64,000 bases of DNA, taken from positions 16,500 through 80,499 of the IMG/VR virus record IMGVR_UViG_3300037119_005106; one strand, written 5' to 3'. This stretch comes from a virus. The notes under the pieces were generated by a model. It worked only from the letters and a program-made list of their open reading frames with translations, was not told the DNA's origin and ran no database searches. Position 1 is the first letter of the stretch, and the number at the start of each line of letters is the position of its first letter. The position numbers were made by a program, and so were the translations under genes. Below, one piece after another: positions 1-64,000 of this stretch.

Positions 1-1097
1 TTCTTAGAAACCTCATCATCATACTCGTTTTTGGTTTTACCATATTTAAGAATACCTCTTTCAATAGGCATTGGTGGGGTTAATTTATTTACTCTTTTTC
101 CAATTTGACTTTTCAAATCTTCTAAATCAAAAGAAGTAGTAGAGCCATGAGAAAAACTTGTTTTATCATCTATCTTATTAGCTTTTGGAGTTAATCCAAG
201 TTCTTTGTATAAAGCGATAATTTCCTTATCCCCTATTACTTTTCCAGTCTTAGGATTTCTTTTAACAAGTTTACCTGTTGCATCATCAACAATAGAAGGA
301 CGATCATTGAATTCAGCAACACGTTCTTGAATATTTTTGATTTTATTCTCATGATCTAAATAGGTTTTATTGGTTTGGCGAATATTTTCATTAATGGCCA
401 ACAACTTCCCTTCTCTATAAAATTTGCTTTTTACCTGATTCTTTTGCTTTTCTTTTTCTTCATCTGAAACAACTTTAGAATCTTGAGCATTTATAGCTCG
501 CAATTGTTTAAGATAATCTTCTTTGTATTTCTTAATATCTTCAGGATTTTTAGACAAGTTTTTTTCATTCAATTCAGCATAGCCTTTATTTATTTTCGCT
601 CTGGCAGCTTCGTTAGAATTCATGTAATTCATAACTGTAGATAATGGCTTTGCTTTTTGAGGTTTATTGTTTTTACCTTTCAAAGCACTTACTCCACTAG
701 CATCTTTTGGAAGAGCAGCCCATACAGGAGCAGCAGAATAAATTGCTTTATCTAAATCTCCATTATCAATATGAGCCAAAGAACCTTGTTTCTCTAATAA
801 TGACAATGCAGCGATATCTTGTTCTTCAGGTGAGAATCCTGTAAAGCCAAGGTTACTAGAAAGAGTATCCCAAGTTTCATTCATAAACTGATACTTTCCA
901 TGAGCATTAGAAGTTCCGTCAGAAGCTCTATCTTTTCCTTTTCTCCAATCCTTCTTCTTTCCACCAAACTTTGTAGAATAGGCATCAGCACCCCAAGTAC
1001 CTTCTGCTTTGGAAATAGCATCAAGCATTACCTTGTATTGAGGATTACTTTCAAGCAATCCTTTTAGTCGTAAGTATTCCGCATTTGTATTTGGCAT
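1..1097 (-). CDS. Virion-associated lysozyme, lambda R-like (partial, cut by window edge)
   Basis: The reading frame is open to the left window edge, so the C-terminus is missing. Residues about 24-135 match the lambda endolysin R fold (GH104 lytic transglycosylase): SKAEGT with the likely catalytic Glu32, HGKYQF at 66-71, FSPEEQD at 88-94 and VWAALP at 125-130. The fold cleaves peptidoglycan glycan strands. After the domain the protein continues as a long Lys/Glu-rich helical region, unlike a soluble endolysin, and the lysis cassette has its own amidase at 7.5-8.1 kb. I therefore infer a virion protein that opens the wall during DNA entry. The start lies two bases after the stop of the glycine-zipper gene. 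Confidence 0.8.
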   Translation of the reverse strand, partial: MPNTNAEYLRLKGLLESNPQYKVMLDAISKAEGTWGADAYSTKFGGKKKDWRKGKDRASDGTSNAHGKYQFMNETWDTLSSNLGFTGFSPEEQDIAALSLLEKQGSLAHIDNGDLDKAIYSAAPVWAALPKDASGVSALKGKNNKPQKAKPLSTVMNYMNSNEAARAKINKGYAELNEKNLSKNPEDIKKYKEDYLKQLRAINAQDSKVVSDEEKEKQKNQVKSKFYREGKLLAINENIRQTNKTYLDHENKIKNIQERVAEFNDRPSIVDDATGKLVKRNPKTGKVIGDKEIIALYKELGLTPKANKIDDKTSFSHGSTTSFDLEDLKSQIGKRVNKLTPPMPIERGILKYGKTKNEYDDEVSK

Positions 1098-1099
1098 GA

Positions 1100-1816
1100 C
1101 TATACGTTTTTAGAGTTATAATTGGAACCCAATATTCCCATTTGAGATTTTAGGATATTTTTCTTAGCCTGAACTTGTTCTCCAGCATCATAAAGTTTCT
1201 GAGCTTCTTCCCTATCAGTAACTTGTTTTTGATAAGCAATAGCTTCTGCTTCCTTATTTTTCTTTCTCAATTTCTTTTCATCACCCATATGGCTAAGATA
1301 ACCAGTTGCTCCACCAATAACAGCACCAGCAGCACCACCAATAAGAGTACCAACACCCGGAATAACACTACCAATAGCAGCACCAGTTGAAGCACCTTTA
1401 GCAGCCATTTGCATTGTATTGGCTTTTCGTTCCTTTCCGGTTAAAAGTCCTTCATTTGCTTTAGCAGTTATTGCCATATCCAAAGCACCCGAAGCACCCG
1501 CCATTACACCAGCACCAACAGCATTACCAGAAGCTAATGATTGACCTGTAGAAGAAGCATCTTTTAATGCATTAGTCTTTGTATCATCAGCATAAGTAGA
1601 ACCTACAACATTAGAGCTTTTATTGGCTTGATAATCATTAGAATTATCAACTTGATTTTTAGTCAAAGCAATCTTATTACCACCAAGTTCTGTGTCAATG
1701 TCTGATACATCTGGATCAGTTGGAAGAACAGGTTTTTTAAGTAAAAGTTTCTTTTTTAAATCTTCAGCAGATTCAGTTCCATCGTCGTCTCCGACTGCAT
1801 AATTAGATTGTATCAT
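1100..1816 (-). CDS. Glycine-zipper internal virion protein (inferred)
   Basis: 238 residues. The N-terminal ~100 residues are polar and acidic. Residues about 140-175 form a small-residue hydrophobic stretch with repeated GxxxG spacing (IGSVIPGVGTLIGG followed by AAGAVIGG), typical of glycine-zipper membrane segments. The C-terminus is a Lys/Glu-rich helix. It sits between the large tail protein and the lysozyme-domain protein, the place where podoviruses keep ejection proteins, so a role in crossing the host envelope is inferred. I do not recognise a named family. Confidence 0.6.
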   Translation of the reverse strand: MIQSNYAVGDDDGTESAEDLKKKLLLKKPVLPTDPDVSDIDTELGGNKIALTKNQVDNSNDYQANKSSNVVGSTYADDTKTNALKDASSTGQSLASGNAVGAGVMAGASGALDMAITAKANEGLLTGKERKANTMQMAAKGASTGAAIGSVIPGVGTLIGGAAGAVIGGATGYLSHMGDEKKLRKKNKEAEAIAYQKQVTDREEAQKLYDAGEQVQAKKNILKSQMGILGSNYNSKNV

Positions 1817-1824
1817 AGTCGTTT

Positions 1825-4800
1825 TTATTTATAAGATTGTCTAAAATAGTTTATAATGGAAAACAGTTTAATTTTAGTATTTGATACTGAATTTATCTCT
1901 AATTCAAAAGAACACCATTCCCCTCTTAAATCATCATAATCATCTGGATTCTTAGCAGGGAAGGTATGAAGTCCTTCTCTGATTTTATACCAGTGGTGCG
2001 TTCCGGGAACAACTCTTGTTTGCCCTAACGAAGTTATGAAAGTAGTCTTTAATAAAGGATAATTTGTACTTAAAATAACTCCAAGACCTTTATTGATTTT
2101 TGTTTCAAAAAAATCTGGAGCTGAAATAACTTTTAATTTTAAGTTTTTCTGAGATTCAAATAACTCCAATTCATTACCACTATTCAATTCTCCTAGTTTC
2201 TGAGAGGATTCATAAGGAGCAATTACTTTGTTTTGAAACATAAAATACAAATCATTATTGTATTCTATTTTACCATTAAAAACTTCCAACAACTCATTGT
2301 ATGAAACAACAAAGTTAATATCATTTTTGGTTCTAAAACGTATATTGGTTTCTTTAAATTCATCATCATAATATCCTTCAGCAGAAACAACATCATTGTC
2401 TTTAAACATTCTCAATATTTCTAAAGCCAAAAAATTATCAACCAATAAAGGTTTTACTATTTTAACGATTTCTTTTTTCAAATCATCATAAAACACAAAT
2501 CCAAAAGGACTTTCAATTATAGCCCTTCTAAAAGACGTTCCGTAATCGCTAAGTACTTCATGTCCACTTATTGATTTTCCATCGCCTTGAGCAATCTGAA
2601 TAGCCGAACCACCCTTATCTGGAGTTATAAACGATCTTTCATCTATAAGTATTTTAGAAGTTTGCAATCCTTGAACAGCATAGATTTCATCTTTGTATTT
2701 TATGATGTTTAAAACAGAACCTTTGTTCTTATCCAATTCATAAAACTCATTTGTAGAAAACTTAGACCAAGCATCAATACTATCTCCATTCAACTTAGTA
2801 TTGGACACAGCAATCACATTATTTAGAATAGGCTCATCTTTAAAATCATAAGGAACAGGAATAGATTTTCTTAAATCATTTTCTTGAAGATATCCAGAAT
2901 TATAAAGTTCTTCATATTTAAAATCAATACTACTACTGAATAAATAGAATTCTTCTGAATTGGCTAATCTTGGCTCGATAGTACTTTCTAATACAACACT
3001 ATAACACCAAGCGTTGTATTTATTGTATTGATATCTTCTTTCATCTTCATTACCACCATGACCAGGAAAGTTATCCCAATGCATACCAATTGAAACAGGA
3101 GTTTGAGAACCTCTATAAGAACTTTTGTTTCTTAGATAAAGACTGCAATAACTATCTCCTTCAACATAAAATATTTGAGAAACAACTAATTCTTTAGTAA
3201 CTGGAATAACATCACTCAAAGGAATGTATTCATTTGAAGCATAAGCAAATTCTGTTCGACCACCATAAATAGAATCTTGGATATTTCTTTTTAGATTAGA
3301 AACAATATAGGAATCACGGCCATATAAAGAATCTTCATTTCTATATCCCCAATCACCAAAATTAACTCTACTTTTTATAAGATATTGCCTTTGAGAAATA
3401 TTAGTTTCGTTGAAGAAATTGAACTTTGTTTTTATAAAAACACTTTTTCTTCCACCAGCAATATTATTTACTCTAAAAATTGTTTGCTCTCTATTATTTC
3501 CACTTCTTGCAGAACCACAATAAAACCATCCTGGACAACCTAAAGTAAACGCATGATTTGCATAATCAAAAGTATCATTGAATTTATATCCAGACAATAT
3601 TTGTCCTTCTCCTATTTCAGAAGCTTTATCAATTTCATAAACATTACCAGAACTTGGTGTATTTTGGAAACTAGTATAAGATCTTCTTCTTAAAAGATTT
3701 GAAAAAACACTAACATTTACATAAAAAGGTCTTGTTTTGGAATCTCCAGCCAATAAGTTAGATGGTATTTTTTGAGAAAATTTTGGACCGCCAAAAGGAA
3801 CAGGCCCATTAAAATTAGAGCCACCATCAGAATAATAAGCCATACAACCTGGATTGTCACGATCATATCCACATGTTGCTTCGTTATAACCACCAAGAAT
3901 ATTATATCTATCATGATCGGTAGATATTGATTCAATGTATTCTAACTGACATGAACTAGCTAACTTTGAAGATATTTTATTGTGAACAAAATCAGGACTA
4001 TCAAAGTAAAAAGATTTTCTATTAGTAATTACAAGTCCAGAATTATTACTTGCATTATTCATATTAGGATCGGTATCAAAATTTAATATACCTCTATGGT
4101 CATAAACTGGACCTCCATTACTAGGCAACGCCCATTTGTCTACCATTTCAGGTTCAAAACCTAAGTTTTCATCAGGACCACCCAAATTTCCAAAATTAAC
4201 TATTCTTTCTAATGGACCAGAAATACCTTGCGCTAAAATCGTTCTATTGTTTTCATTACGCTCAACATATACGATTTGATAAGAATCTATTTCTTTGGAG
4301 AACTCACAATTAATACGAACATCAAATTGAAGTTCTATCTTTTCAGCATACATTTCATTACCTACAACACTCCAATTTTTATAGATATCAGAATTTAAAA
4401 TAATATTACCTGTTTCATCAAGTTCCCTTTTTACTTGACCGATATCAGGTATTTTCAAATCTCCAAGAATGATAGTAAACAATCTATTTCCATTCTTATA
4501 ACACTGAATTCCTAATCGATATATCTCCCCTTTCATTACACACTTACGAAGAGAAGGTTCTTTGATTTGTAAAGGTTTTGAACCACTTACCATCCAATCT
4601 GTATTTTTTGAAAGAACATTCTCTTTAACACTATGCATAGTAACTTTCACACCATTACCATTATACCATCCATTAGATACACCACCGTAAACTAAAGAAG
4701 CGTTTTTTGCCGCATCAGTTGTCGGCCAAGGAAAACTTCTTTTCTCAGTATCATTTTCTAAATCAATAATAACTTGATTGGTTGAAAAGGTCAAAATGTA

Positions 4801-6525
4801 ATTGTAGAAATCTGTAATTACCAATTCATCAATTGGCTCAAACAATATTTTAGAACTGGAAAGTCTTATTTTAAGATTTGGAAATTTTGTATTAAAATCA
4901 ACATCTTCTTGACATACTAACAAAAATGCAGCAATTTCCTCAATACGATTAACGTATTTATAAGAGATATCAGAAATAGAAAGTTCATAGGATTCAGAAG
5001 TAAGACTATTGAATAACTTCATGCTAAAATTACCAAAAACCTCTATTTTACGATACAATCTTCTTTGAACATAAAAGAATGATTGTGTAAAATTATTATT
5101 GATTAAATTGTATTTAACAGGATCCGGATTAAGCAAACAGTCATGCGTTTCTCCTAAATGAGAAAAACCAGCCAAAGCAAAATCCAAAGCAACATTTTTG
5201 GAATTAATAAATGAAGGATCATTACGTAAAGAAGACGCAATAAGTTTATTGTTTTTTGTTGTAAAATCAGAATTATATTTCCATGTAATAGAATTGGCAT
5301 AGATATCAGCTAAAGTAACATTTTCTTTAAACTCAGGTTCAGAACCAACATGTTCAAAAGAAACTATAGCATCAATCTTTTTCTTTCCAATAACACGAAT
5401 AGCGCTAGGAACATCCTTTGCTTCATACTCAATAGCAACTAATTGTACTTCTTTAAAGTTTTTATAATCCGGAATATAACATTCAATAATTACAGATTTA
5501 TTAGTGGACTCACTAATATCTCCACCCTTGAGTTCATTACCACTTCCTTCAGTTATTTTTAAACCTCTTGATAAAGCAGAGAAGTCTGTTATCTGACCAT
5601 TTTCAGTAATCAATCTCATTACATAAAAAACAGTCATTGCTTTTAAACTTCCATTTTCTTGAACTGATTTTACTCTTGGATTCAATAAAGTACCAGTTGG
5701 AGAAATATTAAAATCATTAGCTTTTCTTGTTGAAAGTTTTGGATCCTTAACATTTACAACTCTTGAGTAATTGTAGTAGTCGGTAAAATAAACTCTTTTG
5801 TAACTTGCGTTTTCATCAACTCCTTCTGTACAAATTACAGCATCCATAGGAATATTCAAATAACCAACCCATAATTTTCTTCCAAGAAGTATTCCAGATG
5901 AATTATACTTGAAAGACATAATAAAATCAGTTACATCGTCTTGATTGTTTATAGGTGGAGTAATTCCTTCAATCTCGCAAACAATAGGATTGGAAGGCAT
6001 ATAGGTAAGTGTTTTAAATAATCCACCATAAGTAACATCAATTACTGTTGGTCCATCATCCTCAGTCATATTTTGACTAAAATCATCCTCATCAATTGGC
6101 TCAACAGGAACAGTAATAGTAGTTTCACTTTCTACAAAATGAGTAGAGAAAGGAATTCCGGTTACAGTATTTACATTGGAAACAATATTAAAATTATCAA
6201 CAACAACTTGTATAACTGTTTGTTCTTCTGTTTCTCCAACTTCAATTGGAAAAGTACTTTTACCAAAAACAATAAGTTCATCCTGAAAAGCATAATAACC
6301 GTTGTATTTTAATATCTGGTCATTATTGTAAACCATCTTAGAACCATTTACCGAAACGAAAGCTAATGTTCCATCCTCGCTATAAAGTCTACCATTCCAA
6401 GCATCAGCATATCCTTTAGGATTTTCAGCATGATTATCTAAGTCAACACTCCATCCCTTAGAAAATTGATGAATTTGAGCATCATTTAAATTAGGTATTT
6501 TTTTAGAATCATCTTCGGCGGCCAT
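1825..6525 (-). CDS. Large tail/nozzle structural protein, 1566 aa
   Basis: The longest protein in the window. It is beta-rich with few charged helices and no collagen or coiled-coil repeats. The N-terminal ~90 residues look like a particle-attachment segment. Its size, location at the distal end of the structural block and position before ejection-type proteins fit the large nozzle or muzzle protein of short-tailed phages (T7 gp12-like or crAss-like muzzle); that is inference from context. A TAnnTTTG box lies 17-24 bases upstream and a terminator lies just beyond it, so it may start its own transcription unit. Confidence 0.6.
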   Translation of the reverse strand: MAAEDDSKKIPNLNDAQIHQFSKGWSVDLDNHAENPKGYADAWNGRLYSEDGTLAFVSVNGSKMVYNNDQILKYNGYYAFQDELIVFGKSTFPIEVGETEEQTVIQVVVDNFNIVSNVNTVTGIPFSTHFVESETTITVPVEPIDEDDFSQNMTEDDGPTVIDVTYGGLFKTLTYMPSNPIVCEIEGITPPINNQDDVTDFIMSFKYNSSGILLGRKLWVGYLNIPMDAVICTEGVDENASYKRVYFTDYYNYSRVVNVKDPKLSTRKANDFNISPTGTLLNPRVKSVQENGSLKAMTVFYVMRLITENGQITDFSALSRGLKITEGSGNELKGGDISESTNKSVIIECYIPDYKNFKEVQLVAIEYEAKDVPSAIRVIGKKKIDAIVSFEHVGSEPEFKENVTLADIYANSITWKYNSDFTTKNNKLIASSLRNDPSFINSKNVALDFALAGFSHLGETHDCLLNPDPVKYNLINNNFTQSFFYVQRRLYRKIEVFGNFSMKLFNSLTSESYELSISDISYKYVNRIEEIAAFLLVCQEDVDFNTKFPNLKIRLSSSKILFEPIDELVITDFYNYILTFSTNQVIIDLENDTEKRSFPWPTTDAAKNASLVYGGVSNGWYNGNGVKVTMHSVKENVLSKNTDWMVSGSKPLQIKEPSLRKCVMKGEIYRLGIQCYKNGNRLFTIILGDLKIPDIGQVKRELDETGNIILNSDIYKNWSVVGNEMYAEKIELQFDVRINCEFSKEIDSYQIVYVERNENNRTILAQGISGPLERIVNFGNLGGPDENLGFEPEMVDKWALPSNGGPVYDHRGILNFDTDPNMNNASNNSGLVITNRKSFYFDSPDFVHNKISSKLASSCQLEYIESISTDHDRYNILGGYNEATCGYDRDNPGCMAYYSDGGSNFNGPVPFGGPKFSQKIPSNLLAGDSKTRPFYVNVSVFSNLLRRRSYTSFQNTPSSGNVYEIDKASEIGEGQILSGYKFNDTFDYANHAFTLGCPGWFYCGSARSGNNREQTIFRVNNIAGGRKSVFIKTKFNFFNETNISQRQYLIKSRVNFGDWGYRNEDSLYGRDSYIVSNLKRNIQDSIYGGRTEFAYASNEYIPLSDVIPVTKELVVSQIFYVEGDSYCSLYLRNKSSYRGSQTPVSIGMHWDNFPGHGGNEDERRYQYNKYNAWCYSVVLESTIEPRLANSEEFYLFSSSIDFKYEELYNSGYLQENDLRKSIPVPYDFKDEPILNNVIAVSNTKLNGDSIDAWSKFSTNEFYELDKNKGSVLNIIKYKDEIYAVQGLQTSKILIDERSFITPDKGGSAIQIAQGDGKSISGHEVLSDYGTSFRRAIIESPFGFVFYDDLKKEIVKIVKPLLVDNFLALEILRMFKDNDVVSAEGYYDDEFKETNIRFRTKNDINFVVSYNELLEVFNGKIEYNNDLYFMFQNKVIAPYESSQKLGELNSGNELELFESQKNLKLKVISAPDFFETKINKGLGVILSTNYPLLKTTFITSLGQTRVVPGTHHWYKIREGLHTFPAKNPDDYDDLRGEWCSFELEINSVSNTKIKLFSIINYFRQSYK

Positions 6526-6541
6526 AGCTATATATTTTCAA

Positions 6542-6549
6542 CAAATTTA
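6542..6549 (-). promoter_or_regulatory. Candidate -7 box (TAAATTTG) for the 1566-aa tail gene
   Basis: On the minus strand the sequence TAAATTTG fits the Bacteroidota TAnnTTTG -7 element and lies 17 bases before the ATG at 6525. No TTG -33 element at good spacing was seen. A terminator hairpin directly upstream supports a new transcription unit here. Confidence 0.4.
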
Positions 6550-6558
6550 AACAAAAAA

Positions 6559-6581
6559 AACACACCGTTTAAAAGTGTGTT
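6559..6581 (-). terminator. Rho-independent terminator
   Basis: AACACAC and GTGTGTT form a 7-bp stem; read on the minus strand it is followed by a run of eight T. It ends the 80-aa gene (stop at 6580) and separates it from the large tail gene. Confidence 0.75.
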
Positions 6582-6822
6582 ATAATTGTGTTTTAATAAG
6601 ATAGTAAGCCATTAATCTGTCAAAGTGAGGTTTAGCTATTAAAAGTCTTGCTCGGTTGTTAGCGTGTGTAGGTGGATCTACTTTGGGATATCTATCCACT
6701 ACCGCTATATGGCTTTTCAAAAATAGTGCTTCATCAATTATCGTATCATGCCTTGCCACTTTTACAGGTTGGTCAGACAATGTTAAATTCAATAAAGCTT
6801 CTTTTAGTTGTGGCCAAGTCAT
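6580..6822 (-). CDS. Hypothetical protein, 80 aa
   Basis: Small basic protein with no recognised family. It has no signal peptide or membrane segment. It is flanked by a candidate promoter (6840-6847) and a terminator overlapping its stop codon, so it may be transcribed alone, after the lysis cassette. Its conserved-looking core contains alternating hydrophobic strands and a C-terminal helix. Confidence 0.55.
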   Translation of the reverse strand: MTWPQLKEALLNLTLSDQPVKVARHDTIIDEALFLKSHIAVVDRYPKVDPPTHANNRARLLIAKPHFDRLMAYYLIKTQL

Positions 6823-6839
6823 ATAGAAATTGTTTACTA

Positions 6840-6847
6840 CAAATCTA
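6840..6847 (-). promoter_or_regulatory. Candidate -7 box (TAGATTTG)
   Basis: On the minus strand TAGATTTG matches TAnnTTTG and lies 18 bases upstream of the ATG at 6822. No convincing -33 element was found. Confidence 0.4.
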
Positions 6848-6860
6848 CAATATTTTTTGA

Positions 6861-7535
6861 TTATTTAACTATTAGAAATCCAGTTGCTATAATGGCTGCT
6901 GCAGCCACACCTTGCCAAACTGTTTTCTTTGTCTTTTCTTTCCTGACTGCCTTTTCTGTATTCTTTATAATATCCTTCTGCTTATTACTTATGCTATCGT
7001 ATTCAGAAACTACTTTTCCAAAATTGCTTATAATGGTATCTTTTACAACTCCTTTCTGCTCTTCTATATGGAGCTCGTCTTTTAATAATGAGTTTTCAGA
7101 AACACAACCATCGTATTGTACAATCTCTATAATATTCTTTTTTGCAACATCATCAGATAGCGTAGTTCCGTATTGAGTGATTGTAATAGGTAATTTGTAG
7201 CGCTCTTGATAGAATTTTGCTATTTGCTTAGTATTTAGTCCTATTACTTTTTCAACCTCTCTATGAGTCTTATTTTCAACTTCTACTATTTTAACCTTTA
7301 CCTTTTGCTTTATCTTATTCAAAGAATCTAATTTTACCAATAAATTCTCGTTCTTATTCAGTAAAGAAGAAACCCGATGCTCTCCATCAACAACTTCTTT
7401 CTTGAGTAATTTATTAGTGAGCTCTAATTCTTTTCTACCATTACAACTTCCAATAAGCAACAAGGAAAGAAGAAAGATTATAATATATGGCACAATTCTA
7501 CTCCAATCAATTTTGTATATATTAAACTGTTCCAT
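6861..7535 (-). CDS. Spanin-like lysis protein
   Basis: 224 residues. An N-terminal hydrophobic segment (about 11-30) ends in LLIGSC, which could act as a membrane anchor or a lipobox-like site. A long Lys/Glu-rich coiled coil follows (about 35-195), then a second hydrophobic segment at the extreme C-terminus (about 207-222). Together these suggest a unimolecular or Rz-like spanin that bridges the inner and outer membranes in the last step of lysis. It lies one base after the amidase stop and next to the holin, which supports a lysis role. No sequence family was recognised, so the call rests on architecture and context. Confidence 0.6.
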   Translation of the reverse strand: MEQFNIYKIDWSRIVPYIIIFLLSLLLIGSCNGRKELELTNKLLKKEVVDGEHRVSSLLNKNENLLVKLDSLNKIKQKVKVKIVEVENKTHREVEKVIGLNTKQIAKFYQERYKLPITITQYGTTLSDDVAKKNIIEIVQYDGCVSENSLLKDELHIEEQKGVVKDTIISNFGKVVSEYDSISNKQKDIIKNTEKAVRKEKTKKTVWQGVAAAAIIATGFLIVK

Positions 7536-7536
7536 A

Positions 7537-8085
7537 TTAAATCATGTTTTCGTAACGTTGAATAATCTCTGCATGTGCTATAGCCAATTTATGCTTATTG
7601 GAATGATAGAGTTTCAAATCGTTTGCATTGGAGATAAAACAAAGTTCTTGTAGTGCAACAATACCTAATTCTCTCATCAATCCTAAACGCCCTCTATGGC
7701 TTTCTGATTCGGCTTTAACACCACGATTCTTGATACCAAGAATTGAAGAGGTTGTATCAGCCAACTCTTTACCAAAAGCTTTGTCTAATCTGTCAGCATC
7801 ATCCCCAACTAATGAAGTTGTTCCGGTTGCTGTTGGTGAATCCGCAGCATCAAAATGATATTCTATTACTACCGAACCACTACCAGTTTTAATACGTTCC
7901 AGATACGTTCCAAGACGCTCGTCATCTTTATCCTGAATTACTTTAACACCTCTTCTAAGAAGGTCTGTTATTACCAAATCACGAAACTCTACTGTTAGGT
8001 CTGCTTCATGATATCCATTTCCAATTGCTCCTGGATCTGGTTTAATTCCTTTTGGGTTATGCCCCGCACTAGCAAATACTGTCAT
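7537..8085 (-). CDS. N-acetylmuramoyl-L-alanine amidase (endolysin)
   Basis: 182 residues, the usual length of an Amidase_3 catalytic domain without extra binding modules. Candidate zinc and catalytic residues are in the expected order: His9 (SAGHNP), Glu27 (YHEADL), His77 (IEYHFDA) and Glu147 (ALQELCF). The family cleaves the bond between N-acetylmuramic acid and L-alanine in peptidoglycan. There is no signal peptide, so it needs the neighbouring holin for release. It lies between holin and spanin genes in one operon with 1-5 base gaps. Confidence 0.9.
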   Translation of the reverse strand: MTVFASAGHNPKGIKPDPGAIGNGYHEADLTVEFRDLVITDLLRRGVKVIQDKDDERLGTYLERIKTGSGSVVIEYHFDAADSPTATGTTSLVGDDADRLDKAFGKELADTTSSILGIKNRGVKAESESHRGRLGLMRELGIVALQELCFISNANDLKLYHSNKHKLAIAHAEIIQRYENMI

Positions 8086-8090
8086 AATTA

Positions 8091-8777
8091 TTATTTTATT
8101 GGTTCTTGTTCTTTTTCTTCTACTTCTTCATCAAATCCATCATCTTTCTCTTTCTTTAAAAAAGCAGCTAGTCTTGGTTCAAACATACTTTCTACTATGG
8201 GAAAGATGGGTGGTTTTTTACCATAAACATATTCTATATTTCTACCAATGGATTTAAAATCATAATACCAGAAAAAAGCTATTGGCGCTTTAACAACTAC
8301 TCCTGATGCAAAGCCCATAAGAACAGCAATAGAACTATCGTCTTTTTGATACTCCATTATGTGATTGGCGCAGAATAAATAGAAGATAAGCGTTAAGCAT
8401 TTGAAGAAGGTAAATAATAGTTTCTTTGAATTAAATTGATATCCTCTGTATAGCCGAATAAACCTTGCTCTATTTGGATCATCTGATTCTAATCGCTTTG
8501 CTTTTCTGTAATAAGTATGTGATTTTTTAATCGACCTCTGGACTCCAAATACAGCATCAATGAGAACAGTTCCTATAACAATCAATAGAATAAAATTAGA
8601 TACTCCAAAATACTCTCGTTCATAAAAAGTAGACAAACACTGATGAATAGTAGCTAGACTAACTGTTTTAAAATACAAATCAAAATCATTGGCCGACACA
8701 AGTATATTCACCTTTTTTATATAAAGATGAATTGGTTTAAAATATGTCGTAAAGCAAGTGTACATAAATAACGTCAT
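8091..8777 (-). CDS. Phage holin family protein
   Basis: 228 residues with about three hydrophobic segments (roughly 60-80, 125-145, 150-170). The motif LIDAVFGVQRSIK in the first segment matches the conserved Asp-x2-x-Gly pattern of the phage_holin_4 family. The C-terminal tail is strongly acidic (last ~25 residues), as in many holins. It would form membrane lesions that let the amidase reach the wall. It is the first gene of the lysis cassette. The first ~40 residues are atypical, and a later start is possible. Confidence 0.7.
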   Translation of the reverse strand: MTLFMYTCFTTYFKPIHLYIKKVNILVSANDFDLYFKTVSLATIHQCLSTFYEREYFGVSNFILLIVIGTVLIDAVFGVQRSIKKSHTYYRKAKRLESDDPNRARFIRLYRGYQFNSKKLLFTFFKCLTLIFYLFCANHIMEYQKDDSSIAVLMGFASGVVVKAPIAFFWYYDFKSIGRNIEYVYGKKPPIFPIVESMFEPRLAAFLKKEKDDGFDEEVEEKEQEPIK

Positions 8778-8849
8778 TAGATACTATTATTTTTCTGATT
8801 ATTAATTGGTTTAAAGTTAGGTATTATTTTTTAATATTTAATTAAACAG

Positions 8850-9680
8850 TTATTTCCAATTCCATTCTACAAACCTGACAAGAGGTGAATTTGCCACAGT
8901 ATATAGTTTTTTACCATCATTTCTAAACCACAACCCTAAAATTGCACCAAACTGTGATCTGTTTTCTGTTCTAAAAAGAGTTAGTGTTGACACATCCCAA
9001 GGAGTGGAGGCTTTGTACTGTTTTATTACTTGTATAGCACTGGGTAAATAAAAATTAATACCGTCAGGTGAAATCCTAATATCTTGAAAAGTTGTACTGT
9101 CTGCGGATAAATCTTTAGATGTTATTAATGTTTTCGTAGAAACGTCCCATGCCGTACTTAGAGAGTAACTGTACATAGTGGTGGCGGTCATAATGAATAG
9201 CAATGTTCCATTACTATTAAACTCTATTCCTCTACCATTTGCAGGAATACTAGTTGTTTCCGCTGTTGTTTTAACAGAAACATCCCATGCAGTAGTTAAA
9301 TTAAAAGCTTGTATTAAATTCGATGTAATATTTACTAGATATAATTTTGTACCGTCATTTTTTAAAGTTAATCCTTGCTGACTTCCTGTTTGACTTTTGT
9401 TTATATAATTAAGTGTACGGGTTGATATATCCCAAGGTATGCTTAAATCTCCTTGTGATAGCTCATTGTTGTCCGCACAAGTGTAAACTCTAGTGCCGTC
9501 AGGTTTAAAAAAAATACCTGATTTCCTTTGTGATTCTGTACCAGCTGTAATTTCAAGACCAGCTTTAACAACTAAATTAATAAGATTCCAAGTAGCTTTA
9601 AACAGATATGGGTTTACTAGATTCATTTGTCTATATTTTTTGTAAACATTATAGATCGGATTAATTAATTTCTCTCCCAT
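8850..9680 (-). CDS. Beta-propeller receptor-binding-type protein
   Basis: 276 residues. After a short N-terminal helix (about 1-40), four or five repeats of ~45 residues each carry an (A/P)WD(V/I)S motif followed by an F/L-x-x-(D/N)GTKLY-like strand. This is typical of beta-propellers found in phage and bacterial surface proteins. In this position (end of the tail-fibre cluster, before lysis genes) it is a good candidate for host-receptor or polysaccharide binding. It overlaps the previous gene by 16 bases. Confidence 0.65.
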   Translation of the reverse strand: MGEKLINPIYNVYKKYRQMNLVNPYLFKATWNLINLVVKAGLEITAGTESQRKSGIFFKPDGTRVYTCADNNELSQGDLSIPWDISTRTLNYINKSQTGSQQGLTLKNDGTKLYLVNITSNLIQAFNLTTAWDVSVKTTAETTSIPANGRGIEFNSNGTLLFIMTATTMYSYSLSTAWDVSTKTLITSKDLSADSTTFQDIRISPDGINFYLPSAIQVIKQYKASTPWDVSTLTLFRTENRSQFGAILGLWFRNDGKKLYTVANSPLVRFVEWNWK

Positions 9681-10216
9681 CCTTCATCAATATTAGGTTC
9701 TTGACCATTTGTAACTTGAAGGACTTTTATGTTTCTTGTGTCAAGATTTTTAGCAAGCTTTACATTGATAGATGATAATTTATTTAAATGCGCTTGCTCT
9801 TCATCTGTTAAAGCAATATTTGAAGCTTCTTTACGAACACTATTAATCATAAACAACGTTTCGTCTTTATGTACGGATTCACTCCAAATAGAAGCATTTG
9901 CATCTTTTTCAGCATTTTCAATTGCCATTACAATCTCCGCATTAGGTCGTTTGATTGGATTGTAGGTGATTCTATACTCTCTTAATCCTGGATAAGATGG
10001 ATGTTGTCCAAATTCTAGCAAATGCTCCAAGTCAGGAAGATTAGTTTGAAGAAGAAAAATTCTAGAATCATAATCTGGTTCAGGATAAGGAATGTTTTTT
10101 ACCAACCATTCATAATCGGGATCAATTCCCTCAACCGGAAGCATATCTTCGCGAGGATATAAATCGTGTTTAATAATTTCTTTTGTGCTTTTACGAACTA
10201 AAACTGATGGTACCAT
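9665..10216 (-). CDS. Tail fibre-associated protein, 183 aa
   Basis: No named family recognised. The segment PDYEWLVKNIPYPEPDY resembles a stretch of the adjacent 690-aa fibre protein (EWKWIIANIPYSNP), hinting at a shared attachment or repeat unit. The rest is mixed alpha/beta with a helical C-terminal half. Its position between the fibre and beta-propeller genes suggests a tail-fibre connector or chaperone. It overlaps the beta-propeller gene by 16 bases. Confidence 0.5.
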   Translation of the reverse strand: MVPSVLVRKSTKEIIKHDLYPREDMLPVEGIDPDYEWLVKNIPYPEPDYDSRIFLLQTNLPDLEHLLEFGQHPSYPGLREYRITYNPIKRPNAEIVMAIENAEKDANASIWSESVHKDETLFMINSVRKEASNIALTDEEQAHLNKLSSINVKLAKNLDTRNIKVLQVTNGQEPNIDEGWERN

Positions 10217-10236
10217 ATTTGTTTTTTATTAATTAG

Positions 10237-12309
10237 TTAAACTTTTTTTCCTATGAATAATATTTTCAAACCTGCTCCAGCAACTCCACTACCTATTTGA
10301 GTTACACTTACTATAATCTCTGAATCATTTGCTAAATTAACATCAGAGATTACAGCCGGAACCGCTGCCGTAACACTTGTTTTCTCTGTAGCATCAATGC
10401 TTAGCAATGTACTAAATATTGACACACCATTTTCTTTTACATTAACAATTAAACTAGATACTGTTGGAGCTGTATTAAGACTTGTTCTTACCTCAGATAA
10501 AGTCATAGCAAATGGAACTCTAAATGTTATTACATCACCTACCATTAAAGGAGAAAACTCATCGCTACACGCATAAGCAATCTCTGTTTTTGAAAGAGGA
10601 TCGCTAGTTGATAAATTACCTGATGAATCGGCTACAACAACTCTACTGCCAGTTCCAGCAAGATTAGGAACATTAAGACTTCCGTCTTTATTTACTTTTA
10701 CTTTTATAGAAATAGTACCGTCAGAATTTCTAGTTGCAAAATTCATTGAAACAGCATTGGTATTGGTTCTTTCGTCAGGCGTATCAATATAAGCAACTTC
10801 AACACTATTGGAAGCGAACCAAGACAATCTTCTGCTTTTTGGTGATGCAGTTGTGCCATCACTATCAACCATTATTCCTAATACAGAACCAAGACTACGT
10901 ATTAAAAACTTAGACAAATTAAATATATTGGTACCAATAGAGATTCCGCCATATCTAAAAATATGGTTTGTTTTATTATTTCCCGCATCTACTTCCGGTC
11001 CAGCCAAAAGAAAATTTGATATTTCAGAAGTAATTACTTCAGGTTCATAAAGACTAGTAGAAGAATTATAAACCCAAGTTGAATTATTATTACCTATATA
11101 TAAATTTTGACTATCTAATCTTAATGAATCATCATTTACAGTAGGAGGATTATTTAAATCAAATATTGTTGCTGAAAGAGAGTTTGGATTTGTGAAATTG
11201 AAAAAAACATTTTTAGCATATGTTTTTGGTATCTTATCCAATTCTTCCTCTAGACCTTCTATATCTGAAATAGTATTTCTTAGAATACCAACGAAACATA
11301 AAAAATAACTATTCCAAGCCGTTTGTCTTGCTTTGAAATGAGCTATTTCTTTATACTTCATAACAAGATCTTTCCCTTCAGTAAAAGCAAATTTATACGC
11401 TCCACCAGAAAAAGGAGAACTATAATCATATATTGTAAAAGGAGCACCAGTATAGTTGAAAACATAAAAATCTTTCCATTCATACATTTCATCCAAACCT
11501 TCGTCAATAATATTTACCCCTCCTAAACTTGTTGCCCCTCCAGCTATTTGGATTAAAGATTTTTCGGTAGGAATATCAACAAAAGGAACATGTCCATAAC
11601 TAACAGGAAAATCAAAAATAATTCCACCTTTTGAAGTTTTAGTTATATAATTGTCACCAATTATAGGCATAATAGGTTCACTAATACCGGTATCTGTTAC
11701 TTTTACCCAAGTAGCATAAATTCCACCATTAGGAAGAACAGGAGCAAATGGTTCTCCTAAAGATTCTTCGCCAGATATCATATCAAAACTATTGCTTACA
11801 TTAGGAACAAAATAAACAAGTCTTGAGTAATCGGTTGATGACAAAGGAATAGTTATAGTTTCTTCAACAGGATTGCTATAAGGTATATTTGCTATTATCC
11901 ATTTCCATTCCGGATTAAAAACAATATCGTTACCCGTAACATAAGCTCCAGTAGCTTCTGTTATTTCATTGATAGTACTAAATAAATCCTTAGCTTCAGT
12001 AAGCTTGTAAAAATTATATTCTTTACCAGAGTAATTAACATCATCAACAATCCATCGAAGAGGATAAGTAAAATTCTGAGCAACAAGACCTACCTCTGCA
12101 ACAGTTCCTACTCTCCATTCCCATTTAGTATCTTCTTCTCTACAATGAACAATAAGTTTGTCATAATATGTAAAAGCTAGATTGTCATTAAGCCCTAAAC
12201 TAGACAAAATACTTTCCGAAGGACTATACTTTATGTAATCTAATGGTATTTGTGCCGGAACAGATAAGCCGGTTTGTATATCAGTTTTATTAGGATTGCT
12301 GCTAGACAT
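10237..12309 (-). CDS. Tail fibre / tailspike-like protein, 690 aa
   Basis: Beta-rich 690-residue protein. The N-terminal third likely attaches to the particle. The middle contains repeated strand-turn units. Near residues 545-565 there is a GSRVVVADSSGNL motif typical of the shaft-to-head transition in phage fibres. The C-terminal ~120 residues look like a jelly-roll or carbohydrate-binding domain. It probably contacts the host surface. A small 84-aa gene precedes it and the 183-aa protein follows. Host-range variability would be expected in the C-terminus. Confidence 0.65.
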   Translation of the reverse strand: MSSSNPNKTDIQTGLSVPAQIPLDYIKYSPSESILSSLGLNDNLAFTYYDKLIVHCREEDTKWEWRVGTVAEVGLVAQNFTYPLRWIVDDVNYSGKEYNFYKLTEAKDLFSTINEITEATGAYVTGNDIVFNPEWKWIIANIPYSNPVEETITIPLSSTDYSRLVYFVPNVSNSFDMISGEESLGEPFAPVLPNGGIYATWVKVTDTGISEPIMPIIGDNYITKTSKGGIIFDFPVSYGHVPFVDIPTEKSLIQIAGGATSLGGVNIIDEGLDEMYEWKDFYVFNYTGAPFTIYDYSSPFSGGAYKFAFTEGKDLVMKYKEIAHFKARQTAWNSYFLCFVGILRNTISDIEGLEEELDKIPKTYAKNVFFNFTNPNSLSATIFDLNNPPTVNDDSLRLDSQNLYIGNNNSTWVYNSSTSLYEPEVITSEISNFLLAGPEVDAGNNKTNHIFRYGGISIGTNIFNLSKFLIRSLGSVLGIMVDSDGTTASPKSRRLSWFASNSVEVAYIDTPDERTNTNAVSMNFATRNSDGTISIKVKVNKDGSLNVPNLAGTGSRVVVADSSGNLSTSDPLSKTEIAYACSDEFSPLMVGDVITFRVPFAMTLSEVRTSLNTAPTVSSLIVNVKENGVSIFSTLLSIDATEKTSVTAAVPAVISDVNLANDSEIIVSVTQIGSGVAGAGLKILFIGKKV

Positions 12310-12320
12310 ATCAGTTTTTG

Positions 12321-12575
12321 TTATTGATTAAATAAGAATAATGCTGCTGCTTTGTTTAAATAATCTTTAAGGTCTGTAGAGCCCAGTTTATCAGATATTT
12401 CAGAATACAAAATAAAAAGAGTAGGCTCACCATGTATTTTCACATGAAGAACATTACCTCTTAATAAAACATTTGTCAATTGATTTATCATATAAAATTC
12501 TGGAGTTCCTGTACCATCAACAACTTCAATCATTGTTGCTTTCCCTACTTTGGTAATATTTATTACTCTACTCAT
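12321..12575 (-). CDS. Hypothetical structural-cluster protein, 84 aa
   Basis: Small protein of beta strands followed by one helix, no recognised family. Its start overlaps the stop of the 322-aa gene (ATGA-type overlap of 4 bases), showing translational coupling within the tail cluster. Possibly a small virion or assembly protein. Confidence 0.55.
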   Translation of the reverse strand: MSRVINITKVGKATMIEVVDGTGTPEFYMINQLTNVLLRGNVLHVKIHGEPTLFILYSEISDKLGSTDLKDYLNKAAALFLFNQ

Positions 12576-13540
12576 GGCGTTGGTGTTATTGGAATTATTA
12601 ATATAAGTTGATTCAATAATGGATTGACATTTAATGGATCCCCATCAACATCATTAAGCGTAATCGTAATACTATTTTCAACAACCGTATCTGTATCTTT
12701 TACTATTCGAACATAATAAACAGTTTCTCCATTATCATCAAGAAAAAAGTCAATTACAAAAAGACCAGAAGTATTAATTATTCCTTCCGGATAATCTCTT
12801 TCGGTTATACCAACAATATCCAAAGGATTAATTCCTATTGTTGGATAAAGAGTAGTATCTATTCCTATTTGATATGAAGCACCTACAATACTGTTTTGTA
12901 TTTTAAATGAATAGTTAGTTGTTTCTACCAAAGTTGTTGGATCCTGTTCCGAACTTGGTCCTGAAACTAATACCAATTCAGCACCATTCAAAGAAGAAGT
13001 ATTCACTGTAATCGTATTGGTTTGTCCATGATTTCCAAGTATGCTTTCAGTATCCCAAGTGAATACAGCATAATCATCCATGTTGCCAGGATTATCAGCA
13101 ATGAATTTCAAATTATTCACAAGGTCATAATAGAATATGGTTTGGCCAACAAAAACAATATTACCATTTAAAGTCCAAGAACCTCTGCCTTCAATATTCG
13201 TTATTGTAATTCTATCATAATGCGCTTCCGGAGCAACAATATCACTAAAGAAAAAAGAATCCGTAAAATGAATATCTTGAACAATTGTTAATATCGGCGG
13301 AACTCCTGTTTTATTGGTAGCAAAAGAAACCCGAACAGTTCCGGTATTTACAGAAACCTTACCATCTTTTGTTACTTTATATTTGAAAGAATCAAATGGT
13401 TCTCCTAGGAACGGAGTTGCATTATGAAGAACCGTTGCCGACTCTAAAGCGATATCATATTGCGTTCCAACAACAACCTCAATGCCTGATACGGTCATTA
13501 AGGTTCTAATTGGTTTTTCTGTTATCTCAAAAGTTGTCAT
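12572..13540 (-). CDS. Beta-sandwich tail-associated protein, 322 aa
   Basis: Almost entirely beta, rich in Thr, Val and Asn, with at least two segments that look like Ig-like or jelly-roll domains (about 10-115 and 190-310). There is no signal peptide. It is in the fibre cluster, two bases after the connector gene, so a head- or tail-appendage role is inferred. No specific family could be named. Confidence 0.55.
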   Translation of the reverse strand: MTTFEITEKPIRTLMTVSGIEVVVGTQYDIALESATVLHNATPFLGEPFDSFKYKVTKDGKVSVNTGTVRVSFATNKTGVPPILTIVQDIHFTDSFFFSDIVAPEAHYDRITITNIEGRGSWTLNGNIVFVGQTIFYYDLVNNLKFIADNPGNMDDYAVFTWDTESILGNHGQTNTITVNTSSLNGAELVLVSGPSSEQDPTTLVETTNYSFKIQNSIVGASYQIGIDTTLYPTIGINPLDIVGITERDYPEGIINTSGLFVIDFFLDDNGETVYYVRIVKDTDTVVENSITITLNDVDGDPLNVNPLLNQLILIIPITPTP

Positions 13541-13542
13541 GA

Positions 13543-14547
13543 TTACGGTGTTTCTATTTTAGTATTTAAAGTAGAATAGGTATATACGTTTTTAGATACA
13601 TATAATTTCGTTCTAGTAGCAGCATCATAATTTACATCAAAAGCATTAGTGATATTACTCTCAAAAGTATCTCTCAAAATATAATTAATATCTTCAGTAT
13701 TTCTTATACAGAAACATATTCTACCGATAAAAGTATAAACAACATCCTCTCCATCAGCAAATATTCTCAACGGAACATTTTGTTTGGCATCTAGGTAAGT
13801 ATTATTGATCAATGGAATTACATCATTGATATCATCCGTTAAACTATTTAATTGCCAGTAAGCAAGTGATGCATCTACAATTGCAGAACCTTCACAAACT
13901 ACATCTTCATACTCCGCACAATAATCATAAGAATGAACTGTTTGATCAATCAATAATCTTCTGTCCGTATAAGATAACTGTCCAAGAGCATTCCACTGTT
14001 CTAACGTTGGGAAAGCATCATCACCGCGAGCTTCTAACAGAGCATTGATAAAACTTTGCTCATAGTTTTTATTAGCATTCATATTTCCTATTCCTAAGAA
14101 AATCTTAGAAGAATACAATTTCCAAACAATAAAAGCAACAACAGCTTCTTCATGATTTCGGGTTACCATCGGATAACCTTGCTCATCTGTTCTTATTCCC
14201 CAATATAAAACAACGATATCTTTAGTTTGCTTTTCTTTGAATCGAATCCCCTCAGCAGTTGGTGTATATTTAAACTCCGGAACAATACAGCAATTTACTC
14301 CAACACCTTCCAATTCTATAAAATCTTCAGGGAATTTAAAAAACTTTCCAAAGTTGCAATCGCCTGTAGAACCGACAACAATATATGTTTTTTTCTTTAA
14401 CTCAACCGAACCACCATATCCTATTTCTCTCTCTCCGCGAAACATAAGTCTACGTAACTTTTCGTAAAAAGGCCTTAGATTCTCAAGACCAGTTTCATCT
14501 TTTACAGACTGAACAATTTCTTCAAAAGGTACTATTCCTGATATCAT
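13543..14547 (-). CDS. Head-tail connector / ring-type protein, 334 aa
   Basis: The helical N-terminus (about 1-45) with YEKLRRLMFRGEREIG, a beta-rich insert (45-130) and a second helical part (130-170) are the arrangement seen in connector and tail-ring proteins of podo- and crAss-like phages. The C-terminal ~120 residues are beta-rich. The location, after MCP and two to three small neck-type proteins, supports this. It overlaps the preceding gene by 4 bases. Confidence 0.5.
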   Translation of the reverse strand: MISGIVPFEEIVQSVKDETGLENLRPFYEKLRRLMFRGEREIGYGGSVELKKKTYIVVGSTGDCNFGKFFKFPEDFIELEGVGVNCCIVPEFKYTPTAEGIRFKEKQTKDIVVLYWGIRTDEQGYPMVTRNHEEAVVAFIVWKLYSSKIFLGIGNMNANKNYEQSFINALLEARGDDAFPTLEQWNALGQLSYTDRRLLIDQTVHSYDYCAEYEDVVCEGSAIVDASLAYWQLNSLTDDINDVIPLINNTYLDAKQNVPLRIFADGEDVVYTFIGRICFCIRNTEDINYILRDTFESNITNAFDVNYDAATRTKLYVSKNVYTYSTLNTKIETP

Positions 14548-15056
14548 GGTATGAAGTTATTTTTATGGATTCTTTGCTCTTCGATAGCATCTTCAAAATT
14601 AACAATTAAATTAACATCAAAATTGTTTTTATATATTTTTTCTATCTTAGGTAAAATATTAGTAGAACCAGTAAGCTTCTTTAATTTACAACAAAGGAAA
14701 AACAATTCAGAAGGCCTTTGGTACCACATAAAACCAATAGAAGCATTCACTACTTTTTTGACTCCTTTATTCATAATAACTCTTGGACGATATTTTACTT
14801 TAGTCAAAGAACCTGTATAAAGGAAATAGGATGGTCCATCTAAAAAATATATCTCTTTAAAGTAAATATCAAAGTATTCTTTTAATATTTTTCCGTAAAG
14901 AGATATACTGACTTTTTTAGGTGTTACACCTTTCTTCTCTCCAAGCATTTTAGGAGGGTATTTATTAGGGAACATAGAGTAGAAGTAATTTAATCCAAAA
15001 ACTTCCTTAAACTTAGTTCTGTTGGTTTTGGGTTGGCTTGGCGCTGCTTTCGTCAT
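14544..15056 (-). CDS. Hypothetical neck/tail-completion protein, 170 aa
   Basis: Basic protein with no recognised family. It overlaps the preceding 237-aa gene by 44 bases and the following connector gene by 4 bases. This tight coupling is typical of head-completion cassettes. A virion or assembly role is inferred only from position. Confidence 0.5.
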   Translation of the reverse strand: MTKAAPSQPKTNRTKFKEVFGLNYFYSMFPNKYPPKMLGEKKGVTPKKVSISLYGKILKEYFDIYFKEIYFLDGPSYFLYTGSLTKVKYRPRVIMNKGVKKVVNASIGFMWYQRPSELFFLCCKLKKLTGSTNILPKIEKIYKNNFDVNLIVNFEDAIEEQRIHKNNFIP

Positions 15057-15726
15057 TTGAATCAGTTACTTTATCTTGTCGCACATTTAAAATCACATTG
15101 TATTCTTTGGCTAGAATTTTGGTAGTTATTTCCTCAACCAAATCCGAAGGACAAGGATATGGATCCTTAGTCCAATCATAATCCTCAGCTTCATCAGGAT
15201 TATCCAAAACACCATAAACATCAATATTTATGAACTCATTTTCATTCTCATAAATCTGATCTTCAAGTTCATCAATTATAACATTACTCTTTGGTCTTTT
15301 CTTTCCATCAACAACTTTATATTCTCCAGTGTAAATAAGGGCATTGTTGCCACTCATTTTAGCTTTGGGAAGATTACCATTCATTATGCTTTTCATTGAC
15401 AAATGGAATTCTTCTGAATTTAATACCGGAATACTTTCTCCAGAAATCTCAAAGTAAAAACCTGAGCGATTGTTTAACTGAATGAATTTTGGAAGCTTTC
15501 TTTCAAACTTTCTATTACTCAATTTAACAAATGGAAGAGAACCTAAGAACTGAAAACATTCATCACTAATTATTTGCCCGGACATAGAATACTTTCCAAT
15601 AGCAGCAGCTCTATACTTTTGCAAGAAAGCACGAATAACTCTTTCATCTATTTTAGAATCATCAGTTAGGTTTCCTTTCTGAACCGTTTCAATAATCGAA
15701 TAAACTATTTTTTCTTCAGTTTCCAT
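15013..15726 (-). CDS. Structural-cluster protein, 237 aa
   Basis: Helical N-terminal ~55 residues, beta-rich centre, and a polar Asn/Gln/Ser-rich C-terminal tail that overlaps the next gene. No family recognised. It shares its last base with the start of the preceding coding region (15726), so it is translationally coupled. Candidate neck or ring component. Confidence 0.5.
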   Translation of the reverse strand: METEEKIVYSIIETVQKGNLTDDSKIDERVIRAFLQKYRAAAIGKYSMSGQIISDECFQFLGSLPFVKLSNRKFERKLPKFIQLNNRSGFYFEISGESIPVLNSEEFHLSMKSIMNGNLPKAKMSGNNALIYTGEYKVVDGKKRPKSNVIIDELEDQIYENENEFINIDVYGVLDNPDEAEDYDWTKDPYPCPSDLVEEITTKILAKEYNVILNVRQDKVTDSNDESSAKPTQNQQN

Positions 15727-16373
15727 TATTTGTTTCTATAAGTTTGATTAAGTTTAAAATCTGCCATTGCGCTAGGTTCACCAGTTTTCTGTCTTAAAGA
15801 ATTGGCTGTTTCTGCAAACAAGTATTCGCAAACCGCATCTGGAAGATTTACTATTGGATTGGTAGATACCGAGCCAAAGGTAGGTTGCTTTACGTATATC
15901 AGGATAAGCTTTGATGGTTGTACTGTAGAATTTAAAGCAAGTCCTGTATGCACATTAAAATAATTAGAGAACTGTTGAATCAATGGATACATTCTCTCAG
16001 GTTTTTTAAATGGACTCGTCATATTGGTATTATGCTCCCCATGACGTTCTATTGTTGGTTTTCTAGCCTTTATACCATCATTATACAAAACGTTTATTGT
16101 GAGCTTTGTGTGATAGTCATTCGGCAAGGTAGCCATCTTCTCAACAGCACTATCAGGATTATTTACAAACGGAATAAGAACCGAAGCCAAGAGAGGTCTA
16201 ATATCATCAGTTATCTCTTGATTCAATTCAGCTTCTTTAGCACGCGCTCCTACGAAACTTAACGTTTCTTTCTTGAAAGCTTTAAGAACTTGAGGAAGGG
16301 TAAAGTAGTCTGAACCTAATTTATCCGCTTCCTCTAGTACTCTATTATAGCCCTCCGTTACGGTATATGGCAT
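15726..16373 (-). CDS. Structural-cluster protein, 215 aa
   Basis: Mixed helical (N-terminal ~60) and beta protein, no recognised family. It lies nine bases after the 295-aa capsid-proximal gene. The place in the order MCP, 295-aa, this protein and connector proteins suggests head completion or tail attachment. A function cannot be read from sequence. Confidence 0.5.
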   Translation of the reverse strand: MPYTVTEGYNRVLEEADKLGSDYFTLPQVLKAFKKETLSFVGARAKEAELNQEITDDIRPLLASVLIPFVNNPDSAVEKMATLPNDYHTKLTINVLYNDGIKARKPTIERHGEHNTNMTSPFKKPERMYPLIQQFSNYFNVHTGLALNSTVQPSKLILIYVKQPTFGSVSTNPIVNLPDAVCEYLFAETANSLRQKTGEPSAMADFKLNQTYRNK

Positions 16374-16382
16374 AATGATTTT

Positions 16383-17270
16383 TTATTTAAAAGTGAATCC
16401 GTCAGCTTTTAGCCTTGGATATAATTCACCTACCATTTCGGTGTAAATCTCCAAGTTAGTTTTCAACCAATTGATTACACTATCTTCATTACTTCCGATA
16501 GGTACATTGTTGAATTTATAAATACCATTGGCTTCACGAATGATATCATAACGCAACATTTCTTTGAACTCATAAGAGTATTTCAAGTTGTCGATATCAT
16601 CGAATACTTTGCCAATAAGAGAAGCATTTAACTCGCCACCAGCACTTGTACCTCTAGCAAAGTTTTTAATCTTCTGACGAAGTAATTTCTTCTCAGTGGT
16701 TTTGTTCTTAATCCAACGAATGTCAAAATATGGCAAATTGAAGTGAGCTAATAAATATCTCAATCTTTCCAATGATACGCCAGTTTTTGGATTATCATCT
16801 GACAACTTACCAATGATAACATCGATAGTATCTTGATTATCGATTTCAGACAACTCTTGTCTATCAACATTCTTCAATGTGATAGTTGGATTAGACATTT
16901 TTTTAATCTTCACAAGGTCGGTTAATTCAATTCCTTGAACACCTACTTCTGGATGAGCAATCAACCAATCAACAATTCTTCTATCCATTGGATTAGAATC
17001 AGGCTGTAATCTCATTGTAGGCTTGTCAATCATATAACCAAGAGTTTCTTGATTATCTAAATCGATAAGCGGAACACGAGTACCTGTCCATGGATGAATA
17101 TAAGTTGTTAATCTTCTACCACCAAATGCTTTTGTTCCTTGAGAGTTTGATAACTCAATCTTCAATTCCCAAACACCTTGCATTTTTTTAGGATCAAGAA
17201 CGACAGCTTTTAAATACTTATCTCTTCCTGATTCTACTTTCTCTTCTTTTAATTCTAACTCGTTTCCCAT
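16383..17270 (-). CDS. Capsid-proximal structural protein, 295 aa
   Basis: Directly follows the major capsid gene but is separated from it by a strong terminator, so its level is probably set apart from that of MCP. The protein has an N-terminal strand-rich region with a YIHPWTGTRVPL segment and helical parts later (about 150-270). No family recognised. Possible capsid decoration, head fibre or connector protein. Confidence 0.5.
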   Translation of the reverse strand: MGNELELKEEKVESGRDKYLKAVVLDPKKMQGVWELKIELSNSQGTKAFGGRRLTTYIHPWTGTRVPLIDLDNQETLGYMIDKPTMRLQPDSNPMDRRIVDWLIAHPEVGVQGIELTDLVKIKKMSNPTITLKNVDRQELSEIDNQDTIDVIIGKLSDDNPKTGVSLERLRYLLAHFNLPYFDIRWIKNKTTEKKLLRQKIKNFARGTSAGGELNASLIGKVFDDIDNLKYSYEFKEMLRYDIIREANGIYKFNNVPIGSNEDSVINWLKTNLEIYTEMVGELYPRLKADGFTFK

Positions 17271-17292
17271 TTTATTTGTTTTTTAATTTATA

Positions 17293-17327
17293 AAAAGTGC
17301 GAGAAACTTAATGAATCTCGCACTTTT
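17293..17327 (-). terminator. Strong hairpin terminator after MCP
   Basis: Twelve-base arms AAAAGTGCGAGA and TCTCGCACTTTT are perfectly complementary around an 11-base loop, immediately past the capsid gene stop. On the minus strand the arm ends in a T-rich tract. It likely ends or attenuates the abundant capsid message. Confidence 0.85.
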
Positions 17328-17337
17328 AAATTTAATA

Positions 17338-19020
17338 CTAATACAAGAATTTCGCTGCTTGATGCGTTCCTTGAGTAATAGCGTTGCCAGACAATGCTCC
17401 ACCGTTGTATTTGGTAGTCGCTTTGATAATAGCACAACTTCTTACATCATAAAGAATTGGCAACAACTCAGACAATGTATGTACTGAACATCCATCGAAT
17501 CCTGATGATGCAACATCGCCAGCTGATTCTTGGAATGATTCCATACCATTTTCATACTTACGTTTCAACTCTCTTCCTGAACGAGCAAATAACTCAAAGT
17601 TAGATACACCATCAACAGAAGAACAGTTTAACACGTAGATATTACCTGTTCCAGTAACACCACCACTTGTATTGAACAAACCTGGATTGTTGTTCAACTC
17701 ATCTTCAAGGATAACAAATTTGTTTCCAAGATAGTTGTAAGTAGTGATTTCAAATCCAATTTCATTTTCTTTACCTGTAGAGATATCGACAATGTTTGAA
17801 TTCATAGTTCCTGCAGCAGAGTTTGCAGCATGGTTACCAAAACCAATCAATTTCTTGAAAGCTGCATCGATTACAGAACGTCCAATAGTATCTGTAACAC
17901 CTACGAAAGTGTTTCCAGAAGAACCTACAGGAGAACGTTGTCCAAGAATCATCATTAATGACTCTAAAGCCAAATAAGATAATCCAGCATTTGGATCATA
18001 ATCAATAGTCAAGTTTTCTTGAATTTGTGGAATCCAACCATCACCCAACATCGGAGCAGTTAAACCTGACTCTGCTTTAAACCCTGTAAGAGTTAATTTG
18101 TTGGTACCATAGTTTTCAAACCATGAGTGGTCAGTAGCATCCATAGAAATACGAGAATATCTCAATGCAAGTTCGTTTTGCATGTGAAAGATTCTATCGT
18201 TTTTCAAGATTTCATCATACTCCCATAACTTACCATCTGTTTCTGGATTACTAATCCAAGCAATTTTCTGTTTCTTAGCAGAACCAGTCATTGTAACAGT
18301 AGAACGGTGAATTGAAGAATAGTTGATTCTCCATTTGTTACGGTTGTAACGTTGCCATCCTCTAAGAGAACCTTCCCCGAAGTAGTTACCACCTTCTGTC
18401 ATAACTTCTCCAGCAGCCAAATACTCGACTTTGAATAAGTTAGCAGTACCAACAAACTTACCATCAAGAACGTAGTGGCTTCCGTCAACTGAACGTCTTG
18501 GGTGTTGTTGAATGATAAACAAAGAACCCATACCTTGACCTAAAATGATAGAGTCGTTAGGATTGAATTTGTCTCCGTAGATTTCATTGTCCGGATCGTG
18601 CTCAATAGAGATACTTCCAGGAACATCGGTAATTACGGTTGCAGCAGTAATACCATTGGTAAAAGTAACTGTAACTACAGCACCCATATCCGGTTGGCTA
18701 TTACCAGCATCAAACCATGAACCGATTTGCGCTCCACCTTTCGCATACGCAGGAAGCAATAAAGCTCCTTCATACTGAATACGGTAAGCGTTGTCCATTA
18801 ACGTATCTTTAGCAGCGCTCATAACCTTTCCAGATTTTGCACCACCATTAACACGCCCTGAAGCAAACATAAACGAAGTAAACTTCGTATAACGAGCAAA
18901 CAAATCCATAGACTTTCTACGAACTTCAAAGTGTTTGTTCATCTTAGAAGTCAACGAATTGGCTTCTGTGTGGATTTGAGGGTTGAAATTCTCTTTCGTT
19001 CCTCTAATTAAAATTGACAT
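17338..19020 (-). CDS. Major capsid protein
   Basis: 560 residues, following terminase, portal and an acidic scaffold-type gene, and closed by a strong terminator as expected for a highly expressed gene. The sequence resembles crAss-like capsid proteins: N-terminal helix with basic residues, FEVRRKSMDLFARYTKF near residue 30-47, beta-rich centre with RYNRNKWRINYSS, and a long alternating C-terminal half. It should form the icosahedral shell with the HK97 fold. A gap of 119 bases separates it from the scaffold gene. A specific family assignment would need a profile search, but the role is well supported. Confidence 0.8.
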   Translation of the reverse strand: MSILIRGTKENFNPQIHTEANSLTSKMNKHFEVRRKSMDLFARYTKFTSFMFASGRVNGGAKSGKVMSAAKDTLMDNAYRIQYEGALLLPAYAKGGAQIGSWFDAGNSQPDMGAVVTVTFTNGITAATVITDVPGSISIEHDPDNEIYGDKFNPNDSIILGQGMGSLFIIQQHPRRSVDGSHYVLDGKFVGTANLFKVEYLAAGEVMTEGGNYFGEGSLRGWQRYNRNKWRINYSSIHRSTVTMTGSAKKQKIAWISNPETDGKLWEYDEILKNDRIFHMQNELALRYSRISMDATDHSWFENYGTNKLTLTGFKAESGLTAPMLGDGWIPQIQENLTIDYDPNAGLSYLALESLMMILGQRSPVGSSGNTFVGVTDTIGRSVIDAAFKKLIGFGNHAANSAAGTMNSNIVDISTGKENEIGFEITTYNYLGNKFVILEDELNNNPGLFNTSGGVTGTGNIYVLNCSSVDGVSNFELFARSGRELKRKYENGMESFQESAGDVASSGFDGCSVHTLSELLPILYDVRSCAIIKATTKYNGGALSGNAITQGTHQAAKFLY

Positions 19021-19139
19021 AATTTCTCTTGTTTTAAGATTTTTAAAAAATAAATTATTGTACTCAAAACATTGTTGGTTTTTACCGTTGGCTAAAACCT
19101 TCTATGCATAAAAATAACTTCTCTCAATTAGTCCTTGAC

Positions 19140-20171
19140 CTATCTCAAGAAGTTGTTTAAATTATCGTCGGCGCTACCTGATGATGCTGAGCCATTGGCT
19201 TGTGTGACACTTCTACGTCGCTTTTCACCATTACCGGCTAAAGTTTGGAACGCACTTTTAGTGTTGTCACTGTGAGTTGGTCGATTGGCTGTTTTTGAAA
19301 TTTCTTTTTCTAATTCAGCGAATAATGCCAACTTGGCAATCATTTCCTGGCTGTTGTTAACACTCTCGAAAAATTTATTTGTTCTAACGCTTTGATACGC
19401 TTTTTGTATAATTTCTTTGGTAACCGTAACACCCATGAATTCTTGTTGGGTGAATATTTCTGCAAAAGCATCCTGAAGGTCACTTGTATTCTTTTTAGAA
19501 ATAGCATTTTGAGTTTCTATTCTTTTGTTGTCAATCTTATCAATAGAAGATTGTGCTTTCTCTTTGTTTGAATTAAGATTCGCTCTTAGAGTATTTGCAT
19601 AACCATCCAATTGGTTAAGGTCAATCATTCCCTGAAGTTTTTCTTCAATCTCATCCAATACATCCGTATCAGTGATATCTCTTTTCTCGCCTTTAGCTTC
19701 CGAAATTAGTTGCTCTCTGATTAATTCCTCATTAGACAACTGAATGTAACGGTCATACAATCCAACTTTATTGGTAAGTGCTTTGTATTCGTTTTCTTCT
19801 TTCTGAAGATCTGATTCTTCTTCTTGAGATTTAAGACTGTTTTTTAAATCATCAACTGTTTTGAAGTTGGTACCTAACTTTTTGTTAAGAACGGTAAGTT
19901 CTTCTTCTTTGAATTCGGCATCATCTTCTTCTTCGTTTTCATCATCATCTTCCTCATCCGGAAACATTTTATCTTCTTCTTCCTCTTCCTCGTATTCTTC
20001 TTCTTCAAATTCTTCTTCAAAACTTTGAAAAGGTTTGTCGATATTTAAAAGTTCATCTTCATCATCATCGTGATCATCAAGACCATCTTGTAATGTTTGA
20101 AATAAGTTGTCCTCAGTATGCAAAGCATCAGAACCTCTATTTTCTTCGAAATCTTCTTCTTCTCTTGCCAT
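19140..20171 (-). CDS. Acidic scaffold-type protein
   Basis: 343 residues. The first ~115 are extremely rich in Glu and Asp, and most of the remainder is predicted helical coiled coil (about 115-300). The C-terminal ~40 residues are basic and polar. Length, charge and position directly before the major capsid gene are those of a phage scaffold that shapes the procapsid and then leaves. There is no visible protease motif. A TAnnTTTG box lies 32-39 bases upstream of the start. Confidence 0.7.
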   Translation of the reverse strand: MAREEEDFEENRGSDALHTEDNLFQTLQDGLDDHDDDEDELLNIDKPFQSFEEEFEEEEYEEEEEEDKMFPDEEDDDENEEEDDAEFKEEELTVLNKKLGTNFKTVDDLKNSLKSQEEESDLQKEENEYKALTNKVGLYDRYIQLSNEELIREQLISEAKGEKRDITDTDVLDEIEEKLQGMIDLNQLDGYANTLRANLNSNKEKAQSSIDKIDNKRIETQNAISKKNTSDLQDAFAEIFTQQEFMGVTVTKEIIQKAYQSVRTNKFFESVNNSQEMIAKLALFAELEKEISKTANRPTHSDNTKSAFQTLAGNGEKRRRSVTQANGSASSGSADDNLNNFLR

Positions 20172-20202
20172 GATATTTTTCCTTTTTAATTATTTATTTT
20201 AA

Positions 20203-20210
20203 CAAATGTA
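20203..20210 (-). promoter_or_regulatory. Candidate -7 box (TACATTTG) for scaffold-MCP
   Basis: Minus-strand TACATTTG matches TAnnTTTG in the 43-base gap between portal and scaffold genes and would start transcription about 25 bases before the scaffold ATG. Confidence 0.45.
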
Positions 20211-20214
20211 AAAA

Positions 20215-22470
20215 TTATTTTGATGTTTCAGACCTTTTCTGCTCAGCCAATAGCAAATCTTTTTCTATATCAGCTAGTTTGACTTTTTCAGAAGAAGCAT
20301 TTTTATTCATTTCACGTACCGCCTGGCCATTAGTTTGAATAGTAGCAACATCAATATTGTTTTTGAATTCTTCACGTTTCAAGTCAGCTTTATCACTCTC
20401 AATTTTGGCAGTAGCTTCTTGTGCTGATTTTTGAGCATCAGCAGCAGCTTGAGCTTCTTGTGCTTTTAATTTTTCCAAAGCTTTTACCGCACGCTTGAAT
20501 ATTGCTTCACTCTCACCAGCAGTATCAGCATTTAATGTTTCAATCAATGACAATATTAAATCCGGAGTAGCCGCATTTGATAAAGCTTGAGTAGCAGCTT
20601 GGTCGATAACTGATTTTTTCTTTTGCTCAGCAAAGTTATCAGCGATATACACACCAACATCCTCTTGGAAGTATTCCGGATATACTTTGAAAAATGAAGT
20701 TTTTAAATCTCCAAAAATATATTGGGTAACTTCTCCTTCTTCGTAAACATGCTTTCCTTTCATCAATACCTTATCCAAAAGGTATTTTATAAACGATTCA
20801 AAAGGTTTTACATAAATCTCTGTTCTCGCTGTCGATTGGCTTACAGCACGCTCTGTTCCTGTAGCACTTTCATACTGGTCAATATTACCTTCACGCTGTG
20901 GAGATAAACCTAAAAACTTACCCGCCAATTCTTCAATAAGTCCAAGCATATTGAATATGTCTTGCATCAATCCTTTGGTAGATAAATCTAATGATGTAAA
21001 CTGATTGAAATTATAACGGGATTGTTTATCGGCTGAATTAATAATCAAGAACTGATCCTTTTTGGCGTGATGCATTACTCTATTAATTGCATTACTATAT
21101 CCACCTGATTTCAAGAACTGCTTCGGAACTTGTGCAGCATCATATACCAACACTCGGCCATTATTTCTACGCATGGCTAAACGTAGTTCAAAAAGACACT
21201 CCGAAGCAAAGTCTTGTAACTGTAATAATTTATATGCTGCAGAGCGCATTTGCATATTACTTAAATTATTGTTTCTTCTGATTGCTGCAACAAAGATAGA
21301 ATCTTCTTTAGGATTATCAATACGGGAAGCTCTTTCATTATCTACTCCCCATTCCAAAACTAGATTAGGACCACACATTAGACAATGGCGTTTTTCTTGA
21401 ACCCATATAGATTTTACATCATCCCCTTTTCTAGCCTTATAGCCATCTGGAATACTTTTGTATATTTCTTTTCCGGTTTTCTTATTGATAGAAACTTTTA
21501 CAGATACTCTTTTTTGAGATATCCATACCATTTCAACACAACGAATACGAAGATTGTTTTTATCTCCCTGAATCCAATTGGAGTAATTGGTATCTAAACC
21601 ACCCATTCCCATACCACCAAGATAATCTTCATCCATCATAGAAGAACCGATAGGATTTACTTGCATATAGCTTTGAAGCGTTTGAGTTTCTTCATCGGTA
21701 AGTTCGTATGTATTGATTATCTCATTGTAACCAAGAACTTTGTTGAAGATAAGATATTGTGGATTGTCTTGTATTTCAGAATCCGGATTAAAATCCATTT
21801 CCGTTTCAAAAATATTCAGTTTTCTAATATTCGGACTTCCATCCTTTTCATCAATATAACCAATACACTCATCATACAAAAGGAAGTCAAGGTATAAGTC
21901 TTTGATTTTGTCAATATTCTTTTTACTGATAAGAACTTGATTTAGTATGGTATCAGAAACCTGCTCTGAAATTGTTTTGTAACCTTGCTCAAAGAATTCT
22001 TCGATATTTGGTGGAAGTTCTTTATCTGGAGAAGCAGTTTCGGGAGTAAACCCTAATTGTGGTTCCAATTGCTTATTGACTTCACGAAGTAGTTCTTCGG
22101 AAACCATATCAAACAATTCATTTAACTTAGCTGTCTGAGCCTTTTTATTTATAACATAGGTTTTGCGCTTAATACCACGAGTCATAAACTCACCCACCAT
22201 TTGCTCCAACTTACTTTCTACAAGAGGATAGTCAATCCATTCCATTCCCAAACTCATAGCGTATGGATGTGTGACTGGCATGGTATTTCTATTATGCTCT
22301 TCACTTTGCTGACAGCTATAAGCTCTCCAACATTTTAACTGCATAGCCTTTCTTTCGGAAAGAGTTCTAGAAGAATCAAAATTTACAAAATTCACAACAT
22401 GTGCTTTGTGCCACTCCTTGTCTTTCTCTTTTTCTGAAATCTTCTGATTGGTAAGAATGTATGAGTTCAT
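20215..22470 (-). CDS. Portal protein
   Basis: 751 residues, located between TerL and the scaffold as in most tailed phages. It is helix-rich with a long central domain (about 150-560) and a C-terminal stretch (about 640-751) of Ala/Lys/Glu coiled coil. The region NSRTLSERKAMQLKCWRAYS near the N-terminus and the long wing are like large podovirus portals. The dodecamer forms the DNA channel at one capsid vertex and docks TerL. The Ala/Gln/Glu-rich tail may form the barrel. Confidence 0.8.
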   Translation of the reverse strand: MNSYILTNQKISEKEKDKEWHKAHVVNFVNFDSSRTLSERKAMQLKCWRAYSCQQSEEHNRNTMPVTHPYAMSLGMEWIDYPLVESKLEQMVGEFMTRGIKRKTYVINKKAQTAKLNELFDMVSEELLREVNKQLEPQLGFTPETASPDKELPPNIEEFFEQGYKTISEQVSDTILNQVLISKKNIDKIKDLYLDFLLYDECIGYIDEKDGSPNIRKLNIFETEMDFNPDSEIQDNPQYLIFNKVLGYNEIINTYELTDEETQTLQSYMQVNPIGSSMMDEDYLGGMGMGGLDTNYSNWIQGDKNNLRIRCVEMVWISQKRVSVKVSINKKTGKEIYKSIPDGYKARKGDDVKSIWVQEKRHCLMCGPNLVLEWGVDNERASRIDNPKEDSIFVAAIRRNNNLSNMQMRSAAYKLLQLQDFASECLFELRLAMRRNNGRVLVYDAAQVPKQFLKSGGYSNAINRVMHHAKKDQFLIINSADKQSRYNFNQFTSLDLSTKGLMQDIFNMLGLIEELAGKFLGLSPQREGNIDQYESATGTERAVSQSTARTEIYVKPFESFIKYLLDKVLMKGKHVYEEGEVTQYIFGDLKTSFFKVYPEYFQEDVGVYIADNFAEQKKKSVIDQAATQALSNAATPDLILSLIETLNADTAGESEAIFKRAVKALEKLKAQEAQAAADAQKSAQEATAKIESDKADLKREEFKNNIDVATIQTNGQAVREMNKNASSEKVKLADIEKDLLLAEQKRSETSK

Positions 22471-22503
22471 TGGATATTATTTTTATGTAAAATTATTACT
22501 TTT

Positions 22504-24681
22504 TTACGAGTGTTCAATATTTTTTAAAATTTCTTGTTGGATTAAATCCTCAAAGGATGTTTTTCGCTTGCCTTCATACTCTTTTTTAAGGGATTCAAGA
22601 TTCTTTTTATCCTCAGCACGCTTACGTGTAATCTCTCGTCGGTCATAATCAGTAAGATGGATATCGGGATTAAATGTTTCCAACATATCTAAGTCTTGAC
22701 CACTATATGTTTTTACAAGAACGTTTCCTTTCTTATCCACATCATAATAAGCCATTGCATCAAATATGTTTTGACCATCATCATAATCATCATCATCTTC
22801 CTCTACTGTCATTTCAAACATTTCCAGTTTGTAAAGTAGAACGATCATGTAAGCCATAGCGATATCTGTATTGGTATCTCCAAAATCGATAAGGTCAAGC
22901 AATATATTTTTGAACCAAATATTTTCAGAATTATTCTTAACCTCGGCTTTAAGTAATTTGGTACCCAATACTTTTACATCGGTAGTCATACGTTGACCAA
23001 ATTCATTCTTGGCTTTGGTAGGACCTAAATCTTTTCTTAAATCAGGACGTATTTTCAAATACTTCTCAGCGCCTACATCCTTGAAGTAACTTTCGATAGC
23101 AATTTTAGAATATTCAAAAAGCAATTCATAATTGTAATAGATAGCCAACTTCACATTATTCTCATAAAACGTATCATCATTACTTGAATCGCCACGTTCT
23201 GCCAATACCGCTATTGGTAGATTGAATTCTCTTGATGGTCCAGCATAGGTTCTAAAAACAACTGTAGAACCATCGGAAGCCGTTTTGGAATCTTCCTCTA
23301 CTTCCTCATCATAACTATCACAACCAGCGATATCAGGTTTGTGGTCCATATCATCATGATTAATAGGATCCGCTATTTTCTGAATAACTCCATTCTCATC
23401 ATCGAACCAACGAAGCTTGGATTTGTTTTTAATACGGAGTTTTGTTTTCTCCTTGGTATCTTTACATTTCTGCAAAGATTTTATAGTACGTTCATCATCT
23501 ACCCATTCTAGGCGACCTCTCCTAACATCATAAGGACAAAGCCCTTCTTCTATTACCATCAACTGATTGTTCAGTTTAACGCGGTCAAGAATACCCCCTT
23601 TGGTTTTAATGAAAATCTCAGATTCTTTAATTGGATAAGACTGTATGTGTTTGGTAATACCATCTTTGGATTTGGAAGCAATTTTACGTTGGTCAATAAT
23701 ATGCTTTAACGCTGCTTCTTGGTTTGTTCTACCGGTTCTAATATCAAAGAACGATGGCTGTTGAACACCTGTTTTGGCATCAGTTTCTCCATCCCCTGGA
23801 TAATATTCATAAGCCGGAATAAATACTTTTTCAAGATTGTAGGCTTTGTGGTTCTCCCACATTTCCATATAACCTTTTGAACCTTTTTCAATCTGTCCAC
23901 CGGTACCATAAATCAATGGAGTTCCAAATTGTATCGCTCCATCTTTAAAACAAGGTTCTGTTGATTTATAGGAAGCAATTAGATTACCAAATAAACCCGC
24001 TTCCTCAAAAATAACCAAAGACATAGAAGCACCCTCGAATCCAGCACTATCAACAAACATGGTTCGGATAAGCATTTCAGATTCTAAACCACATTCAATA
24101 GATTGCTTATTTACGATATCGCTATATCCTAGTTTCAGCAATTTATCATTTTTCAATAATCTGGCAGAAGCATACTCAGGTCTTATGTTTTTAAGCAAGG
24201 ACATTACTTTGTCTACAAAACCATCAACCTTGTCTTGCTTACCAGCACATACACCAATACGGTTACGCAAGTGCATGATGAGTTCATATTCAGCCTGACA
24301 AGCTCCAAACTCTGATAAACCAACCCTACGAGGTTTACCAACAATTAAACCATAACGATGTTTCTTGGCATCATAGGTAATTTTAAATAATCTATTATCA
24401 AGTTCCCGATAGTACGGTGAATGGAGTTTCTTTCTTGAAGCACCTTGTGGAAGCATTTCAATTTGATTCATATTTAAATGAAAGTAATGCTCTCCAGTAA
24501 TATCGTTCATTCCTCTTGGCTTGAAACCAAAAAGACATCGATCATCTTGTTCATCCCAAAAATCATCATAAGCTAAAGTTCCTGGTCTAAGTGAATGGGA
24601 ATACTTTATGACTTTTTCATCATAAACAAGCGGACTAAAACGCTGAGCATTGTAGGTGTGATCAAGAATTGTAACAGCCAT
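22504..24681 (-). CDS. Terminase large subunit
   Basis: 725 residues, the motor that packages DNA into the procapsid. The ATPase domain has a deviant Walker A at about 115-124 (GKPRRVGLSE) and a Walker B at 222-228 (LVIFEEA) with adjacent acidic residue. A nuclease-type domain follows, with acidic candidates in IAGCDSYDEE and near the C-terminus (FDAMAYYDVD). The segment at 253-292 (GTPLIYGTGG onwards) is echoed in the 141-aa protein at 31.0-31.5 kb. The gene is preceded by small acidic and helical genes and followed by the portal. Confidence 0.9.
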   Translation of the reverse strand: MAVTILDHTYNAQRFSPLVYDEKVIKYSHSLRPGTLAYDDFWDEQDDRCLFGFKPRGMNDITGEHYFHLNMNQIEMLPQGASRKKLHSPYYRELDNRLFKITYDAKKHRYGLIVGKPRRVGLSEFGACQAEYELIMHLRNRIGVCAGKQDKVDGFVDKVMSLLKNIRPEYASARLLKNDKLLKLGYSDIVNKQSIECGLESEMLIRTMFVDSAGFEGASMSLVIFEEAGLFGNLIASYKSTEPCFKDGAIQFGTPLIYGTGGQIEKGSKGYMEMWENHKAYNLEKVFIPAYEYYPGDGETDAKTGVQQPSFFDIRTGRTNQEAALKHIIDQRKIASKSKDGITKHIQSYPIKESEIFIKTKGGILDRVKLNNQLMVIEEGLCPYDVRRGRLEWVDDERTIKSLQKCKDTKEKTKLRIKNKSKLRWFDDENGVIQKIADPINHDDMDHKPDIAGCDSYDEEVEEDSKTASDGSTVVFRTYAGPSREFNLPIAVLAERGDSSNDDTFYENNVKLAIYYNYELLFEYSKIAIESYFKDVGAEKYLKIRPDLRKDLGPTKAKNEFGQRMTTDVKVLGTKLLKAEVKNNSENIWFKNILLDLIDFGDTNTDIAMAYMIVLLYKLEMFEMTVEEDDDDYDDGQNIFDAMAYYDVDKKGNVLVKTYSGQDLDMLETFNPDIHLTDYDRREITRKRAEDKKNLESLKKEYEGKRKTSFEDLIQQEILKNIEHS

Positions 24682-24699
24682 AGATTGTAATTTAAAATA

Positions 24700-24734
24700 G
24701 AAACAGCTTTCGCAAATAAATGGAAAGCTGTTTC
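24700..24734 (-). terminator. Hairpin in the gap before TerL
   Basis: GAAACAGCTTTC and GAAAGCTGTTTC are perfectly complementary 12-base arms with an 11-base loop. On the minus strand it lies between the 143-aa gene and TerL. The downstream T tract is only moderate (TATTTTAAATT), so it may be an attenuator or a processing site. Confidence 0.65.
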
Positions 24735-24778
24735 AGAACAAATAAAAAAGAAGGACTTTTCAGAATGTAAATACAGAA

Positions 24779-25210
24779 CTATTCCTCTATTTTATTCAGT
24801 TTCTCAAGCTTGTCCGATAACGCATCACGTTGAGCAATTGCTTCGATAAGTTGCGTTCTTAAACTTTTAATTGTTTCTTGATTTGCTTTTAGAACCGTTT
24901 TGAAATGGTCTTTCTCAACCGCAGTAGCAGGTTTAGCAAATACATGTTCTTCTTCTTCCGGAACTTCTTCCTCTGATGCTGGAATTTCCTCATCAGGAAC
25001 TTCTGAACTTGGCGCTCCTTCTTCTGGAACAACAGTATCAGGAAATTTTTTCTCAAAAACTTTGTCCACATCTTCTGAAGAAGCTTCAGGAGGTAATGGC
25101 GTTTTTAATAATTCTAAATCTGTTTCAGCTTTCGGTGCTTCCGGAATCTGACTCTCTTGCTTTGGCAAGTTCTCGTTCTCTTGCTTCGGCTTCTCTTTTT
25201 TGTCGTTCAT
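24779..25210 (-). CDS. Acidic Pro/Glu-rich protein, 143 aa
   Basis: The N-terminal 90 residues are dominated by Glu, Pro and Ser. The last ~45 are a helical, likely coiled-coil segment ending at the stop. It lies just before TerL and overlaps the 208-aa gene by 86 bases. A small terminase-associated or packaging role is possible from position only; no HTH typical of TerS is seen. Confidence 0.5.
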   Translation of the reverse strand: MNDKKEKPKQENENLPKQESQIPEAPKAETDLELLKTPLPPEASSEDVDKVFEKKFPDTVVPEEGAPSSEVPDEEIPASEEEVPEEEEHVFAKPATAVEKDHFKTVLKANQETIKSLRTQLIEAIAQRDALSDKLEKLNKIEE

Positions 25211-25751
25211 AATAGAATGATTTTTTGTCTAGAATTTTTACTTCCAAACGGGTTAATTTATATCCATTTCTAACAGGACTCTCAGCAAACTTTTCCTTAT
25301 TCCCATTCTTTTTATCAAAAGCATCATGAAGATCGTTGATATTGGAAAGTTCTTTTAGCAAAGAAGTTTTCTGAAAGGTTGTTTCGGCATTCTTAATTTC
25401 ATTCAGCTTATTAATTCTAAGCTGCTCCATCAATCCCTTTTCTTCCAAAGATGGATTGTATTGAAGTTCTTTATAATTGATACAAGCAAGCTGTATTTCA
25501 TCACAATTCCAATTCAAAGCCTTTCTATTGTTAAAAACAATATTCATTGCTTTCAATGGTTTTTCCTTCTCGCTGTAGTTGTTAATTATAGAACCATAAT
25601 CAATCACTAAAGCTACACAAGTTAAGGCTTGAATACCATACCCTTCTTTGTTTACCAAATCCCTAAAAGATTCAATAGCCATCCAATTGTCTAATTCATC
25701 ATCATCTTTTATCAGTCCAGTAATCGGATTTAATTGCAATAGATACATCAA
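25125..25751 (-). CDS. Pre-terminase hypothetical protein, 208 aa
   Basis: Helical protein beginning MMYLLQLNP, with a Lys/Glu/Arg-rich helix at the C-terminus. No family recognised. It could be part of the small-terminase or packaging group, since it lies in the stretch where TerS would be expected, but no DNA-binding motif is evident. Confidence 0.5.
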   Translation of the reverse strand: MMYLLQLNPITGLIKDDDELDNWMAIESFRDLVNKEGYGIQALTCVALVIDYGSIINNYSEKEKPLKAMNIVFNNRKALNWNCDEIQLACINYKELQYNPSLEEKGLMEQLRINKLNEIKNAETTFQKTSLLKELSNINDLHDAFDKKNGNKEKFAESPVRNGYKLTRLEVKILDKKSFYYERQKREAEARERELAKARESDSGSTES

Positions 25752-25759
25752 AAGTATGT

Positions 25760-26077
25760 TTAATTTTTAATAAATACACTATATTTTTTCAAACCATATT
25801 CATTAATCAGATTGAAATATTGTCTTTTCTCTACAAAAATATCAAATCTTTCCATTACTGCTTTAAAAATATCTTTTTTTAATACTTCTGGAAATACCTT
25901 AGAAAACAATTCATTAAGATATCCAACCTTGTATTCTGATTTTTCTTTATTCAAAGTGATGTGTTCTGGAATATAAACTTTAGGATATTTTAAAAAAAGG
26001 ACATCCCTTAACGAAGCGGTTTCTTGCTCCGTTAAAAGGGATGGATCTTTTATATATTTTCCATTAAGTATTATCAT
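25760..26077 (-). CDS. Hypothetical protein, 105 aa
   Basis: I chose the ATG at 26077 (MIILNGKYI) rather than the upstream frame start at 26128, as it leaves a 14-base overlap with the preceding gene, in keeping with its neighbours. Helical, Lys/Phe-rich, no recognised family. It belongs to the small-gene run between GroEL and terminase. Confidence 0.5.
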   Translation of the reverse strand: MIILNGKYIKDPSLLTEQETASLRDVLFLKYPKVYIPEHITLNKEKSEYKVGYLNELFSKVFPEVLKKDIFKAVMERFDIFVEKRQYFNLINEYGLKKYSVFIKN

Positions 26078-26474
26078 CACTTGCGATTGACAAATTAGAA
26101 ACATTTTCTTCCGAAATACGCTTGGCATCCTCGGCTAACTTTTTGTTCTCAGCTTCAGCTGCATTATTCTTAGCAGAGATAAAAGCATCAAACTCCTTGA
26201 TGATGGATTGGCTACGACGAACACCGAACTTCATTCCCAAGTCCTTTTTAATTCTCATATCCAATTCCTTTTGCACTTCTGCATAAATCTCATCAGCTTC
26301 CGTTCTAGCATCAATTGATTTGTAAACAATTTTCTCTATTTCTTCTTTGGTACAAAAACCGCCAGAAACAGCTCTTTCCGCTTCGCCTTGGATTTCAATA
26401 TTAGTAGTGATGATATTCTCCAAGATGGTAGAATAGTTCAATAAATCTGAGGTAGTTAACTTTTCTAAGTTCAT
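26064..26474 (-). CDS. Helical hypothetical protein, 136 aa
   Basis: Nearly all helical, with an Ala/Glu/Lys-rich coiled coil after residue 85 and a polar end. It starts five bases after the GroEL stop, in the same operon. No family recognised. It might be a small packaging or chaperone-associated protein; only the context suggests this. Confidence 0.5.
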   Translation of the reverse strand: MNLEKLTTSDLLNYSTILENIITTNIEIQGEAERAVSGGFCTKEEIEKIVYKSIDARTEADEIYAEVQKELDMRIKKDLGMKFGVRRSQSIIKEFDAFISAKNNAAEAENKKLAEDAKRISEENVSNLSIASDDNT

Positions 26475-26478
26475 AATT

Positions 26479-28026
26479 TTATTGGTTGTGTGTTTCCACG
26501 ATTAGACATTCGGTTGACAGAACAGTAAGAGCAATACTTACCGCATTAGTAAGTCCATTGATAGAAACACTTATTGGATCCACAATACCTGATTCATAAA
26601 GATTCTCAAACTTTCTTGTTTTGGCATTATATCCTTTTTCGAAAGAAATAGCATTTCCAATTTTAAGTATTTCATCATCATTATGAAATGAGTTCTTTAA
26701 AATTTCAGCAAAAGGTCGACAAATAGATGAATAAAAAATAGTTTGAAAAGGATCAGGATTTCTTATATCTTTTGAAAGCAATACCAAACTCTGACCACCA
26801 CCTATAATCACATTGTCTTTCAATGCAGCTTTACAAGCTTTATAAGCATCTTCCACACGATGCTTCTTTTCCTTGATTTCAATATCACTAGCACCACCAA
26901 CATAGAAAGTAGTAATACCATTTTTCATCTTGTCAATACGCTTGAGCATCGATGTAGAATGATAAGCTGATTTTTCTTCTTTAGAAGCCATTTCCAATAA
27001 GAACAGATATTCATCCAATAACTCTTTTCGAGTTCCTTCAACTTCTCCAAAAACGGTATAACCTTGTTTTACGACAACATTATTGGCTTCTCCAAACTCA
27101 CTATCATATTCATTGAAATTCTGAATAATATCAGCTCCAGTGTATTGAGATAGGTCATTCATGTAATTCATGTACTCATCATTTCTGAATTGGTTTTTAA
27201 TCAAACAGATTTTAATTCCTATACGGTCCATATTGTTGAATTCAACAATACTTTCCACGTCCTTTGAGAAATCTTTGGCAAAAATGATTATAGGCAATGG
27301 ATTTACTTTTGAACCAGTGTCTATCAATCGAATGATTTCTTTTTTATCGGTAAACTCATTGTCATACAAAATAACTTTACATTTATCCGCTTCAAAGTAT
27401 CCTGTTATCGGATTGTTGGCATACTTTCTGTCACAATACCCCATTTCAACAACATATCCTTTGATGATATCCACATAACTTTTACCAGTCATGGTTTCAA
27501 GGATATTGATATAGCCATCTTCTTTGGCGTTGTTAAAAGCTTTTTGGAATAGGTTAGCAATTTCCAAATCATTGTTAGCTGAAGTAAGCGCTACTTTACC
27601 AATTTCTGCTAAAGGAATTTTTACCGAATTCTTTCTAATAGCATTAACGATATATTGCAATTCAGCATTAATAGTTTCTCTGAAAAGATGTTCATTAAAT
27701 CCTGATTTAGAACGAGCTTCCATTCCTAATGCAATTAAGGTGCGACACACAACTGTAGCGCTTGTGGTACCATCACCCGAATCCTCATCGGTTTTACTAG
27801 CCACCTTTTTTACCATCTGAATACCTACGTTAATCACTGGATCGGGATGATTCATTTCCATAGCAACAGTAACACCATCTTTTGTAGCAAAAGGATCTTC
27901 TCCGGCATTCGCTATAATTACAGTTTTACCACTTGGACCAAGTGTGCTTTTAACAGCGTTGTAAAGAAGGTCTACCCCTTCCATCAACTTGTCCTGACTA
28001 TCGTTTAAGTATATCCTTTTTGACAT
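26479..28026 (-). CDS. groEL: Phage-encoded GroEL-type chaperonin
   Basis: 515 residues, slightly shorter than bacterial GroEL. Chaperonin signatures are intact: TLGPSGKTV at 28-36, DGVTVA at 50-55, GDGTTSATV at 84-92 with the ATPase Asp, an IKEKKHRVEDA segment before the second equatorial half, and VIIGGGQSL. There is no Gly-Gly-Met tail. The apical domain is strongly diverged. The family folds proteins in an ATP-driven double ring capped by GroES. The preceding gene encodes a GroES-like domain and overlaps it by 29 bases, so phage capsid folding by a dedicated chaperonin pair is a sensible inference. Confidence 0.9.
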   Translation of the reverse strand: MSKRIYLNDSQDKLMEGVDLLYNAVKSTLGPSGKTVIIANAGEDPFATKDGVTVAMEMNHPDPVINVGIQMVKKVASKTDEDSGDGTTSATVVCRTLIALGMEARSKSGFNEHLFRETINAELQYIVNAIRKNSVKIPLAEIGKVALTSANNDLEIANLFQKAFNNAKEDGYINILETMTGKSYVDIIKGYVVEMGYCDRKYANNPITGYFEADKCKVILYDNEFTDKKEIIRLIDTGSKVNPLPIIIFAKDFSKDVESIVEFNNMDRIGIKICLIKNQFRNDEYMNYMNDLSQYTGADIIQNFNEYDSEFGEANNVVVKQGYTVFGEVEGTRKELLDEYLFLLEMASKEEKSAYHSTSMLKRIDKMKNGITTFYVGGASDIEIKEKKHRVEDAYKACKAALKDNVIIGGGQSLVLLSKDIRNPDPFQTIFYSSICRPFAEILKNSFHNDDEILKIGNAISFEKGYNAKTRKFENLYESGIVDPISVSINGLTNAVSIALTVLSTECLIVETHNQ

Positions 28027-28450
28027 GTTCTGCTTTTAAATGACACTGAATTTCTGCAGTGTTGATTATACAATACGTTTCTCCTTCAAAGCTTTGTTCA
28101 TTGTAGAAACGGTGATTGAACTTTACCAAATCTCCTTTGGCGTATTTCTCATTCCCATTCACTACTTCAAAGAATATGTCCGAAGTATCCTGTGGATCCC
28201 TTTTTTTACTGGTTTCATATTTGACCTTTCTTGTCAAAATATTGCCATTGTCCATTTCCAACAATTCTGCTAGATTCATAATTTTCTTGTCTTTATTTAT
28301 TTCTTTTTTTTTCACTAATCCCATAACTACAATCGAAATGAACATAGTTGCAATTAGGCAACCATAAAAAAAGTCCAAAGGAGTGGTTCTCCTTATCGGA
28401 CTTTCTTTAATAGTTTCTTCAACAATTTCTGGATTGAATAATCTAGCCAT
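27998..28450 (-). CDS. GroES-like co-chaperonin with N-terminal membrane segment
   Basis: 150 residues. Residues about 65-147 follow the GroES beta-barrel pattern: GNILTRKVKYE (like the DRVLVKR strand), a mobile-loop-like DPQDTSDI region, YAKGDLVKFNHRF (like VGDIVIF), and ETYCIINTAEI (like EEYLIMSESDI). Residues about 25-46 form one hydrophobic segment. A second ATG at 28279 follows an A-rich leader and would give a 93-aa protein, the normal GroES length, without the segment. It overlaps GroEL by 29 bases. The GroES assignment is from pattern and context; the two-start idea is inference. Confidence 0.65.
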   Translation of the reverse strand: MARLFNPEIVEETIKESPIRRTTPLDFFYGCLIATMFISIVVMGLVKKKEINKDKKIMNLAELLEMDNGNILTRKVKYETSKKRDPQDTSDIFFEVVNGNEKYAKGDLVKFNHRFYNEQSFEGETYCIINTAEIQCHLKAEHVKKDILKR

Positions 28451-28695
28451 TAAACTACTTGTTTAAAATTTTTTCCAGTCTTGAATTTATTGAACCAATC
28501 TTTGAGAACTACTCCTGGAGCAAAAGCTTCATTAAATTCTTTTGCAGTAACCGGCCAATAATCATAAGAAGCACCTCTTTGAAATTCTACACGAACAACA
28601 GAACTTGGTTTGCCATCAATAGTTTTGTTATGCCATCCAATAGATTTTAGATTGGAACTTTGAACTTCGTGCTGAATATTTATCTCTTTTGCCAT
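28450..28695 (-). CDS. KTSC-domain protein
   Basis: I place the start at 28695 (MAKEINIQ), not at 28797, because this leaves a 2-base gap after the previous gene. 81 residues. The motifs SSNLKSIGWH, VRVEFQRGASYDYWPV and a final Phe-x-Lys-Phe end fit the KTSC domain, a small beta domain common in phages and near lysyl-tRNA synthetase or RNA-metabolism genes. Its function is not known. It shares a base with the GroES-like gene stop/start junction. Confidence 0.7.
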   Translation of the reverse strand: MAKEINIQHEVQSSNLKSIGWHNKTIDGKPSSVVRVEFQRGASYDYWPVTAKEFNEAFAPGVVLKDWFNKFKTGKNFKQVV

Positions 28696-28697
28696 GA

Positions 28698-29159
28698 CTA
28701 ATCTTTTTGAGTTGATACCCCTTTGAACTCCGCAATACGATTGGACAAAACAGAGAAGTATTGTCGCATCACCAACAACTGCATTTTCAATCGGCATCGT
28801 TCTGCAGGTGGAATATTTTCAAAAATTGGATTAGATTCTATAAAGTCATGCAACTTCACAATCTTATCATGCAATTCATTTGCTTCCCAAATAACTCTTT
28901 GCTCATGAGAGAATTCACTTCCAATATCAGCAAGAGTATCAACAGGTTTGATGTAGGCTTCCTCAAATTGCTTCTTAGGACTCCAAGAGATATAACCCGT
29001 ATGATTTACGTGATTTGAAGTATCTCCTTTGTATTCTACCAAATACCCCTCATCTGAACCATTCTCATCAGAAGGCAATTCCCAACCTCTATAAAGATTG
29101 TATTCTTCTCTGGTCATTGGCGTAGCTTCAATCTCTCTTGTTCCGATATACTTTTCCAT
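28698..29159 (-). CDS. crAss001_48-related protein (SWSPK domain plus helical hairpin)
   Basis: Start set at 29159 (MEKYIGTRE). 153 residues in two parts. The first ~75 carry EEYNLYRGW, GYLVEYKGD and GYISWSPKKQFEEAY, a widespread small phage domain. The last ~65 form a two-helix hairpin with the pattern HDKIVKLHDFI ... PPAERCRLKMQLLVM, seen in proteins named crAss001_48-related in crAss-like phages. The function is unknown to me. A short hairpin of this kind also resembles cyclic-nucleotide sponge proteins, and the next gene upstream is an Acb2 candidate. Confidence 0.6.
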   Translation of the reverse strand: MEKYIGTREIEATPMTREEYNLYRGWELPSDENGSDEGYLVEYKGDTSNHVNHTGYISWSPKKQFEEAYIKPVDTLADIGSEFSHEQRVIWEANELHDKIVKLHDFIESNPIFENIPPAERCRLKMQLLVMRQYFSVLSNRIAEFKGVSTQKD

Positions 29160-29176
29160 TTTTACAGTTTTAAGGA

Positions 29177-29389
29177 TTATACAAATAAAGCTTTTACAGC
29201 ATACATACATGATGTTTCTGCATCAGTTTGAGCGATAGAGATTTCTCTACCATTGCGCTCATTTCTACTCTCTTCCAGATTATCAATTAGCGTTGCATAA
29301 GCTTCCTTAATATTCTCCACTTGTGGATTTGCTGACGGATTGAAGTTTCTCTGAACTCTCTTTTGTCCTAACGTGATATTCTCAGCCAT
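29177..29389 (-). CDS. Acb2/Tad1-like hairpin protein, putative anti-CBASS/anti-Thoeris sponge
   Basis: 70 residues. The N-terminal FNPSANPQVENIK and the C-terminal ISIAQTDAETSCMYAVKAL match the two-helix pattern (FNPS..V..IK and SIxxTDxxTxxM) of the small phage family that includes Acb2. Acb2 forms hexamers that bind cyclic oligonucleotide signals and so silence CBASS; relatives act on Thoeris signals. It lies with the crAss001_48-related gene in the early part of the late operon. Family match is by pattern memory only, and ligand residues were not verified. Confidence 0.6.
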   Translation of the reverse strand: MAENITLGQKRVQRNFNPSANPQVENIKEAYATLIDNLEESRNERNGREISIAQTDAETSCMYAVKALFV

Positions 29390-29436
29390 AATAGTTGCAG
29401 CACTTTACCTTGCCATCGGTTCCTTTAGTTTATTTG

Positions 29437-30228
29437 TTATAGTTTGTTCAAAAATTCAAATAATTGCTTGTTCCATCTTGCATCCTCAATAGCATTGTGT
29501 GATTTGGATGGATCTTGTTTTGGATAATCAGTCATTTTTTTAATATAGTCTAATACTTGACTTTGATTTTGCCAAACAGTGTGAGGTAAATATTTATCTG
29601 CTTTATCATCCAAAATCTGCTTCAAATCCTTGCAATACATCGGAAATCCTTTTGGTAAGTCCATCATTTTTCCAAACAACCAACAGAATACTACCCAGTC
29701 ATAATCGGCGTAGTAGGCGTAGAATTCAATTGGATGATTTTGCAAACTTCTTCCAGAATCTAATGTATTCCAAAAATGACAAAACTCTTTAACTTCTTCA
29801 GCAATTTGATTGTTGGTTTTTCCATAGCGAAAAAGCAATCTTTCAAATAATGAGAATCCTGATTCATGTCTTTCCATATCACCCATGAAATTACCAAGAT
29901 TACCATAAACTTCTTTTGATTTATTAGGATAATCCTTTTGATACAATTCCCAGAAGATAGGATACAACACATTCTCACGAAGCCAGTATTCTTTATATCC
30001 TTCTGGACGATGGTTTCTCATATCTCCAGAATACTGCTTCATATCATATCTATTCCAAGCTTCTTTCAAATTAAAGTCTTTGGAAATAGCATAGTATTCT
30101 CGACCATCCTCAGCCACTATACCAATCGATATCAAATCAATTGTCGGTTTGGTTTCTCCAATGGTAAACCCTAAAAAAGTTTTCTTTTGTGGCCCTTCAA
30201 GGAATTCTGTATCTATGAAATAACGCAT
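29437..30228 (-). CDS. DEDD-family 3'-5' exonuclease (RNase AS-like)
   Basis: 263 residues. MRYFIDTEFLEG carries the first Asp-x-Glu (Exo I). Further on, EFYAYYADYDWVVF provides an Exo II-type Asp, and HNAIEDARWN the His-x4-Asp of Exo III. This fits the DEDDh exonuclease superfamily, close in pattern to the RNase AS group that trims 3' ends, including poly(A)-like tails. It may degrade RNA or DNA during takeover or trim tRNA. It overlaps the homing endonuclease gene by 16 bases. Confidence 0.75.
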   Translation of the reverse strand: MRYFIDTEFLEGPQKKTFLGFTIGETKPTIDLISIGIVAEDGREYYAISKDFNLKEAWNRYDMKQYSGDMRNHRPEGYKEYWLRENVLYPIFWELYQKDYPNKSKEVYGNLGNFMGDMERHESGFSLFERLLFRYGKTNNQIAEEVKEFCHFWNTLDSGRSLQNHPIEFYAYYADYDWVVFCWLFGKMMDLPKGFPMYCKDLKQILDDKADKYLPHTVWQNQSQVLDYIKKMTDYPKQDPSKSHNAIEDARWNKQLFEFLNKL

Positions 30229-30971
30229 ATTTTTTCTATTTTATAGTTATATAATTTATTATTTAATCTTATTGCATTTGAAATAGATCCTTGTTTTACT
30301 TTTTCAAAACCTATTTTATTAAAATATTCAACAACTTCTTGATGTGAATGAAATTTTTTTGAAAAATTATCTTTAGATATTTTTATATTATGCTTACCTA
30401 ATCTATTTTCTCTTTTAATTAATTTTTCGGAAAAAGACCACCTAAAACCAAAAGCACTAAACGTAATTCCTAAACAAGATTGTGATATATGAGAAGAACC
30501 ATTTTTTGTTTTTTCTAAAAATTTTAATGCTTCAATAATTGAATTGTGTTTTTGAATCAATTCCCCTTTTTTAGAAAATTGAAATACTTTTTTTGATGTA
30601 TGATGTAATCCACCAACTATAGTTCTTGTCTTTGAATTTTCTGAATGTTTTAATCCTAATAAACTTCCTGCCACTAAACAACTATTATAATCCGTTCCTT
30701 TATTTATAAAAAATTGTTCTGTTACAATACAATCTTCTTTTGAGCATATTGAAATAATTTCAAATTTAAAATTTTCAAATCCATATTTCTTAAATGCTTT
30801 AAACAAAATAGGTTGGTTACACAATTCTTTCTTATAAGCTGAGCAATATTGAAGGTATCTTTGTCTAAAATTAGTACTTGTACTGCCAATATAAATTTTA
30901 TTGTTTATAGTATTTATTATAGAATATACTCCGGTTTTTCTCCAATTAGATTTTTCTACATCAAAATTCAT
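30213..30971 (-). CDS. GIY-YIG homing endonuclease
   Basis: Start chosen at 30971 (MNFDVEKSNW), 21 bases downstream of a TAnnTTTG box; the open frame extends 14 codons further. 252 residues. GVYSIINTINNKIYIGS gives the GIY-YIG signature, followed by the conserved Arg (NFRQRYL). The catalytic Glu is likely in VTEQFFINKG. The C-terminal half has NUMOD1-type DNA-binding segments (VFQFSKKGELIQKHNSI). Very AT-rich compared with neighbours, with its own promoter candidate: a mobile freestanding homing gene. Confidence 0.85.
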   Translation of the reverse strand: MNFDVEKSNWRKTGVYSIINTINNKIYIGSTSTNFRQRYLQYCSAYKKELCNQPILFKAFKKYGFENFKFEIISICSKEDCIVTEQFFINKGTDYNSCLVAGSLLGLKHSENSKTRTIVGGLHHTSKKVFQFSKKGELIQKHNSIIEALKFLEKTKNGSSHISQSCLGITFSAFGFRWSFSEKLIKRENRLGKHNIKISKDNFSKKFHSHQEVVEYFNKIGFEKVKQGSISNAIRLNNKLYNYKIEKICVIS

Positions 30972-30991
30972 AATAAAATATTTTATAGATA

Positions 30992-30999
30992 CAAATGTA
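30992..30999 (-). promoter_or_regulatory. Candidate -7 box (TACATTTG) for the homing endonuclease
   Basis: Minus-strand TACATTTG would start transcription about 14 bases before the ATG at 30971, which favours that start over the longer frame. The flanks are strongly AT-rich. Confidence 0.45.
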
Positions 31000-31035
31000 T
31001 TAATAAATATCAATAAAATATTTCATACCTTCTTT

Positions 31036-31461
31036 TTATTTATTTCTGTCAAACGGATCAAACTTGAAAAACTCTTCTGGATTGAATTCATTCCTACTTT
31101 GTTGCATTCTTTCCATAAAGGATTTTCCCATAACCGGAAATGGACCAGCTTCCTCATAACCAGTAGGAATAAAAACATGATTCAAATCCTTTCCTCTACC
31201 AGCTTCTAACCAATTGTAATAATCAGCACTATGATTACCACCCGTTCCAAAAATCATTGGAATACCAATTACACGAGAACCAGGACGTCTTGCTTTTAAC
31301 AAAATCATTTCCTTCATAGCTTCATCAATCTCTGGTGAATTTGGTGGATACACAACAAAAGTTTTCTTCTCTTTAGATAAAAAAATATCTTCTAAAGCTT
31401 TCTCTATACCTTCTTTGGTGAGATTTGGATATACCATCTTCTTCTTATCACGCTTTGCCAT
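31036..31461 (-). CDS. Terminase-like fragment protein, 141 aa
   Basis: The segment IGIPMIFGTGGNHSADYY, through HVFIPTGYEEAGPF (about residues 70-115), resembles residues 253-293 of TerL in the same window (GTPLIYGTGGQ ... EKVFIPAYEYYPG). It has no Walker motifs or nuclease domain. It may be a stand-alone TerL accessory, or a remnant of terminase recombination next to the GIY-YIG gene. The remainder is a Lys-rich N-terminus and a Phe/Asp-rich C-terminus. Confidence 0.55.
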   Translation of the reverse strand: MAKRDKKKMVYPNLTKEGIEKALEDIFLSKEKKTFVVYPPNSPEIDEAMKEMILLKARRPGSRVIGIPMIFGTGGNHSADYYNWLEAGRGKDLNHVFIPTGYEEAGPFPVMGKSFMERMQQSRNEFNPEEFFKFDPFDRNK

Positions 31462-31464
31462 AAC

Positions 31465-31674
31465 CTACTTCTTATAGTTCGTAAAATCAATCTCCACATG
31501 TGCCTGAGCCAAAGCCAAAGAACGATGCTCATTAGCAATACGCAAAGAAAGAGCATCATGAATCAACACAGGAGAAGCAACCATCCATATAGCAGTAAGA
31601 TAGAAATAAATCTCAACTGCATCAAATCCCTTGCACTCCATCTTCCATATCAATTCTGACAACGTGTTATTCAT
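31465..31674 (-). CDS. Hypothetical protein, 69 aa
   Basis: Start set at 31674 (MNNTLSEL), which follows an A/T-rich leader with TTTTTTATT; the open frame goes on to 31755 through GC-rich sequence that looks non-coding. The protein has one hydrophobic segment (about 20-40) and may be membrane-associated. No family recognised. First coding gene of the minus block after the tRNA-like elements. Confidence 0.5.
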   Translation of the reverse strand: MNNTLSELIWKMECKGFDAVEIYFYLTAIWMVASPVLIHDALSLRIANEHRSLALAQAHVEIDFTNYKK

Positions 31675-31813
31675 AATAAATTGTTTTTTATTAATGGCGG
31701 GCAAGGCTGGGAGCCTTACATCTCCCTTAACCCCTCCCAATGAATAGCATTCCAACTACCATAGCTCGGACTTCAACCGGCATTTCCCTACTAGAAGTGT
31801 AGAGCGATATTCG
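31675..31813 (-). other. Leader between tRNA-like genes and first coding gene
   Basis: Holds a GGGAG...CTCCC inverted repeat around 31710-31740 and a GGTTGAAGTCC stretch that faintly resembles a T loop, but no matching acceptor stem. Nothing else clear. Confidence 0.3.
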
Positions 31814-31947
31814 TGGAGGATGCAGGACTCGAACCTACGACTTACTCATACAACTTTTACGGCTTAATAATTATGGCGCCTTAATGTTCATCACTCCGCT
31901 TCACATTACTTGTACTTTCACACTTTAACCAACTCAGTCAATCCCCC
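31814..31947 (-). tRNA. tRNA-like gene with enlarged central region (134 nt)
   Basis: On the minus strand GGGGGAT pairs with ATCCTCC (one G-U) as an acceptor stem, and a T arm GTAGG-TTCGAGT-CCTGC is canonical. The D arm is weak but has AGTTGGTTAA in the loop. The centre is about 50-60 bases too long for any normal anticodon/variable arm. TACAA and TTGTA could pair as an anticodon-type stem with a very long loop. The anticodon cannot be assigned. Either it has an intron-like insertion or it is a non-canonical tRNA mimic. Confidence 0.5.
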
Positions 31948-31999
31948 CAGTGTGGGCTACTCTCCCCGCGCTTGTCCTCTCCATCGGAGGTTAATACTG
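31948..31999 (-). other. Spacer between the two tRNA-like genes
   Basis: 52 bases with short C/G-rich stretches; no gene or structured RNA recognised. Confidence 0.3.
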
Positions 32000-32107
32000 T
32001 GGAGAAGAACGGACTCGAACCGCTGACCATTGAAAGGATTTGAGCCATATGCAAGATACGCTAACTACTGTTCTTTCAACTACTCTAACCAACTGAGCTA
32101 CTTCCCC
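32000..32107 (-). tRNA. tRNA-like gene with expanded anticodon loop (108 nt)
   Basis: On the minus strand the acceptor (GGGGAAG/CTTCTCC), D arm (GCTC-AGTTGGTTA-GAGT), T arm (AGCGG-TTCGAGT-CCGTT) and variable region are normal. The anticodon stem GTTGA/TCAAT, extendable to eight pairs, encloses about 40 bases instead of seven, i.e. a ~33-35-base insertion. The insert includes CGTAT-CTTGC-ATATG, a possible hairpin. No anticodon can be chosen safely; TGC (Ala) within it is one guess. The discriminator base is A and CCA is not encoded. It is upstream of the other tRNA-like gene and they share D-arm sequence. Confidence 0.6.
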
Positions 32108-32199
32108 ATTCGCCCAAACAGCTTCCAGATAGTTTCCTCCGTTCTCTAAATTAATAATCTAACACAATATCATTTAAACAAACCACTGTTTGGACTTTA

Positions 32200-32229
32200 C
32201 AAATATATGCAATTATTGCACACTACCAA
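32200..32229 (-). promoter_or_regulatory. Best candidate promoter for the minus-strand block
   Basis: On the minus strand a TTG at 32229-32227 is followed after 19 bases by TATATTTG (32207-32200). This fits the Bacteroidota consensus TTG-N17-23-TAnnTTTG, the only site in the window with both elements well spaced. It would fire towards the tRNA-like genes and the structural operon. Confidence 0.55.
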
Positions 32230-32368
32230 ACCATAATATAAAATAATTAAAAAGAAATTATAAAGTAGATATCCACACACAACTATACCGAACAAATTAT
32301 AGATAGGTAATTATTGCATATGATGGAACAGGATGATATAAATTAACCGAGGGTTGCTTATATACAAA

Positions 32369-32406
32369 AGCCCCCGGCCTACTTCTAAACTTCGAAGGCG
32401 GGGGCT
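32369..32406. terminator. GC-rich hairpin in the divergent region
   Basis: AGCCCCCG and CGGGGGCT are complementary, with three more inner pairs (CCT/AGG) after a bulge. It stands out in AT-rich sequence. There is no T run on either side, so it may be a transcription barrier, a leader structure for the early transcript or an insulator rather than a simple terminator. Confidence 0.5.
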
Positions 32407-32461
32407 ATAAAACAAATTAAAAATTCAGTAAGATTTAACAACCCTCTTACTCTTAAACAAT

Positions 32462-32734
32462 ATGAATACAACTCAAGAAGCTACAGCAGTAGCACCAGCA
32501 ATCAACGGTAAAGACGTTGCAGTACACACAGTAAAAACAATCACTAGTGCAGCACACATAGGCTTCACGGTATTAGCTGACCTATGCATGTATGCAGGAG
32601 CACACATCGTAAACAAGATAGATAACACACAATCTGTCCAAGACACAGTAGACTATGTACAAGCCAAAACAGATACCAAGCTAAACCCACTTAGACAAAA
32701 GCTATCTGGATACAAACCAGCACCAACTAAGTAA
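32462..32734 (+). CDS. Small early protein, 90 aa, paralogue of the 172-aa gene
   Basis: First gene of the plus block, after an ACAAATTAAAAA leader. Residues about 18-60 form a helical segment with Ala-rich hydrophobic faces, ending in a Lys/Pro-rich tail. The stretch TVKTITSAAHIGFTVLAD followed by HIVNKIDNTQS resembles TAVKVIVYPAHLVAQTTAD and KAINLIDGTEI in the gene at 34495-35013, so the two are probably paralogues. Function unknown. Early, abundant host-interaction proteins are often of this size. Confidence 0.55.
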   Translation: MNTTQEATAVAPAINGKDVAVHTVKTITSAAHIGFTVLADLCMYAGAHIVNKIDNTQSVQDTVDYVQAKTDTKLNPLRQKLSGYKPAPTK

Positions 32735-33324
32735 CAACCAAGCACGCCTAATACAGTGTGCCCTAACAAAAGCTGAAACCATAACAGCCAATAGACCAAA
32801 CCATAGCAATATGGACTATAACTGTTCAATCATCAGCTATTAATCAGCCAAAGGACAAGCCAAAGGCAGAGAATGTTGTACACACTTCCATGGTCACAAT
32901 ATGTCAGCATCACTGTTCAGGTCACTGATACAGGTATTATTCATTATTCATGGTTCGGCTCAAGGTCGGCAATATTCGGATTTTATGCGATAAATATCGA
33001 AAGTAGGATAGAAGGAGTAGAATACGTGAGTTGTAAAGTATGGTAGAGAAAATGGCATATTTAAGTTGCATGTGATTGTCAAAGGGTAGTTACTATAGCT
33101 CTCTAAACAATAATAAGCACAGAATGTTCAAAAAGTCTTGATGGGGTTAGTGGTATCAAGGGTTAACAAGGATTTGTACTACTACGAAAAATCGTAGTCT
33201 GCAGGGCTTTAAACTACGATTTATCGTAGTTTTAGTGTAAGAATAGTTATTTGTAGGATACAATAATAAAACAAATTAAAGAATAGATGGAAGACCTCAT
33301 CGCTAAATATAGGCATTAAATATT
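32735..33324 (+). other. 590-base region without genes, with two palindromes near its end
   Basis: No convincing open frame or RNA gene. The paired palindromes at 33181-33230 are the only clear structure. An ACAAATTAAAGAA leader element lies at about 33268-33280. Confidence 0.5.
33181..33230. repeat. Two identical-arm palindromes, 32 bp apart (operator-like)
   Basis: ACTACGA-aaaa-TCGTAGT at 33181-33198 and ACTACGA-ttta-TCGTAGT at 33213-33230 have the same 7-base arms. Their starts are 32 bp apart, close to three turns of B-DNA. They lie ~95 bp upstream of a run of small genes. This fits paired binding sites for a dimeric regulator; tandem RNA hairpins are the other reading. Confidence 0.6.
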
Positions 33325-33549
33325 ATGGAATTAGCAACAGTTATTAGAGGGAGTATTGTAGAGTTCAATGAATTGAACAAACTATTAGAGCAAGACTTAT
33401 GTGATGTTAATATGGCTATTGAGAAGCTATTGAATAGCGTTAGTGATGTCAATGATGTATTGGATGATTTCAACATGTTGAATAAGCTCAAGAAAGAGAT
33501 CTTAATAGATTTACAAATATGGCAATTAAATAGAGTATTCAACAACTAA
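33325..33549 (+). CDS. Small helical protein, 74 aa
   Basis: Entirely helical, Leu/Asn/Asp-rich with heptad-like spacing (NELNKLLEQDL, LDDFNMLNKLKKEIL). A coiled-coil small early protein with no known family. The reverse-strand frame at this place is its shadow. Confidence 0.5.
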   Translation: MELATVIRGSIVEFNELNKLLEQDLCDVNMAIEKLLNSVSDVNDVLDDFNMLNKLKKEILIDLQIWQLNRVFNN

Positions 33550-33560
33550 ATATAAATATC

Positions 33561-33764
33561 ATGAGAAATAGAATCACCACCATCGATACGGCTACACAGA
33601 CTCAAAGAATCATCAGAGTATTATCAGAACTATATGATATCAGCTATGCTGTAGTCAGAGCGTATTATTATCGCTATCAAGAGGATGTACAAGCAACTAA
33701 GTTAAAGCTTAAACTCATCTATCAAGTAGGCTTGGAGTTGGAACAATTAGAAATCATAAATTAA
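33561..33764 (+). CDS. Small basic protein, 67 aa
   Basis: Helical, with a Tyr/Arg-rich centre (VVRAYYYRYQEDV). No signal or membrane segment. It is 11 bases downstream of the 74-aa gene and in the same operon as the membrane proteins that follow. Function unknown. Confidence 0.5.
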   Translation: MRNRITTIDTATQTQRIIRVLSELYDISYAVVRAYYYRYQEDVQATKLKLKLIYQVGLELEQLEIIN

Positions 33765-33775
33765 ATATATAGATC

Positions 33776-34090
33776 ATGAAAGACAGAAGAATGAATATAC
33801 TCATCTATGGCGGGATGCTATTAGGTGCAGTAGTAATTGGTGGGAATGTAGTAGGCTATGCATTCTCCGGACTGATCACATTGTTATCATTTGTATTCCT
33901 AGTAGAATCCATACCAGCATTAAAATGGTGTGTTGCTAAGACAACATACCTCATCGACATTGTATTATTCATATTCGCTGTATATGCTAAGGTACACTTC
34001 GGTGTTACCTTGGCTATGGCATTGATGTTTGGTACAATTGGATTCACATTATTATACGCACCTTATGTGCGTGAAACCTATGATAAATAA
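33776..34090 (+). CDS. Small membrane protein, 104 aa
   Basis: Three to four hydrophobic segments (about 7-27, 28-48, 57-75, 78-95) separated by short loops make this an integral membrane protein. No family recognised. It heads a group of tiny membrane proteins and may alter the host inner membrane early in infection. Confidence 0.55.
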   Translation: MKDRRMNILIYGGMLLGAVVIGGNVVGYAFSGLITLLSFVFLVESIPALKWCVAKTTYLIDIVLFIFAVYAKVHFGVTLAMALMFGTIGFTLLYAPYVRETYDK

Positions 34091-34096
34091 CAAGCT

Positions 34097-34171
34097 ATGA
34101 GAAAATTTATAGAATTCGTAAAAGGCGTGGGTTATATATTCACCAACAATTGGAAAAACTTAATACAATAA
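34097..34171 (+). CDS. Mini-protein, 24 aa
   Basis: ATG to TAA frame of 24 codons (starting MRKFIEFVKG), six bases after the membrane protein. Amphipathic. It is too short to be sure, but it fits the tight packing of the operon. Confidence 0.3.
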   Translation: MRKFIEFVKGVGYIFTNNWKNLIQ

Positions 34172-34173
34172 TC

Positions 34174-34275
34174 ATGAAATACAATTTCAGAACAGATAGC
34201 TATATCTTGGTAAAGATGACTATCATATTATTAGCAATATTATCAATACTTGATGTATTAGGTTACATCAGTTAA
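34174..34275 (+). CDS. Single-span membrane mini-protein, 33 aa
   Basis: Starts two bases after the 24-codon frame. A short polar N-terminus is followed by one hydrophobic helix (ILLAILSILDVLGYI). Likely a small inner-membrane protein. Confidence 0.4.
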   Translation: MKYNFRTDSYILVKMTIILLAILSILDVLGYIS

Positions 34276-34286
34276 AAACAAAAATC

Positions 34287-34442
34287 ATGAACAACGAAAT
34301 ATTAATTCCATTTATAATAGCAAATACTGTAGCCAGCTTTATAGCTGCAGAAGTATTTGAAAGCAAATTCAAAGCAGATAAATACATTTTATTTATAGCG
34401 TTTTTCATTGCTTATTCAGCAGTATTTTATTTCATCAGTTAA
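34287..34442 (+). CDS. Two-span membrane mini-protein, 51 aa
   Basis: Two hydrophobic helices (about 5-21 and 33-50) separated by a charged loop with FESKFKADK. It follows a TTAAAAACAAA leader element. Function unknown; small phage membrane proteins of this kind can block superinfection or host defences. Confidence 0.45.
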   Translation: MNNEILIPFIIANTVASFIAAEVFESKFKADKYILFIAFFIAYSAVFYFIS

Positions 34443-34494
34443 AAACAAATTCAACAATTAAATCAATTCAATAAACAATCTAAATTATATCATT

Positions 34495-35013
34495 ATGAAA
34501 ACTATCAACAAACAATCAGTACAATCAGCAGCGGTAACAGCAGTAAAAGTAATTGTTTATCCAGCTCACTTGGTGGCTCAAACAACAGCAGACCTATTGA
34601 ATATTGGTCAAGCTAAAGCAATCAATTTGATTGATGGCACAGAAATATATGAGTCTATGATGAATCAACAATCGTGGACACAACAACAACAGGCTACTGT
34701 TGTGGAGAAAGCTATGACTATCAGAGAGAAGATGCAAGAGCAACGTCTATTCAATAGACAACAAGACATTGACAAGTTAAAATCCAAATTGGATAAACTT
34801 GAAGGAGTAGAGCACATCGATAGTACAGAACCTACTGCCACTAACACAGAAGCTCCAGCTGTAACAACAGAACCTATTGCTGTACCAACACCACCAAACA
34901 TGGTGATTGAACCACCAAAAGAGGATACTACTGGCGAAGCGGTACCATTTGTACCAATCAACCAACGTAAACCAAAAGCTAAAGACGTGCCATTAATGAC
35001 ACCAAAAGAATAA
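34495..35013 (+). CDS. Early protein, 172 aa, paralogue of the 90-aa gene
   Basis: The N-terminal ~45 residues (TAVKVIVYPAHLVAQTTAD) resemble the 90-aa gene at 32462-32734. A basic/acidic coiled coil follows (about 60-100), then a Thr/Pro/Glu-rich unstructured tail of ~65 residues. It has a TTAAAAACAAATTC leader. Not a known family. Confidence 0.5.
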   Translation: MKTINKQSVQSAAVTAVKVIVYPAHLVAQTTADLLNIGQAKAINLIDGTEIYESMMNQQSWTQQQQATVVEKAMTIREKMQEQRLFNRQQDIDKLKSKLDKLEGVEHIDSTEPTATNTEAPAVTTEPIAVPTPPNMVIEPPKEDTTGEAVPFVPINQRKPKAKDVPLMTPKE

Positions 35014-35080
35014 ACAATAAGCATTGGAATGTCCTATGGGATGGTTACCCTTGTCGAAGGATGAAACATAAATAACCAAC

Positions 35081-35122
35081 GGACGAATAGGCAATAGCGG
35101 GTTCGATTCCCGCATCGTCCAC
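35081..35122 (+). tRNA. tRNA T-arm/acceptor minihelix or att-like tRNA end
   Basis: A canonical T arm (GCGGG-TTCGATT-CCCGC, 35097-35113) is followed by ATCGTCC, which pairs 6 of 7 with GGACGAA at 35081-35087, leaving only ~9 bases in place of the D and anticodon arms. This is either a decayed tRNA, a deliberate minihelix that mimics a tRNA end, or a tRNA-3'-end attachment site. No CCA is encoded. Confidence 0.45.
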
Positions 35123-35127
35123 TAACC

Positions 35128-35145
35128 AAGTCCTGATATCAGGCA
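35128..35145 (+). repeat. AAGTCCT-N6-AGGCA leader element, copy 1
   Basis: AAGTCCT...AGGCA, with CCT/AGG able to pair as a small hairpin. Two more copies lie before genes at 40944 and 44043. It precedes SSB by about 45 bases. Confidence 0.35.
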
Positions 35146-35189
35146 CTAAAGCAGTTCATTGCTCTGGATAACAAAAGCAATATCATATT

Positions 35190-35543
35190 ATGAATACAGT
35201 AAACTTCATCGGAAACGCAGGACAAGAGCCAACAATCAAAACTCTTGACAATGGTACAATCGTAGCTAAATTCAATGTGGCTACAAAAGAAACGTACACT
35301 GATAAAGAAGGTGCTCCAGTAGAGAAAACTACTTGGCACAGAATTGTAGCCTGGAATAAAGCAGCAGAAGCAATAGCTAAAACGGTTCACAAAGGTAGTT
35401 TCATTCATATCAAAGCTAAAGTAGTTACAAATGAATACGATAAAGTAATCAAGGTGCCTATCTCAGCTAAGAAAACTATTGATCATACCATCAAAGTCAA
35501 AGGCACAGAGTTCCAAGCATTCGAAGTAACAGTGCTTCGTTAA
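35190..35543 (+). CDS. ssb: Single-stranded DNA-binding protein
   Basis: 117 residues, an OB-fold SSB core: MNTVNFIGNAGQEP and DNGTIVAKFNVATKE strands, then KTTWHRIVAWNKAAEAIAKTVHKGSFIHIKAK. The highly acidic C-terminal tail of bacterial SSB is missing (it ends FEVTVLR), so it would not recruit host partners in the same way. It coats ssDNA during replication and recombination. It forms a single-gene unit ended by a hairpin terminator. Confidence 0.9.
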   Translation: MNTVNFIGNAGQEPTIKTLDNGTIVAKFNVATKETYTDKEGAPVEKTTWHRIVAWNKAAEAIAKTVHKGSFIHIKAKVVTNEYDKVIKVPISAKKTIDHTIKVKGTEFQAFEVTVLR

Positions 35544-35561
35544 ACTCCATAAAGAAATAAT

Positions 35562-35591
35562 AATCTCTCGGAACAAATACTCTGAGAGGTT
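35562..35591 (+). terminator. Terminator after ssb
   Basis: Arms AATCTCTCGGA and TCTGAGAGGTT (with G-U pairs) enclose an 8-base loop, followed by TATTATATTTG. The T tract is short. Confidence 0.7.
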
Positions 35592-35593
35592 AT

Positions 35594-35601
35594 TATATTT
35601 G
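35594..35601 (+). promoter_or_regulatory. Candidate -7 box (TATATTTG) overlapping a terminator
   Basis: TATATTTG lies only four bases before the ATG at 35606. If used, the transcript would be leaderless or begin at the start codon. It might instead be part of the terminator's T-rich end. Confidence 0.35.
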
Positions 35602-35605
35602 TATT

Positions 35606-36127
35606 ATGAAAAAGGAAGTAAAACGAATCAATGAAAAAAAGATTATTGATATCAGCCAATATCATAATTCAGAAACAGGAGAACTCCTATCATCAGAAAT
35701 GAAAAAAGGCACATCAATAGTAGTTAATGAAGCTACTTCAAAAGTAACTATTGACTACGAGAACTACGCTACAGTATCCACCAAGGCTATAATGGCATTG
35801 GTAGAGATACTGAATAACTCTGACTTGGCTAATGCATTGAAAATGTCATTTTGTGCTAAAGGGCCATTGAGCTTATTGTACAATGAAAACAATCAATTGC
35901 ATTCCAATAAAACACTACAAGACTATCTAGATATATCCTCTGAATCCACATACTTCATTCTAATCAACAAATTAATTAAAGCAGGTGTATTGTATCAGAT
36001 AAAAGGAAATATCTACGGAGAAGTCCGAAAAGTGTATATGCTTAATCCATTCCTTAGCAAGAAACGTAAAACGTTTGATGAGGAAGTCATTAAAATATTC
36101 AAATCATTCGATCAAAAAGAAAAATAA
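35606..36127 (+). CDS. Winged-helix replication-type protein (RepL/initiator-like)
   Basis: 173 residues. Residues about 50-155 show a winged-helix pattern: helices STKAIMALVEIL and LQDYLDISSESTYF with recognition helix ILINKLIKAGVLYQI, then a wing and YMLNPFLSKKRKTF. This end resembles plasmid replication initiators of Bacteroidota. It could bind origin DNA or act as a regulator. It comes directly after ssb and before a helicase-methylase, supporting a replication role. The initiator reading is inference. Confidence 0.5.
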   Translation: MKKEVKRINEKKIIDISQYHNSETGELLSSEMKKGTSIVVNEATSKVTIDYENYATVSTKAIMALVEILNNSDLANALKMSFCAKGPLSLLYNENNQLHSNKTLQDYLDISSESTYFILINKLIKAGVLYQIKGNIYGEVRKVYMLNPFLSKKRKTFDEEVIKIFKSFDQKEK

Positions 36128-36492
36128 TGGAACTATGTACCGCCTGTAAAACATATCAAGCAATTAAAGGACATCATCATTGCGAAAGCTGTAAAGGATT
36201 ATTTGAACACTCAATAATACCAGGCATCAAAAAGAAAATTATTTACATCAAATTCCGAGGTATAGATGATTGGCATAGAGCTGTATTTAAAGATATAAAT
36301 TCAGCAACTTATTATGGTGATTGTGATGCTAATAAAACTGGTAAGCCGGAAGATGTTATTGAATATTACAGAAATAATATCAATAAGCTAGAATACTTTG
36401 GAAACAGCTTTAACTGTGAACCCAATGGAGGATTGAATCCTAATCATCAACTTGAAATACTAACAACCAATGAGAATATCAATTCAAAATAA
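36127..36492 (+). CDS. Zinc-binding hypothetical protein, 121 aa
   Basis: Two CxxC pairs in the first 25 residues (CTAC and CESC, with His residues between) form a zinc-ribbon-like N-terminus. The remainder is mixed, including WHRAVFKDINSATYYGD, a small strand-turn element. It shares its first base with the preceding gene's stop and overlaps the helicase gene by 23 bases. Confidence 0.55.
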   Translation: MELCTACKTYQAIKGHHHCESCKGLFEHSIIPGIKKKIIYIKFRGIDDWHRAVFKDINSATYYGDCDANKTGKPEDVIEYYRNNINKLEYFGNSFNCEPNGGLNPNHQLEILTTNENINSK

Positions 36493-39055
36493 ATCAGGAC
36501 CAGCTGGCGAACAAGCACTAATGGAATTTGATTGTGAAGATACTATTACTCAAGAAGAAAATAGTAACGAATTCTTATACGCTGATATCGACAACATTCG
36601 TAAAATGTTACCTATACTTTATCCTGGACAACACGACAACATACTCTTCGCAGAACAAAGATTTCTAGAAGGTAAAGGAGTAATGTTTACTGACGGGACT
36701 GGAACGGGAAAAACTTTTACAGGATGTGGAATCATTTATAGATTCTTTTATCAAGATAAAAGAAATATCCTCATCATCGTTCCAACCGATCAGAAATGTA
36801 TTGATTGGATAGAAGAAGCACAAAAGTTAGATTTAAGCATGTACCAATTAATAGGCATTCAAGATGCTGGACATGATATAACCGTAACCACTTATGCTAA
36901 CTTTTATCAAAACAATGCATTAAACAAACGCGCTTGGGATTTAGTAATCTACGATGAATCCCACTACCTCTGCCAAAACCAACAAGGAATACAGACTAGC
37001 TATTTTGAACAACACAAAAGCATAGTCAATCTACCATCATCAGCAAGGGATAAAGCCAAGGAGCTTAACAAATTCCTAAAACCTGAATGGGACGGAAGCA
37101 GAGAATATTATCAAAAGCTAGAGCATTACGAAGATGCTATTCATAGAGCAGTAGAGAAACTAGTTCTAAGAACAAAGGTTGTATTCCTATCAGCAACGCC
37201 ATTTGCTTATCATAAATCGATTAAATATGCAGATGGCACACTAATAGACATCGAAGAACAAATCGTTGTTAGAAACAAAGCTACAGGCGCTTACAATGAA
37301 GCACCACCATTCGGAGATTTTCTAATAGAGAATTTCGGTTACCAAATGAAATATAACAAGGTCACTATCCCAGAAAGCGGAGTGGATGTTAATCTTATGG
37401 AACGCGAATTCTTTGAGAAGATGAAGAAGAATGGTATTATCAGCACACGTATGCTTGAACTAAAGCACGATTATTCAAGAGATTTTGTAACCATAGATTC
37501 AGAAATTGGAGATAGAATCAACGAAGGAATGGAATTATTCTATGAAGAATCATTCAAGAAAACATTCCCAACACTAGCAGAAAAGTTTAGTAAAAAATAC
37601 AATTACATGTATGTAAACCAACTGCTAGAATGTATCAAAGCCAAAGAGATTCATACTCGTATTCAACAGCATTTAGATTTAGGCAGAAAGGTAGTTATCT
37701 TTCACAGCTACAATCATGCTGCAGTAGAGCATCCCTTTCATTTTGATCCATACAAATTGATTGAAGCCAAGCAAGAATACATTCTTCCAAGATTGGAACG
37801 AGAAATAAAACTATTTGAGAAACTATATCCGGAGTATTACAATCTGGATTTATCTCATCTAGAAAATACTCGTGATGCTATACTTCGACACTTTCCTGAA
37901 ACCAAACAATTCAATGGTACCATTAGCAAAAAACTAAGAAGTCAATATCTTAAAGATTTCAACAGCGATCATGGTAATACCAATATTTTGTTGGTTCAAC
38001 AAAAAGCGGGTAAAGAAGGTATCAGTTTGCATGATAGAACTGGAAACTTCCAAAGAGTTCTTATGCAATTAGGACTACCAACAGAACCTACTTCTTGTAT
38101 TCAAATCGAAGGCAGAACGTACAGGGATGGAGTTAAGAGCAATGCTCCTTATGAATACATGACTCTTCAAACCACCTTTGAACGTATTGCTTTTGGTACA
38201 AAAATAGCGGAGCGTTCCCGAACAGCCGAGAATCTAGCAATGGGAAATCTAGCTAGAGATTTAGAAACTTCATTCAAAGAAGGATATCTAAACTCTAGTT
38301 ACAAACCACCATCAATAGAACAAGGAATAGGCGGTAAGCAAATGGATAAATTCAATAACAATACTACCAAGTTTGACAAAGCCATTTCATACTACTTCTC
38401 CAGAGCCAAAAGGAATTCTAAAAACAAAGCTAAAGAAGGTGGCGATTACTACGCTACTCCCGAACCGTTAGGGTTAAAAATGGTAGAGTGGTTAAACCCA
38501 CAACCTGACGAGAATGGATTAGAACCAAGTGCTGGACATGGTGCAATAGCAAGATGGTTCCCAGGCTTTACCAACAATCATTTTGTTGAAGAGAATATCA
38601 ATCTAACTGGAGAACTCTGTATCAATTCCATTGGACAAGTTCGTATAGGTAAGTTCGAAGACCATAGCAGTATTAACAAATACAATTTCATAGCGATGAA
38701 TCCACCATTTGGAACATCAGGAAAAACAGCTATGGAACATTTGCAAAAAGCATTAGTAAGACATAGTGATCGATACGACACAAGGCTAATAGCAATTATA
38801 CCCGCTGGACCATCAATGGATAAACGATTGGAAATGTTTCTCAACTCGGAGAAAGGAAAAGACTTTTATGTGAGAACACAAATAAGACTTCCATCATGTA
38901 CTTTCGAAAGAGCCGGAACATCGGTATCAACTAAGATTTTAGAAATCAGAAAAATGAGTTATATTAATAATCGACCTCAAACGAACTATATAGACTTGTC
39001 TTATATTCAAACCATTAAGGACTTTTTCGAGGAAATCAGAGATTTAAAAATATAA
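36470..39055 (+). CDS. Helicase-DNA methyltransferase fusion (DarB-like)
   Basis: 861 residues in two parts. The N-terminal SF2 helicase carries Walker A GTGTGKT (76-82), DESH (162-165), SATPF (241-245) and a C-terminal lobe with QQKAGKEGISLHD and IEGRTYRDG (motif VI). From ~650, an N6-adenine methyltransferase fold has motif I (EPSAGHGA, ~685-692) and motif IV NPPFG (744-748). Such fusions occur in phage anti-restriction proteins like P1 DarB and in polyvalent phage proteins. It may protect phage DNA by methylation or remodel it. The domain calls are firm; the biological role is inferred. Confidence 0.85.
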   Translation: MRISIQNKSGPAGEQALMEFDCEDTITQEENSNEFLYADIDNIRKMLPILYPGQHDNILFAEQRFLEGKGVMFTDGTGTGKTFTGCGIIYRFFYQDKRNILIIVPTDQKCIDWIEEAQKLDLSMYQLIGIQDAGHDITVTTYANFYQNNALNKRAWDLVIYDESHYLCQNQQGIQTSYFEQHKSIVNLPSSARDKAKELNKFLKPEWDGSREYYQKLEHYEDAIHRAVEKLVLRTKVVFLSATPFAYHKSIKYADGTLIDIEEQIVVRNKATGAYNEAPPFGDFLIENFGYQMKYNKVTIPESGVDVNLMEREFFEKMKKNGIISTRMLELKHDYSRDFVTIDSEIGDRINEGMELFYEESFKKTFPTLAEKFSKKYNYMYVNQLLECIKAKEIHTRIQQHLDLGRKVVIFHSYNHAAVEHPFHFDPYKLIEAKQEYILPRLEREIKLFEKLYPEYYNLDLSHLENTRDAILRHFPETKQFNGTISKKLRSQYLKDFNSDHGNTNILLVQQKAGKEGISLHDRTGNFQRVLMQLGLPTEPTSCIQIEGRTYRDGVKSNAPYEYMTLQTTFERIAFGTKIAERSRTAENLAMGNLARDLETSFKEGYLNSSYKPPSIEQGIGGKQMDKFNNNTTKFDKAISYYFSRAKRNSKNKAKEGGDYYATPEPLGLKMVEWLNPQPDENGLEPSAGHGAIARWFPGFTNNHFVEENINLTGELCINSIGQVRIGKFEDHSSINKYNFIAMNPPFGTSGKTAMEHLQKALVRHSDRYDTRLIAIIPAGPSMDKRLEMFLNSEKGKDFYVRTQIRLPSCTFERAGTSVSTKILEIRKMSYINNRPQTNYIDLSYIQTIKDFFEEIRDLKI

Positions 39056-39063
39056 ATTATTCA

Positions 39064-39071
39064 TACCTTTG
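39064..39071 (+). promoter_or_regulatory. Candidate -7 box (TACCTTTG)
   Basis: TACCTTTG matches TAnnTTTG in the 50-base gap between the helicase-methylase and the 141-aa gene; start of transcription would be ~27 bases before the ATG at 39106. Confidence 0.45.
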
Positions 39072-39105
39072 AAATTCAATTAGTATAAATCTAAAATCAA
39101 ACGCT

Positions 39106-39531
39106 ATGCCGGATCCTAAAAACACTGTTCCTGCTCACTCAAGAAAAGGAATATTAACCCAATCCAATTTAGATGATATAACCAAAACATCTGAAGAAAA
39201 CACCAAGAGAAGAGGTGTAGAAGCTATGGCTTCAAAAGACAGCATTGTTGCTTCCAACAAAGCAAAGCTATTTGGTAAACCTAAAGACCAACAAGGTACT
39301 GAAGGGAATCAAGCAGCCAATAGAACTAGAGTTGCTGGAGGTAATCCAAAAGTAATTCAATCTAAAAGCGTTACCAATAACGCAAGGATTGAAGGCGACA
39401 ACTACACTTCTAAACCAGTAAAAGCAACACTGTCTTACAACAGAGAAGCACCTCTTGAAAAAGAAATGCCAAAAGCTAAGTACAAAAGAGTAGAGCCATT
39501 GGACAATGCAAAGAAATTTGTAGGTAAGTAA
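39106..39531 (+). CDS. Basic disordered protein, 141 aa
   Basis: Lys/Asn/Thr-rich, low in hydrophobic residues and probably unstructured. It has its own promoter candidate and a terminator right after it (39558-39581), so it is a separate unit with likely strong expression. A nucleic-acid-binding or virion-packaged role is possible. No family recognised. Confidence 0.5.
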   Translation: MPDPKNTVPAHSRKGILTQSNLDDITKTSEENTKRRGVEAMASKDSIVASNKAKLFGKPKDQQGTEGNQAANRTRVAGGNPKVIQSKSVTNNARIEGDNYTSKPVKATLSYNREAPLEKEMPKAKYKRVEPLDNAKKFVGK

Positions 39532-39557
39532 AACCTTCAACACTTAAAAACAAATTA

Positions 39558-39581
39558 AAGCCATTGATATTCAATGGCTTT
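39558..39581 (+). terminator. Rho-independent terminator
   Basis: AAAGCCATTGA and TCAATGGCTTT form an 11-base perfect stem with a 2-base loop, followed by TTTTATTT. A TTAAAAACAAATT element lies immediately before it. Confidence 0.85.
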
Positions 39582-39610
39582 TTTATTTCAACACCCTAAA
39601 CAAAATCATC

Positions 39611-39940
39611 ATGAAAAATCTATTAGTAGTATTAGCATTCGTAGTATGTGGAACAATCAGTGCTCAATTCAAAACAGGTAAATTCTATATTCTTTATGAA
39701 AAAGAAATAAGCTTATGCAAAGAGGAAGCCAATAGTTATTGGTTCTTCTATGTTCAGAAAGACGATGGAAAAGAATTATTGGTAAACCAAGCATTCTTTG
39801 ATAAAGACTCTCGAGAGTTTTATTATAACGAAAACAAATTAGAAAAGGTAGACAGAAAATACCTTATCAAACACATGAACAGTGAAATACTACCAGTGTA
39901 TATTGATGAAGGAAATTTATATATTCCTTTGTATAAATAA
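39611..39940 (+). CDS. Exported small protein, 109 aa
   Basis: N-terminal signal peptide: MKNLLVVLAFVVCGTISA with a likely cut after ISA or before QF. The mature part (about 90 residues) has alternating beta strands and two Cys (one in the signal). It would act in the periplasm or at the surface, for example in superinfection exclusion. It stands between a terminator and small membrane genes. No family recognised. Confidence 0.55.
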   Translation: MKNLLVVLAFVVCGTISAQFKTGKFYILYEKEISLCKEEANSYWFFYVQKDDGKELLVNQAFFDKDSREFYYNENKLEKVDRKYLIKHMNSEILPVYIDEGNLYIPLYK

Positions 39941-39982
39941 AAACAAATTCAAAAATTAGTATTAACCTTAAATTCAAAATTT

Positions 39983-40216
39983 ATGACTGAATATGAATTG
40001 TATCTATTTTTTATGGGAGCATCCATAATATTATTAGCAATAGCCACATGGTTTGGTTTTATAATTTTACTGAAGGAAAAAGAGATCTCAAGATTGTTAA
40101 ATGATAATATAAAACTTATCAAAGAAACTAATAAGCTTCGAGATAAACTCATCGATAAAAACAATATTATAATCAAAAAAAATGAAGAGCTAATTGAATT
40201 TATGAAAAATAACTAA
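39983..40216 (+). CDS. Membrane-anchored coiled-coil protein, 77 aa
   Basis: An N-terminal hydrophobic span (about 6-29) is followed by a Lys/Asn/Glu coiled coil. A similar layout (one span plus coiled coil) is seen in the 105-aa protein at 40597. Its last base overlaps the next start. Confidence 0.5.
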   Translation: MTEYELYLFFMGASIILLAIATWFGFIILLKEKEISRLLNDNIKLIKETNKLRDKLIDKNNIIIKKNEELIEFMKNN

Positions 40217-40416
40217 TGGCAAGAACTTCACCAAAAATTGATATCTACCCTTTGGAAGCGGTAGAGAAACGAATCACTTTCTATAAACAAAGAGAGTTGG
40301 AATTGAACGCAAACAAGGGCACCAAAGAAGCCTTGTTGATTAACAAAAATCTATTATCATTCTGGATAACTTATAAATCAAAAAACTATGGCACAGAAAC
40401 CGGAACTCCTATTTAA
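40216..40416 (+). CDS. Hypothetical protein, 66 aa
   Basis: Basic helical protein (EKRITFYKQRELELNANKG). Its end overlaps the next gene by 29 bases. Function unknown. Confidence 0.45.
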   Translation: MARTSPKIDIYPLEAVEKRITFYKQRELELNANKGTKEALLINKNLLSFWITYKSKNYGTETGTPI

Positions 40417-40597
40417 AATTAGTGAGGAAATTATTCAAAAAGAAACTAAAGCAAAAAATCCTCAGATTCTAAAAATAGAATACATCGACTACACCAGAAA
40501 TGTTTACATTTTTGAAGAACCTTGGATCCACAATCTTTCACAAATGAAGTCAGTAGACTTTACCAAAACACATGAACAATTTAAATTAAAGGAATAA
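40388..40597 (+). CDS. Hypothetical protein, 69 aa
   Basis: Acidic-basic mixed helices and one beta stretch (IEYIDYTRNVYIF). No family recognised. It shares its last base with the next gene's start. Confidence 0.45.
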   Translation: MAQKPELLFKISEEIIQKETKAKNPQILKIEYIDYTRNVYIFEEPWIHNLSQMKSVDFTKTHEQFKLKE

Positions 40598-40914
40598 TGG
40601 GAACTTGTTTAACAATAGCCATTTTTATAATTGCACTCTTGCTTCGACAGTTACACTTTCAAAATAAAAAGTTAGCAGCTATCAAGTATCAAGAATACAA
40701 TTGTAAGAAGCTGGAAGAAGTTAATGATGCACACTCAAATCAAATCGATTATTATAAAAATAGAGTAAGGCATCTAACAACCATCAATTTAAAATTAGCC
40801 TTAGAATACAATCGTATTCGGGAATCAACTATTGATGTACCACTCAAATCAGGACGATTCTTTTATGTCGTTCCGGAAGGAGAAAAAATACTAATGAACT
40901 TTTCAGAAAATTAA
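40597..40914 (+). CDS. Membrane-anchored coiled-coil protein, 105 aa
   Basis: One N-terminal transmembrane helix (about 2-20) then a long basic coiled coil (about 22-70) and a beta-rich end (SGRFFYVVPEGEK). Might sense or bridge the membrane, a companion of the 77-aa protein upstream. Function unknown. Confidence 0.5.
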   Translation: MGTCLTIAIFIIALLLRQLHFQNKKLAAIKYQEYNCKKLEEVNDAHSNQIDYYKNRVRHLTTINLKLALEYNRIRESTIDVPLKSGRFFYVVPEGEKILMNFSEN

Positions 40915-40919
40915 AAACA

Positions 40920-40939
40920 AAGTCCTGAAACAAGGCAAC
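40920..40939 (+). repeat. AAGTCCT-N6-AGGCAAC leader element, copy 2
   Basis: AAGTCCT...AGGCAAC in the gap before the 337-aa gene; the CCT/AGG parts can pair. Same element as at 35128 and 44017. Confidence 0.35.
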
Positions 40940-40943
40940 AAAA

Positions 40944-41957
40944 ATGAGTACACCAAAATTCGATTTAGAAGAAGTTTTGAATTTACTGCCAACAACTACT
41001 TCATTGTATTATGTAGAGTATCGTGATGATTTAGAAAATCATTTACAAGAACTCCAAGACTGCATTCACGCTAATAACTGGGAAGCTATAGAAGATCAAG
41101 TTTGTGATTGGTACAACGAACAAGTATCCGGTAACGAACTAGACTATAAAAAACAACTTCGTAAAGACTTTCAATCGAAATACGATATCTCAAAAGAACA
41201 CGCTAAAGACATTGTGGATTATTACGAAGATCATATTTATGATGAAATTCACAGCCGATGTAATGACACACCTGTAAAAGATTTGCTTCGCAACACTTGT
41301 AAAGAATCAATTTACTTTGACACTTGCTATTACATGGAAGCAGACTCTTGGAATTGGGATGCTCGTAGAGTAAAACGAGAAGTTAACGAAATCAAGAAAG
41401 TTCTCAAGATAAAAGCATCAGACAAAAGACATAATGATGCTTTGGCTATGATGATACAACAAGCTTCTTATGGCGGTCAATTGGTATTGTATTTTAGACC
41501 GTCTTGGAATGAACTTATCTCCGAAGGAGAACAAGACTTTGAAACAATATCATTCAAAAATCCAACCATTGCCATTACTAATACTTCAAATGGCTCTGGA
41601 GATAGTTGTCATTTAAGCGATATTGAAATCACTTTACCATTCGTTAGAGAGAATCTATTCATTGACAAGCTTGACAAATACAGCTACGTATATCAAGTAT
41701 GTGGCATGTGTTCAGATTGGTGTGATGGAACAGATGCTACGCTATCTATCAAAAAACGTAGAGGTAGAAAAGCCAAAGCTGGAACAAGTGACACCTATGA
41801 CATCAGACAACGTGATGCTGAATTGGATAAAGTATTCAAATCAGGTTCTTGTACTCCAGGCGATAGGGATTCTTCCAGACATCGAAATACGTTTTATCGA
41901 AACGATTACCCTTGTGGAACAAAATGTAGTGATTGTGGAACTTTTTGGATAGACTAA
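40944..41957 (+). CDS. Cys-rich hypothetical protein, 337 aa
   Basis: N-terminal ~150 residues helical and acidic. The C-terminal ~100 residues are Cys-rich, with CGMCSDWC, CGTKCSDCG and SCTPGDRD, suggesting a zinc-binding module beside an Arg/Lys patch (KKRRGRKAK). DNA or RNA binding is plausible. No family recognised. Confidence 0.5.
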   Translation: MSTPKFDLEEVLNLLPTTTSLYYVEYRDDLENHLQELQDCIHANNWEAIEDQVCDWYNEQVSGNELDYKKQLRKDFQSKYDISKEHAKDIVDYYEDHIYDEIHSRCNDTPVKDLLRNTCKESIYFDTCYYMEADSWNWDARRVKREVNEIKKVLKIKASDKRHNDALAMMIQQASYGGQLVLYFRPSWNELISEGEQDFETISFKNPTIAITNTSNGSGDSCHLSDIEITLPFVRENLFIDKLDKYSYVYQVCGMCSDWCDGTDATLSIKKRRGRKAKAGTSDTYDIRQRDAELDKVFKSGSCTPGDRDSSRHRNTFYRNDYPCGTKCSDCGTFWID

Positions 41958-41959
41958 TT

Positions 41960-42298
41960 ATGAAAAATACAAGAAAAGAAATAGACAAATTCCTTGATGT
42001 TTATAGCGAGGAACAATTAAAAACCATCCTTGAAATCATGCGTACATTTGTTAATGGAGGTTGGAATAAAAGCGATATCATGGATATTGTGTACACTAAA
42101 GAAGAAAACAATAAAATTGATAGTGCATTACCTTGTGATTACGTGAAAGCTATTCAAGAAGTATATCCACAATTTAATTGGATATTCAATGTGTACAATT
42201 ATAACGAGCCAAACTCGATGGGAGCAATGGATAATATTGCAGAGAAATTTATTAAACATTTAGCAAATACACTTAATTATAATAATCTCAAAGAATAA
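41960..42298 (+). CDS. Hypothetical protein, 112 aa
   Basis: Start set at 41960 (MKNTRKEID), two bases after the previous stop; the open frame extends nine codons upstream. Helical N-terminus, polar centre, no family recognised. Confidence 0.5.
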   Translation: MKNTRKEIDKFLDVYSEEQLKTILEIMRTFVNGGWNKSDIMDIVYTKEENNKIDSALPCDYVKAIQEVYPQFNWIFNVYNYNEPNSMGAMDNIAEKFIKHLANTLNYNNLKE

Positions 42299-42579
42299 TG
42301 GAAAAACCAACATCAGAAGAATGGAAAGCAATAATGGATTACATTCAAGAAAATATTCCTTATCCAGTATTAATACCAGAACATTTGGGAGAATATATGA
42401 TTGACCACTTTACGAACTGCCTACCACCATTATTATGGAATAGCCATGCAGTACTTTGCTCAGAACCATATGATCATGATGGTGCTAGAGGATTCGCAAG
42501 ATACATCGGATTCTACAAAAACAAGGAGGGATATCATGGAGTAATAACAACAATTGATGAATTTAAAAAACTAAGCTAA
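42298..42579 (+). CDS. Hypothetical protein, 93 aa
   Basis: Contains a compact strand-helix region with WNSHAVLCSEPYDHDGARGF. Its start shares a base with the previous stop. No recognised family. Confidence 0.45.
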   Translation: MEKPTSEEWKAIMDYIQENIPYPVLIPEHLGEYMIDHFTNCLPPLLWNSHAVLCSEPYDHDGARGFARYIGFYKNKEGYHGVITTIDEFKKLS

Positions 42580-42581
42580 TC

Positions 42582-42755
42582 ATGACCAGACTCTTAACCA
42601 TATCATCCGTATTCCGTAAAAGAATGTGGATGAAGCCAACCATCAAGCCAAAGCTTACTATTCAAGGAGAATGGTTTGAAAAAGCTGGATTTAATATTGG
42701 AGATAAAATAGAACTCCAAGTAATTAACGATCAAATAATAATTCAAAAAGTATAA
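42582..42755 (+). CDS. SymE-like mini-protein, 57 aa
   Basis: ATG to TAA of 57 codons, two bases after one gene and two before the next, too short for the usual length cut-off. KPKLTIQGEWFEKAGFNIG and the closing IELQVINDQIII match the SymE pattern (a small AbrB-like-fold toxin family, R-x2-P-x-L-x2-G-x-W-L-x2-AGF). SymE toxins cleave or bind RNA/DNA in bacteria and phages. Whether this copy is toxic or acts as a regulator is unknown. The family match is by motif. Confidence 0.6.
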   Translation: MTRLLTISSVFRKRMWMKPTIKPKLTIQGEWFEKAGFNIGDKIELQVINDQIIIQKV

Positions 42756-42757
42756 TC

Positions 42758-43153
42758 ATGACACTAGGACAAATCAAAAAACAACAAGAAGAAAAGCTAA
42801 GCCAACTCTTCAAAGACAATGGCGTATTCTTCGCATTTAGCGATGAACAATTTGCAGAAAATAAAACACCATTAGAGCCTGGAGATACATATTCTAGCTT
42901 TTATGCTGGAGGTTATCTTCCTAAAAAGAATTTCAAGCAAGCAGAAAAAGGACTAAACGATATCATGAATTGGAAGGAACAAGCCATTCAAGACAACGGA
43001 CTTCGAGAACAGCATATCTGCTACGAACTATCAAATCACGAAGCATTCTATACTTACGAAATAGAAGATACGTTAGATGCTTTAGGTGGAGATTATACAC
43101 GTGAAGAAGTGTGGGAAGTATTCAATAAAAACAAAGACAAATACGACGAATAA
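42758..43153 (+). CDS. Conserved phage-type protein, 131 aa
   Basis: The segment GVFFAFSDEQFAENK and an adjacent AGGYLPKKNF resemble a small family found in several Bacteroidota phages and plasmids. The rest is helical and charged. No function is known to me. Confidence 0.5.
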   Translation: MTLGQIKKQQEEKLSQLFKDNGVFFAFSDEQFAENKTPLEPGDTYSSFYAGGYLPKKNFKQAEKGLNDIMNWKEQAIQDNGLREQHICYELSNHEAFYTYEIEDTLDALGGDYTREEVWEVFNKNKDKYDE

Positions 43154-43446
43154 TGAGAACAGTAAAATTTTTAGGATATACTTGCAACATCGAAGAAGGA
43201 CAATATTCCAACGGTAGAATAGCTTTGGAATTAGTAGATGCCAAAACAGGAGAACCAGTAGCGGTAGCCACTGTAAACATACCAAAGGAAGATATCGAGG
43301 AAGGAGAAGTAATTATAAAAGACTACTCCGAAAACGAAGGAATCTATCAAGTATTACTTGATGCAAAAATCATTGGGCCAAAAAGAAGAATAGTTAATAC
43401 GGGATGGAGCTATTCTAATGTATGTCATTACTTTAAAGAGAAATAA
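43153..43446 (+). CDS. Small beta-rich protein, 97 aa
   Basis: Strand-rich, with NGRIALELVDAKTGEPVAV and a repeated acidic turn. Resembles small conserved proteins of mobile elements (DUF4313-like), but I am not sure. Shares a base with the preceding stop. Confidence 0.45.
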   Translation: MRTVKFLGYTCNIEEGQYSNGRIALELVDAKTGEPVAVATVNIPKEDIEEGEVIIKDYSENEGIYQVLLDAKIIGPKRRIVNTGWSYSNVCHYFKEK

Positions 43447-43447
43447 T

Positions 43448-43600
43448 ATGAAGAAGTATCAATTCACAATCATTCACGATCAAGGACAACACAAGCTATC
43501 TACTTATGCAAAGAACCTAAGTACCGCATTAAAATTAGTTATGGATGCAGAGCGTTGCCCTGAAGGTGCAATTATTAATATTAAAATCACAGATAAGTAA
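43448..43600 (+). CDS. Hypothetical protein, 50 aa
   Basis: Start at 43448 (MKKYQFTII). Small alpha/beta protein; the strand-helix-strand pattern ends in INIKITDK. No family recognised. Confidence 0.4.
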   Translation: MKKYQFTIIHDQGQHKLSTYAKNLSTALKLVMDAERCPEGAIINIKITDK

Positions 43601-43803
43601 TGGCAACAATAACTGAAAAGAAATACAAATGCACTCAATGTGGTCATGAAGTTTTACAAAATACAAATCACTTCGGGCCAACATGGAGTTTTGGCAGAAC
43701 AAACGTTTGTCCAAAATGTCCACCTTATAAAAAATATTCAGAATTTGGTGGACAAACAATTTGGGAATGCATGGAAACGAAACCCGAAGAAGAAAAAGAA
43801 TAA
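43600..43803 (+). CDS. Zinc-ribbon protein, 67 aa
   Basis: Two Cys pairs, KCTQCGHE and VCPKCPP, 27 residues apart, form a zinc ribbon; the tail is acidic. Possible transcription- or DNA-interaction adaptor. Confidence 0.55.
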   Translation: MATITEKKYKCTQCGHEVLQNTNHFGPTWSFGRTNVCPKCPPYKKYSEFGGQTIWECMETKPEEEKE

Positions 43804-43805
43804 TT

Positions 43806-44009
43806 ATGAATTATACTAAAAAATACACAGCCATTCAAGTAAAACAAGAAGGATGTAAAATAAAATTCTACTTTAGAAAATTTGCTAAATATTTAGCAGA
43901 TGAACCACAATCAGTATTTGATACTGAAGAAGAAGCATTAGAATCAGCATACAAAGAAAATAAATATGGAACATGGTTAATTGTTCCTATAATAAAATTT
44001 GATATTTAA
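43806..44009 (+). CDS. Hypothetical protein, 67 aa
   Basis: Start at 43806 (MNYTKKYTA), two bases after the previous stop. Beta strands then a helix and an Ile-rich end. No family recognised. Confidence 0.45.
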   Translation: MNYTKKYTAIQVKQEGCKIKFYFRKFAKYLADEPQSVFDTEEEALESAYKENKYGTWLIVPIIKFDI

Positions 44010-44016
44010 TTAAACA

Positions 44017-44034
44017 AAGTCCTTTATAGGCAAC
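44017..44034 (+). repeat. AAGTCCT-N4-AGGCAAC leader element, copy 3
   Basis: AAGTCCTttatAGGCAAC upstream of the gene at 44043; CCT and AGG can pair. The third of three similarly placed elements. Confidence 0.35.
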
Positions 44035-44042
44035 TAGAAATT

Positions 44043-44522
44043 ATGAAAACATATAACAAATCAGCGATAATGAAAAGAGCATGGAAAATGATTAGAATAT
44101 CTTCCAGCCTTACTTGGTCAAATGCATTAACTCGTTCTTGGGAAATAGAAAAAGAAAACATCAATAGTCAACCTATTTCGCCAGCTATATTGAACAAATT
44201 CCTTAACGGGCTACGAACCTTCAACCGTTCCAGAACAACAGCAGAGAACAAGCCATTGATGGCTGGAACCCAAGAGCATTTCAAAATCCTTAATTCAAAG
44301 ATGGGTAGAAAAATAATGAAACTACCAATCGAAAGCGATTCCAAAGAAATGTTGGAAACAGGAGAACTGTTCGCTCAGGATATCATCCACCAAAGAAGAA
44401 AAGAATCCAAGCACTTTACTAAGCCAACTGCTAAGAAGAAAACAGTTTTCAGAAACAGAATTATTAATCCGGAAACTTGTGTTTCTATAAACATCGAAGA
44501 ATACATTAATGGAAACAGCTAA
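44043..44522 (+). CDS. Basic protein with WSxAL motif, 159 aa
   Basis: The N-terminal AIMKRAWKMIRIS and TWSNALTRSWEIE resemble small basic proteins common on Bacteroidota mobile elements. The rest is Lys-rich and could bind nucleic acid. It overlaps the next gene by 14 bases. Confidence 0.45.
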   Translation: MKTYNKSAIMKRAWKMIRISSSLTWSNALTRSWEIEKENINSQPISPAILNKFLNGLRTFNRSRTTAENKPLMAGTQEHFKILNSKMGRKIMKLPIESDSKEMLETGELFAQDIIHQRRKESKHFTKPTAKKKTVFRNRIINPETCVSINIEEYINGNS

Positions 44523-44802
44523 CAACGCAGAACTACTAGAAGTAGGAGAAGTCAAACTGTCTAAGTCTTGGACAAATCTATATATGAAATTTAGATTTGA
44601 GAATGGGGATGAACGATGGCTATACTACTCGGAACATAAAGACAAACCTATTCCATTAAAACAAATAGAAGATTTTGTTTATCCTGAGAAATATAAGCCA
44701 GGAACAAAAATGACAGTCAATTACAAAGTCACTCAATCGCCTAACAAATCAACCAAACTGGCTATTATAAACATAGCCAATATTGGTTTTAATAACAAAT
44801 AA
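44509..44802 (+). CDS. Beta-strand protein, 97 aa
   Basis: Mostly alternating strands, no signal or membrane segment, no family recognised. Translationally coupled to the previous gene. Confidence 0.45.
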   Translation: METANNAELLEVGEVKLSKSWTNLYMKFRFENGDERWLYYSEHKDKPIPLKQIEDFVYPEKYKPGTKMTVNYKVTQSPNKSTKLAIINIANIGFNNK

Positions 44803-44805
44803 TAT

Positions 44806-44895
44806 ATGGAAACTATAGGAATGCTAATCGGAGTTGCTGTACTAGCTGGATTAATATTTATAGTGATTGAAGTGATAAACTCAATAAATAAATAA
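44806..44895 (+). CDS. Single-span membrane mini-protein, 29 aa
   Basis: ATG to TAA frame of 29 codons, nearly all hydrophobic (IGMLIGVAVLAGLIFIVI), three bases after the previous stop. Likely a true small membrane protein in a tightly packed operon. Confidence 0.4.
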   Translation: METIGMLIGVAVLAGLIFIVIEVINSINK

Positions 44896-44897
44896 TT

Positions 44898-45119
44898 ATG
44901 AAAAGTATTTTTCTTATTGAAAAAGGATGGATTGATCCAATGGAAAATAGAGTAGCCGATGGTTATAATCCATTTGGATATAAATTAACCGAACAAGAAG
45001 CCAGAGAATTCTGCGAATCAAAAGGATATTGGACAGATAAAGATTGCTATTCTATTGCATTTATGCCAAACAAAAGAATGGCAAAATACACATACAGAGA
45101 AATTAAATATTGTCCATAA
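44898..45119 (+). CDS. Hypothetical protein, 73 aa
   Basis: Small soluble protein with Glu/Lys-rich helices and aromatic end (KYTYREIKYCP). It starts two bases after the 29-codon membrane protein. No family recognised. Confidence 0.45.
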   Translation: MKSIFLIEKGWIDPMENRVADGYNPFGYKLTEQEAREFCESKGYWTDKDCYSIAFMPNKRMAKYTYREIKYCP

Positions 45120-45139
45120 TATTAATAAACATAAATAAC

Positions 45140-45147
45140 TATCTTTG
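45140..45147 (+). promoter_or_regulatory. Candidate -7 box (TATCTTTG)
   Basis: TATCTTTG fits TAnnTTTG, 35 bases before the ATG at 45183. A TTG at 45110-45112 is 27 bases upstream, a little farther than usual. With the terminator at 45886 this defines a one-gene unit. Confidence 0.45.
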
Positions 45148-45182
45148 AAGAGTATAACTAAACCCTTTAAAACATAGAAATT

Positions 45183-45863
45183 ATGAGCGCAGTACCACAA
45201 GACAAGCTTTCTGATCACCAAGCATTCTTAATGAATATTGGTTATCTAGCAGTAATCAACGGAAGAGGTCCATTCTCTGGAATATTTCCTCAATCCGCAA
45301 TCGGACAATTCAACATTCGTGAAAACATTAAAGATGTCGCTCTTGGTGATGATGCTTTTAATGGAAATGAATGGGGTAAAGTAACCGCAATAGCTGGCGA
45401 TGCAGTAAACGGATTTACATTCACTGTAAAATACACTCACACTGTATTACCACAAGGAATAGACCATGCATCATGGAATCCAACAAGAACAAAAACATAT
45501 GCTTCTATGTTACCCGCAGCGGGAACCGTAGCTGGATTAGTAGAAAACAATGCTTGGCAGAAATTAGCAAGTATTGGAGTAATTGTTGTTCAGAATTCAA
45601 ACCCAATTCCAATTGAAGTTAAGTTAGAAAGTGCAACACCCGTAATCGTACAAGGTGGAGCAGCAACAACACTTGACTTTAGTGTAGCTGGAGTATCTGT
45701 TCAGAAACTTGTAAATGATGTAGCATCGGGAGCACCCGTTGTTGCAAATGGTTCAGGTGTTGCAGTAATTCCAAATGGAAATACTACTGGACAAAAAATT
45801 AAATTTGCTGTTTCTTCTGGCGGTAAACTAGTAGGCACATGGGGGCCTTATACCGTAGGATAA
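45183..45863 (+). CDS. Beta-rich protein in its own unit, 226 aa (moron-like)
   Basis: No family recognised. The N-terminal ~120 residues are mixed alpha/beta. The C-terminal ~75 are Val/Ala/Gly/Ser-rich alternating strands, like a capsid-decoration or surface-exposed domain. It has its own promoter candidate and a strong terminator inside an otherwise continuous early operon, the signature of an independently expressed moron. No signal peptide. It could be a virion or host-surface-modifying protein. Confidence 0.5.
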   Translation: MSAVPQDKLSDHQAFLMNIGYLAVINGRGPFSGIFPQSAIGQFNIRENIKDVALGDDAFNGNEWGKVTAIAGDAVNGFTFTVKYTHTVLPQGIDHASWNPTRTKTYASMLPAAGTVAGLVENNAWQKLASIGVIVVQNSNPIPIEVKLESATPVIVQGGAATTLDFSVAGVSVQKLVNDVASGAPVVANGSGVAVIPNGNTTGQKIKFAVSSGGKLVGTWGPYTVG

Positions 45864-45885
45864 CTTAAAAACAAATTCAATATTA

Positions 45886-45917
45886 AAAAATGCTATCATT
45901 TATATGGTAGCATTTTT
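45886..45917 (+). terminator. Strong rho-independent terminator
   Basis: AAAAATGCTATCA and TGGTAGCATTTTT pair with a 6-base loop (one G-U), followed by CTTTTTT. It ends the 226-aa unit. Confidence 0.85.
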
Positions 45918-45929
45918 CTTTTTTAGTTA

Positions 45930-45937
45930 TACATTTG
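45930..45937 (+). promoter_or_regulatory. Candidate -7 box (TACATTTG) for the HU/IHF operon
   Basis: TACATTTG lies 27 bases before the ATG at 45965 and follows a strong terminator, as expected for a new unit. No TTG at standard spacing. Confidence 0.45.
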
Positions 45938-45964
45938 TACCCTACACTGTATAAATAAAACAAA

Positions 45965-46252
45965 ATGACTATAGAAGATATTGCTAAAAAAGTTTCCAAA
46001 GAAACAGGAGAACCTGCTTATAAAATAAGCATAATATTAAAATCTACTTTCGAAGTAATACGAGCAGAAATACTAAAAGCTCAGATTATTAAAATCCGAG
46101 GGCTTATGTCTTTATTTATAGACGTGCTCCCCGAAGTAAAAAGGTATGATTTAATTGCTCAAGAAGTAAAAATACTTCCAAGAAGATTTACATTAAAAGT
46201 TGTTCCAAGCAGAAGACTTAAAAAAGAAATCGATGCGAAAAAAACATACTAA
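45965..46252 (+). CDS. HU/IHF-like DNA-bending protein A
   Basis: 95 residues, the HU length. MTIEDIAKKVSKETG and the helices before VIKIRGLM fit the HU fold, and RRFTLKVVPSRRLKKEI matches the C-terminal arm (lysine/arginine and Pro). It would bend DNA and organise phage DNA or origin complexes. The next gene encodes a second, partial HU-like protein and the two overlap by 20 bases; a heterodimer is possible. Confidence 0.8.
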   Translation: MTIEDIAKKVSKETGEPAYKISIILKSTFEVIRAEILKAQIIKIRGLMSLFIDVLPEVKRYDLIAQEVKILPRRFTLKVVPSRRLKKEIDAKKTY

Positions 46253-46556
46253 GAATTCGGTTTTTGAAAAAATATATAAAGACCATGAACTACAGAACCA
46301 CATCATCAAGCACGTTGACAACAGCAAGTTTGATGAACATTGTGAACAAGTAGCCAAGAATCTTAATATAGATCCTATTGTTGTAAAAGAACTGCTATTA
46401 AACAATTCCTTCGTTGTATTATCCTTAATACAGAAGTATGTCAAAAAGAATGAAGAAATCAAGATAAATATAACAGGATTCTTCAGCTTCATTACCACCT
46501 TAATAAAATACAAAATATCCCATTTACAGAAATTGACAAAGGGAAGAACTTATTAA
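46233..46556 (+). CDS. HU/IHF-like protein B (partial fold)
   Basis: Start chosen at 46233 (MRKKHTKNS), giving 107 residues. CEQVAKNLNIDPIVVKEL and EIKINITGFFSFI align with the HU helix-turn and beta-turn (VxxxGFGxF), but the C-terminal arm with Pro and basic tips is replaced by a short Lys-rich end. It might pair with the preceding HU-like protein. The HU relation is weak and by pattern. Confidence 0.45.
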   Translation: MRKKHTKNSVFEKIYKDHELQNHIIKHVDNSKFDEHCEQVAKNLNIDPIVVKELLLNNSFVVLSLIQKYVKKNEEIKINITGFFSFITTLIKYKISHLQKLTKGRTY

Positions 46557-46577
46557 ACAATCCTTAAATTTTATATC

Positions 46578-47945
46578 ATGTCACACACACCAATGACGGC
46601 TCCGGCTCAAACAAGTAATTTCCCTAAGAAAGAGAAAAATGAAAACCTACAATTAGTTCCTATGGGAATGCACCCAGCTATTATTTATGGCGTAGTAAAT
46701 GTAGGCACACAAGATGGAGAATGGCAAGGGAAAGCCACTTCTTCCAATAAGCTAAAAGTACTTATTGAATTTCCACAACATAGACAATTGTTTTGGAAAG
46801 AAGATACAGTTCCTACTCCATCAGCATTGATTATGGATTTCAATTACAGTGTTTCTAAAAATAAAAAGACTGGAAAGAAAAGCAACTTGTTGATTTTAAT
46901 AGAAAGCTTATACGGGCCACTTCAAGAATCTCAATATTTGAATTTTGACATTTCCCAATTGGCAACCATGAAAGTATTCGCTAACGTTCTTCACTATGTA
47001 AAACTAGATGGAACAACGGGAGCGAAGATTACAAACCTTGCACCATTCAATGCAAACATGGTGGATCCAAACTCTATTCAGTTAACAAACGAAGTACAAA
47101 TCTATTCTGTTCAGATGGGATATGAATGTATGTCTTTTGCAAAACTTTCCTATTTCTACAGAAACTTGATAAAAGATTCTCACGAAGGGAAAGCACATAT
47201 TGCTAAGGGTGGAAGATTCACTAAATTGAATGAAGCTGGAGAAATGATTATCGATGATGGTTCTGATAATTACACAGCAGCGCCTATGGGTAAAATTGTA
47301 ATGCTAGGAGATTTTAGCTATGATCAATTGAAAGGTGCTGGATGGACTGACCAAGCCATGATTGATAATGGTTATGCTAGGAGAGAAGCAGCTGCTCCCG
47401 TTCCTACACCAGCACCACAAATGGCACCAACACCTGTTCCACAAGCACAAGGAGTTCATCCAATAAACTTAACTCCTTCATCGAATCCAGCACATCAACC
47501 ACAAGCACCAATGTCAATTGCACCACAAATGCCTTTAGCAAGTGCTAATCCAACACAGCCAATGTTGACCATGATTGATAAATCAGCTACATACGATGAA
47601 TTTATTAAAATTGGATGGACTGATGCTTTGTTGATTCAACATGGAAAAGCAATATTGATGCCCGCTGCAAATGATGTGTTTCCACCATCAGGAGCAGTAG
47701 CACCACCACCGGTACAAGCGCCACCTGTTCAACAAGTGCCACAAGCACAGCCAATGGCTCAAGCAATTCCTACTCCGCAACCAAGCGCAGCAGCATTGTT
47801 TCAAGGAACACCAGCAGCACCGGTTCAGCAAGTACCTCAAGCGGGTATTCCACAAGCCATACCACCAGCACCAATCAGTTCTTTTGAACAAGCACCTGCT
47901 CCAATGATTGATGATGCAATGCCGGATGATTTACCTTTCGGTTAA
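46578..47945 (+). CDS. Proline-rich putative ssDNA-binding protein with GW repeats, 455 aa
   Basis: The N-terminal ~230 residues (LVPMGMHPAIIYGVV, KVLIEFPQHRQLF, MDFNYSVSKNKKTGKKS) look like a beta-barrel phage recombination or ssDNA-binding protein. Two motifs with the form Y-x6-GW-T-D-x2-L/M-I-x2-G occur at about 247-265 and 338-356, separated by Pro/Gln/Ala-rich linkers. The same motif closes PRTRC E (~330). It probably binds ssDNA next to the SSB, FEN and helicase genes, and shares partners with the PRTRC protein. The role is inferred. Confidence 0.5.
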   Translation: MSHTPMTAPAQTSNFPKKEKNENLQLVPMGMHPAIIYGVVNVGTQDGEWQGKATSSNKLKVLIEFPQHRQLFWKEDTVPTPSALIMDFNYSVSKNKKTGKKSNLLILIESLYGPLQESQYLNFDISQLATMKVFANVLHYVKLDGTTGAKITNLAPFNANMVDPNSIQLTNEVQIYSVQMGYECMSFAKLSYFYRNLIKDSHEGKAHIAKGGRFTKLNEAGEMIIDDGSDNYTAAPMGKIVMLGDFSYDQLKGAGWTDQAMIDNGYARREAAAPVPTPAPQMAPTPVPQAQGVHPINLTPSSNPAHQPQAPMSIAPQMPLASANPTQPMLTMIDKSATYDEFIKIGWTDALLIQHGKAILMPAANDVFPPSGAVAPPPVQAPPVQQVPQAQPMAQAIPTPQPSAAALFQGTPAAPVQQVPQAGIPQAIPPAPISSFEQAPAPMIDDAMPDDLPFG

Positions 47946-47948
47946 GCC

Positions 47949-48317
47949 ATGAAAAAGTTAATCCAAACAAGGATGCACAATCCCCCTGTATCAAGGGGGA
48001 ATTGTTTACCAACAGTAATTGCTTGTTTCATGAATTTAGATTCTCCAGAAGATGTTCTGCAAATTCAAGAGAAGTTTAATGAAAAGGATTGGAATGTTCA
48101 GTTGTGGGAATGGTTAAACGGTAAAGGATGGGATTGGACTGTATTAAGAAACCATTTATTTGATAATACTTTTTATTGTGTAACTGGAAAAACCATAAGA
48201 GGAACTACACATATTTGTATTTACAGAAATGGAAAACTATATCACGATCCACATCCATCAGGAGAAGGGCTTATAACTGAAGATAGTTTTGAAGTTTTTG
48301 AGAAAGCAGAATCATGA
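47949..48317 (+). CDS. Papain/NlpC-like cysteine peptidase-type protein, 122 aa
   Basis: RGNCLPTVIACFMNL gives a Cys after Gly-Asn near the N-terminus. THICIYRNGKLYHDPHPSGEGL provides His and Asp in the order of NlpC/papain-like folds. Small phage proteins with this pattern are frequent and uncharacterised. It would act in the cytoplasm, since there is no signal peptide. Peptidase or deamidase activity is inferred, not shown. Confidence 0.5.
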   Translation: MKKLIQTRMHNPPVSRGNCLPTVIACFMNLDSPEDVLQIQEKFNEKDWNVQLWEWLNGKGWDWTVLRNHLFDNTFYCVTGKTIRGTTHICIYRNGKLYHDPHPSGEGLITEDSFEVFEKAES

Positions 48318-48700
48318 TTAAACTAGTCGTTAAAGACGGTAAGCCTATATTTGAGAATGATGCTTCCATAACTCTATACAATAGGGTTATGGCGGCTTAT
48401 TCCAATACAGGTAAAATATTAGTAATGACTATTGAAGAATGGAGTCCTGATGTAACTGATGCTCAGCATAAATTATTCAAAGCATTATTAGTAAAAGGTT
48501 CAGAAGCTTCGGGTTATACATACAAAGAATTCGAAGATGAACTGATAGACAACTTTGCTCCTTATAAATTCGAGAAAAATATATTTGATACAATCTCGAG
48601 AACAAAGAAAAAAGTTCTAGAAATGAATAACAAAGAATTTAATTTATTTATAGAACAAGCAATACAATTCTGTAATGAGTTCTATGGATTGAACTTTTAA
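48314..48700 (+). CDS. NinB-like recombination protein
   Basis: 128 residues. SPDVTDAQHKLFKALLV and the end NNKEFNLFIEQAIQFCNEFYG resemble NinB (Orf) family proteins, which bind ssDNA and help recombination mediators. It lies among the ssDNA-binding candidate, helicase and FEN genes. It overlaps the previous gene by 4 bases. The match is by partial motif. Confidence 0.45.
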   Translation: MIKLVVKDGKPIFENDASITLYNRVMAAYSNTGKILVMTIEEWSPDVTDAQHKLFKALLVKGSEASGYTYKEFEDELIDNFAPYKFEKNIFDTISRTKKKVLEMNNKEFNLFIEQAIQFCNEFYGLNF

Positions 48701-48703
48701 ACT

Positions 48704-48922
48704 ATGAGTATTTACATAGGAATATCACAAGCTGCAAGACTCGCAGCTGTATGGTCAAGGAATAGATTAGTGACACAATTATTACTATCAGCATCAATTG
48801 TAGCCTACTCACTATTACTTGTCGAAAGAAATAAGAAAATTAATAAATACTATGAGCGAGATAATCCTAACGGAAAGCCAGAGAATAGCGGACAAGAAAA
48901 TAAAGAAGTTCCTAGAATCTGA
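48704..48922 (+). CDS. Small membrane-type protein, 72 aa
   Basis: One hydrophobic segment (about 22-38), then a polar Asn/Lys-rich tail that overlaps the helicase start by 71 bases. It may be real or a shortened frame; the first part is more convincing than the last. Confidence 0.35.
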   Translation: MSIYIGISQAARLAAVWSRNRLVTQLLLSASIVAYSLLLVERNKKINKYYERDNPNGKPENSGQENKEVPRI

Positions 48923-50183
48923 CCAAATGTTTTTTAGACTTACTGGACCACCTGGTTCAGGAAAGACATTTGTAATCAAACACGCGCTTGAGAAATATTT
49001 AAAGAAAGAAGAGGAAACCGACAAAGTGCAAGTTGTCGGTATCACTCTTTCTCATCAAGCCAAAAATGTATTACACAAAGCTTCCATAAAAAACTGTAGA
49101 ACATTTGCTGCAGCTTATGGATTTAAAGAAACCTATCACGAAGATGGTAGCAGAAGCTTTAAGCCAGCTTCTTATTTTGAAGAAAAACCAGTAGGACATT
49201 TAAACATACCGGTATTTGTCCATGATGAGATTTCACAATACTCTTATGAAATGAAGAAAATTGTGTTTGAAAAGACATCCTTATTCAGCAAGGTTATTCT
49301 AATGGGAGATCCGGCACAATTACCGCCTATTGATTCAAAGATGAAGCCTGACGAAGATAGTCCAATGTTTTTCTTTCCTGTACCTGATTGGTGCGAACAT
49401 GAACTTACCGAAAGAGTAAGACAAAAAGTAGGCAATCCAATATTAGACTTATCGGATATCATTCGTGAGGAAATATTTGGAGAACAGAACTTGGCAAGAG
49501 TAATACAAGAAATACTCAAACCAAAGTTATCTGAAGGAAAAGGATATCTATGCCTTGACAGGAGAGAACTCTTTCAAGAATATGCCAAATCCAACAATTT
49601 TCTAAACGACAAAATAATAGCATTTAGAAAATTCAAGGTTAAAGAATTGAATGAAGAAATTAGAAGAATGGTACATCCAGAATCCCATAATTATTTGAAC
49701 AAAATGGATTTGGTATTTATGAATAACAATTACAAGAACGAAGAATTCAATTACCGATTGATGAACTCCGACCAGTATATTATTCAGGATGTAAAAGTGG
49801 CTATGCAATGGCCACCTGGTTCCGATGTTGGTATCGAATGTTACCTTGGTCAAATACAAACCAATGCATACAAATCCTATATCATCACACCAACGGAAAA
49901 GGGATTGATTGAATACAACAAGACATTGAATAGGCTAAAAGCTTTTGCAAATCAGAATAGAGCCTTATGGCCAACCGTTCATGCTTTCATGGATTCGTTT
50001 TGTGACTTTACTATGGGATATGCAATAAACGCATACAAGTGCCAAGGAAGCACTTACGCTAACGTGTATATTGATTTGTTGGATATTCTAGAAACAGGGC
50101 CACTTACTCCAAAGAGAAAATTACAAACCATATTTACGGCTCTTACAAGAGCGACGGACGTATGTTATTTTATAAAACCATAA
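48852..50183 (+). CDS. RecD/Dda-type SF1B DNA helicase
   Basis: 443 residues from the ATG at 48852 (MSEIILTESQ); the frame extends 11 codons upstream, but this start fits the motif spacing. Motif I GPPGSGKT at 32-39, a DEIS-type motif II at about 125-128, GDPAQLPPI (motif III, ~152-160) and a C-terminal GYAINAYKCQGSTYANVYID with FTALTRATD mark a UvrD_C_2-type helicase like T4 Dda. It moves 5'-3' on ssDNA, likely with the SSB-type proteins and FEN encoded nearby. Confidence 0.85.
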   Translation: MSEIILTESQRIADKKIKKFLESDQMFFRLTGPPGSGKTFVIKHALEKYLKKEEETDKVQVVGITLSHQAKNVLHKASIKNCRTFAAAYGFKETYHEDGSRSFKPASYFEEKPVGHLNIPVFVHDEISQYSYEMKKIVFEKTSLFSKVILMGDPAQLPPIDSKMKPDEDSPMFFFPVPDWCEHELTERVRQKVGNPILDLSDIIREEIFGEQNLARVIQEILKPKLSEGKGYLCLDRRELFQEYAKSNNFLNDKIIAFRKFKVKELNEEIRRMVHPESHNYLNKMDLVFMNNNYKNEEFNYRLMNSDQYIIQDVKVAMQWPPGSDVGIECYLGQIQTNAYKSYIITPTEKGLIEYNKTLNRLKAFANQNRALWPTVHAFMDSFCDFTMGYAINAYKCQGSTYANVYIDLLDILETGPLTPKRKLQTIFTALTRATDVCYFIKP

Positions 50184-50185
50184 TT

Positions 50186-51016
50186 ATGGAAAATCAAATG
50201 TTCGCTCCCAAACAAGCGTTTACACAACAACCAAAGAAACATTTTGATAAAGTAGCTTTAATTGATGCTGATAAAATGAAACATTTGGTCGCTTACGATG
50301 TTTCGTGCGATTTAAAGAACAATATGCCAAGAACTCCTGATAGACTAGCTATGTTTATAGAAGAACGCTTGGCGGGGATATTTAATAGCTTTTCGGCTAG
50401 AGGATATATCTTTTGCTTTTCTGGAAAATCATCCAATACATTTCGTTATTCAGTTGCCGTTGAGAAAGAATACAAAGGTACAAGAAAAGATGATCCTAGT
50501 TTTTATGAAGGAAAGATTGAGGATATGGCAGAAGTAGTTAGGGTAGTAATGAATTCTCATCCTACTCTAATCTATAGCGACTTGGAAGCAGACGATATCG
50601 TTTGCTTTTTACAAACTCCTGATACCTTTGTCTATTCCAATGATAAGGATTTGAATCAGATACCTGGTTGGCATTTTGATTTTATCAAAAAGGATTTATT
50701 CGAGGTATCAGAAGAAGAAGCTTTTAGGAATTTATGCAAGCAACTTCTTTTGGGAGATACAACGGATTGCATTCCCGGATTAAAAGGATGGGGACCAAAG
50801 AAAACAGAAACCTTTATGGAAAAGGTTGGTACCAAGCAATTGATAAATAAAATATTGATTGAGTACCAAACAGCTATGGGACTTACCAAAGGAACAGATG
50901 CTTTTGTAGAGTCATGGAACTTGGTAAAATTAAGACCTAATCGCGGTACATACTTCATCAAGAAATATGAATCAGCATTCAATCTATTAAACATCATTTT
51001 AACTAATTCGAAATAA
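50186..51016 (+). CDS. 5'-3' exonuclease of the FEN/PolI N-terminal family
   Basis: 276 residues from 50186. LIDADK (~25-30) and SDLEADDIVCF (~130-140) supply the acidic metal ligands. GDTTDCIPGLKGWGPKK (~190-206) is a helix-3-turn-helix DNA-binding motif typical of FEN nucleases. It would remove RNA primers or degrade 5' ends. It comes after the helicase in the same operon. Confidence 0.85.
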   Translation: MENQMFAPKQAFTQQPKKHFDKVALIDADKMKHLVAYDVSCDLKNNMPRTPDRLAMFIEERLAGIFNSFSARGYIFCFSGKSSNTFRYSVAVEKEYKGTRKDDPSFYEGKIEDMAEVVRVVMNSHPTLIYSDLEADDIVCFLQTPDTFVYSNDKDLNQIPGWHFDFIKKDLFEVSEEEAFRNLCKQLLLGDTTDCIPGLKGWGPKKTETFMEKVGTKQLINKILIEYQTAMGLTKGTDAFVESWNLVKLRPNRGTYFIKKYESAFNLLNIILTNSK

Positions 51017-51018
51017 CC

Positions 51019-51216
51019 TTGGAAGAGAAAGCTTGTAAAAAATGTAACGCAGTAAAGCCATTAACAGAGTTTAATGATACAGTCATACTAACAAAAAGAA
51101 GTGATTGTAAGACTTGTCAAAGCGCATATACAACAGCTTATTATTTTGCTAATAAGCAACGCATTCGCAATAATGCAAAACTTAGAAGAAACAGAGCTAA
51201 AAATTTTAAAAAATAA
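51019..51216 (+). CDS. Zinc-finger mini-protein, 65 aa (TTG start)
   Basis: Begins at TTG (51019); no in-frame ATG follows near the start. ACKKCNAVKPLTEF and RSDCKTCQSAY are two CxxC pairs of a zinc-binding HNH-adjacent type seen in many phage proteins. The C-terminus is Arg/Lys-rich. It may bind DNA. Its end shares a base with the next start. Confidence 0.55.
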   Translation: MEEKACKKCNAVKPLTEFNDTVILTKRSDCKTCQSAYTTAYYFANKQRIRNNAKLRRNRAKNFKK

Positions 51217-52589
51217 TGAAAAATTCAGAAGAAAAATTAGGAGGTTATACTGCTACTGAATGGATTGATATGATTGAAGATGGAGTAGTAGCCGAAATAT
51301 CAAATGAAGTATCAGCTTTTATAGCACCACTTGTAAACAATAAATTAAACCAAATGGAAAACAAATTAATGCCACCGCCACCACCATCAAATGAATTGGT
51401 AATCTTCTCACAAGAGCAATTGAATATTTTGCCACAAGAAGCAAAGGATAGTGTTATCTCTTTGGAGAAAAATCTTCCTCAAAAAGAACTATTGATTTTA
51501 AATCCTTTGGTTTCGGAATTACTAAAAGTAAAGGAATTGGCAAAATTAAAATACGAGCCACTTCCTGAAGAACCAACCAAAGAAGATATTGAAAAACATA
51601 ATATCAATATCCAAGAATTCAAAGATGCTAAAAAATCCATAACAGCTTTGAAACAACAAAATGAAAGCGCCAAAACAGCTATCAAGAAACCTCTTGATAC
51701 TTTAGGCAAGCAAGTATTAACTTTTGAGAAATCAGTTAATACAATAGCTGTAGATGTGCTTACCACTTTGGAAAAAACTTTCAAGATTTGGATTGATGCC
51801 GAAGCTGCTAAAGCTAAAGCAAAAGCGGATGCAAAAACAGAAAAAGCAAACGCAGCAATAAATGCTTTAAGCGAACAGAACCAAGCACAGGCTAATACAT
51901 TCAAGAAAAGCACATTGATTACCTTCTTGAAATATGAAATGCTTGGGCCATTAAAATTAGAAGTAAATGGAGCAATTGAAAACTATTCATTAGACAAATT
52001 ATTTGTACTTCGTGATGGACTAGTTTTAAGAACCTTTGAAAGCTTTACTGCAGAAAAGGAATTGAACTTATTAGATGATGAAGAATTGACAAATATCAAG
52101 AAGTTCTTCAGTGATGAAATTGATTTATTCAGAAAATCTATCAACACAAAGATTGAAGCTTTAGAATTGGCTAAGACAAATGAAAAGTTGGTTGATACAG
52201 TAGAAACTCAAGCAGAACAATTATCTACTCCACCACCGCCACCACCACTAGGAACTTCTCCAATTGCCAATACAAATGTATTTGAGCAAATCAATGACAA
52301 GTCAGGAGTTCCATACGGACAAGGAGCAAATCAAAACACTGTTCCGGTGGATATCTTTCCAAAGAATCCAAACGATGTGGATTTCTTAGATTTGGTTATT
52401 GATCAGATTAATTCTTGTCGCGATAATGTGAAATACATTCGTGATAGATTTGTAACCACAACCGAGATAGTAAAATCAGAAGATGATTTGGTAAATATCA
52501 CAAGAGTGGGTGGCTCACTTCATTTATTAGACAAAACAATTGCCTACATTCTTGGTCAATTACCACCAAAGGACGGAACCACTAAATAA
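51216..52589 (+). CDS. Coiled-coil protein with Pro-rich linkers, 457 aa
   Basis: Long Lys/Ala/Glu helical segments (about 80-230 and 280-330), poly-Pro stretches near 54 and 340 and a C-terminal helical ~90 residues. No known family; the middle resembles helical phage recombination proteins (DUF1351-like), uncertain. In the recombination cluster, after the FEN gene. Confidence 0.45.
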   Translation: MKNSEEKLGGYTATEWIDMIEDGVVAEISNEVSAFIAPLVNNKLNQMENKLMPPPPPSNELVIFSQEQLNILPQEAKDSVISLEKNLPQKELLILNPLVSELLKVKELAKLKYEPLPEEPTKEDIEKHNINIQEFKDAKKSITALKQQNESAKTAIKKPLDTLGKQVLTFEKSVNTIAVDVLTTLEKTFKIWIDAEAAKAKAKADAKTEKANAAINALSEQNQAQANTFKKSTLITFLKYEMLGPLKLEVNGAIENYSLDKLFVLRDGLVLRTFESFTAEKELNLLDDEELTNIKKFFSDEIDLFRKSINTKIEALELAKTNEKLVDTVETQAEQLSTPPPPPPLGTSPIANTNVFEQINDKSGVPYGQGANQNTVPVDIFPKNPNDVDFLDLVIDQINSCRDNVKYIRDRFVTTTEIVKSEDDLVNITRVGGSLHLLDKTIAYILGQLPPKDGTTK

Positions 52590-52597
52590 CTTTAAAT

Positions 52598-53257
52598 ATG
52601 AAAAAAGTATTAATTATGTTTCCAGCATTGGAAAAAGGAATCATCAAAACCAAATCAGAAGCATCAGAACCTTATAACTACGTGTCCATTATCAACGGGC
52701 ACGCAGTTGTAGTTACTCCTTATTCAAGCATTTTCATAGACCTTAATGATTACTTCATTAACTATATGACAATCGTGGACGATCATAGAGAGGGATTTGA
52801 TGAACTGATGAAATGGATGGAAGGGAAACACTTCACTTCCGAGTTTTGGAGTTATCTTACCCATTGGAATACTATCTATGTAGTAAACGAAAAGAGTATT
52901 AAAATTAGTGGAGATAATTTCGAAAAGGAATTGCATTACACCCACGATGATGAAGTTGATATCAAGAATGTTTTGAATATGTTAGTAAACAATTTCAAAG
53001 CCGGAAAGAATCAATTAGCATCTATCGGGGTATCCAATTACACTTTGAAGATTATCGACAAAACTATTGGTAAAATCATTCAGAAGAATCCTTTGATATT
53101 TGAATTCATATCATTGAATGCTACCATTCGTTTTACCGTTGATAGTATGCCTTGTGTTTTTGGAATAATCCTATCCAGCAATGCGCTTACTACCAAACAA
53201 TTTTTGTTTGATGGATTCAAGAATTTTGCTATGAAAGCCGAACTAAAATTATTGTAA
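52598..53257 (+). CDS. Hypothetical protein, 219 aa
   Basis: Beta-rich with a helical middle. IRFTVDSMPCVFGIIL is a hydrophobic C-terminal strand pair. I considered a clamp-like or PRTRC A-like protein but found no supporting motif. Linked to recombination and PRTRC clusters by position. Confidence 0.4.
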   Translation: MKKVLIMFPALEKGIIKTKSEASEPYNYVSIINGHAVVVTPYSSIFIDLNDYFINYMTIVDDHREGFDELMKWMEGKHFTSEFWSYLTHWNTIYVVNEKSIKISGDNFEKELHYTHDDEVDIKNVLNMLVNNFKAGKNQLASIGVSNYTLKIIDKTIGKIIQKNPLIFEFISLNATIRFTVDSMPCVFGIILSSNALTTKQFLFDGFKNFAMKAELKLL

Positions 53258-53258
53258 A

Positions 53259-53549
53259 ATGGAAACAGGTGTAGAAATAATCGCCAAAGAGCGAAAAAGA
53301 CAAATTGAAGAATTGGGTTATGATTATACTCACGATCATTTGTATGCTAATGAACAACTTGCAAAGGCTGCATCAGTATATGCTTTACCTGAGAAGTTAA
53401 GACACTTATCTTTCTTTTCATTCGCAAGTATTTGGCCTTGGGATTTGCGTTATTGGAAACCAACTCCACAAGACAGAGTTCGTGAACTTGCTAAAGCTGG
53501 TGCTTTGATAGCTGCTCAAATTGATTATGAACTAGCAAAAGAAAAATAA
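53259..53549 (+). CDS. Conserved phage ERxRQ-WPW-WKP protein, 96 aa
   Basis: IAKERKRQIEELG, HDHLYANEQLAKAASVY, WPWDLRYWKP and a final AGALIAAQIDYE match a common phage protein family. It is helical and resembles the N-terminal part of some nucleotide pyrophosphohydrolases, but its reaction is not established. It lies between recombination and putative nuclease genes. Confidence 0.6.
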   Translation: METGVEIIAKERKRQIEELGYDYTHDHLYANEQLAKAASVYALPEKLRHLSFFSFASIWPWDLRYWKPTPQDRVRELAKAGALIAAQIDYELAKEK

Positions 53550-54217
53550 TGGCAACAGAACAGAATCAATTAGAAACCTATTTTGAGTGGTACATCAACG
53601 AACTCAAAGAAGCTGGCTACATTAAGTTAGTAAAGCGAGAAGCTTTTTCTATATTGGTAAGTGATGCTGTAGAACGTACTCGTTACGACTTCTCAGTAAA
53701 AACACCAAGGATAGAGAACTACAAACTATTCCAAAAGAATACCTATCTCTATGATTGGGTAATCATCTGGGAGAAGCACGCTCACGAGATATTTTATAAT
53801 CTGCTTGATGATAATCCACTTAGGATTTTTTGTCCATTCTACGCAGTTATTGATAGCCAAGGAGAGCATATTTCTTTCGTGGATGTAAAACCACCATCAG
53901 GCGCTATGCAGTTCGGAAATAATACTTCTGCTTACACCTTTCCAATCATTCAAAAGATTATTTACACCGTATATGGAATTTATGTAAACAAAGCTATTCC
54001 AATTCCACTTATGGCAAAAGGAGTAGTGAAGTCAGGAAACAAACAAGCTTTATTCCTAACAACATTTGTTCCTAAGCGATATCTACTTACTGATGGTGGA
54101 ATGCAAGGAAGGGATATCAAGTTCCGTAAGCAATCGCTTAAGGAATATGTAGCCTACAAGCTAAAAGAAATAACCCGAATAAATACTTTATTCAACAAAC
54201 AAACAGAATTGCTATAA
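53549..54217 (+). CDS. Putative PD-(D/E)XK-type nuclease, 222 aa
   Basis: FYAVIDSQGEHISFVDVKPP fits a beta-hairpin with Asp...Asp-x-Lys, as in PD-(D/E)XK nucleases. TFPIIQKIIYTVYG (helix) and a following strand (IPIPLMAKGVVKS) support the core fold. The final ~50 residues are Arg/Lys-rich. It may be a Holliday-junction or repair nuclease. The catalytic motif is inferred, not tested. Confidence 0.4.
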   Translation: MATEQNQLETYFEWYINELKEAGYIKLVKREAFSILVSDAVERTRYDFSVKTPRIENYKLFQKNTYLYDWVIIWEKHAHEIFYNLLDDNPLRIFCPFYAVIDSQGEHISFVDVKPPSGAMQFGNNTSAYTFPIIQKIIYTVYGIYVNKAIPIPLMAKGVVKSGNKQALFLTTFVPKRYLLTDGGMQGRDIKFRKQSLKEYVAYKLKEITRINTLFNKQTELL

Positions 54218-54714
54218 TGAAAAATGAAGATATAATTAAAACGCTAAACTACTTTCAATCCAATGCTTTCAAAACATACAAATCGCTTGGGTTCGGTGCC
54301 GATAATGCCAATATCATTTTTGGTATTATCATTGAAATGAGAAACCTGGTTACTGCTGCCGAAGCTGAGGACACAATCCTATTACATAAATATATGGGAG
54401 AGTGCGCTAACTACATAGCCAATTACGCTGTTGTTCACAGCTTGAAGCTTTCAGAAGTACTTACCAAGAAATCACATTCTGAAATGGCAGAAGCTACCGA
54501 CTTGGTAGATCTAGAATATTATCTTGAAAAGATAAAGGATGATTTAGGATTTGTCAAAGACATGCAAGAGAATGAAAAAATAGAATTCATTCAAAAATGC
54601 TGGATTTGCACATTCCCTGAAGAGTATCACGATGATTTTATAAAAACGGATAGAATCCTAAGAGCCAACATCGAGGACAACAAAGTAAAATATCCTCAAG
54701 CATTCACAAAATAA
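54217..54714 (+). CDS. MazG-like helical protein, 165 aa
   Basis: Helical, with EMRNLVTAAEAED and HKYMGECANYIANYAVV like the two helices of MazG nucleotide pyrophosphohydrolases (E-x2-E ... E-x2-D); the last acidic residue is Asn here, so activity is doubtful. Located directly before the PRTRC cassette. Confidence 0.35.
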   Translation: MKNEDIIKTLNYFQSNAFKTYKSLGFGADNANIIFGIIIEMRNLVTAAEAEDTILLHKYMGECANYIANYAVVHSLKLSEVLTKKSHSEMAEATDLVDLEYYLEKIKDDLGFVKDMQENEKIEFIQKCWICTFPEEYHDDFIKTDRILRANIEDNKVKYPQAFTK

Positions 54715-54746
54715 TAAACAATCAATAATCAATAAAAACAATCATT

Positions 54747-55889
54747 ATGAAATTTTTCGAAACATTAGTACAAACAGGAATTAAAGATGTAGTATTTCAA
54801 GTAAAACAAGATGACAAAGGTTTATTAACCGTCTTTATTACTCCTAAATCAATAGCCAATGATTCTGCTTTAAAAGAGTTAAAACCAATCATTCTATCAG
54901 GAACAGTTGAAGATATGGATGAAGGATTCTTTGAAGCAATATCTCCAGCTCTTGAGCAAGCACAAAAACTATTCTCTAATGTGGTGGACTTCGAAGCACA
55001 ATTAGCTGAAATCGCTAAAGCTACTGCCGATAAGAAGAAAACCAAAGCACCTGTAAAAGCTGAGAAGTCAGAAGATGATGGAGAGGAAAAGGATGAAGAA
55101 GAAACTGCTGCAAAAGAGAAAGTTGTAAAAGTAAACAACGAGAAAGTATTCAAAGACTTTATCACTTCTATCAAAGCGAAGCCAGAACCATTAACCAACC
55201 ACACAGAAAAAATAGAAGAACTGTATGCTTTGCTTACGGATGTTGAGAAAGAGAAAGCACCTATCAAGAAAATAAGAACGGAGTTTGATGCAGCGGTTAA
55301 GAAAGCAAATGATATTGCTAAAGCTAAAGCACAATTTGCACCAAAAGCTGAAACAGAATCAGTTTCAGTAGGAGAAGAAACAGTTATCATAGATATTCCA
55401 GCTACTCCAATTCCAGAGGAAGAAATCCCAAACGTGGAAAATGTTGGAGCCGTAGAGGAAGTTGTCGTTGAGGAAGAAGAAGTTGCTGAATTGGTTACTG
55501 CAATGGTAGAAGATTTTCCAATAGAAGAAGTTGAGGAAGTAGTTGAAGAAACATCATTCACTTCTAAAGAAGATTTCTTGAAAAAGAATAATCCAGTTGA
55601 GGATATACCAGTAGTTGCTGAAACACTTCCATCGATGCCTTCTGCTCCAACACCACCAGCACCATCAATTCCTGTTCCGGCACCAGCTCCAGTATTCGAA
55701 GAAGTGGATGTATTGGTTATGATTAATCAAGACTTCTCTAAAGAAGATTTCCTTGCTGCTGGATGGGATGAGGATAAATTGGTTCAAGCCGGTCACGCCA
55801 AATGGGAAAAACAAATGGTTGAGGTAGCCAAACCAAAACTATCTTATGCTTTTCCAAAACCTTTTGATGCGGAAGAAACAGAAGCATAA
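54747..55889 (+). CDS. PRTRC system protein E
   Basis: 380 residues. The first ~85 match PRTRC E: MKFFETLVQTGIKDVVF, LLTVFITPKS, LSGTVEDMDEGFF and a helical end. A long acidic, low-complexity middle follows (Glu/Val/Pro-rich, ~90-290), then a GW motif at ~330-350 (FLAAGWDEDKLVQAG) also found in the protein at 46578. E is the first gene of the PRTRC cassette on plasmids and integrative elements, but its function is unknown. A terminator follows. Confidence 0.8.
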   Translation: MKFFETLVQTGIKDVVFQVKQDDKGLLTVFITPKSIANDSALKELKPIILSGTVEDMDEGFFEAISPALEQAQKLFSNVVDFEAQLAEIAKATADKKKTKAPVKAEKSEDDGEEKDEEETAAKEKVVKVNNEKVFKDFITSIKAKPEPLTNHTEKIEELYALLTDVEKEKAPIKKIRTEFDAAVKKANDIAKAKAQFAPKAETESVSVGEETVIIDIPATPIPEEEIPNVENVGAVEEVVVEEEEVAELVTAMVEDFPIEEVEEVVEETSFTSKEDFLKKNNPVEDIPVVAETLPSMPSAPTPPAPSIPVPAPAPVFEEVDVLVMINQDFSKEDFLAAGWDEDKLVQAGHAKWEKQMVEVAKPKLSYAFPKPFDAEETEA

Positions 55890-55901
55890 TAAATAATCCT
55901 T

Positions 55902-55926
55902 GAACCTCTCTTAATCGGGAGGTTCT
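55902..55926 (+). terminator. Terminator after PRTRC E
   Basis: GAACCTCTC and GGGAGGTTC form a 9-bp stem (one G-U) with loop TTAATC, then a seven-T run. It lies between PRTRC E and C, so expression of C and later genes may need read-through or a separate start. Confidence 0.8.
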
Positions 55927-55956
55927 TTTTTTCATTAATCAATAATATCAAGAATC

Positions 55957-56178
55957 ATGGCTTTAGCAAAACAAGAATTAAAAAGAAAGTTCACAGTAAA
56001 AGTAGGAAGCAATTCAGTAACGCTTGAGGATCCAAATCCTAATTTCTCAGCGCAAGAAGTAATGGAAATGTATTCCACACAATATCCACAATTAGTCAAT
56101 GCAAACATAGAAAGCAAAGGAATTGTGGAAGATTGTATTTTGTTCAATTTCGCAACCGTTGCCGGAACTAAAGGATAG
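55957..56178 (+). CDS. PRTRC system protein C, ubiquitin-like
   Basis: 73 residues. FTVKVGSNSVTLED and FSAQEVMEMYSTQYPQL (beta-grasp pattern: strand, strand, helix), VNANIES and a final strand FNFATVAG match PRTRC C / Prok_Ub, a ubiquitin-like beta-grasp protein. The protein ends in GTKG*, i.e. a C-terminal Gly, which fits activation by an E1-like enzyme. The E1-like and E2-like genes are 1.4-3 kb downstream. Conjugation itself is inference. Confidence 0.85.
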   Translation: MALAKQELKRKFTVKVGSNSVTLEDPNPNFSAQEVMEMYSTQYPQLVNANIESKGIVEDCILFNFATVAGTKG

Positions 56179-56182
56179 TATC

Positions 56183-56362
56183 ATGAACGCTATTCAATTT
56201 TTAAAATTTCTAAAAGAGCAGCCTAAACCAAAGGCTGCTACTTTGGATACTAATTTTGGAGGATTATGGGACAAGATAAAAAGACAGCAAGAAACCGAAT
56301 ATCAAAACGGAACACAACAAGTTCAAATGCTGTTAAGCAAAGAAAAAATATTTTTCAGTTAG
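56183..56362 (+). CDS. Hypothetical small protein, 59 aa
   Basis: Start at 56183 (MNAIQFLKF), four bases after PRTRC C, but it overlaps the next gene by 97 bases in another frame. Helical, Lys/Gln-rich. It may be real, with the next protein starting at a non-ATG codon further on; I cannot decide. Confidence 0.35.
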   Translation: MNAIQFLKFLKEQPKPKAATLDTNFGGLWDKIKRQQETEYQNGTQQVQMLLSKEKIFFS

Positions 56363-57330
56363 TTAAGGGAGATTCCATATACAAAGCTCTTCCAGAAATT
56401 CACAGTCAAATAAGAGATAAATTCATTTTTGCTGAAAACCTAATCAGCTTCCTAAAGGAAAAGCACAACGAAGAATTAGAAAGTCTTTCCTTCAATCCCA
56501 TCAAAGACGATATCAATACATTAATCAATAGCCTTATAAATACAATCATTAGGCTTGGCTACATTATTGTATTTGATAACTACAACCAAGACAATACAGA
56601 TCTAAAAATTCTGTATAGTATTGGAGATATGGAATTCATGTGGTATCTGATAGAATATAAAAAGATAAACAACATTGAATCCGAAGAAATACGCATTGGC
56701 TTTACTTATTTACTAGACAGAATCGCTACACAAACAGAAGCCTATCCTGATGTTTTCCAATATGAATACTTTCAAGAAGATGATAACTGTTTTCAAGGAG
56801 AATTCGAAATGCTATTTGATGAAGAAAGATTCGCTGACGAAGAAGATAATATAGACGAAGGAATGCTTCAAGAAATGCAAGAAGAAAAGAAAGAAGAACT
56901 TGCTAGGCTTCGCAAATGGAAAGACTTATACACACTTTATTTCTATCAGTCTTATGATCGATTCCTAGAATACGTTCCCAAAAATAAAGACGAAGAAGAA
57001 TTCAAAGAATTTATCATAAAAGGAATGGCTATTGATTACAGTATTCCTAACAAATTTATGGATGGAGAAGATATTAGTTCAGATGGCGGAATTAGCTTCT
57101 CTCAAAACACAATGGTAAGTTTTGATTTCTCACAAGGAGTAGAAGAACAATGGTTCGAAATGATGGAAGAATATGGATATAACGGTTCTTCACAACCTGT
57201 AGGATGGTATGAGGTTTCGAAAGAAGGAGTAGTTAATAAAACCAGCCAACAAGACATTACCGACCTAAAAGCAATCTACCAATACATTTTAGATTTATAC
57301 GAAAACCATTTAAACAAATTGGAAAAATGA
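56266..57330 (+). CDS. PRTRC F-position protein, 354 aa
   Basis: Lies between C and B, where the PRTRC cassettes on plasmids carry F. N-terminal ~35 residues are Lys/Arg-rich (NRISKRN), the rest helical with an acidic middle (Glu/Asp-rich, ~175-205) and an aromatic C-terminal half. I do not see enough motif to call F confidently. It overlaps B by 4 bases, so it is translationally coupled to it. Confidence 0.55.
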   Translation: MGQDKKTARNRISKRNTTSSNAVKQRKNIFQLVKGDSIYKALPEIHSQIRDKFIFAENLISFLKEKHNEELESLSFNPIKDDINTLINSLINTIIRLGYIIVFDNYNQDNTDLKILYSIGDMEFMWYLIEYKKINNIESEEIRIGFTYLLDRIATQTEAYPDVFQYEYFQEDDNCFQGEFEMLFDEERFADEEDNIDEGMLQEMQEEKKEELARLRKWKDLYTLYFYQSYDRFLEYVPKNKDEEEFKEFIIKGMAIDYSIPNKFMDGEDISSDGGISFSQNTMVSFDFSQGVEEQWFEMMEEYGYNGSSQPVGWYEVSKEGVVNKTSQQDITDLKAIYQYILDLYENHLNKLEK

Positions 57331-57995
57331 GTTATATAACCTCTTCAAACGAACAGCATTTAAAATTTGTGCTATGCGCTTATGATAACAAAATGATTTA
57401 TCATGACTATAATCATAAGACGGATGAACTATCAGCGGGAAAGATGCTGACTGTTGATGCAGCGAAAACATTGTTTAAGTTCTCTAATGAGATTAACTCC
57501 ATGAAGCAATATGAATTCAATGGAATTATCCCAAGCAATGTTTTAAGATTTAAGACAGATGAAAAATATATCATCTGGGAAACGGAACCTGGGATAAAAG
57601 AAATTTTATATCATGAAAGCCTTCCTGTAAAATCAGGGAAGTATTGGGTACCAAGAATGATTTGGAAACTAAACGCCAATTCTCTTTCAGTTCATGCTAT
57701 TATGAAGGAAGTAAAATCAGAAAAGGACAAGCTATACAATGCTCCATTCTTCAATGTAAGCAAAGGCGGTAGTGTGTGTATGGGTAATACCAAGTTCACA
57801 GACCAAGGCTACAATTATGAAAAAATCATGAAGAAAGTTGAGGAAGGATTTTGGGGTTCAGTTTTTACACATAGCAATAATGATGCATTACTACATTTCA
57901 ACTTTGTTGAATGGTGTAACAATCCAAAATTAAATCAAATGCAATGCAATGATTTATTGGTAGATTCTGAAAAAACAATTAAAAGTATATTGTAA
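57327..57995 (+). CDS. PRTRC system protein B (Prok-E2_D, E2-like)
   Basis: 222 residues. The C-terminal third carries the PRTRC B motifs: LYNAPFFNVS, then SVCMGNTKF with Cys151 in the position of an E2 active-site cysteine, FWGSVFTHSN (176-184). The family is classified as a prokaryotic E2-like fold (E2_D). In a ubiquitin-like pathway it would accept the Ub-like protein from the E1 and pass it on. Gene order C - F? - B - 92 aa - ThiF matches plasmid cassettes. Confidence 0.85.
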   Translation: MSYITSSNEQHLKFVLCAYDNKMIYHDYNHKTDELSAGKMLTVDAAKTLFKFSNEINSMKQYEFNGIIPSNVLRFKTDEKYIIWETEPGIKEILYHESLPVKSGKYWVPRMIWKLNANSLSVHAIMKEVKSEKDKLYNAPFFNVSKGGSVCMGNTKFTDQGYNYEKIMKKVEEGFWGSVFTHSNNDALLHFNFVEWCNNPKLNQMQCNDLLVDSEKTIKSIL

Positions 57996-58273
57996 TGAGC
58001 GCAATTAAAATTTATAACCAAGCAGAAAGAAACGGAATTTATTTTTATACTGACTGTACTAGCATTACTATTACACAGCACGAAAAATTAATGGAAAATT
58101 CCACTAAAGCAAACGGAAAAAAAATCAGACAATTGATTAAAAATAATTGTTCCGATTTATATGAAAGTTTAGGTTTAGAATTTCCTAATCCTTACGAATA
58201 TAAAAGCCGAAAAAAAGAAGGATTATTAATTTACGTACATTCATCAATTGAATATTTTTTCAAAATAAATTAA
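57995..58273 (+). CDS. Small protein between PRTRC B and ThiF, 92 aa
   Basis: The canonical place of PRTRC A (JAB peptidase). This 92-aa protein has no JAB motif (no His-x-His...Asp). It has a Lys-rich helical half and aromatic C-terminal end. It may be a phage-specific replacement or an unrelated gene. It shares a base with B. Confidence 0.5.
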   Translation: MSAIKIYNQAERNGIYFYTDCTSITITQHEKLMENSTKANGKKIRQLIKNNCSDLYESLGLEFPNPYEYKSRKKEGLLIYVHSSIEYFFKIN

Positions 58274-58275
58274 TC

Positions 58276-59061
58276 ATGAAAAAAGAAACCATTCATTACG
58301 CTCCTGAATACTTCATAAGTCCGCAACATCCAGTTTCAATAGCGCTTATAGGGGCTGGAGGTACAGGCTCATTAGTTGCTCCAAGATTGGCAAGACTAGA
58401 TTATGTCTTAAAAGAATTAGGATTGCCCGGATTATATGTAATCGTTTATGATGGTGACACCGTAGAACAAAACAATGTAGGCAGACAGAATTTCAGCAAG
58501 AATGATATCGGCGATTATAAAGCAGCCAATATTGTTCAGAAGATAAATATGGCTTACGGGTTGGACTGGGAATGCAAGAATGAATATGTTGGAGATAAGA
58601 TTCCTGATGCCAATATTGTTATTTCTTGTGTTGACAATGTAGAGCTTCGAAACAAAATCCATAAAAAAAGAGAAGAGAAATCAATCATAAACAGAATTGA
58701 TTATACTACTCCTTTCTATTGGTTGGATTGCGGTAATGGAAAGGATTTTGGTCAAGTAATCTTATCAACAATATTCGATATCCACCAACCTGAGAAATCA
58801 GTATTCAAATGCCAAAAAAGACTTCCATCAGTCATTGATATCTATGGAGAACTTTCTCAATATGATACCAAAGAATCCCAAGGTATTGAGGGATGCTCTA
58901 TGGCTGAGAGTTTATCCAAGCAAGATGTATTCATTAATGATGAGATTGCTATACAGGCTGTAAAAATAGTGCAACAGTTGGTTCGTAATTATAGAATATC
59001 ATATCATGGCGCTGTAGTCAATCAGGCAACTAGTAAAGTAATCGGAATACCTATTCCATAA
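58276..59061 (+). CDS. PRTRC ThiF-type E1-like adenylating enzyme
   Basis: 261 residues. ALIGAGGTGSLV (26-32 glycine loop), VYDGDTVEQNNVGRQNFS (Asp59, Asn66, Arg70, Gln71) and a Lys82 fit the E1/ThiF nucleotide and Mg binding set; CVDNVELR (Asp120) is the strand 4 Asp. GCSMAESLSKQDVFIN with Cys207 matches PRTRC ThiF (CSLAEALxKQDLFIN). It should adenylate the C-terminal Gly of PRTRC C. No zinc CxxC pairs of other E1s are present. It is the best recognised member of the cassette. Confidence 0.9.
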   Translation: MKKETIHYAPEYFISPQHPVSIALIGAGGTGSLVAPRLARLDYVLKELGLPGLYVIVYDGDTVEQNNVGRQNFSKNDIGDYKAANIVQKINMAYGLDWECKNEYVGDKIPDANIVISCVDNVELRNKIHKKREEKSIINRIDYTTPFYWLDCGNGKDFGQVILSTIFDIHQPEKSVFKCQKRLPSVIDIYGELSQYDTKESQGIEGCSMAESLSKQDVFINDEIAIQAVKIVQQLVRNYRISYHGAVVNQATSKVIGIPIP

Positions 59062-59071
59062 ATTAAAGATT

Positions 59072-59332
59072 ATGACTTTAGAAAATATAGAATACGCAAA
59101 TGAATTGGTTAAATCAATCAAAGAAAAGGAAACTAAAATTGATTTATTAGAAAAAAATATAGAAGTAATAAAAATGAATTCAGTAAAAAATATAACACTT
59201 AATTTTTATTATAACGTGCCAGAAATAACAATTTCTATTTCAAAAGAAGTTATTATTAAAGAAATTAAAGAACAATTATATGTTTTGCGAAATCTAGTCA
59301 AAGCACATAAATATAATCTAGAAAGACTATAA
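59072..59332 (+). CDS. Coiled-coil protein, 86 aa
   Basis: Lys/Glu/Asn/Ile-rich helices with heptad spacing. No family recognised. First gene after ThiF; it might be a partner of the cassette. Confidence 0.45.
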   Translation: MTLENIEYANELVKSIKEKETKIDLLEKNIEVIKMNSVKNITLNFYYNVPEITISISKEVIIKEIKEQLYVLRNLVKAHKYNLERL

Positions 59333-59336
59333 CAAA

Positions 59337-59552
59337 ATGGAAGCTAAAACAGCAGGACAAATAGCTGAGGAATGCGATATAGACTACCATACCATTTACA
59401 GAATTATCAAAAAGAAAGAGATAAAAGGAACTAAAAGGAGAGGGGATTGTCAAATCTTCTTTAATGAACACCAACAAGAACTCATTCATAATATTCTCAC
59501 TGCATCAGGAAAAATGGAATGGCTCACTTTAAAATCAAAAATAAATAATTAA
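59337..59552 (+). CDS. Excisionase/MerR-type helix-turn-helix protein
   Basis: 71 residues. TAGQIAEECDIDYHTIYRII is a helix-turn-helix, then KKKEIKGTKRRGDCQIFFNEH a wing of MerR-type excisionases. The C-terminus is a short helix. Likely a small DNA-binding regulator; no integrase is nearby, so regulation rather than excision is more likely. Confidence 0.65.
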   Translation: MEAKTAGQIAEECDIDYHTIYRIIKKKEIKGTKRRGDCQIFFNEHQQELIHNILTASGKMEWLTLKSKINN

Positions 59553-59554
59553 TT

Positions 59555-59776
59555 ATGGTATCACAAAGAACATTAGCCATTTACGGATGGACATCAATTG
59601 AGGATTACTTCGAATATATAATAGAAAGTAAAATCAATGGCCAACATAAACAAGTTCTAGGATTAATTCAAGCTATGTCAAAATCACAAAAGAAACATTG
59701 CCTGATTTGGTTCGATGAACAAGTACGTTCTCACGATGTAGAGTATTGCAAAGACGTTTTAATCAAGGAGCTGTAA
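59555..59776 (+). CDS. Hypothetical protein, 73 aa
   Basis: Helical, with ALVIFD-like C-terminal strand elements (KKHCLIWFDEQV). No family recognised. Shares one base with the following start. Confidence 0.4.
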   Translation: MVSQRTLAIYGWTSIEDYFEYIIESKINGQHKQVLGLIQAMSKSQKKHCLIWFDEQVRSHDVEYCKDVLIKEL

Positions 59777-60189
59777 TGAAAGCTTTGTCAAAGCATTTAG
59801 TTTTCTATGGCTTTGCTAAACTTACCAAGAAAGCTATACGCAAAAGGTCTATCATTATTCAATACGCAAATACTTCCAATTATAACGATAGGCAGAAGCG
59901 CTACATTGAACAAAAAATGCACATCGTTTATCAACGTTACCAAACCAAGGAAGAAGCCGAGGAAAGCAAGAATTCAAATAGAAGCTGGACGAAGTGGGAA
60001 TACTTTGTGGATGATAAACGATGGAAAGGAAATATTGAAGCGATTTTACACGACAACTTTGTAGCTGAAGTAAATAATGTTTCGCTTAAAGAACGCACAG
60101 AAATTAAGGAAAAATTGGAGAAAGGCTATTATGACTTCTACCAATTAAAAAGAGAACCAAAAGGACAACAACAACTTTTATTCGAATAA
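59776..60189 (+). CDS. Basic hypothetical protein, 137 aa
   Basis: Start at 59776 (MKALSKHLV), not at the upstream TTG. It is Lys/Arg-rich with a WTKWEYFVDDKRWKGN stretch and a helical end. Possibly DNA- or RNA-binding. No family recognised. Confidence 0.45.
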   Translation: MKALSKHLVFYGFAKLTKKAIRKRSIIIQYANTSNYNDRQKRYIEQKMHIVYQRYQTKEEAEESKNSNRSWTKWEYFVDDKRWKGNIEAILHDNFVAEVNNVSLKERTEIKEKLEKGYYDFYQLKREPKGQQQLLFE

Positions 60190-60191
60190 TT

Positions 60192-60404
60192 ATGGCAATT
60201 ATATTAGGAAAGAAATTGGTAACAATTCAAAACAGAAAAGGAACAAATGTATTCCAAGGAACTGAAGAAGAATTAATTCAACTCATCAAAGACACTCAAT
60301 CTATAGCAGATTCTATCAGAGAAGATTTAAAGGCGGGAAATATTGATGCCAAAAATGATAGTATAGCTATTGAGGAATATGAGGAATTTGCTAATAAATA
60401 TTAA
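60192..60404 (+). CDS. Hypothetical protein, 70 aa
   Basis: Small soluble protein with acidic helices (EELIQLIKDTQSIADSI). Two bases after the previous stop. No family recognised. Confidence 0.4.
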   Translation: MAIILGKKLVTIQNRKGTNVFQGTEEELIQLIKDTQSIADSIREDLKAGNIDAKNDSIAIEEYEEFANKY

Positions 60405-60406
60405 AA

Positions 60407-60616
60407 ATGGAAATTCTATTATTAAAAGAAACTAAAGATAGCGACTTACACATAGGATTAAAAGTATGCTATAAAGACATTAATGGTAATTACTCCAAAC
60501 TCGGGGTTATTACCGATAGCTATGAACAGGATGGTATAACACTCTACCTGATAAATACGGCAATGGGCTCTTATGCGGCCAACGAATTAAAATTGATAAA
60601 AGATGAAAACAATTGA
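60407..60616 (+). CDS. Hypothetical beta protein, 69 aa
   Basis: Alternating strands, TDSYEQDGITLYLINTA; reminiscent of small KOW/SH3-like domains but not assignable. Overlaps the next frame by 14 bases. Confidence 0.4.
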   Translation: MEILLLKETKDSDLHIGLKVCYKDINGNYSKLGVITDSYEQDGITLYLINTAMGSYAANELKLIKDENN

Positions 60617-60755
60617 AACAATTATTAAGAATTTTGATTTTAATTCTTTCATGATAGGATTTATAATTGGAGCAATTTTAATATGTAAATATATGATTTG
60701 GACTATAGGTCTATATTATAAAAAAAAAATAAATGATACTAAAAGAAACAATTGA
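60603..60755 (+). CDS. Membrane mini-protein, 50 aa
   Basis: ATG to TGA frame of 50 codons, not reaching the usual length cut-off. One hydrophobic helix (FMIGFIIGAILICKYMIW) followed by Lys-rich tail. It overlaps the gene before by 14 and the primase by 23 bases. Confidence 0.4.
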   Translation: MKTIETIIKNFDFNSFMIGFIIGAILICKYMIWTIGLYYKKKINDTKRNN

Positions 60756-62655
60756 CAAAGTATTTGCTCTCGACATTGTGGATGTTATCAAGGACTATGT
60801 AAAACTTAAAAAAACGGGAGCAAACTACAAAGGACTCTCCTGCTTTACCGACGAACGAACGCCATCATTTACCGTATCACCAGCTAAAGGAATATTCAAA
60901 TGTTTCAGTAGTGGGAAAGGTGGCAACTTGGTAAAGTTCATCATGGAAAAGGAGCTGATGAATTATCCTGAAGCTTTGAAGTTTTTATGTAAGCGCTTTA
61001 ACATCGAGTGCTTGGAATCGGAAGAAACCAACGAAGAGAAAATACTTTCACAGAAAAAGGAATCCATGCACATCATCAATACTGCTGCATTGAATTTCTA
61101 TAAACAGAATCTCAACTACTTCCAAGAGGTTTTGAACTATGTCTATGGAGAGCGACAGATTTCCGCAGAAATGGTAAACAAGTTTGAGATAGGATTTGCA
61201 CCAAGCACCATTTCGGGATTAACCAACCATTTAATCAATGCTGGTTACAATTGGCAATTAGCAGTTGAAAACTCTGTACTGGGTTACATTCCTGAGAAGA
61301 ACAATCTCTATGACAGGTTTCGGAACAGGGTAATGTTTCCAATAAAAAATATATCTGGAAATGTTATTGGCTTTGGTGGTCGCTCATTGGCTCCCAATGA
61401 AAAGAACGCGAAGTATCTGAACAGTTCCGACAGTATTCTTTACAATAAGAGTGAAGCACTCTTTGGGATATTTGAAAGCAAGAAAGCGATCATTGACAAA
61501 AACCAATGTTTATTATCCGAAGGATATTTGGATGTGGTTATGTTCCATCAAAAAGGAGTAGAGAATATTGTAGCATCATCCGGAACAGCACTTACCATAG
61601 AACACGTAAAACTGATTAAAAGGTTTACCAAAAATGTGGTCGTGGTTTTTGATAATGACAAAGCCGGAATACGAGCAACGCTAAAAGGAATTGATATTCT
61701 TTTGGCCGAGGAAATGTATGTGAAAGTTTTAATCCTACCACAAGGACAAGATCCGGATGATTTTGCTAAAGCAAGGAATAAGGAAGAAATAGAAAAATAC
61801 ATTCTAGATTATTCCCAAGACTTTGTTTTATTCAAACTCAATCATTTGCTAATGGAAGCTAATGGCGATTTGAATTTAGCATCTAAAGCAGTAGAAGATG
61901 TATTGGAGAGTATTGCCAAAATGCCAGACGTAGTACGTCGGGAAGTCTATTTGAAAGAGTGCGCTGCCATATCCAAAATTAGTATTGATATGCTCCGCAT
62001 CACGCTGAGAAAACATATAGCAGATGAAATAGCTTTCAGTCCATCGGTGCCACAAAACTTCTACGAACAGTTTATGTCCAACAGGAACTACATCCAAACC
62101 CAATGCGAGAAGAAAATACTCCAATATGTGTTGGCTTATGGTAGTTTGGAATTGACTTTCAAAGAAGTGCTATTGGACAAGGCTGGTACCGCTACGCATC
62201 AGTATTTCAAAGAAAGACCATTTGATGCCAGGAGAACGGTTTTGGATAAAGTGAAATATGAATTGGAAACCGATGGAATCCATTTTCTGAACATCACTTA
62301 CTCTCACATATACGAGAGAGCCAAATTAGCCGATTTAAGGAACTTTAATTCTTTAGAGCATCATTTGGACACCGAAACCTATTTGTTAGCTATTGAGTTA
62401 AGGAATGAGGAACTGACAGGGAACAGGAATACTTTTTCCTATGGCGCTTCGATAGGAGTTCAGGAACAAAATATAATTCCTAATCTTCATGAATACTTAC
62501 AAGCTTCCATAAAAGAGAACTTGCTTTTCTATAAAGTGATGTATATCGAATGGCTGATTGAGGAAGAGAGCAAAAAGAACATACCCAACAAGGAGAATGT
62601 GAAAGATTATATTGAACTGATCATTCGCATTAAAAAAGAACTTAATACTATTTAA
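60733..62655 (+). CDS. dnaG: DnaG-type primase with degenerate zinc motif
   Basis: 640 residues. The N-terminal zinc domain is recognisable (TPSFTVSP) but ligands are largely lost: canonical Cys-His-Cys-Cys becomes Ser36, Thr39, Cys57, Ser60, as I recall for flavobacterial DnaG. The central TOPRIM domain has LLSEGYLDVVMFHQ (Glu) and VVFDNDKAG (Asp-x-Asp). The C-terminal ~180 residues are helical, likely the helicase-interaction part. It makes RNA primers for phage replication. No DnaB-type helicase is seen in the window. Confidence 0.9.
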   Translation: MILKETIDKVFALDIVDVIKDYVKLKKTGANYKGLSCFTDERTPSFTVSPAKGIFKCFSSGKGGNLVKFIMEKELMNYPEALKFLCKRFNIECLESEETNEEKILSQKKESMHIINTAALNFYKQNLNYFQEVLNYVYGERQISAEMVNKFEIGFAPSTISGLTNHLINAGYNWQLAVENSVLGYIPEKNNLYDRFRNRVMFPIKNISGNVIGFGGRSLAPNEKNAKYLNSSDSILYNKSEALFGIFESKKAIIDKNQCLLSEGYLDVVMFHQKGVENIVASSGTALTIEHVKLIKRFTKNVVVVFDNDKAGIRATLKGIDILLAEEMYVKVLILPQGQDPDDFAKARNKEEIEKYILDYSQDFVLFKLNHLLMEANGDLNLASKAVEDVLESIAKMPDVVRREVYLKECAAISKISIDMLRITLRKHIADEIAFSPSVPQNFYEQFMSNRNYIQTQCEKKILQYVLAYGSLELTFKEVLLDKAGTATHQYFKERPFDARRTVLDKVKYELETDGIHFLNITYSHIYERAKLADLRNFNSLEHHLDTETYLLAIELRNEELTGNRNTFSYGASIGVQEQNIIPNLHEYLQASIKENLLFYKVMYIEWLIEEESKKNIPNKENVKDYIELIIRIKKELNTI

Positions 62656-62656
62656 G

Positions 62657-63016
62657 ATGGATAATGAAATAAAATTTCAAGACAATAATCATACTCATGA
62701 TAAACTAAGAAAAGATTGGGATGATTTAGAATGGATAAATGAATTTTATGAATTTCTCAAAGGAGATATTCCAGAAGGAATTAAAATAGGTAAACATAGT
62801 AACCCTAAAATAACTCCTAAAAAAGCTTTTACAATAATCTGGTACTTACAGGAACATTTGAGAATATTACCAGATCATATTGAAAAATGCAGTTGTTGTA
62901 ATGATTTATATGATACTCACTCAGAAGGTATTTATTGGGAATCTAAAGGAAAGTTTTATTGCGGAACATGTGAAGATCAAGTTCCTTTAAATTATGATAA
63001 TAATCAAAGAGATTAA
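62657..63016 (+). CDS. Zinc-binding hypothetical protein, 119 aa
   Basis: C-terminal half has KCSCCNDL and YCGTCED, a four-Cys zinc ribbon. The N-terminal half is helical and acidic. No family recognised. Confidence 0.5.
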   Translation: MDNEIKFQDNNHTHDKLRKDWDDLEWINEFYEFLKGDIPEGIKIGKHSNPKITPKKAFTIIWYLQEHLRILPDHIEKCSCCNDLYDTHSEGIYWESKGKFYCGTCEDQVPLNYDNNQRD

Positions 63017-63018
63017 TT

Positions 63019-63117
63019 ATGTGTGGATTTCCAGATTACCTACCACCCGATAGCGACTATTGGGAATTTGAAAAAGAATTAGAAGAACAAGACAAAGAAG
63101 AACCTAATCCAAATTAG
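63019..63117 (+). CDS. Acidic mini-protein, 32 aa
   Basis: ATG to TAG frame of 32 codons between two genes (gap of two bases each side). It starts MCGFPDYLPPD and is Glu/Asp-rich at its end. Small, uncertain. Confidence 0.35.
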   Translation: MCGFPDYLPPDSDYWEFEKELEEQDKEEPNPN

Positions 63118-63119
63118 TT

Positions 63120-63521
63120 ATGACTAAAGAAGAAATAAAAAAAGAAGCGTATGGCGAGTATTATGATAAACACCAGCAAGATATAGATGAAAATGGTTGG
63201 CTATCTTATGGATTATTTCCTGAAAAGTTTTTACGTAAACAAGAATTATTAGAATTCAAAGGAGAAACACAAAGCAAATGTTTTGTTCGGCCAAAATCAC
63301 TTCAAGGAATAGAAACCAACAAAGGCTGGATTACCGTAAACCCAAAAGACAGCGGAACAACCAATCCAACAGAAACAGGATTTGTTCACATAGTTTACCG
63401 AGCCAACGGAGAAGTAGGGATGGCGCATTATAATAAGATGTCGTATCAAGACGTTGATTTCTTTGCCTATACCTACAGCCATTGGCAACCGATTGATAAA
63501 AAAGAAAAACCTTTATACTAG
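63120..63521 (+). CDS. Hypothetical protein, 133 aa
   Basis: Soluble; helical N-terminus, then a beta-rich part (TGFVHIVYRANGEVGMAHY) and an aromatic end. Opposite-strand frames here are shadows. No family recognised. Confidence 0.45.
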   Translation: MTKEEIKKEAYGEYYDKHQQDIDENGWLSYGLFPEKFLRKQELLEFKGETQSKCFVRPKSLQGIETNKGWITVNPKDSGTTNPTETGFVHIVYRANGEVGMAHYNKMSYQDVDFFAYTYSHWQPIDKKEKPLY

Positions 63522-63526
63522 AGATT

Positions 63527-63736
63527 ATGCCGAAAGATGAAATCATTAGCGCATTTGCTTTTCAGACAGGAAAAGAAATTGAAAAATTAATCAATGAACG
63601 AACCAACAATCTTCAAGACGAAAACGAAATATTAATCGCTAGAATATTAAGATGGTACGAAATAACAAAAGATCCTGAGTTCGCAAAACACTTTGGAATA
63701 GGAGAAGATAGAAAAGGTATAATTCCAAAAAAATAA
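63527..63736 (+). CDS. Hypothetical helical protein, 69 aa
   Basis: Lys/Glu/Ile-rich helix. No family recognised. Part of the run of small genes after primase. Confidence 0.4.
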   Translation: MPKDEIISAFAFQTGKEIEKLINERTNNLQDENEILIARILRWYEITKDPEFAKHFGIGEDRKGIIPKK

Positions 63737-63738
63737 TT

Positions 63739-63945
63739 ATGACAACATACGGAATACTTTTAGGAAGCGATTCACACCACACTTGCTTTGGAAGATTAGG
63801 GTGCTCACGTGGAGCATCCTATGGCAGTTATGACAATTACTATTACGGAATAAAATATCTTTTCGCTATTTGTGTTTACAAAGGCTGGGGAGATTTCTCA
63901 AAACCACATAGACAATGGCCACATCTTTATAATCCTGAAAAATAA
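63739..63945 (+). CDS. Hypothetical protein, 68 aa
   Basis: Gly/Tyr/Trp-rich with Cys residues (CFGRLGCSRGASYG), no helix prediction; may be a small folded domain. No family recognised. Confidence 0.4.
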   Translation: MTTYGILLGSDSHHTCFGRLGCSRGASYGSYDNYYYGIKYLFAICVYKGWGDFSKPHRQWPHLYNPEK

Positions 63946-63950
63946 TAATT

Positions 63951-64000
63951 ATGAAAAAATTATTTATTATACCGATTCTTCTTTTTCTCATTGCTTGTGA
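63951..64000 (+). CDS. Lipoprotein-type gene start (cut by window edge)
   Basis: Reads MKKLFIIPILLFLIAC, a signal peptide ending in a lipobox-like Cys. A superinfection-exclusion or surface lipoprotein is possible. The rest lies beyond the window. Confidence 0.55.
   Translation, partial: MKKLFIIPILLFLIAC

Follow-up and report, generated by a model that had tools for sequence, protein, structure and literature searches.

A 64-kb stretch of viral DNA (hereinafter the window), which is part of an 80.5-kb virus record, encodes a 150-aa protein that combines a predicted N-terminal transmembrane (TM) segment with a domain predicted to adopt the fold of GroES, the textbook soluble lid. The gene for this protein overlaps that of a full-length phage GroEL, and the two sides of the expected lid-cage contact, namely the mobile-loop equivalent of the 150-aa protein and the apical groove of the GroEL, appear to have changed together. 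We lean, if only slightly, to the view that the two proteins are a co-diverged phage chaperonin pair, in which a membrane-tethered and possibly also soluble GroES-fold cap would act with the phage's own GroEL. The combined changes in loop and groove are a more telling feature than the anchor and the alternative start that were emphasized in a preliminary description of this locus.

The features discussed below are the following (window positions; relatives L001 and L008 are described in the next section):

26479-28026, minus strand: phage GroEL, 515 aa, candidate partner (PF00118, E 1.2e-44; phrog_5725; aligned with E. coli GroEL and with controls)
27998-28026, minus strand: overlap of 29 nt between the groES-like gene and groEL, of the same length in L001 and L008
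27998-28450, minus strand: predicted GroES-fold protein with an N-terminal TM anchor, full-length 150 aa (ORF; same architecture in L001 and L008; predicted fold)
28028-28261, minus strand: predicted GroES-fold domain, residues ~64-141 (AlphaFold strands, Foldseek and VIA matches; profile match at residues 102-141)
28172-28222, minus strand: GroES mobile-loop equivalent, residues 77-93 (KYETSKKRDPQDTSDIF), flanked by model strands 70-75 and 94-98 and lacking the hydrophobic triad
28277-28279, minus strand: internal ATG (M58), from which a soluble form of 93 aa may be translated (start-context score 5.53)
28280-28301, minus strand: A-rich leader before M58 (AATAAATAAAGACAAGAAAATT), matching the phage's own start motif
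28313-28369, minus strand: predicted TM segment, residues 28-46 (FYGCLIATMFISIVVMGLV) (hydropathy 2.31; within helix 24-63 of the model)
28450-28797, likely start 28695, minus strand: KTSC-like gene upstream of the 150-aa gene (sequence; sub-threshold PF13619)

Genomic context and relatives of the GroES-like gene

The virus is probably a distant crAss-like phage because the best matches of its terminase are Crassvirales-type ('cr') phage terminases (24-27% identity) and because a gene neighboring the locus of the 150-aa ORF contains a crAss001_48 domain. The gene order on the minus strand is as follows: the crAss001_48-like gene, the KTSC-like gene, the 150-aa ORF, groEL, four small genes, terminase and portal. 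The 150-aa ORF, which begins with ATG, is real; the stop codon of the KTSC-like gene overlaps this ATG (TAATG), and at its other end the ORF runs 29 nt into groEL, which starts at position 28026. The identity of the overlapping gene as a full-length phage groEL, noted in the preliminary description, is supported by the PF00118 match, and the ATPase aspartates D52, D87 and D398 (E. coli numbering) are intact.

Scans of viral contigs identified two relatives of the 150-aa protein, in L001 (59% identical) and L008 (42%), whereas sequence searches of 50,697 phage records, of plasmids and of species genomes detected no relatives. Both genes (L001:810-1259 and L008:3583-4029) have the same architecture as the window gene, with an MA[KR]xF start, a TM segment, a charged stalk, a GroES-like domain and the groEL overlap, all in one frame in each case. 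Divergence is much greater in the N-terminal 57 residues than in the domain (pN/pS of 0.58 and 0.23, respectively, for the window against L001); with synonymous sites near saturation, these values support only a stronger constraint on the GroES domain than on the N-terminus. In each of the three genomes, the GroES-like gene is immediately preceded by a small KTSC-like gene (L001:547-810 and L008:3317-3580 in the relatives).

The 80-kb record contains no second GroES that scores above the Pfam cut-off. A sub-threshold Pfam Cpn10 match at window positions 35597-35800 was considered and judged to be due to chance; it falls in a 173-aa ORF (35606-36127) for which Cpn10 scores no better than FMN_bind, both below the cut-off. 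This ORF follows an SSB gene (PF00436) on the plus strand (35190-36127 for the two together) and, by eye, could encode a replication-initiator-like winged-helix protein.

Predicted fold of the 150-aa protein

None of the curated family models recognizes the 150-aa protein: hmmscan against Pfam and NCBIfam yielded no match for the window, L001 or L008 proteins, and a PDB sequence search with a profile of this family gave no match either. In a six-frame search, Pfam Cpn10 matched the L008 relative at the same C-terminal location as the weak matches described next (E 0.001, 13.5 bits compared with the cut-off of 21.1). The C-terminal GD.V ... I strand signature of GroES is present at residues ~102-141, a stretch that is weakly matched by a local GroES HMM and also, with hhalign, by phage GroES (E 0.0012; 1.5e-4 when more sequences were included, which is still a weak match).

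The AlphaFold model, which was built from an alignment of three sequences and has a mean pLDDT of 69, consists of a long helix (residues 24-63) and six strands (residues 70-75, 94-98, 108-111, 118-121, 124-130 and 134-138). A Foldseek search of the PDB with this model returned GroES/Cpn10 structures at all ranks from 1 to 21 (best E 2.8e-3, probability 1.00, with all E-values above 1e-3), and the top named matches in BFVD are phage GroES proteins. VIA-align superimposed the model on M. tuberculosis Cpn10 (1p3h) with a Z-score of 7.2 and 1.7 A over 62 residues, a Z-score below 8 being a value that can reflect a common arrangement. For residues ~64-140 the prediction gives a GroES fold, in line with the preliminary description. 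The claim made there that the C-terminal ~85 residues follow the GroES pattern accordingly holds for the predicted fold and, weakly, for the profile match at residues ~102-141, but not for the mobile loop, the signature of which is missing.

The predicted fold and the gene position, taken together, make it likely that the 150-aa protein is of the GroES type. With respect to the Cpn10 family (PF00166), the protein has the predicted beta-barrel fold and the location next to groEL, whereas its score stays below the family cut-off; Cpn10 is a soluble protein of ~10 kDa, and here the full-length product has a predicted TM and a 93-aa form from M58 is possible. Because the mobile-loop triad is absent and the family score is not reached, we do not assign the protein to Cpn10 and instead describe it as a protein of the GroES fold with a probable co-chaperonin-like function.

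The predicted membrane anchor

As proposed in the preliminary description, the first start of the gene adds an apparent TM segment. The maximum 19-residue Kyte-Doolittle mean is 2.31 (residues 28-46), a value that was reached in 51 of 20,000 composition shuffles, and an in-frame hydrophobic segment is present at the same place in L001 (3.47) and L008 (2.08). The hydrophobicity is kept while the N-terminal sequence diverges, which fits the expectation for an anchor. Given that lysine and arginine are more numerous on the C-terminal side of the segment, the charge bias suggests an N-out/C-in topology, with the GroES domain on the cytoplasmic side.

A membrane-tethered lid was not found in the other phages or the papers searched. 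None of 80 control phage GroES proteins has an N-terminal TM (the highest hydropathy of any N-terminal extension is 0.38), these controls having been picked by a canonical GroES motif that would miss diverged GroES. No TM-anchored GroES candidate is present in 21 other phage groEL neighborhoods, and the open-access literature searched yielded no report of a GroES with a membrane anchor.

The mobile loop and the GroEL groove

The mobile-loop equivalent (residues 77-93) is polar in the window protein and in both relatives, without the IVL-type hydrophobic GroEL-binding triad, and belongs to the most conserved stretches of the protein among the three sequences; the confidence of the model is lowest at residues 84-89. 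The groove positions of GroEL were assigned by alignment to the E. coli GroEL sequence, with the numbering checked on D87. The apical groove of the window GroEL carries the changes S201D, Y203K, L259E and V263E. Positions 203, 259 and 263 are occupied by K, E and E in the window, by R, L and D in L001, and by S, K and E in L008; over the three GroELs, the changes are V263E/D, Y203K/R/S and S201D/E, position 259 is changed in two, and the helix-H positions 234 and 237 are still hydrophobic. By comparison, all 17 control GroELs encoded beside a canonical GroES keep S201, Y/F203, L259 and V263.

The groove is also altered in phages EL, Miami and pTD1, none of which has a GroES recognized nearby, and it varies in other phages where a nearby GroES is absent or only weakly matching. 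Hence, a change in the groove may mean a new contact or none. In all three genomes, loop and groove are changed together, and such a change on both sides of the contact fits a co-diverged pair and also a loss of capping.

Comparison with known GroES-GroEL systems

The 150-aa protein resembles bacterial GroES/Cpn10 (PF00166), the partner of GroEL, in its predicted fold, in the location of its gene upstream of and beside groEL, and in the size of the domain when counted from M58 (93 aa). It differs from bacterial GroES in the N-terminal TM, the lack of the IVL-type triad and a roof hairpin that is very short or absent; compared to the bacterial pair, moreover, the protein is missed by curated models and the groove of its candidate partner is charged. 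T4 gp31 is likewise a phage-encoded protein with the GroES fold and little sequence likeness to GroES (VIA Z-scores of 5.4-5.8 against our model, again below 8). The T4 protein is soluble and works with the host GroEL, whereas in the present case a GroEL is encoded by the phage itself and the 150-aa protein contains a predicted TM.

In Bacteroides phage DAC19, Flavobacterium phage immuto and phage Calle_3, a co-chaperonin gene is similarly close to a phage groEL, but unlike the 150-aa protein, these GroES proteins are soluble and recognized by GroES profiles; in contrast to the window pair, DAC19 and immuto also have a GIIIPD or SIIIPD loop and a hydrophobic GroEL groove. In the Flavobacterium elemo phages (L098:2471-4284), the order is reversed, with groEL followed by groES, and the groove residues at 201 and 203 are altered (F and G).

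Cellulophaga phage phi14:2 is crAss-like as well, with groEL upstream of the terminase, and encodes a 129-aa GroES-like protein (BFVD S0A2F3) that matches our model structurally. The phi14:2 protein is, however, encoded apart from groEL and shows no TM-like segment by eye, and the phi14:2 groove is largely canonical. BFVD S0A2F3 probably corresponds to phi14:2 g096 (L003:7767-8156, a 129-aa 'hypothetical protein'), a correspondence made by length only, and g096, which lies four kb from groEL, may be a crAss-like phage GroES that has escaped annotation. The gene that adjoins groEL in phi14:2, g106, was also considered and gave no such match. The chaperonin of Pseudomonas phage EL is another group-I-like protein with an altered apical groove; unlike the window groEL, it has no GroES recognized nearby, and it has been reported not to interact with E. 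coli GroES (PMC7185714).

The putative internal start

The preliminary description pointed to an internal ATG at position 28279, after an A-rich leader, as an alternative start for a soluble GroES. The ATG and the leader are there, and a start-context model trained on 52 other window genes (A-rich at -15 to -7, A at -3, T at -2/-1) scores M58 at 5.5 and M1 at 3.2, with M58 exceeding 85% of the true starts and every one of the 302 other in-frame ATGs inside the window genes. The equivalent ATG of L001 (M57) scores 7.5, above 92% of the starts and higher than any of the 302 internal ATGs, and that of L008 scores 0.2, which is reached by 18 of the 302. MAFFT aligns an ATG at the place of M58 in all three sequences and puts an insertion of four residues behind it in L008, such that the register of the L008 ATG depends on where this gap is placed. 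RNA folding around the two starts (-6.8 and -5.9 kcal/mol) does not separate M1 from M58. Because the stalk is rich in lysine and asparagine, the protein sequence itself accounts for part of the internal-start signal: when the stalk is recoded with the phage codon usage, the observed start score is reached in 20% (window), 1.6% (L001) and 11% (L008) of the trials. On the start scores, discounted by these recoding results, dual initiation is plausible in the window and L001; the proposal of a soluble start is thus backed by a strong sequence signal in these two genomes and only a moderate one in L008.

The chance that the gene makes a single, membrane-anchored product falls just short of even; the internal ATG would then be a by-product of the Lys/Asn-rich membrane-proximal stalk, and capping would still be compatible with such a product. 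The ordinary start context of M1, its stop-start overlap with the upstream gene, the recovery of the window score in 20% of the recoding trials and the unremarkable L008 ATG all agree with a single product, whereas the superiority of M58 and of L001 M57 over every other internal ATG and most true starts, the rarity with which recoding attains the L001 score and the alignment of an ATG here in all three sequences speak for a second start. Another possibility considered is that two genes, one for a small TM protein and one for a GroES, were artificially fused by a homopolymer error, given that the frame traverses a run of nine A (A9) just before the internal start and that the gain or loss of one A in this run would bring the upstream frame to a stop after no more than a few codons. 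In L001 and L008 the run is absent and the same frame is nevertheless open, and for this reason we reject the artefact, which we give next to no credence.

Proposed function and alternatives

In the scenario that we favor, the 150-aa protein would be a GroES-fold co-chaperonin that is tied to the inner membrane by a single N-terminal TM helix, with its domain in the cytoplasm, and is encoded immediately before its partner phage GroEL, the gene of which it overlaps, beside the packaging genes. The classical contact, in which a hydrophobic IVL-type loop sits in a hydrophobic apical groove, would be replaced by one between a polar, partly basic loop and a charged groove. Owing to this altered contact, the cap would serve the GroEL of the phage rather than that of the host. 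Initiation at M58 would probably yield some soluble caps, which would allow mixed or purely soluble rings, and the pair would fold late virion proteins near the membrane with no lid exchange with the host machine. The ORF, the hydrophobic segment, the layout kept in the relatives, the altered loop and groove residues and the strength of the start signals are read from the sequences, and the GroES fold is predicted. Under this scenario, we infer binding to the phage GroEL, ring formation, topology, clients, timing, the use of both starts and a membrane-proximal site for the folding of late virion proteins. The proposal in its most complete form, in which one gene provides both membrane-tethered and soluble GroES-type caps with a re-invented, partly charged GroEL contact, such that the chamber is recruited to the inner membrane without host lid exchange, is a tentative one that we consider rather doubtful.

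The principal alternative, to which we assign a still lower likelihood, is that the GroES-fold membrane protein no longer caps GroEL and functions, for example, as a membrane adaptor or regulator, leaving the phage GroEL to work without a lid, as reported for the phage EL chaperonin with GroES. The loss of the loop triad, the charged groove, the altered grooves of EL, Miami and pTD1 with no GroES recognized nearby and the failure of the EL chaperonin to interact with E. coli GroES (PMC7185714) are all compatible with the loss of capping; the strong conservation of the loop and the locking of the gene to groEL by overlap in three genomes argue against it. It is quite improbable that the protein is unrelated to GroES, that is, a small beta-barrel membrane protein for which the likeness to GroES is a modelling coincidence: although no curated family matches and the model combines a low-depth alignment with moderate confidence, GroES/Cpn10 tops two independent structure libraries (PDB and BFVD), profiles match the C-terminal stretch of GroES, and the gene sits in the groES position beside groEL.

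If the preferred reading of a co-diverged, membrane-tethered pair is correct, a chaperonin cage could be held at a membrane, with possible consequences for how virion or membrane proteins are assembled. The paired loop and groove changes would represent a natural orthogonal GroES-GroEL contact, relevant to the evolution of lid-cage specificity and to chaperonins without host cross-talk. If, instead, capping has been lost, the protein would show the GroES fold in a new role.

Other genes of the window

Two additional observations concern other parts of the window. An ORF on the minus strand amid the late genes (30213-31013; first listed start TTG) contains a GIY-YIG endonuclease domain (PF01541, E 4.4e-8) and is probably a homing endonuclease. 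On the plus strand, positions 36470-39055 encode an 861-aa protein that consists of a helicase part (ResIII/Helicase_C) and a C-terminal part matching phage DNA methyltransferases; this helicase/methyltransferase-like protein matches the central part of very large phage proteins (phrog_10691, 3925 positions).

Follow-up and report, generated by a model that had tools for sequence, protein, structure and literature searches.

Gene content and layout of the cassette

Examination of the window, a stretch of 64,000 nucleotides corresponding to bases 16500-80499 of the 80,499 bp IMG/VR virus record IMGVR_UViG_3300037119_005106, revealed a cassette on the plus strand (54747-59061) coding for PRTRC proteins E and C, an F-position protein, PRTRC protein B, a 92-aa ORF and PRTRC ThiF (Table 1). 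A search with two HMM libraries (TIGR/NCBIfam models and Pfam), scored against the model cut-offs, placed E (47.3 bits against TIGR03741, cut-off 37.95), C (57.4 bits against TIGR03738, cut-off 45.95, and also above that of PF14454) and ThiF (215 bits against TIGR03736, cut-off 144.75) in their respective families. B exceeds the cut-off of Prok-E2_D, yet its match to TIGR03737 (1.6e-20, 73 bits) lies under the cut-off of 131. An earlier sequence-only reading had named E, a Ub-like C ending in Gly, an F-position protein, an E2-like B with Cys151 and a ThiF/E1-like enzyme with GAGGTGS, RQ and Cys207, in the order known from plasmids and integrative elements. The named families were confirmed by matches of E, C, B and ThiF to PRTRC, Prok_Ub or Prok-E2_D models, and the order E-C-F-B-(A)-ThiF on one strand is the same as in annotated plasmids; the F-position protein matched no F model, and the 92-aa ORF between B and ThiF had been missed.

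Table 1. Features of the cassette and associated loci in the window
Feature	Position	Strand	Evidence or remark
SSB-like protein, 455 aa	46578-47945	+	identity inferred from tail
PRTRC protein E, 380 aa	54747-55889	+	TIGR03741 1.6e-12, PF19556 1.7e-17, both over cut-off
Motif SKEDFLAAGWDEDKLVQAGHA, E residues 331-351	55737-55799	+	also present in the tail of the SSB-like protein of this phage
Hairpin resembling a terminator, with T7 after it, between E and C	55902-55925	+	-14.1 kcal/mol, z -2.5
PRTRC protein C, ubiquitin-like (Prok_Ub), 73 aa	55957-56178	+	TIGR03738 1.2e-15, PF14454 8.3e-18
F-position alpha-helical protein, 354 aa	56266-57330	+	no Pfam/NCBIfam match
PRTRC protein B, E2-like	57327-57995	+	Prok-E2_D PF14460 1.9e-22, over cut-off
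92-aa ORF	57995-58273	+	no family match; occupies the place of A in plasmid cassettes
PRTRC ThiF, E1-like	58276-59061	+	TIGR03736 8.8e-64; Cys207 codon 58894-58896
DnaG-type primase	60733-62655	+	PF08275 1.5e-34 and others; downstream of cassette

From E onwards the genes are closely packed: two gaps, of 67 and 87 bp, are followed by overlaps of 4 bp and 1 bp, and a last gap of 2 bp precedes ThiF. The hairpin between E and C could uncouple E from the remaining cassette genes; the region has three terminator-like sites where 3.8 would be expected. Protein A, a JAB peptidase, was not found in the cassette, nor was any Prok-JAB in the whole window record; a ParB profile built here found no match in the window, and the PRTRC D model gave no match anywhere, positive controls included. 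The cassette is of the PRTRC kind, and is a phage variant that lacks A and, so far as the tests allow, ParB and D as well. It has in common with the PRTRC systems of plasmids and integrative elements the E, C, B and ThiF families, the gene order and a helical protein between C and B, but differs from them in being phage-borne, in that A, ParB and D were not found, in an F-position protein that F models do not recognise, in an unextended C and in the extra 92-aa ORF.

The F-position protein belongs to the same family as its counterparts in Bacteroidota-type cassettes (2.1e-28 with a profile built here, which includes the query). Comparison with the proteobacterial F by hhalign gave a weak collinear profile-profile match (probability 42, E 2.7e-4), position and size being equal. 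Foldseek found no PDB fold match for its AlphaFold model (pLDDT 76) and returned only the viral protein A0A6J5L345 (3e-6), of undescribed function, so that assignment to a known fold was rejected. Family searches did not support a reading of the 92-aa ORF as a reduced form of A.

On its minus strand the window encodes terminase, portal and virion proteins; the genes for helicases, exonuclease and primase are on the opposite, plus strand. The carrier, a phage, is distantly related to crAss-like phages, its terminase showing 25-27% identity to those of crAss-like genomes (best E 9e-34). No integrase was found in it, and it is probably virulent. Around the cassette lie a Dda-like helicase, a 5'-3' exonuclease and the DnaG primase, in agreement with its earlier placement between repair nucleases and primase, in the replication half of a virulent-looking phage. 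GC content is 34.2% in the cassette and 34.1% in its surroundings. The phage also encodes a GroEL-type chaperonin (26479-28026, minus strand; phrog_5725, 2.9e-103). At 1067-12964 (minus strand) of L002, which have the same numbers in the virus record and lie outside the window, this crAss-related phage codes for a giant protein of 3,965 aa with zero Pfam matches.

Protein C and its putative conjugation enzymes

The C protein of the window ends ...VAGTKG-stop (Gly73 codon 56173-56175). Across the loci compared, C extends beyond ...GTKG in 28 of 29 A-positive loci and in none of 55 A-negative ones, where the terminal residue is Gly (53) or Ala (2); the associated p of 2e-21 is without phylogenetic correction, and the lineages are not independent. 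Contrasts nevertheless occur in more than one lineage: L119, L123, L131 and L136 are A-less within the F_prot type, and L088 (extended C) and Bacillus phage KLEB27-3 are A-positive. Because C is extended nearly always with A and never without it, A is likely the maturation peptidase of C, and the C of the window is likely made ready to use, with no C-terminal extension; a JAB peptidase would therefore not be needed by this phage. A is missing too from a Pelobacter plasmid and from nearly all Bacteroidota-type cassettes read, and is therefore no strict PRTRC requirement. In two loci (L069 7984-8199 and L136 7843-8058) C ends ...GTKA rather than ...GTKG, possibly an inactive or alternative terminal residue. 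The sequenced 217 kb Bacillus phage vB_BauM_KLEB27-3 (L008 673-1434) encodes a C made up of four Prok_Ub units in tandem, resembling polyubiquitin, and a short tail; its PRTRC A, B and ThiF genes lie near it.

In ThiF, the GxGGTG loop, D59/D61, N67, R70-Q71, K82, D120 and Cys207 are invariant in seven divergent relatives, which upholds the ATP-site motifs and the cysteine named in the sequence-only reading. Protein B carries Cys151 (codon 57777-57779), Asn143 and His182. Both C151 and N143 are kept in 50 of 50 aligned B proteins and H182 in 44 of 50, and Cys151 is invariant across a separate set of 57 diverse B proteins. The distance between Asn143 and Cys151 is 8 residues, in the context NVxxxGxVCLG; the HPN Asn and the catalytic Cys of E2 enzymes have the same spacing and a similar context. 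For this E2 group, Iyer et al. 2006 (PMC1779556) described a conserved His that follows the Cys. Foldseek matched the AlphaFold model of B (pLDDT 88.6) to no E2 structure, and the B profile matched no PDB sequence; B was thus not identified as an E2 by fold, and the term E2-like rests on its sequence.

These features make a protein-conjugation pathway a well-supported prediction, and we consider the pathway probably functional. ThiF would adenylate the C-terminal Gly of C and then take C onto Cys207; B would take C from ThiF onto Cys151, from which C would be passed to target proteins. E and the helical F-position protein may act as target-recruiting or scaffold partners. The closest PDB sequence relatives of ThiF are the Cap2 adenylation domain (best) and ubiquitin-type E1s, which favors conjugation over a sulfur-carrier or small-molecule chemistry in which ThiF and C would yield a thiocarboxylate or adenylated product, in the style of ThiS/MoaD or MccB, and not conjugates. 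Such a chemistry agrees with the ThiF/MoeB homology and with the presence of MccB among the distant PDB matches of ThiF, but the linked E2-like protein with its invariant Cys, the absence of a sulfurtransferase from the neighbour families scanned and the JAB partner that accompanies extended C in sister systems make it quite improbable.

Bil (bacterial ISG15-like) operons, a host defence with a deconjugating peptidase, contain a stand-alone Ubl plus E1 and E2; the window cassette differs in being phage-borne and in having no JAB. Ub-like conjugation is also common to the cassette and CBASS Cap2/Cap3 (PMC10097602, PMC11153139), but Cap2 conjugates the cGAS-like enzyme itself, whereas the window cassette has separate Ubl, E1 and E2 genes and no nucleotide cyclase. 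A phage-encoded Ub-like protein is likewise found in the Lambda/T1 TAPI-TAPK genes (Ub-like plus JAB/NlpC, PMC1779556), which are devoted to tail assembly and have no E1 or E2, in contrast to the E1-like and E2-like proteins and the replication context of the window cassette.

Distribution and inheritance of the cassette

A search with a ThiF alignment allowed us to find at least 205 IMG/VR stretches encoding a ThiF relative; 80 of them were read. With few exceptions, the stretches read carry the order E-C-F-B-(A)-ThiF. About 19 carriers are sequenced phages or have a terminase or portal gene: the window, G036, G055, G020, G030, G035, G001, G045, G052, G053, G054, G062, G002, G037, G063, G047 and G071, together with the sequenced Burkholderia phage BgVeeders33 and Bacillus phage KLEB27-3. 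Among the remaining carriers there may be plasmids or integrative elements classed as viral. The cassette recurs in many unrelated phages, and the window case is not unique.

In the ThiF tree the window falls together with phage L056, a Maribacter locus and an element of Flavobacterium sp. P3160 (L003/L138), and the ThiF proteins of the crAss-like relatives G020, G030 and G035 make up a clade of their own. In these three relatives the cassette is split, with C at a distance from B and ThiF, as is E in those where it was identified, and the recognisable parts are kept; in G035 no E was identified, and the stretch read ends at C. In 15 related phage records C and ThiF are found either together (6 records) or not at all (9 records), a perfect co-occurrence. 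L056 carries the cassette in the same syntenic place, with the same genes upstream and a terminase 45% identical; this synteny, together with a GC content equal to that of the surroundings, led us to reject a unique or very recent acquisition. In the close relative G007 the contig stops upstream of the primase, at a distance of about 3.5 kb. On a Tunicatimonas pelagia plasmid (L010, 4598-17259), a PRTRC cassette and UmuD/Y-family polymerase genes lie within about 13 kb, along with a further Ub-like operon composed of multiubiquitin, ThiF and DUF6527.

On the ThiF tree at least 8 label changes are needed to account for the verified phages, which indicates that the cassette has been exchanged repeatedly between phages, plasmids and ICEs. 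Exchange of this kind and the accessory distribution in related phages are typical of arms-race genes, and Ub-like conjugation is established in the CBASS and Bil conflict systems. They are consistent with a counter-defence or host takeover function, in which host proteins, from defence systems or others, would be inactivated by the attachment of C, the location among early genes reflecting early need. PADLOC models, however, cover none of B, C and F and match ThiF only through generic E1-E2 models (best 3e-6).

Replication context and possible role

The sliding clamp DnaN ranks first among the neighbour families of the cassette (17 loci out of 97 distinct ones); other replication neighbours are DnaB (11) and SSB (9), besides the topoisomerase and integrase of ICE-type loci. 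The dnaN gene directly adjoins the cassette in 11 loci, beside E in 10 and beside ThiF in one, and dnaB adjoins or lies near cassette parts in three crAss-like relatives. No dnaN was found in the window phage, and the cassette is missing at 9 of 10 other phage dnaN loci. DnaN is weakened as the conserved partner and is therefore a candidate target only in some of the other elements, where it would be the neighbouring clamp.

Protein E has an acidic, Pro/Val-rich linker and a C-terminal SSB-tail-like motif of 21 residues, the other location of which is the tail of the phage's SSB-like protein. When scored with a matrix built from SSB-like tails alone, the motif of E reached 29.6 bits, ranking first among the non-training proteins of a set of about 4,400 (runner-up 18.6 bits), and 300 shuffles of E gave a mean of -4.8 (sd 3.7, maximum 9.1) with the same matrix. 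The motif in E was seen in the window phage only. The SSB-like protein, for which no Pfam domain and no PDB match were found, carries a long tail rich in Pro/Gln, which contains two GW motifs of type YDxxxxxGWTDxxxIxxG and an acidic tip, DDLPFG; its relatives end DDDLPY, DLDEVEF and DDDMPF. SSB proteins end in such acidic tips. The common motif suggests that E and the SSB-like protein may bind the same partner.

Of the roles considered, action at the replication fork has the best support, with about an even chance of being correct. E would probably dock at the fork through the motif common to the SSB-like tail, and phage (or hijacked host) replication and repair proteins would therefore be the likely targets. 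The whole reading, of a complete Ubl pathway with a ready-mature C acting at the phage replication fork, we hold with middling confidence; passive clustering of early genes would also place the cassette among replication genes. An extension of it, proposed only tentatively, is a mobile-element counterpart of the eukaryotic ubiquitin/SUMO control of the fork, in which C would be placed on SSB partners, helicase or, in elements that encode it beside the cassette, DnaN, and favor the replication, repair or recombination of the element.

The sequence-only reading had left two options, an action during phage replication or against host proteins. The first gains from the module position, from the dnaN and dnaB adjacency elsewhere and from the SSB-tail motif in E; the second gained none. 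Replication genes are neighbours in phages, plasmids and ICEs alike and the E/SSB-like motif points to the fork, so that counter-defence or host takeover appears a possible but rather unlikely function. The occurrence of the cassette on plasmids, ICEs and phages could also reflect a defence against other mobile elements, in which competitors' proteins would be tagged to protect the infected cell or replicon by a logic similar to that of Bil, whose action on phage tails is summarised in PMC12135933. We give this proposal little credence, as exclusion would bring little gain to a phage without integrase, the cassette is located with replication genes, and B and C have no PADLOC match.

The operon type was predicted by Iyer et al. 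(2006; their row 6d, PMC1779556); no description of a phage PRTRC system was found in the open literature searched. PRTRC conjugation had been predicted by 2006, with no function or substrate found in the same literature, and phages offer a tractable, fast assay for PRTRC conjugates. If the targets are replication proteins, bacterial mobile elements would have a eukaryote-like, ubiquitin-type control of the replication fork; if they are host proteins, the cassette would be an unrecognised device of takeover or counter-defence.
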